Positions 1 to 64,000 of a stretch of 64,000 nucleotides of DNA are shown piece after piece. The notes under the pieces were generated by a model. The model was not told where the DNA came from and made no database searches. It saw nothing but the letters and a program-made list of their open reading frames with translations. The stretch spans positions 310,001 through 374,000 of the forward strand of contig NZ_VAJM01000002.1 of NCBI RefSeq assembly GCF_005771675.1, in the 5' to 3' direction. Each line of letters starts with the position of its first letter. The first letter of the stretch is position 1. The DNA comes from Hymenobacter jeollabukensis. Its GTDB lineage: Bacteria > Bacteroidota > Bacteroidia > Cytophagales > Hymenobacteraceae. Both the position numbers and the translations under genes were made by a program.

Positions 1-1
1 G

Positions 2-748
<747 letters not shown>

Positions 749-765
749 TAGTAAGAAAATCAGAC

Positions 766-879
766 CGTCATGTCGAGCTTGTCGAGACATCTCGCGTGCT
801 GACGCCAGGTAGTAGCCTCAAGCCGGGAATAACTATCTGACTTAACACGCGAGATGTCTCGACTTCGCTCGACATGACG
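766..879. repeat. Dispersed inverted repeat, family A, copy 1
   Basis: Arms at 766-798 and 846-879 are near-perfect reverse complements (core GTCATGTCGAG...GAGACATCTCGCGTG) around a loop of about 47 bases. A second copy with the same arm sequence lies at 60251-60358. It sits between the epimerase gene and rfbA. Transcribed, it would form a long hairpin. I see no gene in it. Confidence 0.85.
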
Positions 880-913
880 TTCTTTTGTAGCAGCAATTCA
901 TAACTCTTTCCCC

Positions 914-1792
914 ATGAAAGGCATCATCCTCGCCGGCGGTTCCGGCACCCGTCTGCACCCGCTCACGCTGGCTGTCAGCAAGCAGCTCATGCCGGTGTAC
1001 GACAAGCCGATGATTTACTATCCGCTGTCGATTCTGATGATGGCGGGCATCCGCGAAATTCTCATCATCACCACGCCCCACGATCAGGCCCAGTTTCAGA
1101 AGCTGCTCGGCGACGGGAAAAGCCTCGGCTGCCGCTTCGAGTACGTGGTGCAGGAAGTGCCCAACGGCCTGGCCCAGGCCTTCGTGCTCGGTGCCGACTT
1201 CATCGGCGACGACAAAGTGGCCCTGGTGCTCGGCGACAATATCTTCTACGGCGCCGGCATGGAGGAGCTGCTCAAGAGCAACAACGACCCCGACGGCGGC
1301 GTGGTGTACGCCTACCACGTGCACGACCCGGAGCGCTACGGCGTGGTGGAGTTTGATGATAACCGCCAGGCCCTGAGCATCGAGGAAAAGCCCGCCAAGC
1401 CCAAGAGCAACTACGCCGTGCCCGGCCTGTACTTCTACGACAACGAGGTGGTGCAGATTGCCAAGGACCTGAAGCCCTCGGCCCGCGGCGAGTACGAAAT
1501 TACCGACGTGAACCAGGAGTACCTGCGCCGCGGCAAGCTGAAAGTGGGCATCCTGGGCCGCGGCACAGCCTGGCTGGATACCGGCACCTTCGAGAGCCTG
1601 ATGCAGGCCGGCGAGTTCGTGCGCGTCATCGAGCAGCGCCAGGGCCTGAAGGTGGGTTCTATCGAGGAAGTGGCTTACCGTCAGGGCTTCATCACGGCCG
1701 ATCAGCTGCGCCAGATTGCCGAGCCCCTGCGCAAGAGCGGCTACGGCGACTACCTGCTGAACCTGCCCCAACAGCAGCTGCTGGAAGGGTAG
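914..1792 (+). CDS. rfbA: Glucose-1-phosphate thymidylyltransferase RfbA/RmlA
   Basis: Makes dTDP-glucose from glucose-1-phosphate and dTTP, the first step of dTDP-L-rhamnose synthesis, in the cytoplasm. At 292 residues it has the usual family length. The nucleotide-binding signature GGSGTRLHP is at residues 8-16, followed by [18 protein letters not shown], the GDNIFYG region near residue 110, and [19 protein letters not shown]; all are diagnostic of RmlA. The ATG at 914 gives the canonical MKGIILAGG start. It follows the epimerase fragment on the same strand, separated by an inverted repeat. rfbB, rfbC and rfbD are not in the window. Confidence 0.96.
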
Positions 1793-1816
1793 GAGGGTAA
1801 TTAAAAATTGAGAATT

Positions 1817-1854
1817 AAAAATGCCCGGTGCCCGCATGGCGCCGGGCATTTTTT
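1817..1854 (+). terminator. Rho-independent-type hairpin after rfbA
   Basis: The stem AAAAATGCCCGG (1817-1828) pairs with CCGGGCATTTTT (1842-1853) around a short loop and ends in a T run. It lies 25 bases after the rfbA stop and before the convergent chrA gene. Confidence 0.75.
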
Positions 1855-1924
1855 ATGTGGCGCGTAGCCGTTTCTGCGCCGGATAGCCAGGCAGCTGGCG
1901 TTGCTCATTGATGATTCAATTCCA

Positions 1925-3253
1925 TCAGGGCAGGAGCGCGCCCAGTAGCAAGGCGCTGAGCACCAGCACGTAGGAGGGTAGTCGGTCCCAGAGCAGGATC
2001 AGGAAGGTGACGCCGACCAGGATGGGATTCAGCGGCAAATCCACGCCGTAGCGGCCGGGCATGTGCCAGGTGGGGCCGTCGGGCAGGGGGTGGTAAAGCA
2101 GGAAGGTGGCCGCCACCACCAGGCCGGCCGACACGGCGTTGATGCCTTCCAGCGAGGCTTTGACTACGCGGTACTGCTTGAGCTGGTCCCAGAAACGAAT
2201 CAGGAAGAAGATGAGCAGCGTGCCGGGCATGAAGATGCCCACCGCGCCCACCAGCGCCCCGATGAGCTGCCCGCTGGTGCCATAGTCGCGCATGGCCAGG
2301 GCCCCGATGTAGGCGGCAATGGAGAAGTTGGGGCCCGGCAGCGCCTGCGTCAGGCCGTAGCCGGAGAGGAATTCGGGGCCGCTGAGGTACTCCTTGAACT
2401 CCACGAACTCGGCGTAGAGCAGCGGGGCCAGCACCTGCCCGCCGCCGAATACCAAAGAGCCGTTGCGGTAGAAGTTCTCGAACAGGCGCACCGGCAGCTC
2501 GCGGGTGTAGTGGCCCAGCAACGCCGCCAGCAGAAACACGCCCAGCCACAGCAGAAAGTTGGCCCACTCCACCCGTAGGGGCTCCTTCTGCTTGATCTGC
2601 GGCATTTTGCGGTAGCGGAACGTCGTCACCAGCCCGCCGCCGATGAGCAGCAGCGGTAGCACCCAGGGCAGCTGGAAGAAGTAGGCCACCAGCGCGGCGG
2701 CCACCAGCAGGGCCACCGAGGTCTTGGTATGGATGACCTTCTCGGCAATCTTGTAGGCCGAATACGCCACGAAGCCCACAGCCACCGGCTGCACGTAGCG
2801 TACCAGCCGGGCCACCTGTTCTTTGTCGAGGTAGTTGAGGCTCAGGGCGGCGGCCGTCATCAGCAGCACCGAGGGCAGAATCCAGACGAGCAGGGTGAGG
2901 TAGGCCAGGTTGGGCCCGCCCAGGCGGAAACCGATGGCCGTAATCGTCTGGGTGGAGCCGGGACCGGGCAGCACCTGGCACAGGGCCATCAGCTCCAGCA
3001 GCTCGGCCGAGCTGAGGTAGCGCCGCTTGTCGACCAGCAGGCGAAACATCATGGCCGTGTGCGCCTGCGGGCCGCCGAAGGCCGTGCAGCCGAGCAGGGC
3101 CACGTCCTTCAGGAAAATGATGCCGCGCACGCGTTTGGTGCGCAGACGCCGGGGCGGCGGCGCCAGCTTTACATCGGCCGGGTCGGAGGGCTGCACGGGT
3201 GGAAGCGGGTGGGTCGTATGGGTAAAGAAGCACAATCCGGCCCGAACGGCCAA
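1925..3253 (-). CDS. chrA: Chromate transporter ChrA
   Basis: Long-chain ChrA (CHR family) inner-membrane protein that exports chromate. The two homologous CHR halves are visible. The first has TAFGGPQAH and QVLPGPGSTQT. The second has SLVFGGGQVLAPLL and QALPGPNFSIAAYIGA. Many hydrophobic segments lie between them. At most 442 residues. The start is uncertain: the frame opens with TTG at 3253, but the family-like N-terminus VRGIIFLKDVALLGCTAFGG begins at a GTG at 3130. Substrates other than chromate are possible, since some family members have no tested function. It converges on rfbA and no partner gene is adjacent. Confidence 0.9.
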   Translation of the reverse strand: MAVRAGLCFFTHTTHPLPPVQPSDPADVKLAPPPRRLRTKRVRGIIFLKDVALLGCTAFGGPQAHTAMMFRLLVDKRRYLSSAELLELMALCQVLPGPGSTQTITAIGFRLGGPNLAYLTLLVWILPSVLLMTAAALSLNYLDKEQVARLVRYVQPVAVGFVAYSAYKIAEKVIHTKTSVALLVAAALVAYFFQLPWVLPLLLIGGGLVTTFRYRKMPQIKQKEPLRVEWANFLLWLGVFLLAALLGHYTRELPVRLFENFYRNGSLVFGGGQVLAPLLYAEFVEFKEYLSGPEFLSGYGLTQALPGPNFSIAAYIGALAMRDYGTSGQLIGALVGAVGIFMPGTLLIFFLIRFWDQLKQYRVVKASLEGINAVSAGLVVAATFLLYHPLPDGPTWHMPGRYGVDLPLNPILVGVTFLILLWDRLPSYVLVLSALLLGALLP

Positions 3254-3340
3254 CTGTGCAGGCGCGGGGCCCGAATCTGAAGTCGGGGCAAGGCCGTGTT
3301 TACTTTACGCCCGACCCTGCGGCTGCAGACGACAGAAAAG

Positions 3341-3443
3341 TGTAGAGACGCATATTTGCGTCTCGTCGTCCGGCGGATTATCCGCTTGGCCTGGCGCGTG
3401 CGAGGTGTCGTTCAACGACGAGACGCAAGTATGCGTCTCTACA
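3341..3443. repeat. Inverted repeat, family B
   Basis: The left arm 3341-3369 (TAGAGACGCATATTTGCGTC core) and the right arm 3415-3443 are reverse complements with a single mismatch over 29 bases, around a 45-base loop. It lies between the chrA 5' end and the 3' end of the oxygenase gene, with no plausible coding content. Confidence 0.8.
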
Positions 3444-3464
3444 GCCTGGGCCTTAAAAACAGTA

Positions 3465-3491
3465 GTGCCACGACTCGCAAAGTCGTGGCAC
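3465..3491. repeat. Short perfect hairpin (GTGCCACGACT / AGTCGTGGCAC)
   Basis: An 11-base perfect inverted repeat with a 5-base loop, between repeat family B and the direct-repeat family D copy. It could act as a terminator for the oxygenase gene on the minus strand, but no clear T run follows. Confidence 0.55.
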
Positions 3492-3500
3492 CACACGTTC

Positions 3501-3554
3501 AATCGTCCACAAAATCCGCGGAATCCGAAAAATCCGTCGAATCCGTGGTCCTTA
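3501..3554. repeat. Dispersed 54-bp repeat, family D, copy 1
   Basis: Read on the minus strand, this starts at the TAA of the oxygenase gene and runs through repeated CGGATT words (CGGATTTTTCGGATTCC) to GGACGATTG. The segment after proS (11779-11832) is nearly identical in sequence and in position relative to a stop codon. Confidence 0.75.
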
Positions 3555-4538
3555 CATCGTCGACTTCTTCTTCAGTCCCAGCTCGATGAGCCGCTCGTTG
3601 AGGAATTCACCGGCGGTAATGTCCTCCTGCTGCTTGGGGTTGTCGGGCGTCACGCAGCTGTCCAGGGCGGCCAGGCTCATTTCGGAGCGCGGGTGCATGA
3701 AGAAGGGGATGCTGTAGCGCGAGGAGTTCATTTTCTCGCGGGGTGGGTTCACCACGCGGTGAATGGTGCTCTTGAGCACGCCGTTGGTCAGGCGCTGCAG
3801 CATGTCGCCTACGTTCACCACAATCTGGTCGGGCAGGGCGGTGATGGGAATCCACTTCCCGTCGCGGCGCTTCACCTGCAGGCCGTCGGCCGAGGCGCCC
3901 ATCAGCAGGGTGATGAGGTTGATGTCGCCGTGTTCGGCGGCACGCACGGCGTCGGCCGGCACCTCCTCGGGGTTTTCGATGGGGTAGTAGTGGATCGGGC
4001 GCAGGATGCTGTTGCCGTTGCGCACCTTGTCGTCGAAGTAGTTCTCCGGCAGCTTCAGGTACAGGGCAATGGCGCGCAGCACGTCTTTGCCAGCGGCTTC
4101 CAGGGTCTTGTAGGTGGTCAGCGAGGTGTTGGCGAAGCTTTCTACCTCCTTGGGCCAGATGTTGTCCGGGTACTCCTTGCCGATGGGGTCGTTGGGGTCG
4201 TCGACCTCCTGGCCCACGTGGTAGAACTCCTTCAGGTCGCCGGTGTTGCGGCCCTTGGCGTGCTCCTTGCCCTTGCTCACGTAGCCGCGCTGGCCCGCCA
4301 GCTCCGGCTTTTCGTACTGCTGCTTCACGTCGTCGGGCAGCGAGAAGAAGGCTTTCACGTCCGAGTACAGCTTTTGGGTCTGCTCGTCGTTGAGGCCGTG
4401 GTTTTTCAGGGCGATGAAGCCGATGTTCTGGTAGGCTTCGCCGAGCTGCTGCACAAATTTAGCTTTGCGCTCCGGGTCACCGGAACGGAAATCCGCCAGG
4501 TCCAGCGAGGGGATTTCCTCCAACAGTTTTTCGCTCAT
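3552..4538 (-). CDS. Isopenicillin N synthase-like 2-oxoglutarate/Fe(II) dioxygenase
   Basis: A 328-residue protein of the plant-type 2OG-Fe(II) oxygenase superfamily (DIOX_N plus 2OG-FeII_Oxy). The N-terminal part has IPSLDLADF and the helix with NIGFIALKNHGL. The iron triad is His203-x-Asp205 (AEHGD) and His260 (STIHRVVNPP). The 2-oxoglutarate-binding RxS is Arg274-x-Ser276 (RYSIPFF). These are complete, so an active hydroxylase or desaturase is expected. The substrate cannot be told from the sequence. It is divergent from the lipoprotein gene at 4680, so the roughly 140 bases between them probably hold both promoters. Confidence 0.88.
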   Translation of the reverse strand: MSEKLLEEIPSLDLADFRSGDPERKAKFVQQLGEAYQNIGFIALKNHGLNDEQTQKLYSDVKAFFSLPDDVKQQYEKPELAGQRGYVSKGKEHAKGRNTGDLKEFYHVGQEVDDPNDPIGKEYPDNIWPKEVESFANTSLTTYKTLEAAGKDVLRAIALYLKLPENYFDDKVRNGNSILRPIHYYPIENPEEVPADAVRAAEHGDINLITLLMGASADGLQVKRRDGKWIPITALPDQIVVNVGDMLQRLTNGVLKSTIHRVVNPPREKMNSSRYSIPFFMHPRSEMSLAALDSCVTPDNPKQQEDITAGEFLNERLIELGLKKKSTM

Positions 4539-4679
4539 AGCGAGTGGGAATTTCGTTTGGGGAACGTCTTTTTACAGTTCGGCAAGTTACTCAATTTATC
4601 GTTGCCATTTTCGAAATCAACCGCTTTGGCGCTGTTCACGTACGCGGGTTCTACGTCTGTTCACATCCACCTTTTCGCA

Positions 4680-5495
4680 ATGACCAAATCCATATACCTG
4701 CTCGGCCTCGCCGCCCTCGGCCTGGCGGCCTGCGACGCTTCCAAGCAACAGTCATCGGCCGCGGTGGCTACCAGCGAAACCGTAACCAATACGGCCGCCA
4801 CCCAGGAAAAGAACGGCATCAAGCTCACGCCGTTTACTGACTCGCCCAAGTTTGCCGCCGCCGGCCTGCGCCTGAATACGCCCGCCAACGGCGCCACCGT
4901 GCCCAGCGGCGCCGTAGCCTTCGACTACGACCTGACCAACTTCCAGCTCACCAAGATGACGGAGGGCATGCACGCCGAGCACATGGCCAACTCGGCCAAG
5001 GGCCAGCACATCCACAACATCGTGGACAACCAGCCCTACACGGCGCACTACACCACCGAATTCACCAAGGACATACCGGACGGGCAGCACGTGGTCCTCT
5101 CGTTTCTCTCGCGCTCCTACCACGAGAGCCTGAAGCACCGCGGGGCCTACGATTTGCGCGTCGTGACCGTGGGCAAGGCCGCCGCGCCGATGACGTTTGA
5201 CGTGAAGGCGCCGCACCTCTTCTACAGCCGGCCCAAGGACGTGTACACCGGCAACGACGCCAAGAGCGTGATGCTGGACTTTTACCTCGTCAATACCACG
5301 CTGGCGCCGGAGGGCAACAAGGTGCGCGCCACCATCAACGGCACCGAGTTTCTGCTGGATCAGTGGGCTCCCTACATGATGGAAGGCCTGCCCATGGGCG
5401 AAAACACCGTGAAGCTGGAGCTGATTGACATGGACGGCAAGCCGGTGCCCGGCCCGTTCAACACCGTCACGCGCACGTTCACGCTGCAGCCGTAA
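4680..5495 (+). CDS. Conserved lipoprotein, Bacteroidota family
   Basis: The 271-residue protein begins with a lipoprotein signal peptide, MTKSIYLLGLAALGLAAC, with Cys18 as the lipidation site. I chose the ATG at 4680 because the long open frame upstream has no coding character and this start gives the signal peptide. The mature part is beta-rich and holds a His-rich stretch (MHAEHMANSAKGQHIHNI). Similar proteins in Bacteroidota are sometimes labelled 'phosphopeptide-binding', without evidence that I can judge here. The likely location is the periplasmic or outer face of the envelope. The repeated His residues hint at metal binding; that is inference. Confidence 0.8.
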   Translation: MTKSIYLLGLAALGLAACDASKQQSSAAVATSETVTNTAATQEKNGIKLTPFTDSPKFAAAGLRLNTPANGATVPSGAVAFDYDLTNFQLTKMTEGMHAEHMANSAKGQHIHNIVDNQPYTAHYTTEFTKDIPDGQHVVLSFLSRSYHESLKHRGAYDLRVVTVGKAAAPMTFDVKAPHLFYSRPKDVYTGNDAKSVMLDFYLVNTTLAPEGNKVRATINGTEFLLDQWAPYMMEGLPMGENTVKLELIDMDGKPVPGPFNTVTRTFTLQP

Positions 5496-5521
5496 GGCTT
5501 CGGGTCGAAACGGCCAAGCCA

Positions 5522-5543
5522 GCGCCCGCCCACCAGCGGGCGT
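5522..5543. terminator. Bidirectional hairpin between convergent genes
   Basis: CGCCCGC and GCGGGCG pair around CCACCA about 25 bases after the lipoprotein stop, followed on the plus strand by a T-containing stretch. It serves the convergent genes ending at 5495 and 5568. Confidence 0.45.
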
Positions 5544-5567
5544 TGTCGTTTTCCGGCCGGACCGGCG

Positions 5568-7610
5568 CTATCGTCCCCAGCGGGCCCGGCCCCGCAGCTG
5601 GTATTCCAGCAGTAGCTCGAAGTAGGGCAGCAGGCGGGAACTGCGCCGGCCTAGCTCCTCGGCCGTGTAGCTGCTGCCGCCGATATAGGTGCCCTGGCCG
5701 GGCAAGTAGCGGTAAAGGTTCTGCAGTTGCTGCAGCCACAGCGAGGTCGTCAGCACCAGCGGGCCGGAGCGGCGCTCGAAGCTCAGCTCGGGGCCGTGCT
5801 GGCGGGTGAGGGTGCGCAGGTAGATGAGGCCGGCGGCGCCGGCGCCCTCGGGCAGCAGGGCGGCGCGCTGGTGGCTGCGCTGCTCCAGGAAGCGGTAGCC
5901 GGCGCGCAGGCTGCTCTGGCCGCGCACGCCGCGCCAGCCCCGGCGCAAACCCAGGCTCAGGTCGTGCAGGATGGTGGTGTCGAGCGGGCTTTCCCGGAAG
6001 GTCTGCCAGTTCAGCTGGCCGATGCGGTTTTCGCGGCGCTGGTAATCGAGCGTGAGCAGCCACTGGGGGCGCACCTCCCACTGCAGGTGCTGCTCCAGCT
6101 CCAGCACCCGGCTGGCGCGGTTGCGGGCCTGCTCGGCGGCCCGGTCGCGCACTTGGTAGCTCACCCAGAGGTGGTAGCTGCCGCGCCAGCTGAAGGTGCC
6201 CGGCGCCCAGGCAAAGCCCGGCTCCCAGTGCAGCAGGCGGTCGGAGTAGTTTTCGGCGCTCTGCTGGGCCTTGATGAAGATGAGCTGGCGGTACTCGCCC
6301 CAGAGGCCCAGGGAGGTGCGGAAGGTGGGGTGCCAACGCGAGGTCAGGCGCAGGCGCAGCTGGTGGCTGGCCTCGTCGCGGTCCTGGTAGTTTTCGGGGC
6401 TGGGCGTGTCCACGCGCAGCAGCTGGGCGTTGCCGCCGGCCGTGAGGGCGTGGCGCGGGCGCAGCAGCCAGGTCAGCTCGGCCTGCCACTGGGTGGTTTT
6501 CTCGCTGATGTCCTTGATTTTCTCGCGCTGCTCGGCGGCGAAGAACCGGCCGGCCGCCAGCAGGCGGTTGTTGTCGAGGTAGTAGCCGCGCACCCGCTCG
6601 TGGTAGCCAAACTGCACCCGGGCCTGCAGCTTGCGGCGGGTGAGCAGCAGCTCCTGGCGGGTGTCGTACTCGTGCTGGCGGTAGCCCAGGTTCTGCACCG
6701 TGTCGGCCAGGGGGCCGAGGCGGCGGTAGCGGAAGGCGCGGGCCGGTAGCAGCACGGAGTTGTCGGAATGAAACGAAGCCTGGCCGGGCAGCTGGTAGGT
6801 CCACTGCACCTGGGCCGTCAGGGTGTCGCTCTGGATGCGCTGCACGTTGGCGGGCAGGTAGTCCTCGGTGCGGGTGTTGCGGTAGCCCAGGCGCAGCAGG
6901 GCCAGGCTGTTGTCGTCGACGGCGCGCTGGTACACCGCGTCGGCCAGGGCGCGCTGCCAGCGGCGCGGCCCCAGCTGCGTCTGCAGCGCCACCAGGCGCA
7001 GGGCCACCGGCTCGGGCCAGGCGGCCAGGGGGCGCACCACGGCCGTCAGCTCGGCGCCGTAGGTGGGGCCGAGGTCCTGGCGGCCGTTGCGCATGTCGTG
7101 GGTGAGGCCCCCGAGCAGGGCCACGCGCAGCTGCGAGAGGGAATCGGGGGCGGAGCGGGGGCGCAGGCGCCACTGCCCGCCGGCCCGGCCCAGCCAGGTC
7201 ACGGTGCGGATGTGGTTGGCGTGGCTGTAGTCGTAGACCACCTGCTGGCCCACCTGCCAGTGCCGGCCCAGCCCGATGAGGTGCAGGGCGTCGGCGCGGT
7301 AGTCCTCGCGCACGAAGGGCGGGCGGCCGCGCGAGTCGAGCACCCAGTCGGTGCGGGCGCGGTAGAGCAGGGTCTGGCGCTTGCCCAGGTGCCAGCGGCC
7401 GTAGGCCTCGCTCTGCTGGGTGTAGGTGCTCACGCCGATGCGCCGCGCGTGCAGGCGCACGCCCACCAGGGTGTCGGGCGGCGTCATGGTCACCAGCGTG
7501 GGGTCGGTCACGCCGTCGGGTACCAGCTGGGCGCGGGCGGCCGGTGCGGCGGCCAAGCTGGCCCCGCCCACGCCGGCGGCTAGTCCGAGGCGGCAGACAA
7601 AACGGCGCAT
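5568..7610 (-). CDS. Putative outer-membrane beta-barrel protein, function unknown
   Basis: About 680 residues. The ATG at 7610 (rather than the longer frame starting at 7634) gives a signal peptide, MRRFVCRLGLAAGVGG...APAARAQ. The rest has no hydrophobic helices. It is built from alternating polar and aromatic residues (for example WQVGQQVVYDYSHAN, LRLRLTSRWHPTF), as in long outer-membrane beta-barrels. It lacks the plug or CarboxypepD-reg domain of TonB-dependent receptors. I do not recognise a named family. It is transcribed divergently from the OmpA-like gene at 7880. Confidence 0.7.
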   Translation of the reverse strand: MRRFVCRLGLAAGVGGASLAAAPAARAQLVPDGVTDPTLVTMTPPDTLVGVRLHARRIGVSTYTQQSEAYGRWHLGKRQTLLYRARTDWVLDSRGRPPFVREDYRADALHLIGLGRHWQVGQQVVYDYSHANHIRTVTWLGRAGGQWRLRPRSAPDSLSQLRVALLGGLTHDMRNGRQDLGPTYGAELTAVVRPLAAWPEPVALRLVALQTQLGPRRWQRALADAVYQRAVDDNSLALLRLGYRNTRTEDYLPANVQRIQSDTLTAQVQWTYQLPGQASFHSDNSVLLPARAFRYRRLGPLADTVQNLGYRQHEYDTRQELLLTRRKLQARVQFGYHERVRGYYLDNNRLLAAGRFFAAEQREKIKDISEKTTQWQAELTWLLRPRHALTAGGNAQLLRVDTPSPENYQDRDEASHQLRLRLTSRWHPTFRTSLGLWGEYRQLIFIKAQQSAENYSDRLLHWEPGFAWAPGTFSWRGSYHLWVSYQVRDRAAEQARNRASRVLELEQHLQWEVRPQWLLTLDYQRRENRIGQLNWQTFRESPLDTTILHDLSLGLRRGWRGVRGQSSLRAGYRFLEQRSHQRAALLPEGAGAAGLIYLRTLTRQHGPELSFERRSGPLVLTTSLWLQQLQNLYRYLPGQGTYIGGSSYTAEELGRRSSRLLPYFELLLEYQLRGRARWGR

Positions 7611-7879
7611 AGCAGGCGGCGGAGCGGGTGGCAAATACGTCGTAAACTACTACTTTCAACAGCGGCCCGCAACCGGCCGTACCCGGTCCGGCTGCGGTCG
7701 ACACATTATCGTGTGGTGGCGCGCCCTGCGCCGGATGCGTACTTTTAAGGCCGCATTTGCCGTTGGCCGTAACTATACACCGTCGGTAGCCGTCTTTCCT
7801 GAACTCAACCATGCCGCCGCCCGTGGGGGCGGCTTACCACTGCCGGGGCACAGTCCACCGTTTTTTGCCCGTCTTTAGT

Positions 7880-9925
7880 ATGAGCGTACGTTCTCTCGTT
7901 TTGTCATTGGGGTTGGTTGTGGGATATAGCGTGGCGGCCCGGGCCCAGCACGCGGTGTGGGCGGCCAAGGTCGTGGAAGTATCCTCGCAGAAAGCCGAGG
8001 GCAAGGAGGCATTTTCGCCCGAAAAGGTGTTGGGTGAGCCCAACGCCCTGCCCCTGGGCCAGATCAGCAACGAGGCCTGGATTCCGAAAAAGGAAGGCCC
8101 CAAGGAATTCATCGAAGTGAAGTTTACCAAGTCGGTGGTAGCCCGGCAGGTGACGGTGGTCGAAAACTTCAACCCCGGCTCCATCATCCGTATCGAGCTG
8201 GTGGACACCCGCGGCGAGCGGCACCAGGTGTACGAAAACCCCAGCCCCGGCCCGCTGCCCGAGCTGTTTCGTACCCTGCAGGTCACCTTCGGAGCCGCCA
8301 CCTACCGCACCATCGGGGTGGTGGTGACGATGAACACGGCCAAGGTCAACGGCGTCAACCAGATCGACGCCATCGGCGTGGCCGACGTGACTGACGTGAT
8401 GGTGAAAAAGGATTTCAAGGCCATGCCGACGGAAAACGCCATTTCCTTCGACTCGGCCATGGTGAACCTGGGGCCGAACGTGAATACCAAGTTCACGGAG
8501 GTGCGCCCCATCGTGGCGCCCGACGGCCGCACGCTGTTCTTTGCCCGGCAAGGCTCGCCGCAGAACGTGGGCGGCGCCAAGGACGGCCAGGACGTGTGGT
8601 ACTCGACGCTGACCAACCCCAAGGCCAAAACCTGGGGGCAGGCCAAAAACGCCGGCTCGCCCATTAACTCGCCCGGCCCCAACGGCCTGGCCTCGGTATC
8701 GGCCGACGGATCGTCGGCGGTGCTCATCAACGTGTATAACCCCGACGGCTCGCTCGACCCCAAGGGCGCCAGCATCACCCGGCGCAAGGCTACGGGCTGG
8801 ACGCAGCCGGAAAAAATTAACATCCAGGACTTCTACAACGACGACCCGGACAACGTCGACTTCTTCCTGAGCACCTCGGGCAAGCAGCTGCTGATGGCCG
8901 TGGACCGCCGCGACAGTAAAGGCCAGCAGGACCTCTACGTGAGCTTCCGCCAGACCGACGGCTCGTTCTCGCGGCCCGTCAACCTCGGGGCCAACATCAA
9001 CACCAAGGCCGCCGAGTTTGCCCCCTTCCTGGCGCCCGACGGCAAGACCCTGTACTTCGCCTCCGAGGGGCTGGCCGGCTACGGCAAGGGCGACATTTTC
9101 TACGCCAAGCGCCTCGACGACACCTGGACCAACTGGACCAAGCCGCGCAACCTCGGTCCCGCCATCAACTCGCCGGCCATGGACGCCTACTTCTCGCTGT
9201 CGGCCTCGGGTGAGGATGCCTATTTGGTGTCGGACCGCAACGGCACCGACGGCTCGCGCGACATTTTCCGCATCAGCCTCTCCTCCAACAACAAGCCCGA
9301 AGCTGTGGCCCTGGTGCGCGGCCGGGTGCTCGACGCGGCCACCAAGAAGCCGGTAGCCGCCACCGTGCGCTACGAAAACCTGATTACCGGCGAGGAAATC
9401 GGGGTGGTGGAAACCAACGCCACCGACGGCACCTACACCATCGTGCTGCCCACCGGCGCCCACTACGGCTACCGCGCCGACGCCACCGGCTACCTCTCCG
9501 AGGACCAGAACCTGGACGTGACCGACCGCAACAAGTACTCCGAAGAAACCCAGGACCTGTACCTGATTCCCTTCGAAGTGGGCCAGAAGATCAAGCTGAA
9601 CAACATCTTCTTTGCCCAGAGTAAGTACTTCCTGCGCGAAAACTCCTACCCGGAACTGCAGCGCCTGGTGAACATCCTCAAGAACTACCCGCAGGTGGAA
9701 ATCGAGCTGCAGGGCCACACCGATAACCAGGGCGACCCGGCCCTGAACCTGAAGCTGAGCAACGACCGCGTGAACGAGGTGAAGAAGTACCTGGTGAGCA
9801 AGGGCATTGCCGGCACCCGCATCCGCGCCCAGGGCTTCGGCGACACCAAGCCCATTGCCCCGAACGACCAGGAAGAAACCCGCAAGCTCAACCGCCGGGT
9901 GGAATTCGTGATTACCAAGAAGTAA
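7880..9925 (+). CDS. Multidomain OmpA-family protein (discoidin-like, beta-propeller, CRD, OmpA)
   Basis: A 681-residue envelope protein. Domain order: signal peptide (residues 1-23); an F5/8-type (discoidin-like) region at about 25-165; a PD40/WD40-like propeller at about 195-470, with repeats such as DGRTLFFARQG and DGKTLYFASEG; a carboxypeptidase-regulatory-like domain beginning VRGRVLDAATKKPVAA; and a C-terminal OmpA peptidoglycan-binding domain (ELQGHTDNQGDP...RRVEFVITKK). The ATG at 7880 supplies the signal peptide. The propeller-CRD-OmpA order resembles PorE of the type IX secretion apparatus, but with a discoidin-like domain where PorE has TPRs. A structural or T9SS-accessory role is inference. 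Confidence 0.85.
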   Translation: MSVRSLVLSLGLVVGYSVAARAQHAVWAAKVVEVSSQKAEGKEAFSPEKVLGEPNALPLGQISNEAWIPKKEGPKEFIEVKFTKSVVARQVTVVENFNPGSIIRIELVDTRGERHQVYENPSPGPLPELFRTLQVTFGAATYRTIGVVVTMNTAKVNGVNQIDAIGVADVTDVMVKKDFKAMPTENAISFDSAMVNLGPNVNTKFTEVRPIVAPDGRTLFFARQGSPQNVGGAKDGQDVWYSTLTNPKAKTWGQAKNAGSPINSPGPNGLASVSADGSSAVLINVYNPDGSLDPKGASITRRKATGWTQPEKINIQDFYNDDPDNVDFFLSTSGKQLLMAVDRRDSKGQQDLYVSFRQTDGSFSRPVNLGANINTKAAEFAPFLAPDGKTLYFASEGLAGYGKGDIFYAKRLDDTWTNWTKPRNLGPAINSPAMDAYFSLSASGEDAYLVSDRNGTDGSRDIFRISLSSNNKPEAVALVRGRVLDAATKKPVAATVRYENLITGEEIGVVETNATDGTYTIVLPTGAHYGYRADATGYLSEDQNLDVTDRNKYSEETQDLYLIPFEVGQKIKLNNIFFAQSKYFLRENSYPELQRLVNILKNYPQVEIELQGHTDNQGDPALNLKLSNDRVNEVKKYLVSKGIAGTRIRAQGFGDTKPIAPNDQEETRKLNRRVEFVITKK

Positions 9926-9973
9926 AGGGCTAAATGGTCGAATGGCTAAATGGCTGGCCGTTCAGATACACGA

Positions 9974-10017
9974 CAACGCAAACGGCCGGCCCCGAAAGGA
10001 GCCGGCCGTTTGCGTTG
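9974..10017 (+). terminator. Strong 17-bp hairpin terminator
   Basis: CAACGCAAACGGCCGGC (9974-9990) and GCCGGCCGTTTGCGTTG (10001-10017) are perfect reverse complements around a 10-base loop, 48 bases after the OmpA-like gene. Confidence 0.7.
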
Positions 10018-10137
10018 CAGCGCGAATTTTCAGTTCGCGTATCGCAGAACAACGTGTCGGGCGAAAAATGGCGCAGTTGTTACTCCAGGCTACGCGAACT
10101 GAAAGTTAGCTTCGCTGATCTACGATTCGCGCTACAT
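10018..10137. repeat. Dispersed inverted repeat, family C, copy 1
   Basis: The left part holds AATTTTCAGTTCGCGTA (to 10041) and the right part holds TACGCGAACTGAAAGTTAGC (10091-10110), followed by ATTCGCGCTACAT. The same arms occur at 35137-35228, so this is one diverged copy of a dispersed element. It fills most of the gap before the Crp-type gene. Confidence 0.7.
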
Positions 10138-10163
10138 TTCAGCCCTCAGCCATTCAGAAGGCC

Positions 10164-10778
10164 ATGCCCACTCTCCAAGACATCGACCAGCCGGCAGCGC
10201 ATCCCGATATCCGGATGCTGGCCGAGCTGATGCGCAAGATTCCGCAGCTCACCGAGGCCGACATTGACGAGCTGCTGCCGCTGTGGAAGCGCCGGGGTAG
10301 CCTGCGCCGCGGTGAGTTTCTCAGCCAGGTCGGGCAGGTGGAAACGCACCTGTACTTCATGCTGAAGGGCACCATGCGCATCTACATGCCGCTGCCCGAG
10401 GAAGATGCTTACACCGGCTTTGCCTACCCCGGCACCATGGTAACTAGCGTGCCCTCTTTTCTTTCGGGTAAGCCGTCGGAGTTCTGCGTGCAGGCGCTAC
10501 AGCAGTGCGAGTTGCTGGCCATCAGCCGCACCGACTGGCTGGGGCTGGTGGAGCAGAACCCGAATTTCGGCCGGTTCTGGCGCCAGGAGATGGAGCGTGC
10601 GGTGCTGGGTTTGATCGAGCGGCAGATTGACCTGTTGCTGCCCGAGCCGCAGCAGCGCCTGGAGCGGGTGCTCAAGCGCAGCCCCCACCTGTTTCAGCTG
10701 ATTCCCAGGCGCCACATTGCCGCCTACCTACGCATGACGCCCGAGACGCTCAGCCGCCTGGGCGCCGTAAAATCTTGA
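10164..10778 (+). CDS. Crp/Fnr-family transcriptional regulator
   Basis: A 204-residue cytoplasmic DNA-binding protein. Residues about 35-130 form a cyclic-nucleotide-binding-like jelly roll (LRRGEFLSQVGQVETHLYFMLKGTMRIY). A dimerisation helix follows, then a short C-terminal helix-turn-helix (HIAAYLRMTPETLSRLGAV). It ends right after the recognition helix, as some Bacteroidota members do. Whether cAMP is bound is unclear. The DinB-like gene follows 73 bases later on the same strand, and such regulators in Bacteroidota often control neighbouring stress or detoxification genes. Confidence 0.88.
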   Translation: MPTLQDIDQPAAHPDIRMLAELMRKIPQLTEADIDELLPLWKRRGSLRRGEFLSQVGQVETHLYFMLKGTMRIYMPLPEEDAYTGFAYPGTMVTSVPSFLSGKPSEFCVQALQQCELLAISRTDWLGLVEQNPNFGRFWRQEMERAVLGLIERQIDLLLPEPQQRLERVLKRSPHLFQLIPRRHIAAYLRMTPETLSRLGAVKS

Positions 10779-10851
10779 TCTGAATCAAGGGCGCCAGGGC
10801 CGGCCGGCGCCGACCTTTGAGCTGTTCGTCAACTACTTCTGAAAACAGCTT

Positions 10852-11418
10852 ATGCAACCCGCCACCTTCCTCCAAACCCTGCACGCCAGCGTCCGTCAGC
10901 TGCTGGCCACCGTCGAAACCGAGCTAAGCCCGCTGCCCGACGCGGTGCTGAACTTCAAGCCCCGGCCCGACAGCTGGAGCGTGTTTGAATGCCTGGAGCA
11001 CCTGAACCGCTACAGCCGCTACTACCAACCGGCCCTGACCAAGGCCCTGGCCCGACCCGGCACCTCGGCCGACGAGGTGCGCTACAGCTGGCTGGGCCGC
11101 AAGTCCCTGGACATCGTGCGCCCCGACAACGGCCAGCAGCACAAGACCGTGAAACACATGAACCCGGCGGGCAGCCAGCTCACTCGCGCCGTGCTCACGG
11201 AGTTCCTCGGGCACCAAACCGAGCTGCTGCACCTGCTCACCGCCGCCCGCGCCACCGACCTGAACCGCCGCGCCGTGCCGGTCGAGTTTTTTCGCCTGCT
11301 CAAGCTGCGGGTGGGCGAAACGCTGGAGTTCGTGGTGCGCCACGAGGAACGGCACCTACAGCAGGCCCAGCGGGTGGCGCGGGTAGCGCAGGCCAGCGCG
11401 CCGGCACTGGCCGTATAA
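10852..11418 (+). CDS. DinB-like (DinB_2) metal-binding protein
   Basis: A 188-residue four-helix-bundle protein of the DinB/YfiT superfamily. The expected metal ligands are present: His50 in CLEHLNRYSRYY, and His163 and His167 in VVRHEERHLQQAQR. PRPDSWSVFECLEHL near residue 38 is the usual signature. Family members include thiol-dependent S-transferases and uncharacterised damage-inducible proteins; the substrate here is unknown. It probably forms an operon with the Crp-type gene upstream. Confidence 0.85.
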   Translation: MQPATFLQTLHASVRQLLATVETELSPLPDAVLNFKPRPDSWSVFECLEHLNRYSRYYQPALTKALARPGTSADEVRYSWLGRKSLDIVRPDNGQQHKTVKHMNPAGSQLTRAVLTEFLGHQTELLHLLTAARATDLNRRAVPVEFFRLLKLRVGETLEFVVRHEERHLQQAQRVARVAQASAPALAV

Positions 11419-11466
11419 GTGGCGCGCCGCGGCTGACTTTCGGGCCCCGGTTACGTATCAGCCGCC

Positions 11467-11712
11467 ATGATGAAGCAACGCGAAGTAACCGATAAGCACA
11501 ACACCACCTGGACCTGCGCCCAGGCCTACGCCGCCATCGAAAGCGCCGCCACCGAAGAAGCCGTAGCCAAAAGCGAAACCGACGAAGGCAACGTGCCCGT
11601 CGTGTGCACGCCCAGCGGCGGCGCCCAGACGGTGCGCCTGGAGCTACCCAAAGACTGGTTCGACAACCTGCCGGACGAAGAGTTGGCCCAAGCCATTCAA
11701 GCGGCTCAGTAA
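11467..11712 (+). CDS. Small acidic hypothetical protein
   Basis: Eighty-one residues, starting MMKQREVTDKHNTTWTCAQA (the second ATG at 11470 is equally possible). It is soluble and acidic, without a signal peptide. The motif VRLELPKDWFDNLPDEELAQAI near the C-terminus resembles a short amphipathic helix. A strong terminator follows immediately, which supports a real gene. Its function is not recognised. Confidence 0.65.
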   Translation: MMKQREVTDKHNTTWTCAQAYAAIESAATEEAVAKSETDEGNVPVVCTPSGGAQTVRLELPKDWFDNLPDEELAQAIQAAQ

Positions 11713-11730
11713 CTGGGTTGATAACAAGAC

Positions 11731-11765
11731 AAACGCCCCGCTACCAGCACGGTAGCGGGGCGTTT
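11731..11765. terminator. 15-bp perfect hairpin terminator
   Basis: AAACGCCCCGCTACC (11731-11745) pairs with GGTAGCGGGGCGTTT (11751-11765) around AGCAC. It has A/T tails on both sides, so it can serve the small gene on the plus strand and proS on the minus strand. Confidence 0.8.
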
Positions 11766-11778
11766 GCAGTAGATGGAC

Positions 11779-11832
11779 AATCGTCCCCAAAATTCGGGGA
11801 ATCCGAAAAATCCGGCGTAATCCGTAGTCTTA
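11779..11832. repeat. Dispersed 54-bp repeat, family D, copy 2
   Basis: On the minus strand this starts at the proS TAA and reads through CGGATTTTTCGGATTCC to GGGGACGATTG. It matches 3501-3554 closely, including its placement right at a stop codon. Confidence 0.75.
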
Positions 11833-13305
11833 GTAGGCCCGGGCGAAGTACACGCGGCGCTTCGAGGGCTTACCCGTCAGGATGCAGACGCCGTCCTCGT
11901 CGGGCTCGTTCAGGGCCATGCAGCGGATGGTGGCCTTGGTTTCCTCCTTGATGCGCTCCTCCGTTTCGCCGGTGCCGTCCCAGTGGGCCACCACGAAGCC
12001 GCCCTTCTCGTCGAGCACCTGCTTGAACTCCTCGAACGAATCGACGCGCGTGGTGTGCGACTCGCGGAAGTTCAGGGCCTTGCGGTAGATGTTCTTCTGG
12101 ATGTCCTGCAGCAGCTCGTCGATGCTCTGCACGATGTCGGCCAGCGGCAGGTTCAGCTTCTCCTTGGTGTCGCGGCGGGCCACTTCGATGGTGCCGTTGT
12201 CCAGGTCGCGGGCGCCGATGGCGAGGCGCACGGGCACGCCCTTCAGCTCCCACTCGGCGAATTTAAAGCCGGGGCGCTCGGTGTCGCGGTCATCGATTTT
12301 CACCGAAATGCCGCGCGCAATCAGGCCCATCTGAATGGGACGGATGCGCTCCAGCAGCTCGTCGAGCTGGCCAGTCTTGTAAATCGGCACGATGACCACC
12401 TGAATCGGGGCCAGCTTGGGCGGCAGCACCAGGCCTTCGTCGTCGGAGTGGGCCATGACGAGGGCGCCCATCAGGCGGGTGCTCACGCCCCAGGAGGTGC
12501 CCCACACGTGCTCCAGCTGCCCGGCTTTGTTGGCGAACTGCACGTCGAAGGCCTTGGCGAAGTTCTGCCCCAGGAAGTGCGAGGTGCCGGCCTGCAGCGC
12601 CTTGCCGTCCTGCATCATGCCTTCGATGCAGTACGTCTCCACGGCGCCGGCAAACCGCTCGTTCTCGGTCTTGACGCCCTTCACCACCGGCAGCGCGAGG
12701 TGCTCCTCGGCAAACTCGGCGTACACGTCCAGCATCTGGCGGGTTTCGGCCAGGGCTTCGGTTTCGGTGGCGTGGGCGGTGTGGCCTTCCTGCCAGAGGA
12801 ACTCGGCGGTGCGCAAAAACAGGCGGGTGCGCATTTCCCAGCGCACCACGTTGGCCCACTGGTTGATGAGCAGCGGCAGGTCGCGGTAGCTCTGAATCCA
12901 GCCTTTATAGGTGCTCCAGATGATGGCCTCCGAGGTGGGGCGCACTACCAGCTCTTCTTCCAGCTTGGCGTTGGGGTCCACGCGCAGCTTGCCCGGCTTG
13001 TCGGGGTCGGTTTGCAGGCGGTAGTGCGTCACCACGGCGCATTCCTTGGCGAAGCCTTCGGCGTTTTTCTCTTCGGCTTCAAACAGGCTTTTGGGCACGA
13101 AGAGCGGGAAGTAGGCATTCTGATGGCCGGTGCGCTTGAACATGTCGTCCAGCGTCCGCTGCATCTTTTCCCAGATGGCGTAGCCGTAGGGCTTGATGAC
13201 CATGCAGCCGCGCACGGCCGAATTTTCGGCCAGGCCGGCGCGCTTAACTAACTCGTTGTACCACAGGGAATAATCCTCGCTGCGCTTCGGCAACTGTTTG
13301 CTCAT
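11830..13305 (-). CDS. proS: Prolyl-tRNA synthetase (ProS, eukaryote/archaeal-like type)
   Basis: Charges tRNA-Pro with proline in the cytoplasm. The protein is 491 residues from the ATG at 13305 ([20 protein letters not shown]). The open frame continues further upstream but that part has no family similarity. Class II motifs are visible: [16 protein letters not shown], the motif-2 loop [26 protein letters not shown], and the motif-3 region with [20 protein letters not shown]. It lacks the editing insertion of the long bacterial type and has the C-terminal extension of type-3 enzymes ending in a Tyr (YFARAY). It is followed by repeat family D and a terminator. Confidence 0.97.
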
Positions 13306-13504
13306 GGGAGGGTCTCTTGGAAAAAGGAAAAAGTTCCCGAGCTTGGTACAGGATTTGCGTAGCCTTGCCCGGGCACTGATCGGGCCCCAAAGTACGTTAT
13401 TAAACCGGAGCATTCCGCCCGCAGCCAACCAAGTGAGGCTGAACAAGCTCTGGCCAATACTCGTTCTTATCAGCAGCGGCCGTACCTTCTTCGCGCACCC
13501 AGCC

Positions 13505-14812
13505 ATGAAACATATTCCCACCCACCTGTTGCCCGCCCTGGCCCTGCTCGCGCTGGGCGGCTGCGCCACCACCGGCGGCCTCACCACCACCGAGCCCGAC
13601 GGCGTTTATTATTCCTCTAAGGACCGCACTACCCAGGTGGCGCCGGTATCATCGGCCGCCCAGTCAGCTGATTACGCCGCCACCGACGACCCCAACGCCG
13701 TAGCCAACCCCGACTACCAGGACGGCGGCAAGTCGCGCGGCACGGCGTCGGATGAATATTACGATGATGATTTCGACTATAGCTACTACGCCCGCAACCG
13801 CCGCTACAACGGCCTGGGCATGGGCTACAGCCTGAGCTACGTCGACCCCTACTGGTACCGCCCCACCTTCATTTACAACGACCCCTTCTTCTACAGCCCT
13901 TATGGCTACGGCTACAGCTACTCGCCCTGGTACGACCCCTTCTGGGGGCCGGGCTACGGCGGCGTGAGTGTTAGCATCAACGTTGGCTGGGGGCTGGGCG
14001 GCTGGGGGCCCTGGGGACCATATGGTGGCTACTACGGCCGTCCCTGGGGCTACGGCGGCTACGGCTGGGGTGGCTACAACCGGGGCTACTGGGACGGCTA
14101 CTACTCCGGCGCTTACGGCGGCGGGTATTATGGCAATTACGGGTACTGGGATGGGTACCGCGGCGGGAGCCGCGCGGTGAACTACCGCGTGGGGCACCGC
14201 AACGGCCGCGCGGTGGAAGTGGTAGGGGCCAGCTCCAACGGCGGCGGCCGCTCCCGGGTAACCGAGGCCACCGGCGGCCGCATGGCGCCCGGCAATGGCG
14301 CTGTGGCCAGCCCGGGTCGTTACCGCGGCCGAGTGGAAGAAAGCGCGGCCCAGCCTTCGGGCGGACAGGTAATGCCCGAACAAGCGGCTGCTCAGCCCGG
14401 TCGTGGCCGCCTATACCGCATTCAGGAGGCCAATGGCAATGCCGCTTCGGAAGCAAACCAGCTTGATGGGGTGAAGCCGCAGCGAACCGGTGAGCAGCCG
14501 GAACAGCCGACGCGCTACCCGCGTGGCCGCAGCCGCTTCGGCGAAGTCAGCCAGCCGAGCCCGGCGGCGCCCCAATCGGGTGACGCTGGGCAGGTGTACC
14601 AGCCGCAGCGGCGTCGGGAGAAGGTCGATTACGGCAGCCAGCCCCAGCAGCAGGCCGAGCCGATCCGCCGGGAGCGGAGCTATGAATCGGCCCCGACGCG
14701 CTCCTACGAGCAGCCCACGCGCTCCAGCAGCGGTGGCGGCTTCGGCGGCGGCGGCAGTAATAGCGGCGGCAGCAGCAGTGGCGGTGGTAGCGGCCGGGGA
14801 CGGGTGCGCTAA
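13505..14812 (+). CDS. Tyr/Gly-rich lipoprotein, unknown function
   Basis: A 435-residue lipoprotein with the signal [20 protein letters not shown] (Cys20). An acidic segment ([19 protein letters not shown]) leads into a low-complexity middle dominated by Tyr, Gly, Trp and Pro (about residues 100-225). The C-terminal half is rich in Arg, Gln, Pro and Ser and ends in Gly/Ser runs ([16 protein letters not shown]) and GRGRVR. No enzymatic motif is visible; it looks like a structural or adhesive envelope protein. The ATG at 13505 was chosen for the lipobox; the longer open frame upstream is the divergent proS leader. Confidence 0.75.
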
Positions 14813-14867
14813 GCGGCTGATTTCATGATTTTTGACGGTGATTCGCCGTTTCCCCTTCTCTCTGGCT

Positions 14868-16436
14868 ATGAAACGATATGCGTTGGGGCTGGCCCTGCTG
14901 GGCTTGGCCGGTCCCCTTTTTGCCCAAAACGAAGACGACGCGCTGCGCTATTCGCGGCTGCAGTTTGGCGGCACGGCCCGTACGCTCGGCATCGGCGGGG
15001 CCAGCACCTCCTTGGGCGCCGACCTCGGCACGCTCAGCAGCAACCCCGCCGGGCTGGGCCTGTTCCAACGCTCGGAAGTGAGCTTCTCGCCGGGCTTCGG
15101 GCTGGGTAACGCCGACGCCCGCGTGACCAACGTGGACGGCTCCACCTCGCTGAAGGACTCGCGCAACAGCCTGCACATCGGCAGTCTGGCCGCCGCCTTC
15201 ACCTCGCGCCGCCCCGACAGCGACAACGACGACTGGCGCAGCGGTACCCTGGCCTTCGGCTTCACCCGCATCAGCGACTTCAACAACAGCTTTTCGCACC
15301 GCAGTACCCTGCCCGATGCCCGTTCGTTGTTTCAGCGCCTGCGCGAGCCGCGGCTGGAGCCGGGACAATCAGTAGCGGGACTGCGCAAGCAGCTGGACGA
15401 TGAATTTGTGACGGGTAACTACTCGGGCCTCGATGGCCTGGCCTACGGCACCTACCTCACCAACTACGACGAGGTGCCGGCCGGCAGCGGCAATGAAGTG
15501 GTATCGACGCCCACGCCGCTGCAGCGCACCCGCGTCACGCAGGAAGAAACGGTGCTGACCACCGGCTCGCAGACGCAGTTCGACATCGGTTACGGGGCCA
15601 GCTACCGCGACCAGCTGTACATCGGGGGGGCTATTGGCATCGTGGGCACGCACTTCAACTCCACCAGCGAGCTGCGCGAAACCAACGACGCCAGCAACAC
15701 CTCCAGCTCGTTCGGCAGCCTGACCTTGCGCGACGAGCTGCGCAGCCGCGGCACCGGCTTCAATGCCCGGCTGGGCCTGATTTACCGGCCCCTGGATTGG
15801 CTGCGGGTGGGTCTGTCGGCCCAGACGCCCACGGCCTACCAGTTCGATGATACCTACAACTCGTCGCTGAGCGCGCAGTTCCGGCAGCCCATCAGCGTCG
15901 ACGGAAAGTCTATTTCCTCGGCCAAGGCCAACACCCAGGAGTTGAAGCTCGCCTACCGCATGACCTCGCCCTGGCGCCTGAACGGCGGCGCCTCGGTCAT
16001 CCTGGGCAAGTACGGCTTCGTGTCGGCCGATGCGGAGCTGGTGGACTACAGCCAGGCCCGCTTCCGCAGCGCTCCGGACCTACAGAACGGGGACAACTAC
16101 TCGTTTAGCGCGGAAAACGCCCGCATCAGTCAGCTCTACGGCTCGGCCCTGAACCTGCGCGTGGGCGCCGAAGCCCGGCTGGCCGCGTTTCGGGTGCGCG
16201 GTGGCTACGCCCACTACGGGGACCCGTTCCAGGACAGCCGCTTCGACCGTAGCCAGGAATTTTACACCGGCGGCCTCGGGCTCCGGCAGGGCAACATCTC
16301 GGCCGATCTGGCGGGCGTGTACACCACTTACAACCGCATCTACTCGCCCTACACGCTGGTCGACGGCAGCCAGCCGGAAGTGCAGATGAACGCCAGCCGC
16401 TTCACCACCACGTTCACGCTGGGCTACCAGTTTTAG
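14868..16436 (+). CDS. OmpP1/FadL-type outer-membrane protein
   Basis: A 522-residue beta-barrel. The signal peptide is MKRYALGLALLGLAGPLFAQ from the ATG at 14868. The mature N-terminus, LQFGGTARTLGIGGASTSLGAD...SSNPAGLGLF, is the FadL/OmpP1 signature seen throughout Bacteroidota. It ends in an aromatic outer-membrane insertion terminus (TTFTLGYQF). FadL proteins import hydrophobic compounds; Bacteroidota versions are often annotated as hemin receptors or PorV-like without proof. It follows the Tyr-rich lipoprotein by 55 bases. Confidence 0.82.
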   Translation: MKRYALGLALLGLAGPLFAQNEDDALRYSRLQFGGTARTLGIGGASTSLGADLGTLSSNPAGLGLFQRSEVSFSPGFGLGNADARVTNVDGSTSLKDSRNSLHIGSLAAAFTSRRPDSDNDDWRSGTLAFGFTRISDFNNSFSHRSTLPDARSLFQRLREPRLEPGQSVAGLRKQLDDEFVTGNYSGLDGLAYGTYLTNYDEVPAGSGNEVVSTPTPLQRTRVTQEETVLTTGSQTQFDIGYGASYRDQLYIGGAIGIVGTHFNSTSELRETNDASNTSSSFGSLTLRDELRSRGTGFNARLGLIYRPLDWLRVGLSAQTPTAYQFDDTYNSSLSAQFRQPISVDGKSISSAKANTQELKLAYRMTSPWRLNGGASVILGKYGFVSADAELVDYSQARFRSAPDLQNGDNYSFSAENARISQLYGSALNLRVGAEARLAAFRVRGGYAHYGDPFQDSRFDRSQEFYTGGLGLRQGNISADLAGVYTTYNRIYSPYTLVDGSQPEVQMNASRFTTTFTLGYQF

Positions 16437-16453
16437 GCCCTATCTACTGGATT

Positions 16454-16498
16454 CAAACGCCACGGGCGGCTCCGATTTGGGGCCGCCCGTGGCGTTTG
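16454..16498. terminator. 17-bp perfect hairpin between convergent genes
   Basis: CAAACGCCACGGGCGGC (16454-16470) pairs perfectly with GCCGCCCGTGGCGTTTG (16482-16498). It lies between the FadL-type gene and the convergent lipoprotein gene. Confidence 0.75.
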
Positions 16499-16518
16499 GA
16501 GCGGCTGGACCGGCTGGA

Positions 16519-17448
16519 TCAGCGCAGGATCTTGACCGTCATCACCAAATCGACGGGGGCGGCAGTGCCCACGCCCGTGATGAAAAGTACGCCTTCGTTG
16601 CCCTCGGCCGTGCGAAAGACGACGGCTTTGTTCAGCCCGACAGGCACTTGGCCCCCAACGGTGAGAGTGACACCCGCGACGGCATTGGCAATGCCCGCAG
16701 AGGTGGTAATGGCGTCGAACTCGCCTAGGGTGAGGGGGCTGGCGGCCAGTTCAGTGGCGCGGCGCTGCTGCCAGCGGTTGACGCGGAGCACCGGCGCGGT
16801 GGCGGCGGCGGGGGAGGTAGGCGCCGCCAATACCGGTCCAGTGGGAGAGGACACGTAGAGAATATCGGCCCAGCCTTGGTAGCCGGCCTGATTGGTGGCA
16901 TAGGCGGGCAGGGCGAAGCCCCGCTCCGCGGCCAGAACGGCGCGGCTGCCACTGCGGCGGGGGGCCTGCAGGCGCACCGAGTACGTGTGGACAGGGTTGA
17001 TAGAGTCGGCGGGCTGCCCCGTGATGCGGTAGCCCCGGGTGGCCTTGTTGCCGTCGACGTCGGTGACGGTGTACTTCCAGTCCTGGCGGCCGGCGTTGGT
17101 GCTGGTGCTGAATCGGTTCGTAAACAGAAACTTGCTCGGCGGGGTGGGCTGAGTAAATACCGTGTCGAAATACACCAGCGGCTCGGGGTCCACAAACCGG
17201 GACTGGGCGGGGTTGCGGTAGAATCGTTCCTGGGCGGTGATGGTCAGCTGCTTCAGACCGGGGCCGCCTTCGCGGGCTTCGGCGAATATCCGTACCTGGA
17301 AGGTATCGGCCACCGTCAGGGTGCGGTCGGCCGTCAGCGAGGTGCCATCGGAAATAAAGTCGAGCAGCGGGGCGCTGGTATCCTGCCCGCAGCCGGCGGT
17401 GAGCAGGGCGAGGGGCAGCAGCGGCAGAAGAAGGCGAAGCAGGCGCAT
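16519..17448 (-). CDS. Lipoprotein, unknown function
   Basis: A 309-residue protein with a clear lipoprotein signal, MRLLRLLLPLLPLALLTAGC (Cys20), from the ATG at 17448. The mature part alternates strands and loops. It includes a passage resembling a cadherin- or PKD-like extracellular domain (DWKYTVTDVDGNKATRGYRI) and no catalytic motif. The ORF continues further upstream without coding character. It is divergent from the metalloprotease gene. Confidence 0.7.
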   Translation of the reverse strand: MRLLRLLLPLLPLALLTAGCGQDTSAPLLDFISDGTSLTADRTLTVADTFQVRIFAEAREGGPGLKQLTITAQERFYRNPAQSRFVDPEPLVYFDTVFTQPTPPSKFLFTNRFSTSTNAGRQDWKYTVTDVDGNKATRGYRITGQPADSINPVHTYSVRLQAPRRSGSRAVLAAERGFALPAYATNQAGYQGWADILYVSSPTGPVLAAPTSPAAATAPVLRVNRWQQRRATELAASPLTLGEFDAITTSAGIANAVAGVTLTVGGQVPVGLNKAVVFRTAEGNEGVLFITGVGTAAPVDLVMTVKILR

Positions 17449-17573
17449 AGGTAGGGGCAAAGGTCGGGAAAAGACGGGCCGATTGGCGGAGAACATTTTG
17501 GCTGTAATGACTGGTGCATAAGGTTCTTGTTGATATATTGGCCGCTGATAATCAATATAATCCATTCTGTTCA

Positions 17574-17960
17574 ATGAAAACACCGTTTACCAAACGTCGT
17601 GGAGGAGTATGTGTTGTGGGAATCTTGCTGTGGTTGCTCACCGGGCTACGGGCCCTGGGCCAGGAGCCTGCGGGCAATGGTAGCGCCGATCATTGGCGGC
17701 CAGCCTTTCAAAACTGTTTTCAATACACGGAGCCAGACGTGGAAGCGCGGGCGGCCGCGCCGGGCGGTCCGCCCGCATACTCGCCCTTCGGCTGGGACCT
17801 GACGCCGCGCGGCGACCTGCGCATTCTGGTCATCTTCGCCGGTATCTCTGATGATATTGCCGCCGGTGCAATGGATTACGCTCCGAATTCCGACACGCCC
17901 TGGCCGCAATATGAAGCAACGAACCAAACGCCCGGCACGGCTTTTCCCAGGAATTTTTAG
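17574..17960 (+). pseudogene. Secreted metalloprotease, N-terminal part ending at an in-frame TAG
   Basis: The ATG at 17574 opens a 128-codon frame with a signal peptide (MKTPFTKRRGGVCVVGILLW...). The propeptide-like region includes WDLTPRGDLRILVIFAGISD, a strand typical of the start of M6-type peptidases. It stops at TAG (17958-17960). The frame directly after the stop, in the same phase, continues with the rest of the same kind of protein. The two parts therefore look like one gene with a single nonsense codon. Sequencing error, a true pseudogene and readthrough are all possible. Confidence 0.65.
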
Positions 17961-17963
17961 GGC

Positions 17964-20129
17964 ATGTTCTATTCCTCGTTCAGCCAGTTCAACGGCGCCT
18001 CCACCGATGCCTCGCTTTCCAACTTCTACTACCAGGCTTCGGGCGGCAACAACGCGTCTCAGCCCTTCCGGGTCATTGCCGAAGCATTTCCGGAGCGCGT
18101 CAATGTGCCGTTTACTGGAGCCATAGACTATGTAAGCTACAACGATAAGGTACTGGCCTATATCCGCGACAACTACCCTGACTTCGATTGGTCCCGGTTT
18201 GATTTGCGGACCAACTACCCGAAATTCCAGTTCGACAATAGCCAGACCGCACCCGACGGTGTGCTGGATTATGTCGTCATTTGCTGGCGGGGAAACGACG
18301 GGACGCCTTATAGTACCGGGCCTAACGGGACAAAGATTAGCAGCGGCGGTGGCCAGGTAGGAGCTACCAGCATCAGTGATTTTGTCTTTCCGGCTACGGC
18401 CAACCGCCGCGAATATAAAATTAGATACGGCCGGGGCGGGCACACCGAATCCTACAACACCCTGGGCATTACCCATGAGGTATTTACCCACGAGTTTGCT
18501 CACAACCTATACCACAGCCCCCACCACTCGGGCGCCAACGGGGCGCACGGACGCCACCTGTACGCCACTTACGGCTGGAACATGATGGGCGAAGTGACGC
18601 GCGTGATGTATTCGACCAGCGCCTGGGAACGGTGGTACCTGGGCTGGACGGAGCTGCGCACCGGCCCCAATCAGGACAATAGCAACATCACCGGGGCCAG
18701 TTCGCTGGTGGAAACTAATGGCCTGTTTACGCTACGGGATTTTATGAGCACCGGCGACGTGATGCGATTGAACATTCCGGGTACCAACCAGTATTTGTGG
18801 CTGGAAAACCGGGCTGGCGAGGGGCCATTCGACCAACGCATTCCCGTGGGTTGGCAACACGGCGGCGACGGCATACCGTTTCAGCCCGCGCCGCGGGGCC
18901 TGCTGGCGGTGGTGGAGGACCTGGGCGGCAGCCGGAGCTACCCGCTGGGCTGGACGCGCGTAAAAGACGTCAACGGGCTGCGGGTGCTGTCGGCGGAAGG
19001 GCAGTTCGACTATACGCCCTCGGCAACACGCTTTCCATTCAATAACCACGTCTGGCGGGACACCTACGACTACCGAAACCTGCGGCCCAACCCGGCCGGG
19101 GGCCATAACGAGGCCACGCTGATCCGCCTCGACGCGGACCGCAGCCGCGTCATCCGCTACGATTCGTGCTCGGCCAACGGGGACTGTTTCAACGGCGGCA
19201 ACGAAGGCGCTATTCTGGCTGTGGTCGACGGCAAGATAACCGACGGCTTCCTGGGGCCGCACCTGGGCGCACAGCGCGTGGGCTACAAAATCGGCCTCGA
19301 TACCAACCCCATGCTGCTGCCGCACCAGCGCTACGATGCCGCCGCCGATGCCCTGCGGCCCGTGATGTTGCACGGGCTGTCGGTGGAAATCGTGGGCGTG
19401 GATCCGGGGACCTCCGACCTGACCCTGCGGGTACGCTACGACGACACCTACATTCGGCAGGATACGCGCTGGACGGGGAACTTAGTGGTGCAGGACGTGC
19501 CGGGTGCCGCCAATGGACACGACGTGAACGTGCGCGGTGGCGCGACGCTGCTCCTCGACCGTAGCGGCACGCCTAACCGGACACAGGCCGGCCCCCAAAG
19601 CGACTTCGTGAATCCTACGACCGTGCGCGTGGCCACCGGGGCCCGCCTGAACCTGGAGCTGACGGCGCAGCTGGTGCTGGAAGGCACCGGCACCCAACTC
19701 TACGTAGAGGATCAGGCCAGCATCCGGGCCACGGCCAATTCCAAGCTGATTTTACGCGCTGGTACCACGTTGAGCCTGAACACCCGCGCCGATCTGGACG
19801 ATGGCGGCAACAGCTTGGTGATGGAGCCCGGCAGCCGGCTCATCATTCGCAGTACCGGTGTCACCATTACCGGACGCGGCACGCCGCAGCTGATGGTGTA
19901 TCCCAATCCCGCGGCGCAGGCCGTGCGGTTTGCCGTGGCCGGCGCCGTCGATGGCGCCCGATGGCAGTACCGCCTGCTGAACGTGCATGGGAAAACGATT
20001 CAGAGCGGGTCGATACATGACCCCGAGGGGCAGATGGTACTGCCTGGCGTACCGCCCGGGCAATACGTGCTGGAGGCAACCGCCCCCGACGGCCGCCAGC
20101 GGCTAAACAAACGCATAGACGTACGCTAA
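17964..20129 (+). CDS. M6-like zinc metalloprotease with T9SS sorting domain, C-terminal part
   Basis: In phase with the 17574 frame and separated from it only by a TAG and one Gly codon. It has 721 residues from an internal ATG at 17964. The zinc site HEFAH (residues 176-180) sits in THEVFTHEFAHNLYHSPHH, and a Met-turn-like GWNMMGE follows at about 204-210; both fit a zincin protease related to M6. A long beta-rich middle is followed by a type IX C-terminal sorting domain (LMVYPNPAAQAVRFAV...GQYVLEATAPDG). Translated alone, this piece would lack a signal peptide and could not be secreted. The intact protein would be an exported protease of roughly 850 residues. Confidence 0.75.
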   Translation: MFYSSFSQFNGASTDASLSNFYYQASGGNNASQPFRVIAEAFPERVNVPFTGAIDYVSYNDKVLAYIRDNYPDFDWSRFDLRTNYPKFQFDNSQTAPDGVLDYVVICWRGNDGTPYSTGPNGTKISSGGGQVGATSISDFVFPATANRREYKIRYGRGGHTESYNTLGITHEVFTHEFAHNLYHSPHHSGANGAHGRHLYATYGWNMMGEVTRVMYSTSAWERWYLGWTELRTGPNQDNSNITGASSLVETNGLFTLRDFMSTGDVMRLNIPGTNQYLWLENRAGEGPFDQRIPVGWQHGGDGIPFQPAPRGLLAVVEDLGGSRSYPLGWTRVKDVNGLRVLSAEGQFDYTPSATRFPFNNHVWRDTYDYRNLRPNPAGGHNEATLIRLDADRSRVIRYDSCSANGDCFNGGNEGAILAVVDGKITDGFLGPHLGAQRVGYKIGLDTNPMLLPHQRYDAAADALRPVMLHGLSVEIVGVDPGTSDLTLRVRYDDTYIRQDTRWTGNLVVQDVPGAANGHDVNVRGGATLLLDRSGTPNRTQAGPQSDFVNPTTVRVATGARLNLELTAQLVLEGTGTQLYVEDQASIRATANSKLILRAGTTLSLNTRADLDDGGNSLVMEPGSRLIIRSTGVTITGRGTPQLMVYPNPAAQAVRFAVAGAVDGARWQYRLLNVHGKTIQSGSIHDPEGQMVLPGVPPGQYVLEATAPDGRQRLNKRIDVR

Positions 20130-20134
20130 TCGGT

Positions 20135-21559
20135 ATGAGAGCTAAAGCACTGATTACCGGATTTGCGCTGCTGTGGTGGGCCACCGCTGCATTTGCGCAA
20201 TGGCCGGGCAGCCCGTTTGCTTGGCAGAACGGCTACGGCACGGCGCAGTACGAGAGTGGCGGATATGCTGTGCGACTACAAGGGGGGTACCTGATGGTGG
20301 GCACGCACGGCATCCCGAACAGCACGCGCAGCGCATTGTACGTGGTTCGCCTCAATGACATAGGCGATACGCTCTGGACTCGAAATATAATGCCGCAACG
20401 ACTGCAATGGTTTGAACCCCAGGGCATAATCCAAGATGGCGCTGGGAATTTGGTAGTATCGGGTAGTTGCCGGGGCTGGGGCGCCACCATGGGCGACGCG
20501 TTCGTGCTGAAAATGAACACCCAGGCCGATACGGCCTGGGTCCGCACGTTTCAGACCACCGGAACCGACTCCTTTCTCGGCCCCACGCTCAGCACGGATG
20601 GCAATTATTTCGTGTACGGGTGGATCAACTTTCAGAACCGGGTGCTCAAGGTTTCGCCGACCGGGGCCGTGCTCTGGAACGTGGCCAGCAACCACAGCAG
20701 CGCGTTTCTGGGCAACAACACCGCGCTGCTGGCCGTGGGGGGCGGGGGCTGCTGGGTGTTTTCCAACGGCCCCGACGCCCAGCAGCAGCGCCTAGAAACG
20801 CGGGTGCACGCGCTGACGGGGGCGGCGGGCACCGAAACCGCACAATGGCTGTTGCCCCGGTTTCAGTACCCGGTCACGCATGTGGCCACGCTCAACAACG
20901 AAATCGTGGTGAGCGGCAGCCAGGAAATGGCCAAGCTCACGCCCCAGGGCGACACCGTATGGACGCGCAGGTTTGCCCGCTCGCGGCCGGGCTGGGCCTG
21001 GGTGGCCCGTGCCGTCCAGCCGGACGCGCTGGGCGACTACGCGGTGCTGGCCGAGGCGGGCGGCGGCTCACCGTACAGCTACCAGTTTCAGCTGCTGCGC
21101 ATCGATTCGCAGCGCGGGCAGGTGCGCAACGACACGCTGCTCTTGCGCCCCACAGGCAACACCTATCCCAAAAGCCTGCTGCTGGCCCCCAACGGGGACT
21201 ATTTCATCAGCGGCTACACCCCGGTGGGCCCCAGCGGCGGGCCTGATCTGATTGCGGCCCAGTTTCGGCGCTTCAAGCCCCTGCCCACCCGGGCGGCCCA
21301 ACGGCTGGCCGAGGTACTACAGGTGTACCCCAATCCGGCCGGCGGCGCTGCCGTGCAGGTGCGGTTACCGGACGGGCTGGGCCGGGGTGCCAACCTGGTC
21401 ATAATCGATGCGCGGGGGCAGACGGCCCGGCGGCAAGCGGTGCCGGCCGGGCAACAGTTGCTTGTGTTGCCGGTGGCCGCGCTATCGGCGGGGCTGTACG
21501 TAGTGCGCCTGCAGGCCGCCGATGGGCGCGTCTGGGGCGGCCGTCTGGTGCGCGAGTAA
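20135..21559 (+). CDS. Secreted repeat protein with T9SS C-terminal sorting domain
   Basis: A 474-residue protein beginning five bases after the protease stop, so probably cotranscribed. The signal peptide is MRAKALITGFALLWWATAAFAQ. The body has repeated blade-like units with GDTLW and GAVLW motifs (NDIGDTLWTRNI, SPTGAVLWNVAS, TPQGDTVWTRRF), suggesting a beta-propeller. The last about 80 residues (VLQVYPNPAGGAAVQVRLP...AGLYVVRLQAADGR) form a type A T9SS sorting domain. It is expected to be exported across the outer membrane; its function is unknown. Confidence 0.82.
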   Translation: MRAKALITGFALLWWATAAFAQWPGSPFAWQNGYGTAQYESGGYAVRLQGGYLMVGTHGIPNSTRSALYVVRLNDIGDTLWTRNIMPQRLQWFEPQGIIQDGAGNLVVSGSCRGWGATMGDAFVLKMNTQADTAWVRTFQTTGTDSFLGPTLSTDGNYFVYGWINFQNRVLKVSPTGAVLWNVASNHSSAFLGNNTALLAVGGGGCWVFSNGPDAQQQRLETRVHALTGAAGTETAQWLLPRFQYPVTHVATLNNEIVVSGSQEMAKLTPQGDTVWTRRFARSRPGWAWVARAVQPDALGDYAVLAEAGGGSPYSYQFQLLRIDSQRGQVRNDTLLLRPTGNTYPKSLLLAPNGDYFISGYTPVGPSGGPDLIAAQFRRFKPLPTRAAQRLAEVLQVYPNPAGGAAVQVRLPDGLGRGANLVIIDARGQTARRQAVPAGQQLLVLPVAALSAGLYVVRLQAADGRVWGGRLVRE

Positions 21560-21585
21560 GCTGCCCGGATTCTACACCTCTGACC

Positions 21586-21623
21586 CCCGAAGCCCCGCCC
21601 GATTGTCGGTGCGGGGCTTCGGG
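21586..21623 (+). terminator. 13-bp perfect hairpin terminator
   Basis: CCCGAAGCCCCGC (21586-21598) pairs with GCGGGGCTTCGGG (21611-21623), just downstream of the T9SS cargo gene. Confidence 0.7.
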
Positions 21624-21739
21624 CTATACGGCGGGCAAGCAACCCTACCCCGCTCGCGGCCGACGTTGGCGCGCCCGGGGCAGCCAACGTCGGCTGCCGC
21701 CGGTGTAGTACCTTTAACGCCGTCCCTGAGTTTTCTTAC

Positions 21740-23971
21740 ATGACCCACCCGTTCAAGACGTTTCAAACCTTCGGCCTGGCTGCGGGCCTGTTGTTTAGCG
21801 CCGCCCCGGCGGCCGTATTGCTGCCCGCCGCGCCCGCCGTGGCCCAGCAGCGCCAGGCCATTACCCTCGAAGACCTGTGGGTGAAAGGCACTTTCGCCGC
21901 TCGCTCGGTGCAGGGCTTCAACTGGATGCGCGACGGCCGCTACTACTCCGCCCTGGAAAAAGGCGAGGTGGTGCAGCACGACGTGACGACCGGCCAGGCC
22001 ACCCAGACGCTGGTAGCCAGCCAGCAGCTGAAGCCCGTGGGCTCCGATCAGCCCATCAGCGTGGATGGCTACGAGTTCAACGCCGACGAGCAGAAGATGC
22101 TCTTCAGCACCGCCACCGAGCCCATCTACCGCCGCTCGACGCGCGCCAACTACTTCGTGTACGACCGCGCCGCCCAGAAGCTGGTGCCGCTGAGCACCGG
22201 CGGCAAGCAGAGCTACGCCACCTTCTCGCCCGACGGCCGCCGCGTGGCATTCATGCGCCAGAACAACATGTACGTGGTGGACCTGCAGACCATGCAGGAA
22301 ACGCCCATCACCACCGACGGGCAGATCAATAAGCTCATCCACGGCGGCGGCGACTGGGTGTACGAAGAGGAATTCGAGGTGTCACGGGCCTTCAAATGGT
22401 CGCCCGACTCCAAGCAGCTGGCTTACATCAGCTTCGACGAAAGCCGCGTGCCCGAGTACAACCTGCAGGAGTGGGGCCCGCTCTACCCCAAGGACTACCG
22501 CTACAAGTACCCCAAGGCCGGCGAGCCGAACTCCATCGTGACCGTGTCGGTGTACGACGTGGAGGGCAAGCGCACGACCAAGATGGACATTGGTAGCGAG
22601 ACGGACCAGTACATTCCGCGCATCGAGTGGACGAAGACGCCCGGCCTGCTGAGCATTCAGCGCACCAACCGCCTGCAAAACAAGCTGGAGCTGCTGCACG
22701 GCAACACCGCCACCGGCAAAACCGAGGTGGTGTGGACCGACACCGACAAGGCCTACGTGGACGTGACCGACGATTTGCGCTACCTGAAGAACGGCAAGCA
22801 GTTCGTGGTGACGTCGGAGCGCGACGGGTACCGCCACATCTACCTCTTCGACATGAAGGGCAAGCTGGTGAAGCAGCTCACCCAGGGCGCGTGGGAAGTG
22901 TCGGAGTTTGTGGGCGTGGACGAAGCCAAGGGCCAGGCCTACTACCTCTCGGCCGAAGCTTCGCCGCTGCAGCGCCACCTCTACCGCGTCGACCTGAAGG
23001 GCAAAAACAAAACCCGCCTGGGCGAAGCCGGCAACGGCACCGACGTGGTGAACATGAGCCCCGACTTCCGCTACTACCTCAACTACCACTCGGCCGCCAA
23101 CGAGCCGCAGACGGTGAGCCTGCGCAACGGCCAGGACGGCAAGCTGGTGAAAGTACTCGAAGACAACGCCAAGCTCAAGCAGCGCATGCAGGAGTACGGC
23201 TTCGTGCCCCAGGAAACCTTCTCGTTCAAGACCTCGGAGGGCGTCACGCTCAACGGCTGCACCATCAAGCCGGCCAACATGGAAGCCGGCAAGAAGTACC
23301 CGGTGCTGACCTTCCTCTACGGCGGCCCCGGCTCGCAGAAAGTGCTCGACAAGTGGAACAGCGTGGATTACTACACCTGGTTCCAGATGCTGGCCCAGCA
23401 GGGCTACGTGGTGGCCATCGTGGACAACCGCGGCACCGGTGGGCGCGGCGCGGAGTTCAAGAAGTGCACCTACGCGCAGATGGGCAAGCTCGAAACCATC
23501 GACCAGGGCGAGGCTGTGAAGTACCTCGGCGCCCAGCCCTGGGCCGATAAAGGCCGCATCGGCATCTTCGGCTGGAGCTACGGCGGCTACCTGGCGGCCC
23601 TGGCCATGACCAAAAACGCCGACCTCTACAAAGCCGGCATTTCGGTGGCCCCGGTCACGAACTGGCGCTACTACGACACCATCTACAGCGAGCGGTACCT
23701 GAAAACCCCGCAGGACAATGCCGCCGGCTACGACGACAACTCGCCGGTGCAGTTTGCCAACCTGCTGAAGGGCAAGTACCTGCTGGTGCACGGCACCGGC
23801 GACGACAACGTGCACTTCCAGAACTCGGTGGCCTTTACCGACGCGCTGGTGAAGGCCAACAAGGACTTCGAGCAGCTGTACTACCCCAACCGCAACCACG
23901 GCATCTACGGGGGCAACACCCGCCTGCACTTGTTCCGGCAGATGACCAACTTCCTGCTGCAGAACCTGTAG
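21740..23971 (+). CDS. Dipeptidyl peptidase IV (S9 family)
   Basis: A 743-residue exported serine peptidase that removes Xaa-Pro or Xaa-Ala dipeptides from peptide N-termini. An N-terminal signal or anchor precedes the eight-bladed DPPIV propeller. Its substrate-binding Glu pair is at residues 209-210 (GDWVYEEEFE). The alpha/beta-hydrolase domain carries the triad Ser613 (GWSYGGY), Asp688 (GTGDDNVHF) and His720 (NRNHGIYGG). All catalytic parts are intact. It is a periplasmic enzyme in Bacteroidota and works with other exported peptidases, consistent with the secreted protease upstream. It is monocistronic by context. Confidence 0.95.
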   Translation: MTHPFKTFQTFGLAAGLLFSAAPAAVLLPAAPAVAQQRQAITLEDLWVKGTFAARSVQGFNWMRDGRYYSALEKGEVVQHDVTTGQATQTLVASQQLKPVGSDQPISVDGYEFNADEQKMLFSTATEPIYRRSTRANYFVYDRAAQKLVPLSTGGKQSYATFSPDGRRVAFMRQNNMYVVDLQTMQETPITTDGQINKLIHGGGDWVYEEEFEVSRAFKWSPDSKQLAYISFDESRVPEYNLQEWGPLYPKDYRYKYPKAGEPNSIVTVSVYDVEGKRTTKMDIGSETDQYIPRIEWTKTPGLLSIQRTNRLQNKLELLHGNTATGKTEVVWTDTDKAYVDVTDDLRYLKNGKQFVVTSERDGYRHIYLFDMKGKLVKQLTQGAWEVSEFVGVDEAKGQAYYLSAEASPLQRHLYRVDLKGKNKTRLGEAGNGTDVVNMSPDFRYYLNYHSAANEPQTVSLRNGQDGKLVKVLEDNAKLKQRMQEYGFVPQETFSFKTSEGVTLNGCTIKPANMEAGKKYPVLTFLYGGPGSQKVLDKWNSVDYYTWFQMLAQQGYVVAIVDNRGTGGRGAEFKKCTYAQMGKLETIDQGEAVKYLGAQPWADKGRIGIFGWSYGGYLAALAMTKNADLYKAGISVAPVTNWRYYDTIYSERYLKTPQDNAAGYDDNSPVQFANLLKGKYLLVHGTGDDNVHFQNSVAFTDALVKANKDFEQLYYPNRNHGIYGGNTRLHLFRQMTNFLLQNL

Positions 23972-23996
23972 GGTTCAGCCGTAGCTGAAAATTACC

Positions 23997-24036
23997 GGCG
24001 CCCCCGGTCCGCAGCGCGCTGCGGACCGGGGGCGCC
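23997..24036. repeat. Perfect 40-bp palindrome
   Basis: Bases 23997-24016 (GGCGCCCCCGGTCCGCAGCG) are the exact reverse complement of 24017-24036, with no loop. It lies 26 bases after the DPP IV stop and can act as a terminator, though no T run follows. Confidence 0.85.
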
Positions 24037-24062
24037 GCCGTTGGGGGCCGCAGCCCGGCCGA

Positions 24063-24309
24063 AGGACCTGAAAACTTCAGATGGCCCGCTAAACCTTCCG
24101 CGGACCGACCGGAAAACTCCGAACGCTCCACTGAACCTTCCGCGGACCGACCGGAAAACTTCGGTCGGCCCGCTGAACCTTCCGTGGGCCGACCGGAAAA
24201 CTTCGGCCGGCCCGCGGAACCTGTCGTGGGCCGACCGGAAAACTTCGGACGCTCCACGGACCCTTCCGCGGGCCGACCGGAAAACTTCGGACGGCCCGCG
24301 GAAGTATTT
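24063..24309. repeat. 42-bp tandem minisatellite, about 6 units
   Basis: Units beginning CCGACCGGAAAACT start at 24105, 24147, 24189, 24231 and 24273, exactly 42 bases apart. A partial unit lies upstream from 24063, and the last unit decays after 24300. Since 42 is a multiple of three, reading frames stay open on both strands and translate as 14-residue repeats. No frame has an obvious start context or family, so I do not call a gene. Confidence 0.88.
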
Positions 24310-24631
24310 TTCGGTCATCCGCAAAAGCCCGGGGCCGTCAGCTGGCTTGCCAGGGCTTTTCAGCCCTGTGGCGGCCGGTATGGGCCATTACGTGCGCCCG
24401 TTGCCGAGGGCGCCGCCGGCAAGCCGGACGTTAAGTAATGACAGGTTGCCGGGCCGGGACGCGCGGTTTTCAGCCAAAAAATGCGTCATTGGGTGAATAA
24501 CTCGGGGCCGAATGCGGAGTAGGGCGGGCGGCGGAGCGTTGTTCCCGGTGGGAGCGAGGCCGGATGGTGACGTAAGAAAATGCGCGGCGCGTCGTTCCTG
24601 CGGCGCTGTTTCTGCGTAAAGCCTCGTCGAT

Positions 24632-25780
24632 ATGCGCACGTCCCGACTGAATCCTGTGCTGCTGGGCGCACTGCTGCTGGGCGCAGCCGCCTGCCAGCGC
24701 GAAACCGCCGCCCGCACCGAAAAGCCGAATCCGGCCACCGAGGTATCCGCTACGGATACTGCCCTGCCCGCTGAGGCCCCCTTGGCCACGCGCCGCGACT
24801 GGCACCGCCTCGCCCGGCGCACCAACCCGCACGCCCCGCTGATTCACTACGCCGCCGTGCGCCGCCCGGCCAGCCTGCCCGCGCCCGCGCTGCCCACCGA
24901 GGCCCGCCTGCTGGACCTCACGCTCAAGCCCAGCGAGTTTTTTCGCATCGACCCCACCCAGCCCGCCGAAGTGCGCGGCCGTGAGGGCACCGTGGTGCGC
25001 CTGCCCGCCGGGGCCCTGCTCGACGCCCGTCAGCAGCCCGCGCAAGGGCCGGTGTGGCTGGAGCTGAAGGAGTGTCTGGCCCTGGCCGACCTGCTGCTCT
25101 CCGACCACGTCAGTACCGGCCCCGACGGCACGCCCATGCAGGCCGGCGGCATGCTGCTGGTGCGCGCCGTGACCAGCAAGGGCCAGGCCCTGCACCTGGC
25201 GCCCGGCGCCGCCATCGTGCTGAACCTGCCCGCCGAGCTGCACGCCGGCCGCCAGCTCTACCACAGCCCCGACCGCCAGCACTGGGCCGCCCTGCCCGCC
25301 GACACCGCCCCCGAAAGCGGCCCCGCGTATGCCCAGGCTTCCTCCACCGCCGGCAGCAGCATCCTCGATACGCCCGCCGAAAGCAGCGCCAACCACAACC
25401 CCGCGCCGCTGACCGCCTTGGCTGAACCCGGCCTCGACTGGCTGCGCAGTACCGAGCTGGGCTGGCTGAGCTGCCTGCGCGGCTGGCACCCCGAAGGCGC
25501 CGCCCAGCTGCTGGTGCCCACCGAGGCCGATGACCACACCGTCGTGCGCCTGGTGTACCCCGAGGCTGGCGTCATCCTGGCCGGGCAGCCGCAGGCTGCG
25601 GGCTACGCCTTCCAGGGGCTGCCCGCCCAGCAGCGGGCCGTGCTGGTGGGCCTGCGCTACGAGGGCGGCAACGCCTTCCTGGCCGTGCAGTCCCTGGCCC
25701 CCGGCGACACCGCCGCCCCGCTGGAATTCCGCGAAGTCAGCCTCGCCGACATCGAGCAGCGGCTGCAGGAGCTGCGCTAA
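24632..25780 (+). CDS. Lipoprotein, unknown function
   Basis: A 382-residue lipoprotein with the signal MRTSRLNPVLLGALLLGAAAC (Cys21). The mature protein is rich in Ala, Pro and Leu. A segment near residues 90-210 (GTVVRLPAGALLDARQQPAQ...VWLELKECLALADLLLS) has the cadence of ZU5-like or other beta-sandwich domains in Bacteroidota lipoproteins. I do not recognise a catalytic motif. It is followed by a GT-C-like gene on the same strand. Confidence 0.75.
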   Translation: MRTSRLNPVLLGALLLGAAACQRETAARTEKPNPATEVSATDTALPAEAPLATRRDWHRLARRTNPHAPLIHYAAVRRPASLPAPALPTEARLLDLTLKPSEFFRIDPTQPAEVRGREGTVVRLPAGALLDARQQPAQGPVWLELKECLALADLLLSDHVSTGPDGTPMQAGGMLLVRAVTSKGQALHLAPGAAIVLNLPAELHAGRQLYHSPDRQHWAALPADTAPESGPAYAQASSTAGSSILDTPAESSANHNPAPLTALAEPGLDWLRSTELGWLSCLRGWHPEGAAQLLVPTEADDHTVVRLVYPEAGVILAGQPQAAGYAFQGLPAQQRAVLVGLRYEGGNAFLAVQSLAPGDTAAPLEFREVSLADIEQRLQELR

Positions 25781-25823
25781 CCGCCTGAACGGACCCGCCG
25801 GCCCGATTCGGGAGGGGCGGCGC

Positions 25824-25831
25824 TACCTTTG
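25824..25831 (+). promoter_or_regulatory. Candidate Bacteroidota -7 element (TACCTTTG)
   Basis: TACCTTTG matches the TAnnTTTG consensus and lies 39 bases before the ATG at 25871. I see no convincing TTTG -33 element at the usual spacing. Confidence 0.35.
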
Positions 25832-25870
25832 CGGCGGCGCGGCCATCAGCGGCGCCTGCTTATTCCGGGT

Positions 25871-27376
25871 ATGAACTTGTCTTTTCTGGCCACGCGCACG
25901 GTGCCGCGCTGGTTCTGGCCCGTGCTGCTGGGGCTTAATTTCCTGGTGCACCTGCCGTTTTTCGGCCTGCCGCCCAAGGGCGCGCACTCCTGGCGGCAGT
26001 GCAACACCATGGCCGTGGCCCGCAACCTCTACGAAGAGGGCATGAACCCGCTGCGCCCCCGCGTGGACCGGCGCGGCGCCTCCGACGGCGTAACGGGCAT
26101 GCAATTCCCGGCCTACGAGTGGGCCGTGGCCGCCGGCTACCAGGTGCTGGGCTTCCACGAAAGCATTCCGCGGGTGGTCAACTGGCTGATTTTCGCCGCC
26201 GGCCTGGCCGCCTTCTGCGCCCTGGCCCGGCTGCTGAGCGGCTCGGCCTGGGCGGCGGCCGTGGGCACCTGGGCCCTGGCCTGGAGCCCCGAGCTGTTCT
26301 ACCACAGCATCAACGCCCTGCCCGACGTGCTGGCCCTTGCGGCTTCCATCGGCGGGCTGTACTACTTCCTGCGCTGGTACCAGGCTGAAGACGCTCAGCC
26401 AGGTAGCTACGCGCTGGCTCTGGTGCTGACCACGCTGGCCGGCCTCACCAAGCTGCAGTACCTGGCCATCGGGGCACCCATTGCCGTGCTCATCCTGCGC
26501 GACCTGTGGCTGCGCCGCCTGCCGTGGGGGCGCCTGCCCGCGCTGGGCGTTTTCGGCGCCGTGGCCGTAGGAGTGCCGCTGGCCTGGTACGCCCGCGCCG
26601 TGCGGCTGATCAAGGCATCGGGCCTGGCTGATTTCGGGCTGGAGCTGCGCCCGGCCGATAGCCTGAGCACCGCCCTGCGCATCCTGCGCGAAAACCTCAC
26701 CTCCGATTTGCCCGAGCTGCTCGTCGGCTTCCCCGGCTTCGTGCTGCTGCTGCTGGGTCTGGTGGCCCTGGTGCGCGGCGGCTACGTGCGGCGCTTCTGG
26801 TTTCTGCCGCTGCTGGCCTGGGCGGCGGTGCTGCTGGCCTATCACCTGATCGAGTTGAGCCAGATGGACGTGCACCAGTACTACATGCTGCCCTACCTGC
26901 CCCTGCTGATGCTGACGGTGACCCTGGGCGCCGCCCGGCTGCAACGACAGAAGCGCGGCGCCCTCTGGCTGGCCCTGCTGCTGGGCCTGCAGCCCGTAGC
27001 CGCCGCCATCCGCGTGATTCCCAGCCGCTGGGGCGGCGGCCCGCGCGAAATACCCGCCGAGCTGTACTACCCCGAATCCCGCGCCGCCCTGGAAACCGCC
27101 GTGCCCAACGACGCGCTCTGCCTCGTCGGCCCCGATATATCCGGCTGCAAGTACTTCTACTTCCTGCACAAGAAAGGCTTCGGCTTCGGCGCGCCTGAGG
27201 ACCTGTGGAACGCCAAGCCCGACGGCAGCACCCTACTCGACAGCGCCGTGCGCCACGGGGCCCGCTACCTCTACACCAACGACTCCACCGCCCTCGGCAA
27301 CGCACGGGTGCGGCCGTACCTGGGCCGCGAAATCAAGCAGGTAGGGGAGTTTCGGGTGCTGGAGCTGCGGCGCTAA
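25871..27376 (+). CDS. GT-C/ArnT-like (GT39-type) polytopic glycosyltransferase
   Basis: A 501-residue inner-membrane protein with about ten hydrophobic segments and a soluble C-terminal part. The first extracytoplasmic loop has the ArnT/PMT-like cluster GAHSWRQCNTMAVARNLYEEG, then GVTGMQFPAYEW, typical of enzymes that transfer sugars from polyprenyl phosphates on the periplasmic side. The ATG at 25871 starts the first membrane helix and follows a TACCTTTG element. It is paralogous to the gene at 41074 (shared HSW and G-x-FP motifs). Acceptor and sugar are unknown. It converges on the aldehyde dehydrogenase with an 18-base gap. Confidence 0.8.
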   Translation: MNLSFLATRTVPRWFWPVLLGLNFLVHLPFFGLPPKGAHSWRQCNTMAVARNLYEEGMNPLRPRVDRRGASDGVTGMQFPAYEWAVAAGYQVLGFHESIPRVVNWLIFAAGLAAFCALARLLSGSAWAAAVGTWALAWSPELFYHSINALPDVLALAASIGGLYYFLRWYQAEDAQPGSYALALVLTTLAGLTKLQYLAIGAPIAVLILRDLWLRRLPWGRLPALGVFGAVAVGVPLAWYARAVRLIKASGLADFGLELRPADSLSTALRILRENLTSDLPELLVGFPGFVLLLLGLVALVRGGYVRRFWFLPLLAWAAVLLAYHLIELSQMDVHQYYMLPYLPLLMLTVTLGAARLQRQKRGALWLALLLGLQPVAAAIRVIPSRWGGGPREIPAELYYPESRAALETAVPNDALCLVGPDISGCKYFYFLHKKGFGFGAPEDLWNAKPDGSTLLDSAVRHGARYLYTNDSTALGNARVRPYLGREIKQVGEFRVLELRR

Positions 27377-27394
27377 CGGCGCTTAACTGCCCGC

Positions 27395-28837
27395 TCACAG
27401 CTTCACCGTGATGCTCTGCGGCTCGGTGAAGAAGCGCAGCGCCTCTAGGCCGCCTTCGCGTCCCACGCCCGAGCTTTTCATGCCACCGAAGGGCGTGCGC
27501 AGGTCGCGGTGCAGCCAGGTATTCACCCACACGATGCCCGATTGCAGCTCGTGGGCCACGCGGTGCGCCCGGTTCAGGTCGCGCGTCCAGATGGTGGCGG
27601 CTAGGCCGTACTCGGTGCCGTTGGCCCAGGCCAGCACCTCTTCTTCGGTATCGAAGGGCGTGAGCGTGACGACCGGGCCGAAGATTTCCTCGCGGTTCAC
27701 GCGGCAGTCGGGGGCCAGGCCCTCAAACACCGTGGGCTGCAGGAAGTAGCCCTCGGCGCAGCGGCCCGGTAGCTGCACCCGCTGCCCGCCGGCCAGCAGC
27801 CGGCCGCCTTCCTCGTGAGCCAGCGCGATGTAGCTCAGTACTTTCTGCAAATGCGCCTCGCTCACCAGCGCACCCTGCCGGCTGCCCGCCTCCTGCGGGT
27901 CGCCCACGGTGAGCCGGGCCACGCCGGCCAGGAACTGCTCCCGGAACTGCTCGTAAATCGGGCGCTCCACGAAGATGCGCGAGCCGCAGAGGCAGATCTG
28001 GCCCTGGTTGGCGAAGGAGCTGCGCAGGCTGGTGCGCACGGCCTCGGCCAGGTCGCAGTCGGCGAAGATGAGGTTGGGGTTCTTGCCGCCCAGCTCCAGC
28101 GAGAGTTTCTTGAACATCGGCGCGGCCGTGCGGGCAATATGCTCGCCCGTCTTGGTGCCGCCCGTGAAGCTGATGGCCTTGACGAGCGGGTGCTCGATGA
28201 TGGGCTGGCCCGCGCCCGGCCCGGTGCCGTGCACTATGTTGAGCACCCCTGCCGGCAGCCCCGCTTCGATGCACAACTCGCTGAGCAAAAAGGCCGTGTA
28301 GGGCGTGATTTCCGAGGGTTTGGCCACCACGCAGCAGCCCGCCGCCAGCGCCGGCGCGATTTTCCAGGTAAACAGGTACAGCGGCAGGTTCCAGGGCGAA
28401 ATGCAGCCCACCACGCCCAGCGGGTGGCGCACGGTGTAGTTCAGCGCCACCCCTTCCTGAAAGTGCGTTTCGGAGGCAAAGTGCTGAGCGGCCGTGCCGA
28501 AAAAGGAAAAGTTGCTGGCTGCCCGCGGAATGTCCACCGCGCGCGCCAGGCTCACCGGCTTGCCGTTGTCCTGGCTTTCGGCCTGGGCCAGCCGCTCCAG
28601 GTCGCGCTCGATCAGCTCGCTGATGCGCACCAGCAGGCGGCCCCGCTCCTCGGCCGGCAGCCGGCGCCAGGCAGGCAGGGCCGCTTCGGCGGCCTGCACG
28701 GCCCGGGCCACGTCGGCGGCGTCCGAATCGGGAATGTGGCTGAATACGTGGCCGGTAGCGGGTTCGATGTTGGGCAGGTAGCGGCCGCTGATGGGGGCAG
28801 CCAGCGCGCCGTCAATGTAGTTCTGCAGGTGCAGCAT
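27395..28837 (-). CDS. Aldehyde dehydrogenase, probable 2-aminomuconate semialdehyde dehydrogenase
   Basis: A 480-residue NAD-dependent aldehyde dehydrogenase. Key residues: Asn150 (ISPWNLP), Glu248 (LSLELGGKNPN) and the nucleophile Cys282 (NQGQICLCGSRIF). The sequence around the Cys, and the ETHFQEGVALNYTVRHPLGVVG region, fit the 2-hydroxymuconate/2-aminomuconate semialdehyde dehydrogenase subgroup. In context it would oxidise the ACMSD product to 2-aminomuconate, continuing the kynurenine route encoded at 45-57 kb. It is 16-29 kb away from those genes and on the opposite strand. Other aldehydes are possible. Confidence 0.85.
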   Translation of the reverse strand: MLHLQNYIDGALAAPISGRYLPNIEPATGHVFSHIPDSDAADVARAVQAAEAALPAWRRLPAEERGRLLVRISELIERDLERLAQAESQDNGKPVSLARAVDIPRAASNFSFFGTAAQHFASETHFQEGVALNYTVRHPLGVVGCISPWNLPLYLFTWKIAPALAAGCCVVAKPSEITPYTAFLLSELCIEAGLPAGVLNIVHGTGPGAGQPIIEHPLVKAISFTGGTKTGEHIARTAAPMFKKLSLELGGKNPNLIFADCDLAEAVRTSLRSSFANQGQICLCGSRIFVERPIYEQFREQFLAGVARLTVGDPQEAGSRQGALVSEAHLQKVLSYIALAHEEGGRLLAGGQRVQLPGRCAEGYFLQPTVFEGLAPDCRVNREEIFGPVVTLTPFDTEEEVLAWANGTEYGLAATIWTRDLNRAHRVAHELQSGIVWVNTWLHRDLRTPFGGMKSSGVGREGGLEALRFFTEPQSITVKL

Positions 28838-29222
28838 AAAGGGCTCAGGAGGTGGTCAGCAGGCAATGAGCTGCTGCCCGGGCGGGTGGGTGGTAGAATG
28901 TAAAGCTACTAGGCCGGGCGGCAGCCGTCCAACCCGGTACCAGAAATCCAACTTTCCGGGAACGTTGCCAGCCGCGTCAGGGTCTGACAAACAGCTGACT
29001 TTCGGCGGATAAGAGAGGAAAACCAACCATTCGGATAGTAGTTGCCACAATTAAGTTATATTAGTGGCGCTTCTGGAGCTGATGGACTAGCTTCCGGGAA
29101 AATCCACGAACGGGCGCCTGGCCCTTCCCTCCGGGCTTCAGCTTCCGCCGGATATTTTTCCTTGGTCCACCACCCCGAAACGCGCACACCTCTTGTTCCT
29201 CCGATCCGCTTCTCCGGCGCCT
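28838..29222. promoter_or_regulatory. Divergent 385-base intergenic region
   Basis: Lies between the divergent aldehyde dehydrogenase and deacetylase genes and should hold both promoters. On the minus strand TAGCTTTA (28901-28908) resembles the -7 element, with TTGG about 20 bases upstream. It contains no credible ORF or RNA gene. Confidence 0.35.
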
Positions 29223-30443
29223 ATGGGCCAACTGTTACTCCGCTGTTTCTGCTTTCTGGGGCTATTGAGCGCCTTGCTGGTAGGCAAGGCCCTGGCTCAA
29301 AGCGCTCCAGCGCCATCCGGCAACAACGCCTCGGTGTTTATTACCGCGCACCAAGACGACTGGCAGCTGTTCATGGGCAGCCGCGCCTACGATAACGTGC
29401 AGCGCCACCGCAAAGTGGTGTTCATCATCATCACCGCCGGGCAGGGCGACCAACCCGCCGACGCGTACTGGAAGGCCCGCGAGCAGGGCTGCCTGAACTC
29501 GGCCCGCACGGCCTGCGACCCAAGCGTAACCACGTTGCCGCAGCCGGTGTATTCCACCGTGACCGTACGCGGCCACGCCATAGCGGCTTCGTATTACCGC
29601 AACACGGTGGTGTATTTTCTGCGTCTGCCCGACGGCGGTGGCCGCGGCCTGGGCTTTGACTTCTGCAACTTTCAGACGCTGGCTAAGCTGCGCAACGGGC
29701 AGGGCGGCCCCCTCAAAGCGCTGGATGGCAGCACGCAGTACGACTCCTGGAATGACCTGACCACCACCGTGCGCGACATTATTCGCCGCGAAATCCGGCC
29801 CGAATGGACGCTGTGGGTGCACAGTCCCAACCCCGATACCCGCGCGAACCGCAATGACCACGCCGACCATATATCGGCTGGCCTGATTACCGGTACCGCT
29901 ACCCAGGGCATGGACTGCCGCCGGCTGCTCTACTGCGGCTACGACATCCGCAACCGTGCTGTTAACCTAAACGAAGCTCAGAAGGCCAAGCAAACGGCCA
30001 TGTTTGCCGCCTACTGCCAGGCCATGACGGAGCGCGGGCAGCCCAGCGGCTGGCAGCCCGACCACCTTTGCTGGCTAGGGCGGCAGTACAGCACGCTGGT
30101 GCATTCCTGCTCCACACCCAATACTTCCGCCGCTAACGCTGCCCGGCTGCGCACCGACAGCCTGCTGACTTCGCCCGCGCAGGTAATTCTGGGCGTGCCC
30201 GCACCCAACCCCTGTATTGCTTCCAGCGTGATGTCGTACGAATTGCCGGTCGATGCTACCGTCAACCTGAGCCTCTACGACATGCAGGGCCGATTGATCA
30301 AAACCCTGGTGCAGGCGCAGCAGGGGGCAGGGCACTACGAGGTATGGCTCGATGTCAACCAGTTTCCGGCCACCGGCACGTACCTGTGCCGCTTGCAGGC
30401 TGGTGCGGAGCTTCGCTCGCAACGGGTGCTAATCCAGCACTAA
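29223..30443 (+). CDS. Secreted PIG-L/LmbE-family deacetylase with T9SS sorting domain
   Basis: A 406-residue exported protein. The signal peptide is MGQLLLRCFCFLGLLSALLVGKALAQ from the ATG at 29223. The PIG-L zinc site is present as AHQDDW (His43, Asp45, Asp46) in place of the usual AHPDD, and HADH near residue 220 supplies the third ligand. Family members remove N-acetyl groups from GlcNAc-type sugars. The final about 85 residues (GVPAPNPCIASSVMSYELPV...TGTYLCRLQAG) form a type IX sorting domain, so it acts outside the cell. Next to glycosyltransferase genes, a role in trimming exported glycans is plausible. Confidence 0.85.
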   Translation: MGQLLLRCFCFLGLLSALLVGKALAQSAPAPSGNNASVFITAHQDDWQLFMGSRAYDNVQRHRKVVFIIITAGQGDQPADAYWKAREQGCLNSARTACDPSVTTLPQPVYSTVTVRGHAIAASYYRNTVVYFLRLPDGGGRGLGFDFCNFQTLAKLRNGQGGPLKALDGSTQYDSWNDLTTTVRDIIRREIRPEWTLWVHSPNPDTRANRNDHADHISAGLITGTATQGMDCRRLLYCGYDIRNRAVNLNEAQKAKQTAMFAAYCQAMTERGQPSGWQPDHLCWLGRQYSTLVHSCSTPNTSAANAARLRTDSLLTSPAQVILGVPAPNPCIASSVMSYELPVDATVNLSLYDMQGRLIKTLVQAQQGAGHYEVWLDVNQFPATGTYLCRLQAGAELRSQRVLIQH

Positions 30444-30497
30444 GCCGGAGTGCTGCCCAGCGCCTATTTTTGGCGCTTCTTACCTGAGTTCGTTTGT

Positions 30498-32375
30498 ATG
30501 CGCGAGTGGTTGCGCCGCAAGCCCGCACCCTGGATGGTGCTGGTGGCGGCGGTAATATGGCAGGGGTTGTTGCTGGGGCGCACGTTTGCCGCGCTGGTCA
30601 CCGAGCCCAATCAGCACCTGTTCACGGATCAGCACGACGGGGCCAAGAACTACTACACGTTTCAGGCCTACCTGCAGCAGCCCTTTGAGCGCGGCCTGCT
30701 GTGGTTCGGGCAGATGAACTACCCCTTCGGCGACTATATCTTCTACACCGACAACTCGCCCTTGCTGGCCGTCGGCACGAAGCTGTTTTCGCGCTACGTA
30801 TACGACCTCACCCCGCGCGGCCTCGACGTGTACAACGGCCTGCTGGTGAGCATGCTGCTGCTGAGCACAGTGCTGCTGCTGAGCATTCTGCGCCGGCTGC
30901 TGCACTCCTGGGTGCTGGTGCTGACGCTGAGCGTGCTGCTGCCCTGGCTGAGCCCGCAGCTGGAGCGCCTGACGGTGGGCCACCTGAACCTCTCGCTGAG
31001 CTGGGTGGTGTTGCTGGGCATCTGGGGCCTGCTGCGCCTCTACGAGCACGGCGAGAAAGGTCGCCCGCTCGGCGCGACGGTGCCGCTGGTGGTGGCGGGC
31101 CAGACAGCCGCGGCGTTTCTGCACCTGTATTACCTGCCCATCGTGGGCCTGTGCGTGGGCAGCTTCCTGGCGTTCTGGCTGCTGAGCAGCGGGCGGTGGC
31201 GGCAGCCGCGGCTGGTGCTGACCGGCGCGGCCATGGCGCTGCTGCCGCTGCTCCTCAGCTTCGCGGTGCTGCGCGGACTCGATGGCTACTACGCCCAGCG
31301 CGCCGCCCTGCCCAAGCAGAATAGCTACGACGCGCCGCCGCTGAAGCTGGCGCCGGCCGCGCTGGTACACCCCTATGAGTACAACCGCCAGCATTTCCTG
31401 CTGGAATCATCCACCCGGCCCTACGACGAATCGACGGCCTACCTGGGCTTGTTCGCGCTCTGGGGCTTGCTGCTGGTAGCGGGGCTGTACCTGCTGCGTC
31501 GGCCGCAGTGGCAGGCCTGGTGGCGCGGCTGGCGGCTGACCACTGAGGCCCGCTTTGCCCTGCTGCTGCTGGCCGCCGCCACGGTGGGCCTGCTGGCGGC
31601 CCTGGGCACCCGCATCAGCCTCAACCCCGACGGTATGCTGGTGCTGAACAACTACCTGAGCGTGTTCTATCACCTCGACCGGCTGGTGCCCAAGGCCACG
31701 CAGTTCCGGGCGGTGGCGCGCTTCAGCTGGCCGTTTTTCTGGGCCCTGCACCTGCTGCTGCTCGTCGGGCTCGACTACTGGCTGCGCACCGGGCGCAGTA
31801 CCTGGCGCTGGGCCGCGGTGCCCGCGCTGGTGCTACTGGCCTGGCTCGATACCCGCGACGCACTCAAGCACTACCGACACGCCTACGTGCCCAACACCAT
31901 CAGCAACCCGCAGTTTCAGCCCGAACTGACGCAAATGCTCCGGCAGGTGAACCCCGCTGAGTACCAGGCCATCCTGCCGATTCCGTACTTCCATGTGGGC
32001 AGCGAGGGCGAGGGACTGACCATCGACGACGCCGACGCGCAGAGCCGGCACGCGTTTCACCTGTCGCTGCGCACGGGGCTGCCGCTGCTGGCCAGTAAGA
32101 TGTCGCGCACCCCGCCCGAGCACGCCCGGCAGCTGCTGAGTTTGCTGCAGCCCGGCGGCCCGGTGCCCGCGCTCCGGGCCCGGCTGGCGGGCCGGCCCAT
32201 CCTGGTGCTCTACGACGACGCCTTTTACCGCGGCGACTCGACCTTGGCCGTCAATCAGCCCGGCCCGGAGCCGCGCCGCATCGTGCGCGACGGGGCCGCT
32301 TTCATCGCGCGGCACCACATGCCGTTGCTGGCGCAGGCAGGTACCTTACGGCTGTACCGCTGGGAGTTGGAATAG
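30498..32375 (+). CDS. GT-C-like polytopic membrane protein (YPxG family, member 1)
   Basis: A 625-residue protein with about eleven hydrophobic segments and a soluble C-terminal portion of some 130 residues. The first external loop carries an acidic site (TDQHDGAKNYYTF) followed by MNYPFGDYIFYTD, a YPxG motif shared with the proteins at 33396 and 37806. The ATG at 30498 precedes the first helix. The C-terminal segment has ILPIPYFHVGSEG, again matched in the paralogs. A lipid-linked-sugar glycosyltransferase of GT-C topology is likely; no specific activity can be assigned. It starts 54 bases after the deacetylase. Confidence 0.75.
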   Translation: MREWLRRKPAPWMVLVAAVIWQGLLLGRTFAALVTEPNQHLFTDQHDGAKNYYTFQAYLQQPFERGLLWFGQMNYPFGDYIFYTDNSPLLAVGTKLFSRYVYDLTPRGLDVYNGLLVSMLLLSTVLLLSILRRLLHSWVLVLTLSVLLPWLSPQLERLTVGHLNLSLSWVVLLGIWGLLRLYEHGEKGRPLGATVPLVVAGQTAAAFLHLYYLPIVGLCVGSFLAFWLLSSGRWRQPRLVLTGAAMALLPLLLSFAVLRGLDGYYAQRAALPKQNSYDAPPLKLAPAALVHPYEYNRQHFLLESSTRPYDESTAYLGLFALWGLLLVAGLYLLRRPQWQAWWRGWRLTTEARFALLLLAAATVGLLAALGTRISLNPDGMLVLNNYLSVFYHLDRLVPKATQFRAVARFSWPFFWALHLLLLVGLDYWLRTGRSTWRWAAVPALVLLAWLDTRDALKHYRHAYVPNTISNPQFQPELTQMLRQVNPAEYQAILPIPYFHVGSEGEGLTIDDADAQSRHAFHLSLRTGLPLLASKMSRTPPEHARQLLSLLQPGGPVPALRARLAGRPILVLYDDAFYRGDSTLAVNQPGPEPRRIVRDGAAFIARHHMPLLAQAGTLRLYRWELE

Positions 32376-32423
32376 GGGAGGAGCGCCCATTTTCGGCGGG
32401 CAACCAGGACCGAGCTGGGCTGC

Positions 32424-33140
32424 CTAGCGCCGCAGCAGGCGCAGCAGATTACGACTTTCGGTGAGCAGCACGCGCATGTTGAGCGGGGAGAGGACCACAC
32501 CGGGTTTCAAGGCGACGGGCACCGGCTCGGTGCGCACGGAGGGCTGGCGCGAGGCCAGCAGCAGCAGCTCCAGATCGAAGAGGTAGCGGTCGGTGGTGGT
32601 TTGCAGAAACAACGCGCGGCCCTTGGCATTGAAGCCCTTCAGCCCGCACTGGGTGTCGTCGATGGGCAGGCGCAGCAGGGTGCGGGTGAGGCGGCGCAGC
32701 AGGCGCGACACCCGGCGGCGGGCGGCGGGCACCTGGGCGTAGTAGGCATCGTCGCGCACGCCCACGGCCAGGTCGCAGCGCTGGCTGTGCAGGGCCTGGT
32801 AGAGCGTGGCCATGCTGGTTTCCTCGTAGGGAAAGTCGATGTCGGTGAAGAGGCACAGCGCCTCCTGCACCTGCTGCACGCCGGTGCGCAGGGCGTGGCC
32901 TTTGCCACGGTTGACGGCGTAGCTGAGGTAGGTAAACGCTTCGGCGGGCAGCACCTCGCGCAGCAGTTGCAGGTCCGCCTCACTCACGCCCCGCGTCGAG
33001 CCGTCGTTGACCAGGTACAAATGCACCGGAGTGTCCGGCGGCAGCGTTTGCTGCAGACGCTGCAGGCTGCGCAGCACGTTTTCTGCCCATTGGGCCGGCG
33101 GGTTGTAGCAGGGCAGAACGAGGGCAAGCGCAGCGGGCAT
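32424..33140 (-). CDS. Family 2 glycosyltransferase (soluble)
   Basis: A 238-residue GT-A enzyme. Nucleotide-binding features: the LVLPCYNPP start, LVNDGSTRG (about 43-51), and the metal-binding DxD-type Asp100-x-Asp102 in LFTDIDFPYEE. It has no C-terminal membrane helices, unlike the GT2 gene at 36806. NRGKGHALRTG and DTQCGLKGF resemble dolichyl-phosphate glucose/mannose synthases, so it may load a polyprenyl phosphate for the surrounding GT-C enzymes. It is convergent with the 30498 gene and divergent from 33396. Confidence 0.85.
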   Translation of the reverse strand: MPAALALVLPCYNPPAQWAENVLRSLQRLQQTLPPDTPVHLYLVNDGSTRGVSEADLQLLREVLPAEAFTYLSYAVNRGKGHALRTGVQQVQEALCLFTDIDFPYEETSMATLYQALHSQRCDLAVGVRDDAYYAQVPAARRRVSRLLRRLTRTLLRLPIDDTQCGLKGFNAKGRALFLQTTTDRYLFDLELLLLASRQPSVRTEPVPVALKPGVVLSPLNMRVLLTESRNLLRLLRR

Positions 33141-33395
33141 GGGCGGGCAGGAGGGGGCGTGCGGGGCAAAATCAGCCGGCAGGTGCTGCCCGCTAAGTAG
33201 TTGGTGCGAAAAATGGCTTGGTCTGATCCGGCCGTTTCAGGGGGAGCGGCCGGGACCAGCGCAGGCGCGGCAACGCCTACGGAACCTCAAAACTACGGAA
33301 TCGGCGCGGGCCGCTTCCGAGGCAGCCCGCATCCGGAAGTATCTTTAAGCCCCGGACTTGTCGGAATACCTCCGGCCGGGCCTGATACCGTACCT

Positions 33396-35141
33396 ATGAA
33401 GCCATTACGCTGGCGCGAGCTGCTGCTGAGTCTGCTATTCTACGCCGTTCTGTTTGTGCTGTTCAGCTGGCCGCTGGCCGCGCACTTCAGCACCGCCTAC
33501 CTGGGCCGTCCCGGCAACGACGCCAACCAGTACGTGTGGAACGCCTACAACTTCCACCGGCAGGTGCTGGCGGGCCACAATCCGTTCTTCACCGACCTGC
33601 TGCTCTACCCGCGCGGCACTTCGCTGGTGATGCACACTTACACGCCCGTCATCGGCCTGCTCAACGTGCCGCTCGGCCACGAAATCCTGGCCGTCAACGT
33701 GGCGCTATTGCTGAGCTTCACCCTCTCGGGCGTGGGCGCCTACCGCCTCTGCCGCCGCTGGGTCGACAACCCGGTGCTGTGCCTGCTGGCGGGCGTGCTC
33801 TTCGCGTTTTCGGGCTACAAGCTGGCCCACCTGCCCGACCACTACCACCTGCTGCTCACCGCGCCGGCGCCGTTCTACCTCTACGCCTTCCTCGAAGCCT
33901 TCCGCTTCCGCGAGGGCCGCTTCGTGCCGCAGGTGCGCCGCTGGGGGCAGGTCGGGCTGTGCGCCGCGCTGGGCATCATCACCCTGCTGAGCGACTATTA
34001 CACCCTGTTCGGGCTGCTGTACTTCTCGTTGGGCTACGCGCTGTACTACCGGCTGCGCCTAGGCAGCATCAACTGGCGCCGGCCGCGTCCCTGGATTATC
34101 CTGGTCGTGGTGCTGGTGGTCTGCCACATCGGCTCCCGGATGCTGAAGCTGGCCGGCGTGCCCGACAACAGCGGCTTCTGGTGGGGCGGCGACCTGGCCG
34201 GCTACCTGCTGCCGCCCCCGCACAGCCGCTGGCTGAGCACCGCCGCTACGGAGCGCCTGCTCAACAGCGGCATGTTCAATGCCCCCGGCTCGGTCGAAAA
34301 CATCATGTTCCTGGGCTACGTGCTGCCGCTGCTGGCCCTGTTCACGCTCGTCGGGCTGCGGGGTTATTCGGTGCTGCGCCACGACGAGGACCGCGGCGGC
34401 CGGGCCCTGCCCTGGCTGGCGCTGCTGTTCTTCATGCTGACGCTGCCGGCCGTGCGGGTGTTCGGCAAGGAGGTGCTGCGCCTGCCCACCGGCCTGCTGC
34501 ACTACGTGCCGTTCTTCAACAACATCCGCTGCCCCACGCGCCACGTGGCCTACCTTTCGCTGCTGCTGCCCATCGTGGTATTTGCCGCCCTCGACCCCTG
34601 GCTGCGCGCCCGCCTGCGCCCGGCGGCCCGGCTGGGCGTATCGGTGGGGCTGCTGGGGCTGGTGCTGCTGGAGCTGCAGCCCAAGGCCCAGCCCCTGCTG
34701 AAGCTCGCCGACGTGCCCGCCGCTTACCTGGCCGCCGCGCAGCTGCCCGGCGACGTGCTGTTCCCCGTGCCCTTCGGCCTGCTCGACGGCTACCGCAAAG
34801 TGGGCCAGATGGACGGCGACGACCTGTTCTACCAGACGCGCCACCACAAAAAGCTGCCCGGCGCTTACATCTCACGCGTGCCCGCCGAGGTGTTTGCCAG
34901 CTTCGACCAGGACTCGGTAATGCACACCCTGCTGACCCTGCAGGAGCACCCCGATACCACCCTGCAACACCCTTCAGCCGCCGCCGTGCGTGAGTTTCTG
35001 CGCGTGTACCACCCGGCTGCTTTCATCGTGGCGCCGCAATTCCGGGGCTCGGCGGTGCATCGGTACCTGCAGGAAGCTATGCCCGCGCAGGGTTACCGCG
35101 AAGAGCAAATCGGCGAGTACGTGCTGCTGCGCAAAATGTAG
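33396..35141 (+). CDS. GT-C-like polytopic membrane protein (YPxG family, member 2)
   Basis: A 581-residue protein. I chose the ATG at 33396 because it begins the first hydrophobic helix (MKPLRWRELLLSLLFYAVLF), although the frame is open from 33201. It has about eleven membrane segments. The first loop holds GNDANQYVWNAYNFHRQ and LLYPRGTSLVMHTYTP, the YPxG motif shared with 30498 and 37806. NNIRCPTRHVAYLS in a late loop, and the soluble end with VLFPVPFGLLDGYRKVGQM, are also shared features. It is probably a periplasm-facing glycosyltransferase. Its TAG stop lies inside a palindromic repeat. Confidence 0.75.
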   Translation: MKPLRWRELLLSLLFYAVLFVLFSWPLAAHFSTAYLGRPGNDANQYVWNAYNFHRQVLAGHNPFFTDLLLYPRGTSLVMHTYTPVIGLLNVPLGHEILAVNVALLLSFTLSGVGAYRLCRRWVDNPVLCLLAGVLFAFSGYKLAHLPDHYHLLLTAPAPFYLYAFLEAFRFREGRFVPQVRRWGQVGLCAALGIITLLSDYYTLFGLLYFSLGYALYYRLRLGSINWRRPRPWIILVVVLVVCHIGSRMLKLAGVPDNSGFWWGGDLAGYLLPPPHSRWLSTAATERLLNSGMFNAPGSVENIMFLGYVLPLLALFTLVGLRGYSVLRHDEDRGGRALPWLALLFFMLTLPAVRVFGKEVLRLPTGLLHYVPFFNNIRCPTRHVAYLSLLLPIVVFAALDPWLRARLRPAARLGVSVGLLGLVLLELQPKAQPLLKLADVPAAYLAAAQLPGDVLFPVPFGLLDGYRKVGQMDGDDLFYQTRHHKKLPGAYISRVPAEVFASFDQDSVMHTLLTLQEHPDTTLQHPSAAAVREFLRVYHPAAFIVAPQFRGSAVHRYLQEAMPAQGYREEQIGEYVLLRKM

Positions 35142-35228
35142 CGCGAACTTTCAGTTCGCGTTTTCCGGCACGACTGACGTTCGAGTGATTATCGTGCTGA
35201 GCTACGCAAACTGAAAGTTCGCGCTACA
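35137..35228. repeat. Dispersed inverted repeat, family C, copy 2
   Basis: The left arm 35137-35160 and the right arm 35205-35228 (GCGAACTTTCAGTTCGC type) are reverse complements with one mismatch over 24 bases. The left arm includes the TAG stop of the 33396 gene. It lies between convergent genes and may terminate both. The related copy is at 10018-10137. Confidence 0.82.
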
Positions 35229-35242
35229 TCCTGCGCGTCGCG

Positions 35243-36793
35243 CTACAGCTTGAAGGGCAGCACCTCATCGGGCTGGGCCGGCGGGCGGGTGCGCTCCAGC
35301 ACCAGCAGCTGGTCGTCCTCGTAGCGCACGCGGAAGTCGCCGCGGGTGCGCAGTAGCTGCTGGGCCTGCAAGTAGCCTTCGGGCGACAGGGGCCAGGGCA
35401 GCTTGTCGGTTTTGAGCAGGGCCACCAGCTGAGCGTCGCGCAGCACCGGGAAGTGGTAGAGCTTGTCGCGGTTGACCAGCCAGGGCGCCAGATTGGCCTG
35501 CGCGCTCAGCGGCACCTCGGCGGGCAGCTCGTCCAGGGCGCGGCGCAGGCGGCGCACGTCGAGGCCCTGGGTGGAACGGTAGTGCTTGGCCAGCAGGAAG
35601 TTGGTGGTTTCGCGCTGGTACCACTTGCTCTGGCGCGTGTACAGCGTGACGACGGTAGCCAGCGCGGCCAGCGCCAGCGAGGCGGCGTAGTAGCGCTGGC
35701 GCGGCGGGCCCTGGCGCAGCTGCAGGCCCAGCTCCGTGACGGCCAGGGCCAGCACCGGCGCAAACTCGATGGAATACTGCGCGTTGATGCCCCACAGACC
35801 GAAGTCGTTGGCCAGCAGCTTCTGGGCCAGGATGGGCGCCAGCATCAGCGCGTACCAGGGGCGCAACGCCAGGGCCAGCCCGCCCGAAAGCAGCAGCACG
35901 GCCCACAGCTCAGCCTTGATGTAGTTATAGTTCGGATCAGCCGTAATGTTCTCGAACAGGCACTGCCAGAGCAGCCTGGGGTGGGTGGCCACGTTCAGTA
36001 CGGCCGCTTCCAACGAGCCGCCCAGGTGCTGGTAGCGCTGAATCTGCGTCAGCTGCTGGTGCGTGACCGACAGCCCGGGCATGACTACTTTGGTAATCAC
36101 CGCGAAGTAGATGAGGGCCACCACGGCGCCCAGCACCGCTGCCAGCAGCAGCGGGCGGGTGCGCCAGTGCTTCCAGGCCAGGCCCAGCATGATGGTGGCG
36201 GCCCACAGCGCCAGGTTTTCCTTGCTCACCAGCAGCAGCGCGAAGGCCAGCAGGGCCCGGCCCCAGCGGCGCTGCTCAAACCAATGCACCAGCCACGGCA
36301 CGGCCATGGCGCCCACCACGTTGTCGTGGTAGTCGTAGCCCAGGGCCGAGTAGATGCCCCAGCTGCTGAAGAACAGGGCCATCAGCACGTTGGCCTGACC
36401 GTAGCTGGCGCCGCGGGCGCGGGCGAAGACGTGCACGCCCCAGCCGCCCCAGAGCACGGCCGCAATCTGCACCACCAGCAGCGTCCAGGAGCCCAGCAGC
36501 CAGTACAGCGGCGACACAAGCAGCGGCACCAGCGCGAAGTGCAGGTTGGAGGAGAGGAAGTTGGTGGCCGGCGTGTCGAGCAGCTCCGTGACGTAGTGCG
36601 CGCGCAGGTGGGCGTAGCTGCGCAGCGCGTGGGTGGCAATGCCCAGGTCGAAGGCCGCCGTACGCATCAGGTAATGATTCACCAGCGACACCAGGGCGTA
36701 GATGAGCCCGAAGCCGAGCAGCAGCCCCCGGGCCCAGTTGCGCTGCCGGGCCGTGCCCGGTTCCGCCTTCGTCAGCGTGCTGTGCCGATTCAC
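35243..36793 (-). CDS. DUF2079-family polytopic membrane protein
   Basis: A 516-residue membrane protein with about ten hydrophobic segments. It matches the DUF2079 pattern: FDLGIATHALRSY in the first loop, NLHFALVPLLVSPLYWL, and ALGYDYHDNVVGAMAVPWLVHWFE. DUF2079 proteins have GT-C-like topology and lie in polysaccharide clusters; their activity is unproven. It is followed on the same strand, 12 bases upstream, by the GT2 gene at 36806, so the two are probably cotranscribed and may act in sequence (lipid-sugar synthesis, then transfer). Confidence 0.83.
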   Translation of the reverse strand: MNRHSTLTKAEPGTARQRNWARGLLLGFGLIYALVSLVNHYLMRTAAFDLGIATHALRSYAHLRAHYVTELLDTPATNFLSSNLHFALVPLLVSPLYWLLGSWTLLVVQIAAVLWGGWGVHVFARARGASYGQANVLMALFFSSWGIYSALGYDYHDNVVGAMAVPWLVHWFEQRRWGRALLAFALLLVSKENLALWAATIMLGLAWKHWRTRPLLLAAVLGAVVALIYFAVITKVVMPGLSVTHQQLTQIQRYQHLGGSLEAAVLNVATHPRLLWQCLFENITADPNYNYIKAELWAVLLLSGGLALALRPWYALMLAPILAQKLLANDFGLWGINAQYSIEFAPVLALAVTELGLQLRQGPPRQRYYAASLALAALATVVTLYTRQSKWYQRETTNFLLAKHYRSTQGLDVRRLRRALDELPAEVPLSAQANLAPWLVNRDKLYHFPVLRDAQLVALLKTDKLPWPLSPEGYLQAQQLLRTRGDFRVRYEDDQLLVLERTRPPAQPDEVLPFKL

Positions 36794-36805
36794 CGGGTTG
36801 TGCGT

Positions 36806-37753
36806 TTAACCGCGGCCGACGGGTGCCGGCTCGCTGATGTTGGTGTCCGAAATGATGTAGAGCGGGCGTTGGCGTACGTTGGCGCTCAGGCGGGCCAGGT
36901 ACTCGCCGATGATGCCCACGGCAATCAGCTGCACGCCCCCCAAAAACAGGATGCTTACCATCAGCGAAGCCCAGCCCGGCTGGTAGTTGCGGGTGACGAA
37001 CCGCTCGAACAAGGTATACAGCAGCACCAGGAAGGCAATGCCCGTAGCGCCAAAGCCCATGAGCGTGGCCGCCTTCAGCGGCACGTCGCTGAAGGCGGTG
37101 ATGCCGTCCAGCGCCAGCTTGATCATCTTGCGATAAGTGTAGCCGGTTTCGCCGCCGGCGCGCTGGGCGCGGTCGTACTCCACGTAGGTCTGCCGGTAGC
37201 CGATCCACGAAATCTGCCCGCGCAGAAACTTGTTCTGCTCCGGCATCTGCTTGAGCGCCTGCACCACCTTGCGCGAAATGATGCGAAAGTCGCCCGTGTC
37301 GACGGGGATGGAGACATTGGTGATTTTGGCCAGGATGCGGTAGAACATCTTGGCCGTGAACAGCTTCATGGCACTTTCGCCCTCGCGGCGGCGACGTTTG
37401 GCGTACACCACCTCGTAGCCCTCGCGCATCTTGCGGTAGAGCTCCGGAATCAGCTCCGGCGGGTCCTGCAGGTCGGCATCGATGATGGCCACGGCCTGGC
37501 CCTGCGAGAGGTCGAGGCCGGCCGTTACGGCAATCTGGTGGCCGAAGTTGCGGCTGAAGTTGATGTAGCGCACGTCCGGGTGCCGCGCGGCCAGGTCCAG
37601 AATCAGCGGCAGGGAGCTGTCGCGTGAGCCGTCGTTGATAAAAATGAACTCACACTGGATGCCCATGGGGTCGATGACCCCGCGCAGGCGCTGGTAGAGC
37701 GTCGAAATGTTGGCTTCCTCGTTGTAGATGGGAATGATGACGGAGAGGTCCAC
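36806..37753 (-). CDS. Family 2 glycosyltransferase, DPM/GtrB-like
   Basis: A 315-residue enzyme with an N-terminal GT-A domain (VIIPIYNEEANI; INDGSRDSS; metal site DADLQDPPE with Asp92 and Asp94; SRNFGHQIAVTAGLD) and two C-terminal membrane helices (about 228-250 and 262-285). This is the layout of GtrB/ArnC-type polyprenyl-phosphate sugar transferases. It would make undecaprenyl-phosphate-hexose on the cytoplasmic face for GT-C enzymes acting outside. The 12-base gap to the DUF2079 gene supports an operon. Confidence 0.92.
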   Translation of the reverse strand: MDLSVIIPIYNEEANISTLYQRLRGVIDPMGIQCEFIFINDGSRDSSLPLILDLAARHPDVRYINFSRNFGHQIAVTAGLDLSQGQAVAIIDADLQDPPELIPELYRKMREGYEVVYAKRRRREGESAMKLFTAKMFYRILAKITNVSIPVDTGDFRIISRKVVQALKQMPEQNKFLRGQISWIGYRQTYVEYDRAQRAGGETGYTYRKMIKLALDGITAFSDVPLKAATLMGFGATGIAFLVLLYTLFERFVTRNYQPGWASLMVSILFLGGVQLIAVGIIGEYLARLSANVRQRPLYIISDTNISEPAPVGRG

Positions 37754-37805
37754 GGGTGGCGAAGAAGTTAGGTCAAGAATGGAGCAGCAAGCAACGCAGG
37801 ATGCT

Positions 37806-40280
37806 TCAACGGGCGGAGTTCAGCGGGAAATTATTTTTCAACCAGACCGCCCCGTGATGATGAAAGACGTCGGTGCCGGCCGGGCGAATCAGCAGCTCGT
37901 CGGCGGCTAGGTCGGGGTTGTCGACAAGCAGTTGCAAGCGGCGCGTATCGGGCCGCACGTGCACGGGTACTGCCACCCGAACCCAGCCATGATAAATATC
38001 AGTGCTAAGCGCATTATTGACGTAGGTGTGTTCCTGTTGTTGGCCCTGGCCATCGAAGGTCTTGGCCTGGAAGTTTCCGAGGCCATGCGCCCGGGTAGCC
38101 TGGATCCAGATGGAAGCTTCGTACCGGCCGGTGTCGGCGGGTGCAGCTCCTTCGTAAACGGTCGTAAAGAAGCTGTCGTAGGGCCGGCCGGCGGCTACCA
38201 GCGCACCCCGACCAAAAAGCCCCGGGTTGGCTGGCAGGCTGTCGAACGATTGATATAGGGCGGTGCCGCTACCATTGAGCCACAACAGGCTATCGGCAGA
38301 ACGGCGCATGCTGCCTTTGGCAGCGGCTAGTTGGCGCAGGGCCCGGGCCGGTTCGCTGCTTACCAAGCTGTCGGCCGGCAATTCGTAGAGGTTGGCCACC
38401 CAGCCTTCCCCCAGCAGCTTGGCGCGCTGCAACAGGCTCTGTTCGTTGGGCGTCAGCCAGGCACCACGTAGCACCAACAACAGAAACGGCTTGCGCGAAG
38501 GTAGCTGAGCGGCTAGTGAGCGGGGCAACAGCGGATTGGCCAGGAGCTGAGCCAGGTTCAGCGTTTCCCCTACCGACGTACGCGTCATCATCACGGCCGC
38601 CTGGGGTAGGCCCGTATTCATCATGACCCGACTGCTTTGCCGCAGGACTTCGCCGTGCGCTTCGATAGCCAGTTTATCGGTGCCTACGCAGTACCAAGGC
38701 AGCGGCAGGACTGCCTGAAAATCAGTCGGCTGCCGGCCAAAGTAATTCAGCAGGCGCAGGTATTCATCGGCTGTATATTCCCGGGCAGTAGTTTGTTGGG
38801 CTAGGGTGTCGCGCACCGGGCGCACGTTTTCCCACGCCTCGGAGGTCCATATCAGCCCCGACAAAGCCAGCAAAGCGGCCCCGGCCCAGGTGTGGTGCCG
38901 CCAAGCCAGGCAGCGGTACAGCTGGTATAGGTAGTACACCGCGTAAACGGTGTACACGTAATAAAACAGCCATGCCATGCGGCCCAGGGCCCGGAATTGC
39001 TTGACCGGGCCGATAAGTAAGGCTTCGCCACCGGGTAGAATAAAGGGAAAAGACATAGCTAGCAGCAACGCCAAAACACCCGCTACCAACGCAGTGCGCA
39101 AGGGGCGGGGTAGCATGGGGCGCCGCAACTGTTGCCACTGGCCGCGCATCAGGCGCTGGCCAAAACGCCACATCGAGAACAGCAGCACCAGCACCCCGGG
39201 AATGCCTACGTAGGCAAAGCCTTCCCAGGGACCTAATTTCCAGTCGTGGATGGCGGCTATTTGGTTGTGCCAGAAGCCCTGGGAGGGCAGAAATATACTG
39301 CTCGGCCGGGAGGTATAAACAAACGTACCGTACGGATTCAGGGGGCGGTCCGCCACGTGGTCCGTAAGCGCCAGCCAAATGCGGAATGCTCCTAGTGGTA
39401 CTACGGCACCTATGAGCAGCGGTAGCAGCCGGGCGCGAACCGTGCGCAGCGGGTCCTGCAACAGCAGGGCCAGCGCGCTGCCACCGGCCAGTACACCGCT
39501 TATCAATAAAAAATAAGTGTGCATCAGGGCGGCCCCAACGGCCACCAGCACGTACGCCAGCGGCCAGCGCCACTGTCTCGGCTGTTCCAGCATGCGCATC
39601 AGCCCGTACCAGAGCGCCGGCACTACCAGCGGCGCAAACAGGCTCGGATGGGTAGTGAGGCGCCCTTGCTGGGGCGAAAGGTATACCAGCACCAAAGCCG
39701 CCGGAATGGCCACCCAGGCCGGCAGCCCCAAGCGGCGGAGCACCGCAAAAAGCACAAGCGGCGCCCCGATCAGCGTCAGCAGCAGGGCCAGGTTCATGCC
39801 CGCAATGATGGCGGCGGGGCTCATCGGCACAAGCAGATAAATGCCCCGCAGCAGCAAGGCCACCAGCGGAATCAGGTCGTAATAATTGATATGCTCCCCG
39901 TAGGGATAAAGCATGGCATTACTGTAGTTGCCCCCGCCGTGCTGCACGTAGTACACCAGGCTGTATACCGTCTTAATAGCGTCTCCATTGACATTGACCA
40001 CGCGGGTATTGATGGGCAGCAACGGCGTATAGCATAGGCACGCAACAAGCGCAGACAGCAGAAGGGTGATGCCGTGAGGCAACCAGCGCCGATAGGGGGA
40101 GGGAGTCGCTAGCAACAAAAGAAGACGGGCAAGTAGGTAAACGGATGTTGGACGCAGGCTCGAAACGTGCGAAGATAAGGACCAGTAGGGTACGTTCTTG
40201 CGGAGCGGATGCAGAACAGGTAGTCGGGGAACCAGTGTGCCGGCAGGTCCAGAAGTTGCTGGCGGGCTCCCGGCTGGCAA
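37806..40280 (-). CDS. GT-C-like membrane protein (YPxG family, member 3) with C-terminal jelly-roll-like domain
   Basis: Up to 824 residues. About eleven hydrophobic segments follow a first external loop with GDAIKTVYSLVYY and MLYPYGEHINYYD, the same YPxG motif as 30498 and 33396. The soluble part contains AVLPLPWYCVGTDKL, also shared. Unlike its paralogs it continues for about 150 residues (YQSFDSLPANPGLFG ... GRYEASIWIQATR ... LLVDNPDLAADELLI) with the strand pattern of the small lipoproteins at 40358-48823. The start is uncertain: the frame opens with TTG at 40280 and has no ATG before the first helix. GC content looks lower than its neighbours. Confidence 0.72.
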   Translation of the reverse strand: MPAGSPPATSGPAGTLVPRLPVLHPLRKNVPYWSLSSHVSSLRPTSVYLLARLLLLLATPSPYRRWLPHGITLLLSALVACLCYTPLLPINTRVVNVNGDAIKTVYSLVYYVQHGGGNYSNAMLYPYGEHINYYDLIPLVALLLRGIYLLVPMSPAAIIAGMNLALLLTLIGAPLVLFAVLRRLGLPAWVAIPAALVLVYLSPQQGRLTTHPSLFAPLVVPALWYGLMRMLEQPRQWRWPLAYVLVAVGAALMHTYFLLISGVLAGGSALALLLQDPLRTVRARLLPLLIGAVVPLGAFRIWLALTDHVADRPLNPYGTFVYTSRPSSIFLPSQGFWHNQIAAIHDWKLGPWEGFAYVGIPGVLVLLFSMWRFGQRLMRGQWQQLRRPMLPRPLRTALVAGVLALLLAMSFPFILPGGEALLIGPVKQFRALGRMAWLFYYVYTVYAVYYLYQLYRCLAWRHHTWAGAALLALSGLIWTSEAWENVRPVRDTLAQQTTAREYTADEYLRLLNYFGRQPTDFQAVLPLPWYCVGTDKLAIEAHGEVLRQSSRVMMNTGLPQAAVMMTRTSVGETLNLAQLLANPLLPRSLAAQLPSRKPFLLLVLRGAWLTPNEQSLLQRAKLLGEGWVANLYELPADSLVSSEPARALRQLAAAKGSMRRSADSLLWLNGSGTALYQSFDSLPANPGLFGRGALVAAGRPYDSFFTTVYEGAAPADTGRYEASIWIQATRAHGLGNFQAKTFDGQGQQQEHTYVNNALSTDIYHGWVRVAVPVHVRPDTRRLQLLVDNPDLAADELLIRPAGTDVFHHHGAVWLKNNFPLNSAR

Positions 40281-40315
40281 GGGATTAGAACCGCGGTTTA
40301 TGAAGATTCGCTCCC

Positions 40316-40323
40316 TATATTTG
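40316..40323 (+). promoter_or_regulatory. Candidate -7 element (TATATTTG) for the 40358 lipoprotein
   Basis: A perfect TAnnTTTG, 34 bases before the ATG. The same TATATTTGCTG string precedes the related lipoprotein gene at 48263. The TTTA at 40297 is a poorly spaced -33 candidate. Confidence 0.4.
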
Positions 40324-40357
40324 CTGGCTTCTAGAGCCCTTCGTTGTACTCCTGCCC

Positions 40358-40897
40358 ATGCGTTTTTCGATTCTTAGCGCTGGTCTGCTCTTGTTCTCGG
40401 CTGCCTGTTCTTCGGATGGGGCTACGGGTAAAGTTGGTGACCACAGCACGCTGATAAACACTGGTTTCGATGATATGGCTGGCTGGGTGCCAGCTACGCC
40501 TTCGCTGACCAAAGAACGGGCCCGGTCGGGCCTGTATTCCATCAAGACGGACAAGGACATCGAGTATAGCCTCACCTACCGGCAACTGCTCGCGGACGTG
40601 GTGTCGTCGAAGCCCCGCAAGCTTCGTCTGACGGGGTGGGTCAACACCTCCGGACCCGATGCCGACGCCATTTTGTCGTTGCAAATCCTGAGTTCCAAGG
40701 ACGGGTCTACGGTATTTAACGAAGGCGTGAACGTGAAAGAGCAGGTCAAAAAGCCCGGCAGCTGGCAACAAGTAAGCCACGAGTTCGTCCTGCCAGAAAA
40801 GGCAATATCGACCGACGAACTGCGGGTGTTCTTGTGGCGCGCCGGCAGCGGCGCGCCCGTCTACCTTGACGATGTCGAACTGCAGCTTGTCGAATAA
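40358..40897 (+). CDS. Small lipoprotein, jelly-roll-like family (member 1)
   Basis: A 179-residue protein. The signal MRFSILSAGLLLFSAAC places the lipidated Cys at 17. The mature domain, about 160 residues, has the family pattern: GFDDMAGWVPATPS, RARSGLYSIKTDKDIEYSL, RLTGWVNT, WQQVSHEFVLPEKAISTDEL, FLWRAGSGAPVYLDDVELQ. This is the strand order expected for a carbohydrate-binding-type beta-sandwich (inference). Three paralogs lie within 8 kb. It is divergent from the GT-C gene at 37806 and upstream of the GT-C gene at 41074. No catalytic residues are apparent. Confidence 0.8.
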   Translation: MRFSILSAGLLLFSAACSSDGATGKVGDHSTLINTGFDDMAGWVPATPSLTKERARSGLYSIKTDKDIEYSLTYRQLLADVVSSKPRKLRLTGWVNTSGPDADAILSLQILSSKDGSTVFNEGVNVKEQVKKPGSWQQVSHEFVLPEKAISTDELRVFLWRAGSGAPVYLDDVELQLVE

Positions 40898-41073
40898 TCC
40901 GGCTTGAGGCCGCGCACCGGATTTGCAGCACCACCAAGTGCTAAGGTCTGCAGGCCCTAACGCGGTACAATACGCCTTTACAGCCCGCGCTGACCAAATG
41001 CAGCTTAAGGGCCTGGATTTGCGGGCTAGATTACTGGGCTGGCGCCGGGATGAACTCTTAGAACATCACTTAC

Positions 41074-42621
41074 ATGTCTTTTTTCTCGTCGGCCAACCGT
41101 CAGCTAAAGACGCACCCTTACCACATCGGAGCAGCCGTATTTTTCGTGGCGTTGGGGGCTTTTTTCTACTGGCCCTTTATTACGGCTATGCCCTCCGGGA
41201 TGCATTCCTGGGCACAGGGCGACCGGTTGGCGCTGGCTATCAATTTCTACGACTACGGCTTCGACTTCTGGCATCCCCGCACTTCGTCGCTCGTTTCTAT
41301 TGGCGGCATTACCGGGGTAGAATTCCCAATCCAAGCTTATTTGGCGGCTCTGATAGGGGGCGTTTTTGGTCGGGATGCTATCAACCCCGCGTTTCGTTTG
41401 CTGGACATTGCCTGCGCGCTGGTCGGATTTTTCTATTTGTTTCGGCTGGTGTTCGAGCGCACCGGGCACTTTGTGGCCGCGTTGCTACCGGCATGTTTCC
41501 TGCTGGGCTCACCCGTCGTGGGCTTTTACTCCGGTAACTACCTGCCCGATCCGGCCAGTCTGGCGCTGAGCTTTGTCGGATACTACTACTGGCTGCGTTT
41601 TATAGAGCACCGCTTGTTCCGCGACATGCTAGTGGCCTTGGCAGTGCTGACGTTAGCGGCCCTCATCAAAACCACCACGGCCCTGTTTCTGGCGGCGGTG
41701 TTGGGCCTCACGTTGGTCTGGGGATTTTTCGAGCCGCCGCTGATGAACGGCCGGCAACGGCGGTGGTTCGTGGGCTTGGCGGCGGTAAGCGTCGGCCTGA
41801 TTGTGGGGTACTTCCTGCATAATCAGGCCCTGAATACCTACTACCAGTCGTGGCAATTCCTGGCCCAGCTCATGCCCATTAAAGACGACGATTCGCTGCA
41901 CACCGTTACTCGGGCCGTCCGAGGCTGGATGTGGCGGGAATACGGCACCGTGACGCAGTACCGGATGTTACTGGCCAGTGCCGCGCTGCTGTTCGTATTT
42001 GCGCGTACCAACCTGCGCCGGTTCTTACCGCTGGTGCTGCTGCTACTGCCCGCCCTGGCTATCGGCTACACCTTCTTTTGGATGATGGGGGAGCAGTTGC
42101 CCATACACGACTACTACGTTATTGCGTCGTTTGTGCCCGCCGCGCTGCTGCTGCTGCTGCTGGCCCTGCTGAACTTGGGCCGGTTTGGCGGATGGTTTCG
42201 CTGGGTGAGCAGCGTGGGATTGGCGGTGTTATGCTTTGTGCTGCTGCGCGACGGCTACAAGCACCTGCACCAGCGCATGGAAGACGACACCTACGCTTGG
42301 CTGCAAGAAGGCGGGGCGCGGCTGGATGAATCCGGGGTGCCGAAGAAGGCTATGGTGCTCATTCTGGGAACCGAGGTCATCAATACGCCCCTGGTGTACG
42401 CCGACCGGCGTGGGCGCACCCTCAGCGCCGTGCCCGCCGACGCAACCCCGCAGTACCTGACCGAGCTGATGGCGCGGGACAGCCTTGAATACGTGCTCAT
42501 GCCCCAGGATTTCTACACCGGTATGGTGCAGCACCACACCACCCTGCCAACGGCTTTTGCGCCGGTTATGCAGCAGCCGTTTGTCGTATTGCGTCGCCTT
42601 GATATGCGTCAGCCGTGGTAA
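41074..42621 (+). CDS. GT-C/ArnT-like polytopic glycosyltransferase
   Basis: A 515-residue membrane protein with about eleven hydrophobic segments. The first external loop has GMHSWAQGDRLALAINFYDYG and GITGVEFPIQAY, matching the HSW and G-x-FP motifs of the 25871 protein, so the two are paralogs. GNYLPDPASLAL is a second ArnT-like loop. The likely role is periplasmic sugar transfer from a polyprenyl carrier. Lipoprotein genes flank it on both sides (40358 upstream; 42654 downstream, whose frame can overlap the stop here), implying a functional unit. Confidence 0.8.
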   Translation: MSFFSSANRQLKTHPYHIGAAVFFVALGAFFYWPFITAMPSGMHSWAQGDRLALAINFYDYGFDFWHPRTSSLVSIGGITGVEFPIQAYLAALIGGVFGRDAINPAFRLLDIACALVGFFYLFRLVFERTGHFVAALLPACFLLGSPVVGFYSGNYLPDPASLALSFVGYYYWLRFIEHRLFRDMLVALAVLTLAALIKTTTALFLAAVLGLTLVWGFFEPPLMNGRQRRWFVGLAAVSVGLIVGYFLHNQALNTYYQSWQFLAQLMPIKDDDSLHTVTRAVRGWMWREYGTVTQYRMLLASAALLFVFARTNLRRFLPLVLLLLPALAIGYTFFWMMGEQLPIHDYYVIASFVPAALLLLLLALLNLGRFGGWFRWVSSVGLAVLCFVLLRDGYKHLHQRMEDDTYAWLQEGGARLDESGVPKKAMVLILGTEVINTPLVYADRRGRTLSAVPADATPQYLTELMARDSLEYVLMPQDFYTGMVQHHTTLPTAFAPVMQQPFVVLRRLDMRQPW

Positions 42622-42653
42622 AAGCGCTCATCATTCACAACAACTGGCGGACC

Positions 42654-43208
42654 ATGTCCCGGGGCTGTTTGTTTATTCTGCTGGGGTTAGGGCTAATGTC
42701 CGCTCTGCCGGGCTGTCGGCCGCGCGACGGGCGGGAGGATGTTCGGGAACGGTTGGTCATGCAATGCAATTTCGAGTCGATGACCAGCCTGCAGCCCGAT
42801 TCTCTGCTACCCACGCTTACCCAGCGCCGGGCCCATTCCGGGCGCTTCGCTATCCGCGTAGATTCTGCCCACGAGTATTCTATGAAATACAGCGTGCGGT
42901 TGGGGCAGGTTTTCCCTCTACGCGTGCGCAAGCTCCACATCAGTGCCTGGGCCTGGGTGCCGCGATTCGAAGACGACGCGGCACTGATAACGGCAGTATC
43001 GGCCCCAAACGAGCCCGACCGCACGGTTCTTTACCGCGCTTACCCGCTGGCCGATGCCGGTCCGTACGAAAAGTGGAAGCCTTTGGACTTCTACATCGAC
43101 ATGCCGTTTGAGGCGGGCTACAACAGCCAGTTGACCCTTTACATGTGGCGCAGGCAGGCCCAGCAGCCCGTGTATCTCGACGATTTGCGGATAACCGAAA
43201 TTCGGTGA
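42654..43208 (+). CDS. Small lipoprotein, jelly-roll-like family (member 2)
   Basis: A 184-residue protein from the ATG at 42654, which gives the signal MSRGCLFILLGLGLMSALPGC (Cys21). A GTG at 42615 in the same frame overlaps the upstream stop but adds a non-signal leader. Family motifs: CNFESMTSLQ, RRAHSGRFAIRVDSAHEYS, HISAWAWVP, LTLYMWRRQAQQPVYLDDLRIT. It follows the GT-C gene at 41074 with essentially no gap, so they are cotranscribed. Confidence 0.78.
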   Translation: MSRGCLFILLGLGLMSALPGCRPRDGREDVRERLVMQCNFESMTSLQPDSLLPTLTQRRAHSGRFAIRVDSAHEYSMKYSVRLGQVFPLRVRKLHISAWAWVPRFEDDAALITAVSAPNEPDRTVLYRAYPLADAGPYEKWKPLDFYIDMPFEAGYNSQLTLYMWRRQAQQPVYLDDLRITEIR

Positions 43209-43309
43209 TGGGTTGCGCTTTGGCTGGCGGTAATTTCAAGTGAAGCCTGTTGACCAGAATTCACGGCAAATCGTGCTGCGAAAGACAACGCCTTAATACT
43301 TTTTTTACC

Positions 43310-43317
43310 TAGTTTTG
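43310..43317 (+). promoter_or_regulatory. Candidate -7 element (TAGTTTTG) for the 43348 lipoprotein
   Basis: Matches TAnnTTTG and lies 30 bases before the ATG, in an AT-rich stretch with a T run. The -33 element is not clear. Confidence 0.35.
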
Positions 43318-43347
43318 GGCTTTCAAAAGCTTCTGTTTCGCTGATTT

Positions 43348-43884
43348 ATGAAAAAAGTGCTTTACGCACTCACCGCTCTGTGCATGGTATCCTGCGGTGA
43401 TAAGACGGGTACCGAATCGCCCAACCGGCTGGCCGGAAACGATTTTGAAGCTATGGAAGGCTGGGTCAACGACCCCAGCGTTCTGGCTTCGTTAACTACG
43501 GCCAAAGCGCATTCCGGCCGTTATGCAGTGAAAGTAGACCCAAGCGTGGAGTACAGCACCGGCTACAACAACCTGCTCGGCAAACTCAGCCCCACCAAGC
43601 TTACCGCGTTTAAAGTCCGTGCGTGGGTGTTCTTGGCAAAGGCCAATACTCCGGTGAAAATGGTAATTGGTATTGCTAATCCCACCACCAACAAGCAGCT
43701 GTTGTGGGAAGGCGTTGACCTAGGCCCTGCCGCCAAAGCTGCTAACAAGTGGGTGGAAATTGAGAAAACCATCACCCTGCCGGCAGAGGCGACTTCCACT
43801 GACCGCTTAAGCATCTATATGTGGCGCACCCCCGCGGCGGAAACCGCTTACATCGACGACATGGTTATCGAAAAAGCGGAGTAA
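43348..43884 (+). CDS. Small lipoprotein, jelly-roll-like family (member 3)
   Basis: A 178-residue protein with the signal MKKVLYALTALCMVSC (Cys16). Family motifs are complete: NDFEAMEGWVNDPS, KAHSGRYAVKVDPSVEYSTGY, FKVRAWVFLA, KWVEIEKTITLPAEATSTD, LSIYMWRTPAAETAYIDDMVI. It is the closest match to a family consensus among the four. It has its own promoter-like element and a very strong terminator (43907-43959), so it may be expressed independently of 41074-43208. Confidence 0.8.
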   Translation: MKKVLYALTALCMVSCGDKTGTESPNRLAGNDFEAMEGWVNDPSVLASLTTAKAHSGRYAVKVDPSVEYSTGYNNLLGKLSPTKLTAFKVRAWVFLAKANTPVKMVIGIANPTTNKQLLWEGVDLGPAAKAANKWVEIEKTITLPAEATSTDRLSIYMWRTPAAETAYIDDMVIEKAE

Positions 43885-43906
43885 GTCTGATTTCATGGCA
43901 ACGCAT

Positions 43907-43959
43907 CTAAGCAGCCGCCGCTTGGTCCCGGGTTTTCGGGCCAAGCGGCGGCTGCTTAG
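43907..43959 (+). terminator. Long hairpin terminator
   Basis: CTAAGCAGCCGCCGCTTGG (43907-43925) pairs with CCAAGCGGCGGCTGCTTAG (43941-43959); the inner CCC/GGG also pair after one bulged base. Confidence 0.75.
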
Positions 43960-44116
43960 TTGATTGGCCAGCCAGAACGGTGCCGACAACACCGACTCGG
44001 GTGCTTTACTGCCGGTAAGGCTACCGGACGGAAACCCTTAGCGGTGCTGGATAAGCTGAGGAAACGAAACGACAACCGGTCGACTGAGGCCGAGGCCGTG
44101 CTGGCCGCGGCTTAAC

Positions 44117-44908
44117 CTACAGGCTGCTGGTGCGCCCGCCGTCCACCGGCACGTTGATGCCGTTGATGTAGCTGGCTAGCGGCGAAGCCAGAAACGCAAT
44201 GGCCGCCGCCACTTCTTCGGCTTCCCCGAAGCGCCCGGCCGGAATCAGCCGCTGCATCTGGGCCTCCAGCTCTTGCACGGGTGTGCCGGTGCTGGCCGAA
44301 CGCGCCGCCAGCAGGCTGTGGTGGCGCTGGGTGAGCGTGGCCCCGGGCAGCACGTTATTGACGGTAATGCCCGAGGGACCCAGCTCGTTAGCCAGGGTTT
44401 TGGCCCAGCTGGCCACCGCCCCGCGCGTGGTGTTCGACACCCCGAGGTTGGGCAGCGGCTGCTTCACCGAGGTGCTGATGACGTTGATGATGCGCCCGTA
44501 GCCGGCGGCTTTCATGCCTGGCACCAGGGCCTGGGCCAGCAGGTGGTTGCAGACGACGTGTTGCTCAAACGCCGCCCGCAGGTCGTCGACGGAGGCGGCC
44601 AGCAGCGGGCCGCCCGCCGGGCCGCCGGTGTTGTTGACCAGAATGTGGGTGGCCGGGTTCTTGGCTACGTATTCGGCCAGGCGCTCGGCCAGCTCGGCGG
44701 GGCGGCTGAAGTCGGCCACCAGGTAGTCGTGCTGCTGGCCGTGCTCGGCGGGCAGGGCGGCGGCTACTTCGCGCAGGGCGTCTTCGTTGCGGGCAATGAG
44801 GGTGACGTGGGCGCCGCGGGCGGCCAGCGCCTCGGCGGCGGCCCGCCCGATGCCCTGGGTGCTGCCGCACACCACGGCGCGGCGGTCGGTGAGTTGGTCG
44901 GTAAGCAT
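44117..44908 (-). CDS. SDR-family oxidoreductase with atypical active site
   Basis: A 263-residue short-chain dehydrogenase fold. NAD(P) motif GSTQGIG at residues 15-21, NNTGG at 92-96, and the catalytic-region Ser145 (NVISTS). Where YxxxK is expected (about 158-162) the sequence reads SNTTR, so the classical Tyr and Lys are absent. The ATG at 44908 gives the family N-terminus; the open frame beyond it is the intergenic repeat region. It is divergent from the 3-hydroxyanthranilate dioxygenase gene. A role in the kynurenine route is possible by context but no step requires it. Confidence 0.85.
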   Translation of the reverse strand: MLTDQLTDRRAVVCGSTQGIGRAAAEALAARGAHVTLIARNEDALREVAAALPAEHGQQHDYLVADFSRPAELAERLAEYVAKNPATHILVNNTGGPAGGPLLAASVDDLRAAFEQHVVCNHLLAQALVPGMKAAGYGRIINVISTSVKQPLPNLGVSNTTRGAVASWAKTLANELGPSGITVNNVLPGATLTQRHHSLLAARSASTGTPVQELEAQMQRLIPAGRFGEAEEVAAAIAFLASPLASYINGINVPVDGGRTSSL

Positions 44909-44924
44909 GGCCGCAAGGTAGCTA

Positions 44925-45112
44925 GGTGACAGGTAACACGTGACACGTGACAGGTAACGGGGAAGCCGCGCAGAAGCGGCTGAACTTCGGCCCGGGTACT
45001 GAAAATCCGGTGGTTCCGGTGGCAGTTTATAACTTGTCCCCGGGCACGCGTTACGTGTCACCCCAAACCCATCCACCCACCACGTGCCGCTCGGCACGTG
45101 TTACCCGTCACC
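44925..45112. repeat. Inverted and direct repeats between divergent genes
   Basis: GTGACAGGTAAC occurs directly at 44926-44937 and 44947-44958. GGTGACAGGTAACACGTG (44925-44942) is the reverse complement of 45095-45112 with one mismatch, and CGCGTTACGTGTCACCCC (45047-45064) is a further copy. CACGTGCC/GGCACGTG (45081-45100) forms a hairpin just before the dioxygenase start. The whole interval between the SDR and dioxygenase genes is built from these words. It could be an operator region or a degenerate repeat. Confidence 0.65.
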
Positions 45113-45117
45113 CCAAT

Positions 45118-45645
45118 ATGCCCGTCACGCGCCCCTTCAACTTCCAGCAGTGGATTGACGAACACCGCCACTTGCTCAAGCCGCCCGTCGGCAACCAACA
45201 GGTGTTCAAAGGCAACGACGACTTCATCGTGATGGTGGTGGGCGGCCCCAACGCCCGCAAGGATTACCACGTCGACGACAGCGAGGAGTTTTTCTTCCAG
45301 CTGGAAGGCGACATGACGCTGAAAATCATCGAGGACGGCAAGCCGGTGGATTTGCCCATCCGGGCCGGCGAGATATTTCTGCTGCCCGCGGGCGTGCCCC
45401 ACTCCCCGCAGCGCCCGGCCGGCACCGTGGGCCTGGTGGTGGAGCGCTACCGCAAGCCCGGCGAGCTGGACGGCTTTCAGTGGTACTGCGAAAACTGCGG
45501 CACCAAGCTATACGAGGAGTTTACGGAAGTCACCGACATCGTGAAGCAGCTGCCCGTCATCATGGGCAACTTCTGGCAGAGCGAGGAGCGCCGCACCTGC
45601 AAGAACTGCGGCACCGTGATGCAGCCGCCCGCCCCGGTGCAGTAA
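45118..45645 (+). CDS. nbaC: 3-Hydroxyanthranilate 3,4-dioxygenase
   Basis: A 175-residue cupin enzyme that opens 3-hydroxyanthranilate to 2-amino-3-carboxymuconate semialdehyde. Iron ligands His51, Glu57 and His95 (DYHVDDSEEF and GVPHSPQRP) and the substrate Arg47 and Arg99 all fit the bacterial enzyme. A C-terminal rubredoxin-like metal site is complete (Cys124, Cys127, Cys161, Cys164; YCENC and CKNC). I chose the ATG at 45118 because the family N-terminus starts there. Its product is used by the ACMSD encoded 1.4 kb downstream; a GT-C-like gene lies between them. Confidence 0.96.
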   Translation: MPVTRPFNFQQWIDEHRHLLKPPVGNQQVFKGNDDFIVMVVGGPNARKDYHVDDSEEFFFQLEGDMTLKIIEDGKPVDLPIRAGEIFLLPAGVPHSPQRPAGTVGLVVERYRKPGELDGFQWYCENCGTKLYEEFTEVTDIVKQLPVIMGNFWQSEERRTCKNCGTVMQPPAPVQ

Positions 45646-45670
45646 GCCCCAGACCCGGATTTTCGCCGCC

Positions 45671-45712
45671 AGCCGGTCGGCGCGCATGGCCCATGCGCGC
45701 CGACCGGCTTTC
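45671..45712 (+). terminator. 19-bp hairpin terminator with T run
   Basis: AGCCGGTCGGCGCGCATGG (45671-45689) is the reverse complement of 45691-45709, with a single-base centre, followed by TT and further T residues. It follows the dioxygenase gene. Confidence 0.78.
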
Positions 45713-45748
45713 TTTGTGTCTTGAATCCTGCTAAGTGGCCTGCTGTTA

Positions 45749-47035
45749 ATGAAATCTAACGTCGTATTCTGGCTGGCGGCGGCGCTGCTGACCCTGGCCA
45801 TGTTTCAGGACAAGCGCTGGAAGGCCATGGAAGTCCTCGACTCCGACCCCGGCGGCTATTACGTGTACCTGCCCTCGGCCTTCATCTACGGCGACCTGGG
45901 CCGGCCCGACTCGCTCGGCGCCCTGCGCCATATCTACCGCCCTGCGGAGGAGCCGGCCGAAATCGGGCTCAAGCCCCTGCCCGGCAAGCGGTTCATGAGC
46001 AAATACACCCTCGGCAAGGCCCTGGCCGACCTGCCTTGGTTTCTCGGCGCCCATGCCTGGGCCGGCGCCAGCGACAAATACGCCGCCGACGGCTTCAGCC
46101 GGCCCTACCAGCAGATCATCATGATTGCGGGCCTGTTCCACGGCATTCTGGGCCTCTGGATTCTGCGCAAGCTGCTGCGCCGCTACTACGACGACGGCAC
46201 CACGGCCTGGGCGCTGGCGGGCATCGGCCTCGGTACCAACCTGTTCTGCTACGCCAGCTACGACGCCAACATGGCCCACGCCGTGCTCTTCCTCTGGCAG
46301 GCGGCGCTGCTCTACTGCTCGGCCCGCTGGTACGAAACCGGCCGCCCGGGCTTTGCCGCCGGCATCGGCCTGTTTCTGGGCCTGGCCATTCTCACCCGCC
46401 CTTCGGAGGCTATGTACGGGCTGGTGCCGCTCACCTGGGGCCTCACCCTGGCCGCGCCGGCCCTGCGGCAGCGGGCCCAGTGGTGGTGGGAGCGGCGCGG
46501 GCAGCTGCTGCTGGCGGCCGTGCTGCTGCTGGCGGTGGTCAGCCTGCAGGCGCTGTTCTGGCACGCCGTCAGCGGGCACTGGATTGTGTATTCCTACACC
46601 GGCGAGAAGTTCGATTTCCTGCACCCGCACCTCGTCGAGGGCCTGATCAGCTTCCGCAAGGGCTGGTGGCTGTATACCCCTATGGCCCTGCTCAGCCTGG
46701 GTGGCCTGTGGTGGCTGCGCCGCGACGTGCCCGCCGCCTGGCTGATGGTGCTGCTGATGGTGCCGGTGGCCATCTACGTGACCTTCAGCTGGCGCACCTG
46801 GTCCTACGGCGGCAGCTTCAGCTGCCGGCCGCTGGTGAGCCTCTACCCGGTGCTGGCCCTGCCGCTAGCCAGCCTGCTGGCCCACGCCCGCTGGCGCTGG
46901 GCCCTGCGCACCGTGGTGGTGGCCTTTATCGTGCTGAACCTCTGGCAGAGCTGGCAGTACGCCGGCGGAGTGCTGCACTGGGACGACACCACGGCCGACA
47001 TGTATTTTCGTAACTTTTTCCGCCGCAAGCTCTAA
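45749..47035 (+). CDS. GT-C-like polytopic membrane protein
   Basis: A 428-residue membrane protein with about nine hydrophobic segments. The first external loop contains an acidic start ([24 protein letters not shown]) and [19 protein letters not shown], typical of Bacteroidota GT-C-like proteins of unknown specificity. [15 protein letters not shown] and [13 protein letters not shown] are further conserved-looking loops. It lies between the two kynurenine-pathway genes at 45118 and 47085 although it has no evident metabolic link to them, after a strong terminator. The next gene starts about 50 bases later. Confidence 0.75.
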
Positions 47036-47084
47036 GCCGCGGCGGCTCTTCCTTTTCCCTCCACCGGCCGCCACCCACGGCCCG

Positions 47085-48137
47085 TTGCCACCCACCCCCG
47101 TCTTGCTGACCGTCGACATTCACACCCACATCCTGCCCAAACAGTGGCCCGACCTGCGCGAGCGGTACGGCTACGGCGGCTTTATCCGGCTGGAGCACCA
47201 CAAGCCCTGCTGCGCCCGCATGATGCAGGACGACAAGTTCTTCCGCGAAATCCAGGACAACTGCTGGGACCCCGCCGTGCGCCTGCGCGAGTGCGGGCAC
47301 TTCGGCGTCGACGTGCAGGTGCTGAGCACGGTGCCCGTCATGTTCAGCTACTGGGCCAAGCCCCACGACGCGCTGGACCTGAGCATGCTGCTCAACGACC
47401 ACATTGCCGGCGTGGTGGCCGACTACCCCGACCGCTTTGCCGGCCTGGGCACCATTCCGCTGCAAGCCCCCGACCTGGCCGTGAAGGAGCTGGAGCGCTG
47501 CGTGAAGGAATTGGGCCTGATCGGGGTGCAGATTGGCTCCCACGTCAACGACTGGAACCTCGACGCCCAGGAGCTGTTCGAGGTGTTTCAGGCCGCCGAG
47601 GAGCTGGGCGCGGCCGTGTTCGTGCATCCCTGGGACATGATGGCCCAGCAGAAAATGCCCAAGTACTGGCTGCCCTGGCTGGTGGGTATGCCCGCCGAAA
47701 GCACCCTGGCCCTCTGCTCGCTCATCTTCGGCGGGGTGCTGGAGCGCCTGCCCCGGCTACGCGTGGCCGTGGCCCACGGCGGCGGAACCTTCGCCAGCAC
47801 CATCGGCCGCATCGAGCACGGCTTCCAGGTGCGCCCCGACCTCTGCGCCATCGACAACCCGGTGAACCCGCGCGAGTACCTGGGCAAGTTCTGGGTCGAC
47901 TCGCTGGTGCACGACCCGCTGATGCTCGACTACCTAGTGAAAACCCTCGGCGCCGACAAAATCACGCTCGGCACCGACTACCCCTTCCCGCTCGGCGAGC
48001 TGGAGCCCGGGCAGCTCATCCGCAGCATGCCTTACCCCGACGACGTGAAGGCGCGCATGCTGGGGCAGAACGCGCTGGACTGGATGGGGGTACGAGTGGA
48101 GCAGTTCCGGCGCGCCGGCTCGGCGTACCGAGCGTAG
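47085..48137 (+). CDS. 2-Amino-3-carboxymuconate-6-semialdehyde decarboxylase (ACMSD)
   Basis: A metal-dependent amidohydrolase-fold decarboxylase that turns ACMS into 2-aminomuconate semialdehyde, diverting it from quinolinate. About 350 residues. Zinc ligands: DIHTH (His13, His15), His181 (VFVHPWD), His231 (VAHGGG) and Asp298 ([10 protein letters not shown]), all as in characterised ACMSDs. There is no ATG near the N-terminus. The start is TTG at 47085 or TTG at 47103, and the latter fits the family length slightly better. It acts directly after the dioxygenase at 45118. Confidence 0.93.
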
Positions 48138-48194
48138 GCGCCAACGGGGCTTGGTCGGCTTGCCCGGCTTCCGCCATCCTACAAGCAACTGAAG

Positions 48195-48202
48195 TATATT
48201 TG
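48195..48202 (+). promoter_or_regulatory. Candidate -7 element (TATATTTG) for the 48263 operon
   Basis: A perfect TAnnTTTG within TATATTTGCTG, the same string as upstream of the 40358 lipoprotein, in an AT-rich gap after ACMSD. A -33 element is not clear. Confidence 0.4.
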
Positions 48203-48262
48203 CTGTATGGCCCCTGTTGAGCAGGACTGCTATACACCCGCACACACAGATTTTTTAATTAC

Positions 48263-48823
48263 TTGCCTGTGGCTCATCTTTTCTCGTGTAGGGCGCTCAT
48301 ACGTAGGTTGTTCGTGCAGCTGGGTATGGCGGCGCTAATAATTTCCGGACTGAGCCATTGCCAACCAGCCGCTCAGGAACCCGTGTTGAGCACCAGCTTT
48401 GAGGATCTAGATGGCTGGGTTCCGGCCCCGCCCTCGTGGCTGAGTGATGAAAAAGCGCATTCTGGGCGTTACAGCTGCCGGATGACTGGGGGCGATGAGT
48501 ACACCATGCAATTTAATCGCTCTTGGAAGGATTTGGGCAGCCCCCGCAAACTGCGCCTGAATGCCTGGGCCCTGCTGCCACACGGCCGGCTGAAGCTCAA
48601 TTTGGTGGTGAGTGTGAGCCGCAATGATTCTACATTATACTGGAATAGTATCTCGCTACCGGGCGTCATCAAACATTATAATCAGTGGGTGCCAGTGCAC
48701 AAGCTGCTGGTCTTGCCGGCTGGTCTGGTGCCCACCGATAAAGTGACTATGTATCTATGGAAGAGTGGCGGCATGGTCGACGCTATTTACCTGGATGATC
48801 TGCGCTTGGATAAATTGTCTTAG
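48263..48823 (+). CDS. Small lipoprotein, jelly-roll-like family (member 4)
   Basis: A 186-residue protein from a TTG start (a GTG at 48269 is the alternative; no ATG fits). The signal ends in GLSHC (Cys33), with a long basic leader. Family motifs: TSFEDLDGWVPAPPS, KAHSGRYSCRMTGGDEYTM, LRLNAWALLP, WVPVHKLLVLPAGLVPTDK, MYLWKSGG and IYLDDLRLD. The GT-C gene follows 4 bases after the stop, so the two are certainly cotranscribed and probably translationally coupled. Confidence 0.77.
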   Translation: MPVAHLFSCRALIRRLFVQLGMAALIISGLSHCQPAAQEPVLSTSFEDLDGWVPAPPSWLSDEKAHSGRYSCRMTGGDEYTMQFNRSWKDLGSPRKLRLNAWALLPHGRLKLNLVVSVSRNDSTLYWNSISLPGVIKHYNQWVPVHKLLVLPAGLVPTDKVTMYLWKSGGMVDAIYLDDLRLDKLS

Positions 48824-48827
48824 GATC

Positions 48828-50189
48828 ATGGCTCTTACCTCCGTTTCTTCCTCCGGCCCCGTTCCGGAGTACCCGCTTGGCATTGGTTCGCCGATGCCGG
48901 TGCAGCGCGAGCCGCTGCGCTGGACTGATTATGCTCTGACGATTCTGCTGCACGCCGGACTGTTGACGGCGCTCTACTCTGCTTGCTACTGCTTCGGCCT
49001 GCTCGACTATTTGCCGGAACAGGCGCGGCTGCTTAATTGGGACGGAAATAATTTCTATTCCATAGCCGTCAACGATTACCCAACGGACTCGAAGCTGGGT
49101 ACCAACGCCTTTTTTCCATTGTTTCCCTATTGGTGGCGCCTCACCGGACTCGATGCCGTTGGCATCAGCATTCTAAATGCCATTTGGGCGTGGGTGGGCG
49201 CTGGCGTCTTGGCGCTTACGTTTGGCCTGACGCGGCGGCAACTGCTGTTACTGCTGGCCTTGCCTTCCCTGCTGTTTACCATGGTGCCATACGGCGAGGG
49301 CTTATTCTTCTTTTTCGGGGCGCTGCTGCTGCGCGGCTTGCATCGGCAGCAGGTAGCGCTTGTCCTGCTCGGGCTAGCTGGCTGCTGCCTGGCCCGTTCG
49401 GCCGGCACGACTTTTTTGCCCGCTTACTTGTTTGCCGAACTGCTCACGTGGGACCGGCGCAAGAGCTTCGGGCGGCAACTCGGGGAACTACTGGCTGGTA
49501 TTTTGGCCGTGGTGGCGGCCGTGGTGCTCGTAATGTGGTTGCAGTACCGTCGGCACGGGGATGCGCTTGCGTTTTACAATGTACACTCGTTGTGGGGCCA
49601 CAAATTCCACCTGCCCGAGACCCTGCTAAACGATTCCGCCGGCATCAACGTCTTGTGGCTTGATCTGGCGGCGCTGGTCGTGGTAGTGGTGGCATTGGTA
49701 GCCTGCCTGGCTTTGGGCGTGCGTTGGCTGCTGGGGCTGGGCAAGGCGCACACGGATGCGCCAAGGCTTTCCAAGGCAGTGTTATTTTCGCTTGGCTACG
49801 CCGTGGGAGCCGGATACTTTATCGTATTCTACCAAAACCCTGATATCGTGGGCCTGAGCAGGTATATTTTTGCCAGCCCATTTTTTTTCGTGATACTGGC
49901 CTGGGCCTGGCAGTACCAGCAAACGCAGCCGCGCCTTTGGTTAGGGGTGCTGACGGCTTGTGTGCTGGTGGCTACCTTGGTCGGGTGGCCTTGGTACTTC
50001 GATAACTTTATGCCTCTGGAGGCTACTTGGTATTTCGTGCTCTTCACGTTGTACTGTCTTGCCTTCCTCTTCATCGGTAAGGCAGATTTTCGGTGGTACC
50101 GGGAGCTGTCGGTTGGCTTATACGGTATCAACCTGCTGGCCCTGGTGTATATGCTCAACCTGTTTTTGGAGGGTGTCTGGATTAATTAA
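48828..50189 (+). CDS. PIG-V-like (GT76-type) mannosyltransferase-like membrane protein
   Basis: A 453-residue protein with about ten hydrophobic segments. WDGNNFYSIAVNDYP in the first external loop, NAFFPLFPYWWRL, and FTMVPYGEGLFFFFGALL match the PIG-V/GT76 pattern of lipid-linked-mannose-dependent transferases. The ATG at 48828 lies 4 bases after the lipoprotein stop. The gene looks less GC-rich than the flanking kynurenine genes. The acceptor is unknown; the coupled lipoprotein is the obvious candidate partner. Confidence 0.82.
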   Translation: MALTSVSSSGPVPEYPLGIGSPMPVQREPLRWTDYALTILLHAGLLTALYSACYCFGLLDYLPEQARLLNWDGNNFYSIAVNDYPTDSKLGTNAFFPLFPYWWRLTGLDAVGISILNAIWAWVGAGVLALTFGLTRRQLLLLLALPSLLFTMVPYGEGLFFFFGALLLRGLHRQQVALVLLGLAGCCLARSAGTTFLPAYLFAELLTWDRRKSFGRQLGELLAGILAVVAAVVLVMWLQYRRHGDALAFYNVHSLWGHKFHLPETLLNDSAGINVLWLDLAALVVVVVALVACLALGVRWLLGLGKAHTDAPRLSKAVLFSLGYAVGAGYFIVFYQNPDIVGLSRYIFASPFFFVILAWAWQYQQTQPRLWLGVLTACVLVATLVGWPWYFDNFMPLEATWYFVLFTLYCLAFLFIGKADFRWYRELSVGLYGINLLALVYMLNLFLEGVWIN

Positions 50190-50431
50190 GCCCCAGATAG
50201 AGGAGGTGAATAGGTAGAGAATTGCCTGCCTTTTGGGTGCTAAAAGGATAAGGAGCCCCGGCTTATGCGTCGCGACCCGGAATCAGAACGGCGCACCTGC
50301 TTCAATCGGCGCTGGCGTGCGGCGGACTGAGCCAGCAGCATCCGTAGCGCGACGTGTCGCTGCCCGAGCACAAATCCGGGCAACGGGACTGAAACTGGGC
50401 ACCGCAACCGATTGCCCTTTATCTTCGCTCG

Positions 50432-51730
50432 ATGACCTTCCAGAATACCCCCGACTTCGCCCGCCAGCTCGACGCGCAGGACCCGCTGCGCCCGTTCCGT
50501 GAGCGGTTTCACATTCCGCTGGCCCCCGACGGGGCGGAAGCCGTGTACTGCTGCGGCAACTCCCTGGGCCTGCTGCCCCGCGCCGCCCGCGCCGCCGTCG
50601 AAGCCGAGTTCCGGAGCTGGGAGGAGCACGCCGTGGAAGGCCACTTCCGCGAGCCGTCCGAGTGGATGCACTACCACGAGACGCTGACCGACGCCACGGC
50701 CCGCCTCGTGGGCGCCCGGCCGGTGGAAGTGGTGGTGATGAACAACCTCACCGTCAACCTGCACCTGCTGCTCATCAGCTTCTACCGCCCCGAAGGCCGC
50801 CGCTACAAGGTGCTGATGGAAGGCGGCGCGTTTCCCTCCGACCAGTACGCGCTGGAAAGCCAGGTGAAGCTGCACGGCTACCAGCCCGACGACGCCATCG
50901 TGGAGCTGACGCCCCGCCCCGGCGAGCATACCCTGCGCACCCAAGATATTGAGGCGAAAATTGCGGAGCTGGGTGAGGAGCTGGCCCTGGTCATCCTCGG
51001 CGGCGTCAACTACTACACCGGCCAGGCCTTCGACATGCCGGCCATTACCCGCGCCGGCCACGCCGTGGGCGCCACCGTGGGCTTCGACCTGGCCCACGCC
51101 GCCGGCAACCTCGCGCTGCAGCTGCACGACTGGGACGTAGACTTCGCCTGCTGGTGCACCTACAAGTACCTCAACTCCGGCCCCGGCGGCACCTCGGGCG
51201 TGTTCGTGCACGAGCGGTTTGCCGAGCGCCCCGACCTGCCGCGCCTCGCCGGCTGGTGGGGCCACGACGCCTCGGTGCGCTTCCAGATGAAAAAGGGCTT
51301 CCGGCCCATGCCCGGGGCCGCCGGCTGGCAGCTCTCCAATGCCCAGATTTTCCCCATGGCCATTCACCGCGCCGCCTTGGCCATTGTGGATGAAGCCGGC
51401 GGCATGGCCGCGCTGCGCCAGAAGAGCGAGCAGCTGACGGGCTACCTGGAATTTGTGCTGCGGCAGGCTGGTTTGCCCGCCGAGCTGCTCGAAATCATCA
51501 CGCCCCAGGACCCCGCCCAGCGCGGCTGCCAGCTGTCCTTGCTGGTGCACCGCCAGGGCCGGCAGCTGTTCGATTTTCTGGCCGAGCGCGGCATCATGGC
51601 CGACTGGCGCGAGCCCAACGTCATCCGCCTCGCGCCGGTGCCGCTCTACAATTCCTTCGAGGACGTGTGGCGCATTGGGCAGGGCGTGGCGGCCTGGAGC
51701 GCGGTGCTTGCCGCCGCTCCGGCCAACTAA
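50432..51730 (+). CDS. kynU: Kynureninase
   Basis: A PLP-dependent hydrolase that converts 3-hydroxykynurenine to 3-hydroxyanthranilate and alanine. It has 432 residues, the usual length. Landmarks: YCCGNSLGLLP near residue 40, FPSDQYALESQ, GFDLAHAAGN (about 217-226) and the PLP lysine Lys245 in WCTYKYLNSGPGG. It supplies the substrate of the dioxygenase at 45118 and takes the product of kmo at 56424. The gene starts very close to a TATCTTCG string that is too near the ATG to be a convincing promoter. Confidence 0.97.
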   Translation: MTFQNTPDFARQLDAQDPLRPFRERFHIPLAPDGAEAVYCCGNSLGLLPRAARAAVEAEFRSWEEHAVEGHFREPSEWMHYHETLTDATARLVGARPVEVVVMNNLTVNLHLLLISFYRPEGRRYKVLMEGGAFPSDQYALESQVKLHGYQPDDAIVELTPRPGEHTLRTQDIEAKIAELGEELALVILGGVNYYTGQAFDMPAITRAGHAVGATVGFDLAHAAGNLALQLHDWDVDFACWCTYKYLNSGPGGTSGVFVHERFAERPDLPRLAGWWGHDASVRFQMKKGFRPMPGAAGWQLSNAQIFPMAIHRAALAIVDEAGGMAALRQKSEQLTGYLEFVLRQAGLPAELLEIITPQDPAQRGCQLSLLVHRQGRQLFDFLAERGIMADWREPNVIRLAPVPLYNSFEDVWRIGQGVAAWSAVLAAAPAN

Positions 51731-51826
51731 TAGCCGCCCCGCGCTGTTTCTCGTATTGCTGATGATGGAGCGCGCGTGCCGGCCAGGGGGCCAGGCGCGG
51801 CCCGGTGCTCCGCTTGCCCGACTGAA

Positions 51827-52471
51827 ATGGAAGACTATGCGGCCAAGATGGCCGGCAAACCCGACGCGGAGCTGCTCCGGTATGTGGAGCGCCGGGTCGA
51901 ATACATTGAAGCCGCCGTGCTGGCCGCCCTGGCCGAGCTGGAGCGGCGCGGCCACGTAGTGCCCGGCGCTGCCGCCCTGCGCCCCGAGCTGGAAGCCGCT
52001 GCCCGTCAGGCCGCCACCGCCGCCCCGCCGGCCGCGCCCGCGTGGGCACGGACCGAGGAAGTCGAAGAGCCGGAAGTAGCCGACGACGCGCCCGCGCTCT
52101 ACTCGCCCGGTACCATTGCCATTCTCTCGGTGGTACTGTCGTACCCAGTGGGAGCGGTGCTGATGCTGCTGAACCTGCTGCGCCTGCGCCGCTACGGTGG
52201 CGCGGCCCTGCTGATGGCCTTGTCCATCACCATGTTGTCGGCCCACCTGTGGCTGCTGTTCAACCTGAAGCTCAACCCCAACGTGGTGGGCCTGTGCAGC
52301 AACATTGCCGCCGCCCTCATCTACGTGTTCGTGCTGTGGCCCTACTTCATCGGCGCCCGCACCTACCAGTCGCGCAGCTGGTTGCCGCCGCTCATCATCA
52401 CCTTCGCGCTGGTGATGCTGCTGATGATGCTGGCGCAGTCGATGGGCGTGCCCATGCCGGGGCTGAAGTAG
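51827..52471 (+). CDS. Membrane protein, unknown function
   Basis: A 214-residue protein from the ATG at 51827. The N-terminal about 90 residues are soluble and helical (MEDYAAKMAGKPDAELLRYV...), followed by an Ala/Pro-rich linker. Four hydrophobic segments form the C-terminal half (GTIAILSVVLSYPVGAVLML and onward). The start at 51776 in the same frame has no family support. It lies between kynU and the AlkB-like gene, which begins 3 bases after it. Confidence 0.7.
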   Translation: MEDYAAKMAGKPDAELLRYVERRVEYIEAAVLAALAELERRGHVVPGAAALRPELEAAARQAATAAPPAAPAWARTEEVEEPEVADDAPALYSPGTIAILSVVLSYPVGAVLMLLNLLRLRRYGGAALLMALSITMLSAHLWLLFNLKLNPNVVGLCSNIAAALIYVFVLWPYFIGARTYQSRSWLPPLIITFALVMLLMMLAQSMGVPMPGLK

Positions 52472-52474
52472 CCT

Positions 52475-53077
52475 ATGGCCCTACGGTCGTTAGCCCTGCC
52501 CCAGGCCGATGTGCGCCTCGATGAGCAGTTCCTCCTGCCCGCCGAGGCTACCGCGCTGCTGCGGGAGCTGACGGCCACCATCCATTGGCGGCACGAGCCC
52601 ATTACGCTCTTTGGCAAGCCGGTGCTGCAGCCCCGCCTCACCGCCTGGCACGGCGACGCCGGCGCCAGCTACCGCTACTCCGGCCTGCAGCTGCAGCCCG
52701 CGCCCTGGACGCCCGCACTGCAGGCCCTGCGCCAGCGCGTGGAAGCTGCCAGCGGCGCCCACTTCAATAGCGTGCTGCTCAACCTCTACCGCCACGGGCA
52801 GGACAGCATGGGGTGGCACGCCGATGATGAGCCCGAGCTGGGTCCGGCGCCCGTCATTGCCTCCGTCAGCCTGGGTGCCACGCGGCGGTTTCGGCTGCGC
52901 CCCCGGCCTGGCAGCGGCCCGGTTCACGCCCCCGTCGGTCTGGAGCTGGGCAGCGGCAGCCTGCTGCTGATGCAGGGCCCCACGCAGCGCTACTGGCAGC
53001 ACGCGGTGCCCAAAACCGCCCAGGCCGTCGGTCCGCGCCTGAACCTGACGTTTCGAAACGTGGTAGGTAGCGGGTAG
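52475..53077 (+). CDS. AlkB-like 2OG-Fe(II) dioxygenase
   Basis: A 200-residue enzyme of the AlkB family, which removes alkyl damage from nucleic acids by oxidation. The iron triad is His115-x-Asp117 (MGWHADDEPEL) and His176 (WQHAVPK). The 2-oxoglutarate-binding Arg188 and the base-side Arg194 sit in GPRLNLTFRN. NLYRHGQDSMGWHADD is the classic signature. It is probably cotranscribed with the membrane protein 3 bases upstream. There is no functional tie to tryptophan breakdown. Confidence 0.92.
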   Translation: MALRSLALPQADVRLDEQFLLPAEATALLRELTATIHWRHEPITLFGKPVLQPRLTAWHGDAGASYRYSGLQLQPAPWTPALQALRQRVEAASGAHFNSVLLNLYRHGQDSMGWHADDEPELGPAPVIASVSLGATRRFRLRPRPGSGPVHAPVGLELGSGSLLLMQGPTQRYWQHAVPKTAQAVGPRLNLTFRNVVGSG

Positions 53078-53111
53078 TCCGTGACCGGACAACTATGGTC
53101 GTTCATAATAA

Positions 53112-53146
53112 AAAAGGCCCGCTGAATATATCAGCAGGCCTTTTGG
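53112..53146. terminator. Bidirectional terminator
   Basis: AAAAGGCC.GCTGA (53112-53125) pairs with TCAGC.GGCCTTTT (53131-53144), with A and T tails on either side, between the convergent AlkB-like and TonB-receptor genes. Confidence 0.78.
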
Positions 53147-53202
53147 CTTTGTCTGAGCAGGTCAGAAGCCGAATAATTTTCCGACTACCGGCTCAATACC
53201 AA

Positions 53203-55836
53203 TTACTTAATATCAACCAGCAAACCCACGTAGGCCAGGCGCCCGATGTTGGGGCCGCCGTACACCTGCACGTTGTTGCTGTCCAGGAGGTTGGCGCCGC
53301 CGGCCTGCACCGTGGTGGCCAGGCGCGGAATGGTGTAGCCCACGTAGGCATCCAGGGAGCTGTAGTTGGCCAGCTCGCCCACCGCAAACGGCGTTTCGTA
53401 GAGGTGGCCCTGCGCCCAGCGGTAGTTGGCGGAATAGCTCAGCTGCCCGGCCGTGCCGCTGGCACCCAGGTTGAACTTGTGCTTAGGCGTGTTAAAGAAC
53501 GTCTGGAAGTTCTCATCCGAGATGCGCGAGCGGTCCAGCACGTTCAGGCTATAGTTGGCGCTCAGGGTCAGTGGCTTGACCACGGTGTAGTTCACGCCGG
53601 CCGAGCCGCCCTGGGTGTGTACTTCCTGGTCGGCATTGGTCCACACCTGCAACACCCGGCCCGGGTTGGGCGGGGTACCGTTGGGGTTGCCAATGAAGCG
53701 CTGCGCCCCGATGAAGTCGTTGTACTGGCTGCGGTAGTAGTTCAGGTCGACGTACAGCTTGTTGCTGAGCGTGCCGCGGTAGCCCACTTCGTAAGTGCTC
53801 AGGCGCTCCAACTGCAGCGGGTCTACGTGGATGGGAACCGAAGGCGCGGTGGTCGAGGGCAGCGTCAGGCCGTCGAAGCCCTTGCCCACGTTGCCGAGCA
53901 GCAGCACCGGGCCCACGTCGAGGCGGACGTACTGGTCGAGCTGGGTGGGGGAGCGGAAGGCGCGGCCGTAGCTGGCGCGGAAGCTGTGCTGGCGGTTTTC
54001 GCCCACCGAGTACACCGCCGAGGCCCGCGGCGACACGGCCGGGTCGAAGTTCTTGAAAGCGTCGACGCGTACGGCCAGGGCCAGCTTCAGCCGGTCGTCG
54101 AGCAGCTGCTGGCTGAACTGGGTGTAGGCGCCCATTTCGTGGTTCTGGATGCGCTGGTCGTCGTCGGAAAAGAACTGCCCGTTCGAGCCCAGGCGGAACT
54201 TGCGGTACGAAGCACCCAGAATCAGGCTGGTGCTCTTGCCGAAGCGGAAGTCGTACTGGGCGTTGCCCTCGTTGAGCAGGGAGCTGGGGTTCAGGCGCGC
54301 GCCCCGGCCCGGCCGGTTGTCCTGGATGATGGCCGCGCGCAGCTCCCCGAACCGGGCGTCGCCGGGGGCGAGCTGGGTGGCGTTGGCGGCCTTCTGGGCC
54401 TCCGCCAGGGCCTGCTCCACCGGCAGGCTGCCCGCACGGGCCTGCTTGTAGGCGCCGTTGTAGGTGCCAAAGAACCGCTGGGCATAGGTCGTGGCAGAAC
54501 CTTCGGCTATCGGCGAGTTCTGAATGAACGCGCCCAGAAAGCCCAGATCGTAGGAGTTGTTGCCGAAGTCCTGGGTGGAAGAGCCGCGCAAAAACCACCG
54601 CTCCCCGCGCAGCTCGCCGCGGTACTGGTTGGTGCCGAAGTCGCGCAGGCGGTAGCGGCTGGAGCTCTGGTAGCTGGCCGTGCCCCGGTTGATGCTGGCC
54701 CCCACCGTCGCCTTTATCTTGTCGGTGAGCAGGTACGACACCGTCGGCACCACCTTGAAGGCCTTGGCTTTGTTGTCGTCGGCTACCAGCGTGGTTTCCG
54801 CGAAGCCGGGCATAAATACTGTCTTGCCGTACAGCTCGGGGCTGGTGCCGCCCGGCAGCTGCTGCGCCGGGTTGAAGGTGTTCGACACGTCGCCGTAGCG
54901 GTTCACCGCGTCGTAGCCCAGGGGCGAGCCGGCCGGGTTGTTATTGGGCGTCACGCGCAGGCTGGCCGGGCTGTAGTTGCTGGCCAGCCAGTCATCGGCC
55001 GTCAGGTAGCTGCCGAGCACCTTGAAGGCGAAGCGCTTCCCGATTTTGTGGGCGTAGCGTAGCTGCCCGTCGAAGTAGCTGCGCTGCCCGCCGCGCACCC
55101 GCGCCGAGAAGCCCTCCGTCACGAACGGGTCCTTGGAGTTGAGCAGCACCACGCCGTTGAAGGCGTTGGCCCCGTACAGCGCCGAGGCCGGCCCGTGAAT
55201 TACTTCGATGCTGGCAATATCCAGCTCCGGCAGGCCGGTAAGGTTGCCCGAGTTGATGTTGAGCGAGGGCGACTGGGTGTCGAAGTAGTCGACCAGCTGA
55301 ATCACCCGCTCCGACTTGGGCGAGTTGAATCCGCGGGTGCTGAGGCTGCTCATCACCATGCTCGACGAGTTCACGTCGATGCCCTTGAACTGGTTGAGGC
55401 CGGCCAGCACGTCGGGCGGGGGCAGGCGCTGCACCTGGACGGCACCCACCTTCTCCACCGTCACCGGCGCCTGCTGCAGGGATTCTTCCACGCGGGAAGC
55501 CGCCACCACCACTTCGTTGAGCGTCACAGCTTCGTTGAGCGTCACCACCACGTCGGGGGTGGGCTTGCTCAGCTCCAGCTCGCGGGTTTCGTAGCCCACG
55601 AAGGACACGGAAATGACCACCGGCCCGTCGCTGAAGTCGGCGGGCAGCGAAAACTGCCCTTCCCGGTTGGTGCCGGTGCCGATCAGGGTGCCTTTTAAAA
55701 ATACCGTAGCGCCGGGAATGGGCTGACCGGCATCATTGCGCACGACGCCACCCACGCCGGCTTCTGATTGCGCCAGGGCTGGCAGAGCCAGCACAGCGCC
55801 GCCCAGGGCCAGTAGGCCAGGGTACAGTTGCCGCAT
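53203..55836 (-). CDS. TonB-dependent outer-membrane receptor with CarboxypepD-reg-like domain
   Basis: An 877-residue receptor for TonB-driven import. Signal peptide MRQLYPGLLALGGAVLALPA from the ATG at 55836. A carboxypeptidase-regulatory-like domain (GGVVRNDAGQPIPGATVFL) is at about 28-105. The plug domain has VEVIHGPASALYGANAFNGV-type residues near 215. A 22-strand barrel-like remainder ends at GLLVDIK. It is neither an evident SusC pair nor a siderophore receptor by context; the substrate is unknown. The surrounding tryptophan-catabolism genes make an aromatic or peptide substrate conceivable, but that is speculation. Confidence 0.92.
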   Translation of the reverse strand: MRQLYPGLLALGGAVLALPALAQSEAGVGGVVRNDAGQPIPGATVFLKGTLIGTGTNREGQFSLPADFSDGPVVISVSFVGYETRELELSKPTPDVVVTLNEAVTLNEVVVAASRVEESLQQAPVTVEKVGAVQVQRLPPPDVLAGLNQFKGIDVNSSSMVMSSLSTRGFNSPKSERVIQLVDYFDTQSPSLNINSGNLTGLPELDIASIEVIHGPASALYGANAFNGVVLLNSKDPFVTEGFSARVRGGQRSYFDGQLRYAHKIGKRFAFKVLGSYLTADDWLASNYSPASLRVTPNNNPAGSPLGYDAVNRYGDVSNTFNPAQQLPGGTSPELYGKTVFMPGFAETTLVADDNKAKAFKVVPTVSYLLTDKIKATVGASINRGTASYQSSSRYRLRDFGTNQYRGELRGERWFLRGSSTQDFGNNSYDLGFLGAFIQNSPIAEGSATTYAQRFFGTYNGAYKQARAGSLPVEQALAEAQKAANATQLAPGDARFGELRAAIIQDNRPGRGARLNPSSLLNEGNAQYDFRFGKSTSLILGASYRKFRLGSNGQFFSDDDQRIQNHEMGAYTQFSQQLLDDRLKLALAVRVDAFKNFDPAVSPRASAVYSVGENRQHSFRASYGRAFRSPTQLDQYVRLDVGPVLLLGNVGKGFDGLTLPSTTAPSVPIHVDPLQLERLSTYEVGYRGTLSNKLYVDLNYYRSQYNDFIGAQRFIGNPNGTPPNPGRVLQVWTNADQEVHTQGGSAGVNYTVVKPLTLSANYSLNVLDRSRISDENFQTFFNTPKHKFNLGASGTAGQLSYSANYRWAQGHLYETPFAVGELANYSSLDAYVGYTIPRLATTVQAGGANLLDSNNVQVYGGPNIGRLAYVGLLVDIK

Positions 55837-56423
55837 AACAAGAGAAGAAAGAGGGAAGAAAGACGCAGCATAACGTTCCGGGATACGCTGCATGCCTACA
55901 AATTTCCGTAATCTTTCCGGATTTATAATGCCTTGATTAATATAATGCTAGCTAATTCCCGCTGGGCTGGTGCTAAATGCATTTTCAGCCCTCCTAAAGC
56001 TGTTAATATCGAATATCCGGGTGTCCAGTCAGACTGGGGCAGTCCAGGTCGCCGAGGGTAAAATCACCGATTTGAAGCTGGCCCGGGCCAGCATCTGTAG
56101 CAGCTGCTTGCTCCGCGTAGGCTGCTTCGCTTGCTACAGGTTTGGGCGTACTATCTTGGCTTACAGCTCCAAATATTGGTTGCGGTGTGATTAGACGGGG
56201 AGTAGGAAATGCAATCATGTTGGGGTAGGGTGCTTTGGTACTTAAGGGAGAATTAATGGTAAGGTAGGTAATCATACGGTGTTTACTGTACTAAGTCAAT
56301 AATGCTTGTGTATTTTCTGGTAATAGTATCATTTGTAGTAGCATTTGCTGTTACAATCGGGGAAGAAGTATTCAGTGTGCGTATAAGCGGAATGCCTTAC
56401 TTTCGGCGCCACGCATTCCCCGT
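55837..56423. other. 587-base AT-richer gap between divergent genes
   Basis: Noticeably lower in GC than its surroundings. It separates the divergent TonB receptor and kmo genes. TACTTTCG (56399-56406), 18 bases before the kmo ATG, resembles a -7 element. A 90-residue minus frame (56003-56275) is listed separately with low confidence. Nothing else is recognisable. Confidence 0.5.
56003..56275 (-). CDS. Possible small hypothetical protein
   Basis: A 90-codon ATG frame in the AT-rich gap, beginning MITYLTINSPLSTK and ending LGDLDCPSLTGHPDIRY. It has no signal peptide or known motif. An overlapping plus frame (55970-56194) has no better support. It may be a real orphan gene or chance. Confidence 0.25.
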   Translation of the reverse strand: MITYLTINSPLSTKAPYPNMIAFPTPRLITPQPIFGAVSQDSTPKPVASEAAYAEQAAATDAGPGQLQIGDFTLGDLDCPSLTGHPDIRY

Positions 56424-57821
56424 ATGACGACTTCTGCCACCCCCACGCCGGGCATCCCGACTCCGGCCGCCGATACCAACCGTCTGACCATTACCGGTGC
56501 CGGCCTGGTCGGTTCCCTGCTCGCGCTGTACCTGGCCCGCCGTGACTACCAGGTAGATGTGTACGAGCGGCGCCCCGACCCGCGCCGCGCCGGCGTCGAT
56601 GCCGGCCGCTCCATCAACCTGGCCCTGTCGGACCGCGGCTGGCGGGCGCTGGAGGGCGTGGGCATTGCCGAAGCGGTGCGGGAAGTGGCCATTCCGATGT
56701 ATGGGCGGGTGATGCACGACGCGCACGGCAACCTCAGCCAGCAGCCCTACGGTCAGCCCGGGCAGGGCATTTTTTCGGTGTCGCGGGGCGGGCTGAACCG
56801 CCGTCTGCTGGAGCTGGCCGAAGCCGAAGCCGGCGTGCGGCTGTTCTTTGGCCAGCAGTGCCTCGACGTGAACCTGCGCCAGCAGGAGCTGCACCTGCGC
56901 GACATCGAAACCGGCGCGGAGCAGCACGTGGGCTACCAGCACCTCTTCGGCACCGACGGCGCCTTCTCGGCCGTGCGCGGCGCCCTGCAGAAAACGGAGC
57001 GGTTCGACTACTCGCAGTCCTACCTCGAATACGGCTACAAGGAGCTGACCATTGCGGCGGCGCCGGATGGCGGCTGGGTGCTGGAAAAGCACGCGCTGCA
57101 CATCTGGCCGCGCGGCAGCTACATGATGATTGCCCTGCCCAACCTCGATGGGACCTTCACCTGCACGCTGTTTTTCCCCTTCGAGGGTGCCGACTCGTTT
57201 GCCTCGCTGCAGACGCCCGCCGACGTGACGGAGTTTTTCGGGCGCGTCTTCCCCGATGCGCTGCCGCTGATGCCGGAGCTGACCGACGACTTCTTCCACA
57301 ACCCCACCTCCTCGCTGGTGACGGTGAAGTGCTTTCCCTGGTCGCTCGGCGACGAGGCGTTGCTGCTCGGCGACGCGGCTCACGCCATCGTGCCCTTCTA
57401 CGGGCAGGGCATGAACGCCGGCTTCGAAGACTGCACCGTGCTCGACGAGCTGATGGAGCGGCACGGCGCCGACTGGCAGACGGTGTTCCGCGAGTTTCAG
57501 CAACTGCGTAAGCCCAACACCGACGCCGTGGCCGACCTGGCCGTGTACAACTTCGTGGAAATGCGCGACAAGGTGGCCGACCCGCGCTTTCTGCTGCAGA
57601 AGAAAATCGAGGGCAAAATATCGGCCCAGTACCCCGGGCAGTGGACTTCGCTCTACTCCCAGGTCACCTTCTCGCACCGACCCTACGCCGAAGCCTGGGC
57701 CAACGGCCAGCGCCAGGACGCCATCATGGCCCGCCTGATGAAGCACATCGAGACCGAAGCCGACTACGACCGGCCCGAGGTGCAGGCAATGGTGGAAAAG
57801 GAGCTGGAGCGGGCCGGGTAA
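56424..57821 (+). CDS. kmo: Kynurenine 3-monooxygenase
   Basis: An FAD-dependent hydroxylase converting L-kynurenine to 3-hydroxykynurenine. It has 465 residues. The FAD dinucleotide motif TGAGLVGSLLALYLARR starts at residue 24, and RSINLALSDRGWRALEGVG is diagnostic of KMO. The second FAD motif is LLGDAAHAIVPFYGQGMNAG near residue 315. The C-terminal region (KKIEGKISAQYPGQWTSLYS) is as in bacterial KMOs. It is the first kynurenine-specific step encoded here. It converges with the PAP2-like gene, 6 bases apart. Confidence 0.97.
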   Translation: MTTSATPTPGIPTPAADTNRLTITGAGLVGSLLALYLARRDYQVDVYERRPDPRRAGVDAGRSINLALSDRGWRALEGVGIAEAVREVAIPMYGRVMHDAHGNLSQQPYGQPGQGIFSVSRGGLNRRLLELAEAEAGVRLFFGQQCLDVNLRQQELHLRDIETGAEQHVGYQHLFGTDGAFSAVRGALQKTERFDYSQSYLEYGYKELTIAAAPDGGWVLEKHALHIWPRGSYMMIALPNLDGTFTCTLFFPFEGADSFASLQTPADVTEFFGRVFPDALPLMPELTDDFFHNPTSSLVTVKCFPWSLGDEALLLGDAAHAIVPFYGQGMNAGFEDCTVLDELMERHGADWQTVFREFQQLRKPNTDAVADLAVYNFVEMRDKVADPRFLLQKKIEGKISAQYPGQWTSLYSQVTFSHRPYAEAWANGQRQDAIMARLMKHIETEADYDRPEVQAMVEKELERAG

Positions 57822-57827
57822 CCGGCG

Positions 57828-58448
57828 TTAGAGTGCGCTGAACGTCAGCCCTATCACCGTGCCCAGGCCCAGCCCGGCCAGCACCTGTGCGCGGGTGTGG
57901 GCGCGCAGCCGCAGCCGGGCCCAGCCCACGGCCGCCGCCAGCAGCACTACGGCCAGCAAAGTGAGCGGGGCGGCGCTACCACTGCCCGGGGCCGTCAGCA
58001 GCCACAGGCTCAGCCCGCTGGCGCCGCCCATGCCCACGCCGTGCGCGCTGATTTTCCACCATAGCGTAATAAGCGTAGTCAGCAGCACCGATACGGTGAT
58101 GCCGGCGAATAGCCGACTTAGCAGACTGGCCTGCGGGGCGTAGCTGGCCAGCAGCACGGCCGCCGCCGCAAAGCCACCGGCGGCCAGCAGCAGCGGGGCG
58201 GTGCGCTGCCGGCGGTCGGGCAGTTCCACCGAGCTGATGAGGCCGAAGCGGGCCATCAGGCCAATCAGCAAACTGGGCAGCCAGAAGCTCAGCGCCCAGG
58301 CTTGGAGCAGCAAAGCCGCTGGCACCGGTGCCACCCCGGACACCGGCAGCCGGCCGGGCCAGCCGTAGCAGAGCAGCAGCACCAAGTACGTGGGCACCAG
58401 CATCGGGTGTAGCACAACGGACAGGCCGTAAGCCAGACGGTCTTTCAA
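57828..58448 (-). CDS. PAP2-like membrane protein
   Basis: About 206 residues with six hydrophobic segments, of a Bacteroidota family weakly related to PAP2 phosphatases. SAHGVGMGG (a conserved His) and the terminal RAHTRAQVLAGLGLG resemble the PAP2 SxxxH and SRxxxxxHxxxDVxxG signatures, but the full phosphatase motif is not intact. The frame opens at TTG 58490, but that part overlaps the rpoN terminator hairpin. I prefer TTG 58448 (LKDRLAYGLSVVLHPM); the ATG at 58403 is the other option. Confidence 0.68.
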   Translation of the reverse strand: MKDRLAYGLSVVLHPMLVPTYLVLLLCYGWPGRLPVSGVAPVPAALLLQAWALSFWLPSLLIGLMARFGLISSVELPDRRQRTAPLLLAAGGFAAAAVLLASYAPQASLLSRLFAGITVSVLLTTLITLWWKISAHGVGMGGASGLSLWLLTAPGSGSAAPLTLLAVVLLAAAVGWARLRLRAHTRAQVLAGLGLGTVIGLTFSAL

Positions 58449-58462
58449 ATCGACGGAAAAAG

Positions 58463-58517
58463 AAAAGCGAAGAAGGCGGAACGGCGGCAAACCACCAACT
58501 CCGTCTTCTTCGCTTTT
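58463..58517 (-). terminator. 18-bp hairpin terminator after rpoN
   Basis: AAAAGCGAAGAAGGCGGA (58463-58480) pairs with TCCGTCTTCTTCGCTTTT (58500-58517) with one mismatch and ends in T residues on either strand. It lies just past the rpoN stop. Confidence 0.75.
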
Positions 58518-58533
58518 GCGGGAATGGACTTGC

Positions 58534-60114
58534 TTATAGCTCCTTGCGCAGCCGCGCCACCGGAATGTTCAGCTGCTCGCGGTACTTGGCCACGGTGCGC
58601 CGAGCAATGTTATAGCCGCGGGTGTTGAGCATCTTTTCCAGCTTGTCGTCCGACAGCGGGCGGCGCTTGTCCTCGGCTTCGATGATTTCCTTCAGAATGT
58701 GCTTCACCTCCCGCGAGCTGGCATCCTCGCCCGAGTCGGTGGCAATGCCTTCGGAGAAGAAGTACTTCAGCGGGTAAATGCCGAATTCCGTCTGCACGGC
58801 CTTGGAGTTGGCCACCCGGCTCACGGTGCTGATGTCCATGCCGATTTCGGTGGCTATGTCCTTCAGAATCATGGGCCGTAGCTTGCTTTCGTCGCCGTCG
58901 AGGAAAAACTCGCGCTGGTAGCGCACGATGGAGTCCATGGTGCGCAGCAGGGTGTTCTGGCGCTGCTTGATGGCGTCAATAAACCACTTGGCCGCGTCCA
59001 GCTTCTGCTTCACGAAGGTCACGGCCTCCTTGAGCTTTTTGTCCTTGCGGGCACCCTTGTCGTAGGCCTGAAACATCTCCTGGTAGTCGCGGCTCACGCG
59101 CAGGTCCGGGGCGTTGCGGGCGTTCAGGGTCAGGCTCAGGTCGCCGTTGTCGTTGGTCAGAATGAAGTCGGGGATGATGTACTGCACCCGGCCGCCGCCG
59201 GTGGGGCCGGAGCCGCCGGGCTTGGGGTTGAGTTTCAGAATCAGGCTGATGGCGTCCTTTAGCTCGTCGTCTTCCAGGTCCAGCTTCTGCTGAATGCGCT
59301 GGTAGTGCTTCTTGGTGAACTCGTCGAACGTGTCCATCAGAATGTGCTGGGCGTGGTCCACCATGTCGTCGTGGGGGCGGCGGTCCAGCTGCAGCAGCAG
59401 GCACTCGCGCAGGTCGCGGGCCCCGATGCCGGGCGGGTCGAAGGTCTGAATCAGGCGCAGCACCTGCTCGATTTCCGCCTCCGTGGCGTCGATGTTCTGC
59501 GAGAAGGCCAGGTCGTTGACGATGGCGCCCAGGTCGCGGCGGATGTAGCCGTCGGCGTCGATGGAGCCGATGAGCTGCCGCCCGATGGCCTCTTCCTTGT
59601 CGTCGAGGTCCATGAAGCGCAGCTGCTCGAACAGCGAGTCGGTGAGGGTGCTGCTGGTATCGGCCAGGGGCATGTCGCGCTCTTCCTCGTCGCCGCCGTT
59701 GTCGCCCTGCATCTTGTAGCCGGCTATTTCGTCGTCGTTGAGGTAGTCATCGATGTCGAGGTCGTCGCTTTCCTTGGTTTCGCTGGTGTCCTCGTCCTTG
59801 GGCAGCTCGATTTCGGGCTCGGGCACCTCGTCGAAGTCCTCGTCGAGAATGTTTTCCTCGTTGTCGTACTCTTCGCCCTCGGCCGGCTCGTCGGGCGTAT
59901 CGTCGTCCGCGTCGTCGCCAAACTCGTCGTCGGCGTCCTCATCGGCCAGGTCGGCTTCCTCCGCGTCGCCCTCTTCCAGGGCCGGATTCATCTCCAGCTC
60001 TTCCTTGATGCGCATTTCCAGCTCCGCCGTAGGAATTTGGAGGAGCTTGATGAATTGGATCTGTTGGGGGGACAGCTTCTGCGAGAGAAGCTGCTTCATG
60101 TCCAGTCTTTGCAT
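58534..60114 (-). CDS. rpoN: RNA polymerase sigma-54 factor
   Basis: A 526-residue sigma factor for promoters opened by enhancer-binding ATPases. Region I is at the N-terminus (MKQLLSQKLSPQQIQFIKLLQ...LEEELEMNP-like). A very acidic region II runs from about residue 48 to 150. The core-binding domain includes NIDATEAEIEQVLRLIQTFDPPGIGARDL. The HTH is DISTVSRVANSKAV, and the RpoN box is ARRTVAKYREQL near the end. The ATG at 60114 begins the family N-terminus; MKQ at 60099 is an alternative. Two TAnnTTTG-like elements lie upstream. Confidence 0.97.
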   Translation of the reverse strand: MQRLDMKQLLSQKLSPQQIQFIKLLQIPTAELEMRIKEELEMNPALEEGDAEEADLADEDADDEFGDDADDDTPDEPAEGEEYDNEENILDEDFDEVPEPEIELPKDEDTSETKESDDLDIDDYLNDDEIAGYKMQGDNGGDEEERDMPLADTSSTLTDSLFEQLRFMDLDDKEEAIGRQLIGSIDADGYIRRDLGAIVNDLAFSQNIDATEAEIEQVLRLIQTFDPPGIGARDLRECLLLQLDRRPHDDMVDHAQHILMDTFDEFTKKHYQRIQQKLDLEDDELKDAISLILKLNPKPGGSGPTGGGRVQYIIPDFILTNDNGDLSLTLNARNAPDLRVSRDYQEMFQAYDKGARKDKKLKEAVTFVKQKLDAAKWFIDAIKQRQNTLLRTMDSIVRYQREFFLDGDESKLRPMILKDIATEIGMDISTVSRVANSKAVQTEFGIYPLKYFFSEGIATDSGEDASSREVKHILKEIIEAEDKRRPLSDDKLEKMLNTRGYNIARRTVAKYREQLNIPVARLRKEL

Positions 60115-60139
60115 GGCGGAGGTAAGCGGTGCGGGGCGC

Positions 60140-60171
60140 CAAAAGTAGCAGGCGCGGGCCTGCCAAATATA
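60140..60171 (-). promoter_or_regulatory. Candidate rpoN promoter elements
   Basis: On the minus strand, TATATTTG (60164-60171) and TACTTTTG (60140-60147) both match TAnnTTTG. The TTTG of the first lies 16 bases before the second and may serve as its -33 element. Confidence 0.4.
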
Positions 60172-60250
60172 GCCTACTGTGTACTTGAGTTCGGGGCGAA
60201 AGGTTGGTGAGCGAGGGGGAGGACCGGTAATGCAGGCCAAATGACGAAGA

Positions 60251-60358
60251 ACGTCATGTCGAGCGAAGTCGAGACATCTCGCTGGATAGTAATTCCAATC
60301 ATCCGGTTACTATCCGCAGTCAGCACGCGAGATGTCTCGACTTCGCTCGACATGACGT
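60251..60358. repeat. Dispersed inverted repeat, family A, copy 2
   Basis: The left arm 60251-60283 and the right arm 60322-60358 share 32 perfectly complementary bases (GTCATGTCGAGCGAAGTCGA core). A second stem, GGATAGTAA/TTACTATCC, forms inside the loop. The arms match copy 1 at 766-879. It separates the divergent rpoN and asnS genes. Confidence 0.87.
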
Positions 60359-60385
60359 TCTGATTTGCTCTGAATGACGAATGGG

Positions 60386-60420
60386 TTTGTTCGGAATGAC
60401 GGGCAAGGCGCGTATTTTTG
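60386..60420 (+). promoter_or_regulatory. Bacteroidota-type promoter of asnS
   Basis: TTTG (60386-60389) and TATTTTTG (60413-60420) are 23 bases apart, within the range for the Bacteroidota -33/-7 promoter, and lie 26 bases before the asnS ATG. This is the best promoter in the window. Confidence 0.55.
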
Positions 60421-60445
60421 CCGGCTCAACTTCATTGCTAAGACG

Positions 60446-61840
60446 ATGTCCGTCAGAAGATCAAGCGTAGAGGCGCTGCTGACCAGCCAGGAGCTGGACC
60501 GCGAAGTGCTCGTAAAAGGCTGGGTGCGAACCCGCCGCGGCAACAAATACGTGCAGTTTATTGCCGTCAACGACGGCTCGACCATCAATAATCTGCAGGT
60601 AGTAGCCGACGCTGAGAAGTTTCCGGAGGAAACGCTGAAGGACGTCACCACCGGCTCGTGCATTGCCGTGCGCGGCAAGCTGGTGGCCTCGCAGGGCAAG
60701 GGCCAGGCCACTGAAGTGCAGGCTCTCGAAATCGAGGTGCTGGGCAAGGCCGACCCCGAGACCTACCCGCTGCAGAAGAAGGGCCACTCCCTGGAATTCC
60801 TGCGCGAAATTGCCCACCTGCGCCCCCGCACCAACACCTTCGGGGCGGTGCTGCGCCTGCGCCACGCGCTGGCCTTCGGCATTCACCAGTACTTCAACGA
60901 CCGGGGCTTCTTCTACGTCCACACGCCCATCATCACCGGCTCCGACGCCGAGGGCGCGGGCCAGATGTTCCGCGTGACCACCCTGCCCGACCAGAACCCG
61001 CCGCTCAACGACGCCGGGCAGGTCGACTATTCGGAGGACTTCTTCGGCAAAGCCACCAACCTGACCGTTTCGGGGCAGCTGGAGGGCGAGCTGGCCGCCA
61101 TGGCCCTGGGCCAGGTGTATACCTTCGGGCCGACTTTCCGCGCCGAAAACTCCAACACGGCCCGCCACCTGGCCGAGTTCTGGATGATCGAGCCGGAAAT
61201 GGCCTTCTACGACCTGCAAGACAACATGGACCTGGCGGAGGATTTCCTGCGCTACCTGGTGCGCTACGCCCTGGAGAAGTGCCCGGCCGATCTGCAGTTC
61301 CTCAACGACCAGTACGACAAGGAGCTGCTCAACCGCCTGCGCTTCGTCATCGACAACGACTTCCAGCGCCTGACCTATACCGAGGCAGTGGATATCCTGA
61401 AGACGGCCAAGCAGAAGTTTGAATTCCCGGTGGACTGGGGCACCGATCTGCAGTCGGAGCACGAGCGGTACCTGGTGGAGAAGCACTTCAAGAAGCCGGT
61501 GATTCTGACGAACTACCCGAAGGACATCAAGGCCTTCTACATGAAGCTCGACGAGGACGGCCGCACCGTGCGCGCCATGGACGTGCTTTTCCCCGGCATC
61601 GGCGAAATCATCGGCGGCTCGCAGCGCGAGGAAGACCTGGAGAAGCTGCGCGGCCGCATGCAGGAAATGCACGTGCCCGAGGACGAGCTGTGGTGGTACC
61701 TCGACACCCGCCGCTTCGGCGCCGCCCCGCACTCGGGCTTCGGCCTGGGCTTCGAGCGCCTGGTGCTCTTCGTGACCGGCATGACCAACATCCGCGACGT
61801 GATTCCCTTCCCGCGCTTCCCGAAGAACGCGGAGTTTTAA
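60446..61840 (+). CDS. asnS: Asparaginyl-tRNA synthetase
   Basis: Charges tRNA-Asn in the cytoplasm. The 464 residues from the ATG at 60446 comprise an N-terminal OB-fold anticodon-binding domain ([20 protein letters not shown]) and a class IIb catalytic core. Motif 2 is [20 protein letters not shown], and motif 3 is [20 protein letters not shown] followed by DVIPFPRFP. The asparagine-enzyme feature [11 protein letters not shown] is present. A longer frame from 60374 is the promoter region. A terminator follows. Confidence 0.98.
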
Positions 61841-61901
61841 GCGCTCAGGCGGCGCCAAACAACAACGTCCGGCTAGCATAGCTTATCCTTAGCCAACACT
61901 C

Positions 61902-61936
61902 AAAGCCGCCCGGTCACTTGACCGGAGCGGCTTTTT
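61902..61936 (+). terminator. asnS terminator
   Basis: AAAGCCGC (61902-61909) and GCGGCTTT (61927-61934) enclose an inner CCGGTCA/TGACCGG stem and are followed by T residues. Confidence 0.8.
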
Positions 61937-62242
61937 GTATGTTGTGGGCATGAGGGTATCAACTGATTTTGGGAATGCCCTAGTCTGGACGCTGCGGTAT
62001 TTCGGCACCGTCAGTTGGAAGACGTTCGTCGTACGAGCCACGTTTACCGCTTGGCCGCCGGCTGACTGGTCATGGATTGAAGTGAAGATAAACGGCTGGG
62101 GGATACACCTGCTGCATGCGTCCTGGCTGGCTAAGAAAGCGCAGGCCACCGAAGCCGTGCCCGCTGCTGGGTAACGAGCGGCCCCGCCGCGCGGGCTTTA
62201 CCGGAAGTCCGTCCGCCGCGCCCGCCCAAACCCATCCTGCTG

Positions 62243-62291
62243 CACCTAGGCCGGGCGTTTTTGTCGCATCAACATGCGACAAAAACGCCTA
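62243..62291 (+). repeat. Bulged hairpin with T-rich arm
   Basis: CCTAGGC (62243-62249) plus CGTTTTTGTCGCAT pairs with ATGCGACAAAAACGCCTAGG (62272-62291), leaving a CGGG bulge. It lies about 70 bases before the surface-protein start. It is a terminator or a leader structure. Confidence 0.6.
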
Positions 62292-62362
62292 GGCATTCGC
62301 CTTACCTTTATCGTGCCTGCGTATCGGGGCCACCATCACGCTCTACCTCCACACCTCTTGCC

Positions 62363-64000
62363 ATGATTCATAAGTACCTGCTAGCAGCCCTGCTGCTGAC
62401 GGCTGCCGCGCCCGCCGCGCTGGCCCAGACCACCGGCTCGGTGGGCATCGGCACCACCAGCCCCGCCGCCTCGGCGGCGCTGGAAGTGCGCAGCACCAGC
62501 AAGGGGCTGCTGCTGCCCCGCCTGACGGTGGCCCAGCGCGACGCCCTCACGGCCAGCACCACCGCCCCGCCCGTGCCGGGCCTGCTCATCTACCTCACCG
62601 ACGGCACGCCCGGCCTGTATGCCTACGACGGCACGGCCTGGGTGCGCCTGGGGGCCGACAACCTGGGCAACCACACGGCCACCCAGACCTTAAACCTGAA
62701 CGAGCAGCGCCTGCTGGGCAGCGTAAGCAACTCCCTGGGCGACTCCGCCGCCCAGGTGGAGTTGAACGCCAGCGTGGGCACGCAGAGCGCCGCGCTCATC
62801 ACCCGCAGCAACTTCGGGGCGAAGTACTCCCGCGCCATCCTCTCGGGCTACGGCAAGCTGCCCGAGGGTACCAGCACGGCCAACGACTACGGCATCTGGG
62901 CCACGGCCTACCGTGGCGGCGGCTGGGCGGGCTTTTTCTCGGCGGGCAACATCACCACGCCCCTGCGCTGGGTAGGCATCTGCCAGAACCCGGGCTACAA
63001 CGGCACCGGCTCGGCCATTCGCATCGTCGATGGCACCCAGGGCGCGGGCAAGGTGCTGACGTCGGACGGCGCCGGCTACGGTACCTGGCAGCCGGTGCCC
63101 GCCCCCACGGTGGCTGGGGGCAACTTCAACCTGGGCCCGTACTACTTGGTGGGCAACGGCGGCGCCACGGGCATTGCCATTACCAGCGCGGGGCGGGTGG
63201 GCATCAATACCACCACGCCCTACTCGCAGCTGGCCAATACGGCCACCAACATCATCGGCAGCGAAGGCACCGGCGGCAACCCCGGCTCCCTGGCCTGGGC
63301 CGCCAGCCAAGCGGGCTACGTGGGCATGTTCTACAACGCCAGCACCGCCAGCAACGCCTCCGGCTTAGCCGTTAAAATAGCCGCCACTGGTACCGCCGCC
63401 GCCCTCGACGTAAGTCAGGAGGCCACCCAGGACGCGGACGGCACCCCGCTGCTGCGAGTACTGGGCAACGGCACCGTGGGTATCGGCATCAGCACCCCCG
63501 GCGGGGGCCTGCACGTAATCACGGGCAACAGCGGCGTGGCCAGCGGCACGGGGGCCATCCTCAGCGGTCCGCCCACCGGCAACCCTAACCTGGAGCTGCG
63601 CGGCGGCGCCACGGCCGTCACGCCCTACGTCGACCTGGCCGAAACCAGCGGCGTGGACTACAGCAGCCGCCTGCTCAGTTCGGGCGGCACCCTAAACGTG
63701 TACGGAGCCAACGCCACGGCGCTGAAGGTGAACGGCAACGCCGCGGTGACGGGCTCCATGACGGTGAACGGGGTGAACGTCACCTCCGACCGACGCTTCA
63801 AAACCAACGTTCGTCCCCTGGGCAGCGCCCTGGCCGCCGTGCTGGCCCTGCGCGGGGTGCGCTACGAGTGGAACGCGCTGGGGGTGCAGCACGGCGGCAC
63901 AGCCGGGGCCAGCCAGGTGGGCCTGCTGGCGCAGGAAGTCGAGCAAGTGTACCCCGAGTTGGTGAGCACCGGCGCCGATGGCTATAAGGCCGTCAACTAC
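62363..64000 (+). CDS. Exported surface protein with endosialidase-type intramolecular chaperone domain, 5' part
   Basis: The ATG at 62363 opens a frame that runs off the window after 546 codons. Signal peptide MIHKYLLAALLLTAAAPAALAQ, then the motif SVGIGTTSPAASAALEVRST, common at the start of Bacteroidota tail-fibre-like proteins. A Gly/Ala/Thr-rich repeated middle carries further GIG/GIN-T-TP units (VGINTTTPYSQ, VGIGISTPGGG). From about residue 475, NGVNVTSDRRFKTNVRPLG marks the start of the S74 (chaperone of endosialidase) domain, with the Ser-Asp self-cleavage site and the LLAQEVEQVYPELV helix. It is probably trimeric and surface exposed. Its end is missing. Confidence 0.88.
   Translation, partial: MIHKYLLAALLLTAAAPAALAQTTGSVGIGTTSPAASAALEVRSTSKGLLLPRLTVAQRDALTASTTAPPVPGLLIYLTDGTPGLYAYDGTAWVRLGADNLGNHTATQTLNLNEQRLLGSVSNSLGDSAAQVELNASVGTQSAALITRSNFGAKYSRAILSGYGKLPEGTSTANDYGIWATAYRGGGWAGFFSAGNITTPLRWVGICQNPGYNGTGSAIRIVDGTQGAGKVLTSDGAGYGTWQPVPAPTVAGGNFNLGPYYLVGNGGATGIAITSAGRVGINTTTPYSQLANTATNIIGSEGTGGNPGSLAWAASQAGYVGMFYNASTASNASGLAVKIAATGTAAALDVSQEATQDADGTPLLRVLGNGTVGIGISTPGGGLHVITGNSGVASGTGAILSGPPTGNPNLELRGGATAVTPYVDLAETSGVDYSSRLLSSGGTLNVYGANATALKVNGNAAVTGSMTVNGVNVTSDRRFKTNVRPLGSALAAVLALRGVRYEWNALGVQHGGTAGASQVGLLAQEVEQVYPELVSTGADGYKAVNY

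What the first reader, a model, noticed from the sequence alone, without database searches (positions are those of the whole stretch)
40358..48823. Four paralogous small lipoproteins embedded among GT-C membrane enzymes
Genes at 40358, 42654, 43348 and 48263 encode lipoproteins of about 180 residues with one shared pattern: (F)(D/E)-x-M/L-x-GWV, AHSGRY or SGLY, EYS/EYT, a central aWv strand, W...LP, Y/FlW, and a terminal VYLDDL-type strand. They look like single beta-sandwich (jelly-roll) domains. Two sit directly against GT-C genes (4-base gap before 48828; no gap after 41074), and two carry the same TATATTTGCTG promoter-like string. The pairing suggests lipoprotein cofactors, acceptors or glycan-binding partners of the transferases. 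I know of no described system like this.
Basis: partly seen in the sequence, partly recalled or inferred. Interest (0 to 1): 0.75.

Follow-up and report, generated by a model that had tools for sequence, protein, structure and literature searches.

The report
Glycan-binding lipoproteins paired with sugar transferases
A family of small membrane-anchored proteins that look like sugar-binding modules sits next to, comes and goes with, and is sometimes fused to membrane sugar-transferring enzymes in Hymenobacter and its relatives, which suggests that they are detachable parts of those enzymes.

Summary
Four lipoproteins (40358, 42654, 43348, 48263) form one family (27-32% identity to the first, 17 invariant columns), and the 6.18 Mb genome has no fifth strong copy. 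The fold is a CBM22/CBM4_9-like beta-sandwich (PF02018 in 30 of 36 members; PDB profile hit 4XUP E 1.5e-13; model pLDDT 87.5). The pairing is real: 58 of 68 family genes adjoin a multi-TM protein, against 23 of 258 genes in control stretches. In 13 of 41 loci a transferase carries the same domain fused; the model of one resembles Emb, ArnT, PglB and AftA, and CBM22 for the tail. Within the genus, lipoprotein-transferase cassettes are whole or missing at two sites. A GtrB-like donor synthase homologue lies in 37 of 41 loci. Best reading: detached carbohydrate-binding subunits that hold acceptor glycan for periplasmic GT-C enzymes. Sugar binding and contact are inferred, and most neighbours lack a Pfam GT-C match. 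Precedents: EmbC, GT136 (fused modules), LpqZ-AftA, FecB-AftB (lipoprotein partners). New variant of a known kind.

The parts
40358..40897 (+). lipoprotein A, CBM22/CBM4_9-like domain (179 aa)
   Evidence: (PF02018 22.7 bits, below the cut-off)
41074..42621 (+). GT-C enzyme, PMT_2 family; in L049, L058 and L059 its relatives are directly followed by relatives of lipoprotein B
   Evidence: (PF13231 2.3e-10)
42654..43208 (+). lipoprotein B, partner gene downstream of 41074 (ATG 42654; alternative GTG 42615); no Pfam match of its own
43348..43884 (+). lipoprotein C, the clearest CBM match
   Evidence: (PF02018 31.5 bits, above the cut-off)
45749..47035 (+). GT-C enzyme (428 aa) of the family whose relatives carry the lipoprotein domain fused at the C-terminus; this copy lacks the domain and is not directly beside a lipoprotein gene
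   Evidence: (PMT_2 28 bits)
48263..48823 (+). lipoprotein D, paired with 48828
48828..50189 (+). multi-TM enzyme, GT-C-like (assignment by size, membrane spans and position only), 4 bases after lipoprotein D
   Evidence: no Pfam GT-C or PDB sequence match
37806..40280 (-). multi-TM GT-C-like enzyme (824 aa) with a C-terminal extension, divergent from lipoprotein A
   Evidence: no Pfam or PDB sequence match; homology of the tail to the lipoprotein family not shown
36806..37753 (-). GtrB-type polyprenyl-phosphate sugar synthase (likely donor supply)
   Evidence: PF00535; solved glycosyltransferase sll0501, E 6.1e-99; the name GtrB for it is recalled; homologue in 37 of 41 loci, 0 of 20 controls
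40316..40326 (+). TATATTTGCTG, promoter-like -7 element upstream of lipoprotein A
43310..43317 (+). TAGTTTTG, promoter-like -7 element upstream of lipoprotein C
48195..48205 (+). TATATTTGCTG, promoter-like -7 element upstream of lipoprotein D

Best explanation
The lipoproteins are detached carbohydrate-binding subunits of periplasmic GT-C glycosyltransferases. GtrB (36806) charges a polyprenyl phosphate with a sugar, the donor is flipped, and a GT-C enzyme (such as 41074 or 48828) moves the sugar onto a glycan in the periplasm. A lipid-anchored CBM22-like beta-sandwich next to the enzyme holds that acceptor glycan, doing what the fused C-terminal domain does in members of the 45749 family. Transferase plus lipoprotein cassettes are gained and lost as units at a conserved chromosomal site, so the glycan made there probably differs between strains. 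Shown: homology, predicted fold, lipobox, neighbourhood, fusion, joint presence and absence at two sites, a GtrB-type synthase nearby. Inferred: sugar binding, physical contact, acceptor role, inner-membrane location, strain-specific glycan.
For: Fold. Neighbourhood against control stretches; 67 of 69 family genes within 3 kb of a recurrent multi-TM family (no control for this count). Fusions in 13 of 41 loci, scores, model of one with GT-C and CBM22 matches. The 45749 enzyme family exists with and without the domain; in L044, L045, L082, L083 and L084 the unfused form lies within 350 bases downstream of a lipoprotein gene on the same strand. Lipoprotein clades follow the neighbouring enzyme family: 16 changes against 30.1 in shuffles, 0 of 200 as low. 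In the genus, between GtrB and SDR, lipoproteins and enzymes of clusters 0, 3, 5, 7 or 12 are both present in 5 genomes and both absent in 3; the lipoprotein D/48828-like pair is present in 2 and absent in 4 at the ACMSD-KYNU junction.
Against: No ligand, binding or contact test was possible. 14 of 70 adjacent multi-TM proteins have the Pfam match PMT_2 and no other Pfam family was listed; only one enzyme family was modelled, with query TM-scores of 0.33-0.42 to GT-C structures. Two family genes, in L079 and L086, have no such enzyme nearby. Enzymes of the same clusters occur without lipoprotein: G124 keeps a cluster-0 enzyme beside HAAO, and G003 and G004, which lack the lipoprotein, have a cluster-4 and a cluster-3 enzyme near the island. 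The window's 45749 and its counterparts in G001, G002 and G006 stand between HAAO and ACMSD with no lipoprotein beside them. 38 of 121 lipoprotein-bearing genomes lack the 45749 family at the cut-off used. The CBM22 ligand-site aromatic could not be traced with certainty. W157 and the A-H-S-G stretch of the lipoproteins are not kept in the fused domains. In GT136 the fused CBM bound the glycan but was not needed for activity. Shared inheritance of neighbouring genes would also cluster the labels on the tree.
Confidence: 0.5

Rival explanations
1. The lipoproteins are glycan-binding proteins of the outer membrane or cell surface that anchor or display the finished polysaccharide; they share the locus with the enzymes because they act on the same glycan, not because they touch them.
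For: CBM fold and lipidation Cys; many Bacteroidota lipoproteins reach the surface (recalled); enzyme variants tend to bring their own lipoprotein, as expected if the glycan sets the specificity.
Against: Fusion of the domain to GT-C enzymes would put it at the inner membrane, on the periplasmic side (inferred). Acidic residues just after the Cys (mean 1.75 in +2..+11) hardly exceed those of 12 other lipoproteins (1.58), so there is no clear surface-export signal.
Confidence: 0.22
2. The domain is a structural or assembly partner of the GT-C enzyme that no longer binds sugar, as the substrate-binding-protein-like LpqZ and FecB serve AftA and AftB.
For: Published precedent; W157 and the A-H-S-G stretch are conserved only in the detached form, as expected of a docking face; the CBM22 ligand-site aromatic could not be traced with certainty.
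Against: The family's best structural relatives include several carbohydrate-binding modules, and aromatic residues are kept at positions 66 and 70, close to the CBM22 signature aromatic, in 72 of 73 lipoproteins each.
Confidence: 0.16
3. The lipoproteins are the glycosylated acceptors of the neighbouring transferases.
For: Pairing of lipoprotein clades with distinct enzyme families.
Against: The Bacteroidota O-glycosylation motif is rarer than in shuffled sequences (24 against 39.2 in 69 proteins; present in 20 of 69). A domain of the same family is fused to the enzyme itself, and the fold is that of a binder. A site for an unknown linkage was not excluded.
Confidence: 0.07
4. The linkage is only shared residence in a variable genomic island without any working relation.
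For: The island is rich in multi-TM genes (140 of 670 against 14 of 312), and other non-membrane genes in it often adjoin one too (138 of 383). Some of the enzymes live without the lipoprotein.
Against: Lipoprotein genes adjoin one far more often than those genes (58 of 68; Fisher p 2e-14, not corrected for relatedness). Fusions occur, and a two-gene pair is whole or missing.
Confidence: 0.05

Closest known systems
EmbA/EmbB/EmbC and AftD arabinosyltransferases of mycobacteria
   Same: GT-C enzymes with a carbohydrate-binding module that binds the acceptor glycan (EmbC: abstract read; AftD: as cited in the GT136 paper); EmbA and EmbC are the top Foldseek hits of the fused protein
   Different: There the module is part of the enzyme; here most copies are separate lipoproteins. 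Sequence profiles of four of the enzyme families found no PDB chain, Emb included.
LpqZ-AftA and FecB-AftB of mycobacteria
   Same: A lipoprotein is a partner of a GT-C arabinosyltransferase (abstract and section 7 read)
   Different: LpqZ and FecB are substrate-binding-protein-like, not CBM-like. Here the pairing is seen as gene neighbourhood and fusion; there it was found by co-immunoprecipitation.
GT136 three-component system of Citrobacter youngae
   Same: Polyprenyl-phosphate sugar synthase plus a GT-C enzyme with a C-terminal CBM that binds the O antigen (abstract and section 10 read)
   Different: CBM fused, pentofuranose donor and a MATE flippase. Here the synthase is GtrB-like, the CBM-like part is mostly detached, and no flippase was sought.
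CBM22 xylan-binding modules (Xyn10C of Paenibacillus barcinonensis, Xyn10B of Clostridium thermocellum)
   Same: Sequence profile (4XUP, E 1.5e-13) and predicted fold
   Different: Not attached to a hydrolase; query TM-scores of only 0.43-0.51 and 14-18% identity to the CBM22 hits, so a distant relative; ligand unknown.

Membership tests
Pfam CBM_4_9 / CBM22-type modules | Profile match above the curated cut-off | tested here: inconclusive
   Window copies: 1 of 4 above the 25.9-bit cut-off, 2 below it, 1 with no match; 30 of 36 family members at E 0.01 or better
Pfam CBM_4_9 / CBM22-type modules | Jelly-roll beta-sandwich fold | tested here: met
   One member modelled (43348), pLDDT 87.5; the top 50 Foldseek hits include CBM22, CBM16, CBM4 and CBM61, beside other beta-sandwich domains
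Pfam CBM_4_9 / CBM22-type modules | Aromatic residue of the CBM22 ligand site (recalled) | tested here: inconclusive
   The CBM22 aromatic aligns with family position 67 (mostly Ser) in one module and with 70 (Y or F in 72 of 73) in the other; position 66 is Y or F in 72 of 73. The fused domains are aromatic at 66 in 15 of 16 and at 70 in 5 of 16
Pfam CBM_4_9 / CBM22-type modules | Binds carbohydrate | not testable with these tools
   No binding data
GT-C glycosyltransferases (neighbouring enzymes) | GT-C transmembrane fold | tested here: met
   For the 45749 family only: fused homologue model pLDDT 89.2, top hits Emb, OST, ALG12, ArnT, PglB and AftA. PMT_2 in 14 of 70 neighbours. 37806, 48828 and several other families not confirmed
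GT-C glycosyltransferases (neighbouring enzymes) | Catalytic acidic residue in the first periplasmic loop (recalled) | tested here: inconclusive
   Asp in D-x-x-G-Y-Y invariant in the 30 aligned members of the 45749 family and in the 28 of A10; its place relative to the active site was not examined
Lipoproteins | Lipobox with Cys | tested here: met
   Cys in the aligned position in 73 of 73; a stricter pattern found 69 of 73
LpqZ/FecB-like GT-C partner lipoproteins | Physical complex with the GT-C enzyme | not testable with these tools
   Only single chains could be modelled; the fusions are indirect evidence
LpqZ/FecB-like GT-C partner lipoproteins | Substrate-binding-protein fold | tested here: not met
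   Jelly-roll fold instead, so it works like them at most and is not a member

The most novel reading that the evidence does not exclude
A modular class of GT-C holoenzymes in Hymenobacteraceae: each periplasmic transferase brings its own detachable, lipid-anchored carbohydrate-binding subunit that sets which glycan it modifies, and such two-gene cassettes are exchanged at one conserved site so that related species decorate their surface glycans differently. The fused forms are the same holoenzyme in one chain.
Probability: 0.37. Interest if true: 0.75.

Novelty: new variant of a known kind. Interest (0 to 1): 0.6.

Why it matters
If right, it would give GT-C enzymes outside the mycobacteria a lipoprotein subunit, with natural fusions that point to the partners. 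How a GT-C enzyme chooses its acceptor glycan could then be tested by deleting or exchanging a 180-residue protein. It would also mark a variable glycan locus in most Hymenobacter genomes (the lipoprotein is found in 114 of 120).

Tried and rejected
Rejected: a shared special promoter (the string contains an ordinary Bacteroidota -7 element). Rejected as unproven: that the C-terminal tail of 37806 is the same domain (profile comparison E 0.048, probability 1.1%). The 45749-type paralogues outside the island in L114 and L115 do not match the family either. No support: the O-glycosylation acceptor idea. PDB sequence profiles of four neighbouring enzyme families found nothing, so fold comparison was used for one of them. 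On checking, I withdrew my first reading that position 66 is the CBM22 ligand-site aromatic: the printed alignments put that residue at 67 or 70.

Limits of the counts: my gene picker is crude (ORFs ranked by codon-position GC, membrane spans by hydropathy). It missed family members in at least L051, L085 and L089, and those genes are not in the 68 (both neighbours inside the stretch), 69 (whole set of the 41 loci) or 73 (69 plus the four of the window). The 41 test loci were chosen because they hold a family match: 21 named ones, and 20 stretches that I picked from the listings. Related genomes (for example L054 and L064, or L044 and L045) count apart, so the Fisher values overstate independence. 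Two weak named hits, L065 and L066, were not analysed. Control stretches are 20 arbitrary 20-kb pieces of 20 genomes. Ligand-site residues of CBM22 could not be read up (paper not held; passages of another CBM22 paper, PMC8280721, did not give them), and model coordinates were not among the files.
Full report
What is there. The window lies at 310001-374000 of contig C12 of a 6.18 Mb genome of the family that also holds Hymenobacter. Contig G067:C11 of the searches has the same length, 464386 bases, as the Hymenobacter norwichensis contig of L044, so group g4 is taken to be Hymenobacter; the window's own group, g1, has eight genomes here and is unnamed. The four lipoproteins are homologous: 27, 28 and 32% identical to the first, 17 invariant columns. 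The genome has no fifth strong copy.

What the fold is. Pfam CBM_4_9 matches 30 of 36 family members at E 0.01 or better. Of the four window copies it matches one above the curated cut-off, two below it, and one not at all. A profile of 36 members finds the CBM22 tandem of Paenibacillus Xyn10C (4XUP) at E 1.5e-13. The model of the 43348 protein has mean pLDDT 87.5. Its best Foldseek matches are CBM22 modules; CBM16, CBM61 and CBM4 are in the top 50, and so are other beta-sandwich domains such as those of clostridial binary toxins. Query TM-scores are about 0.4-0.5. This is a distant, CBM22-like jelly roll. The recalled ligand-site aromatic of CBM22 cannot be placed with certainty: in one module it aligns with family position 67 (mostly Ser), in the other with 70. 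Positions 66 and 70 are each Y or F in 72 of 73 lipoproteins; the fused domains keep an aromatic at 66 in 15 of 16 and at 70 in 5 of 16.

Distribution. At E 1e-5, 121 of 204 genomes of the family have the lipoprotein: 6 of 8 in the window's genus, 114 of 120 in Hymenobacter, and one weak match in a third genus. In a draw of 390 genomes of the order, 49 match at E 1e-8, of which 3 lie outside the family. Of these three, one lies beside a multi-TM enzyme (L080), one has none nearby (L079), and in the 12 kb fetched of the third only fused forms were called (L081). Within the order the family is thus nearly restricted to one lineage; other orders were not searched except by the named-genome scan, which gave two weak hits in Bacteroidota MAGs.

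Neighbourhood. In 41 loci (21 named Hymenobacter or Hymenobacteraceae loci, 20 unnamed), 58 of 68 lipoprotein genes have a multi-TM protein (at least 6 spans, 350-950 residues) as immediate neighbour. Among other non-membrane genes of the same loci it is 138 of 383, and in 20 control stretches 23 of 258 (Fisher p 1e-34 against controls, 2e-14 against in-locus genes, not corrected for relatedness). On the same strand within 300 bases: 39 of 68, against 62 of 383 and 15 of 258. 67 of 69 lie within 3 kb of a member of the recurrent multi-TM clusters; the exceptions are in L079 and L086. The 70 adjacent enzymes fall into 12 single-linkage clusters, and 1 of 14 control multi-TM proteins falls into any of these. 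Pfam PMT_2 matches 14 of the 70, and no other Pfam family was listed at E 0.001, so for many of these families the GT-C label rests on size, membrane spans and position.

Fusion. In 13 of 41 loci a multi-TM protein of about 620-710 residues carries the same domain at its C-terminus. In the first eight, from 7 of the 21 named loci, the domain scores are 1.6e-7 to 9.4e-14 in that small search. They belong to the family of window gene 45749, which is 428 residues long and lacks the domain; the two fused proteins of L081 form a cluster of their own. Fused and unfused forms can stand side by side (L076, L088), and in L044, L045, L082, L083 and L084 the unfused form lies downstream of a lipoprotein gene on the same strand. 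The model of one fused protein (617 residues, pLDDT 89.2, pTM 0.87) has EmbA, EmbC, oligosaccharyltransferase, EmbB, ALG12, ArnT, PglB and AftA among its best matches (query TM-scores 0.33-0.42), and CBM22 modules over about 160 columns, the length of its tail. The nine strands of the tail repeat the order of the nine strands of the lipoprotein model.

Dedicated pairs. 46 of 73 lipoproteins have a same-strand enzyme of a known cluster within 400 bases. On the lipoprotein tree the family of that enzyme changes 16 times, against 30.1 in shuffles (0 of 200 as low). Lipoprotein B groups (support 94) with L049, L058 and L059 copies that directly follow relatives of 41074. Lipoprotein D lies in a group of five (support 96) of which the three labelled ones, L078, L049 and itself, directly precede relatives of 48828. 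Shared inheritance of neighbouring genes contributes to this.

Present or absent together. In the window's genus a backbone of GtrB, SDR, HAAO-like, ACMSD-like and kynureninase-like genes is shared (names recalled; one or the other falls outside the fetched stretch or was not called in some loci). Between GtrB and SDR, five genomes (G000, G001, G002, G005, G006) have lipoproteins together with enzymes of clusters 0, 3, 5, 7 or 12. Three (G003, G004, G007) have neither, only a 37806-type enzyme. At the ACMSD-KYNU junction, G000 and G007 have the lipoprotein plus 48828-like pair, and G002, G003, G004 and G006 have nothing; in G001 and G005 the junction was not resolved. 37806-type enzymes remain in genomes without lipoproteins (G003, G004, G034), so that family does not need them. 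Of the six Hymenobacter genomes without the lipoprotein, the HAAO flank of G065, G066 and G095 holds only 33201- and DUF2079-type enzymes, which are never directly beside a lipoprotein gene; in G105 neither flank was found. Against the rule, G124 keeps a cluster-0 enzyme beside HAAO, and G003 and G004 a cluster-4 and a cluster-3 enzyme near the island, all without a lipoprotein. The window's 45749 and its counterparts in G001, G002 and G006 also stand between HAAO and ACMSD with no lipoprotein beside them. Across the family, 83 of 86 genomes with the 45749 enzyme family also have the lipoprotein (missing in G016, G017, G124), but 38 lipoprotein genomes lack that enzyme family, and genus membership confounds this count. 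Lipoprotein genes, 41074 and 48765 have lower third-position GC (0.63-0.76) than SDR, HAAO, ACMSD, KYNU and GtrB (0.83-0.93), whereas 45749 (0.91) does not. This would fit acquisition of the cassettes from elsewhere.

Donor supply. 36806 matches the solved Synechocystis glycosyltransferase sll0501 (GtrB, recalled name) at E 6.1e-99. A homologue lies in 37 of 41 loci and in 0 of 20 controls (some hits may be more distant GT2 paralogues).

How it most likely works. GtrB loads a sugar onto polyprenyl phosphate; GT-C enzymes use it in the periplasm; the lipoprotein holds the acceptor glycan at the enzyme. The fused form, and the published EmbC and GT136 modules, make this the most economical reading. 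The published lipoprotein partners LpqZ and FecB show that a separate lipoprotein can serve a GT-C enzyme. GT136 also warns that such a module may bind without being needed for activity. A detail for testing: W157 (73 of 73) and A, H and G of the A-H-S-G stretch (73, 71 and 73 of 73) are kept in the detached form but not in the fused one, whereas W133 and D168 are invariant in both (73 of 73 and 16 of 16 each). This would fit docking residues needed only when the module is separate.

Literature. Five searches of the held open-access library listed no paper describing CBM-like lipoproteins beside GT-C genes in Hymenobacter or other Bacteroidota; I saw 15 of 125, 11 of 11, 12 of 25, 4 of 4 and 5 of 5 rows, as listings. 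From the Bacteroidota O-glycosylation review (PMC12871550) I saw passages only; they describe the motif, and the exact form used was recalled.

Noticed in passing
44117-51730 (and 56424-57821): The cassettes are interleaved with kynurenine-pathway-like genes (HAAO, ACMSD-like amidohydrolase, kynureninase, KMO-like; names recalled from sequence, not from a family search). Homologues lie in 29, 22 and 15 of 41 related loci for HAAO, ACMSD and KYNU.
   Followed up: partly
25829-35141: Further multi-TM GT-C-like genes (25829 with a weak PMT match, 30450, 33201) and a second GT2-like gene (32424, name recalled) flank the island; relatives of 33201 occur in 23 of 41 loci, and none of its cluster is directly beside a lipoprotein gene.
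   Followed up: partly
37809-38318 (-): The C-terminal tail of the 824-residue enzyme has W and D-D-L-L landmarks in its alignment that recall the lipoproteins, but homology could not be shown.
   Followed up: partly
L119 9721-10467, L120 9771-10550, L078 5585-6364: In the three genomes of the genus without a cassette between the 37806-type gene and SDR, a ~250-residue gene with weak similarity to GtrB lies there; a similar gene stands beside the cassette in L076.
   Followed up: no
L081: Outside the family, genome G353 has two fused multi-TM proteins in tandem and no separate lipoprotein called in the 12 kb fetched.
   Followed up: no
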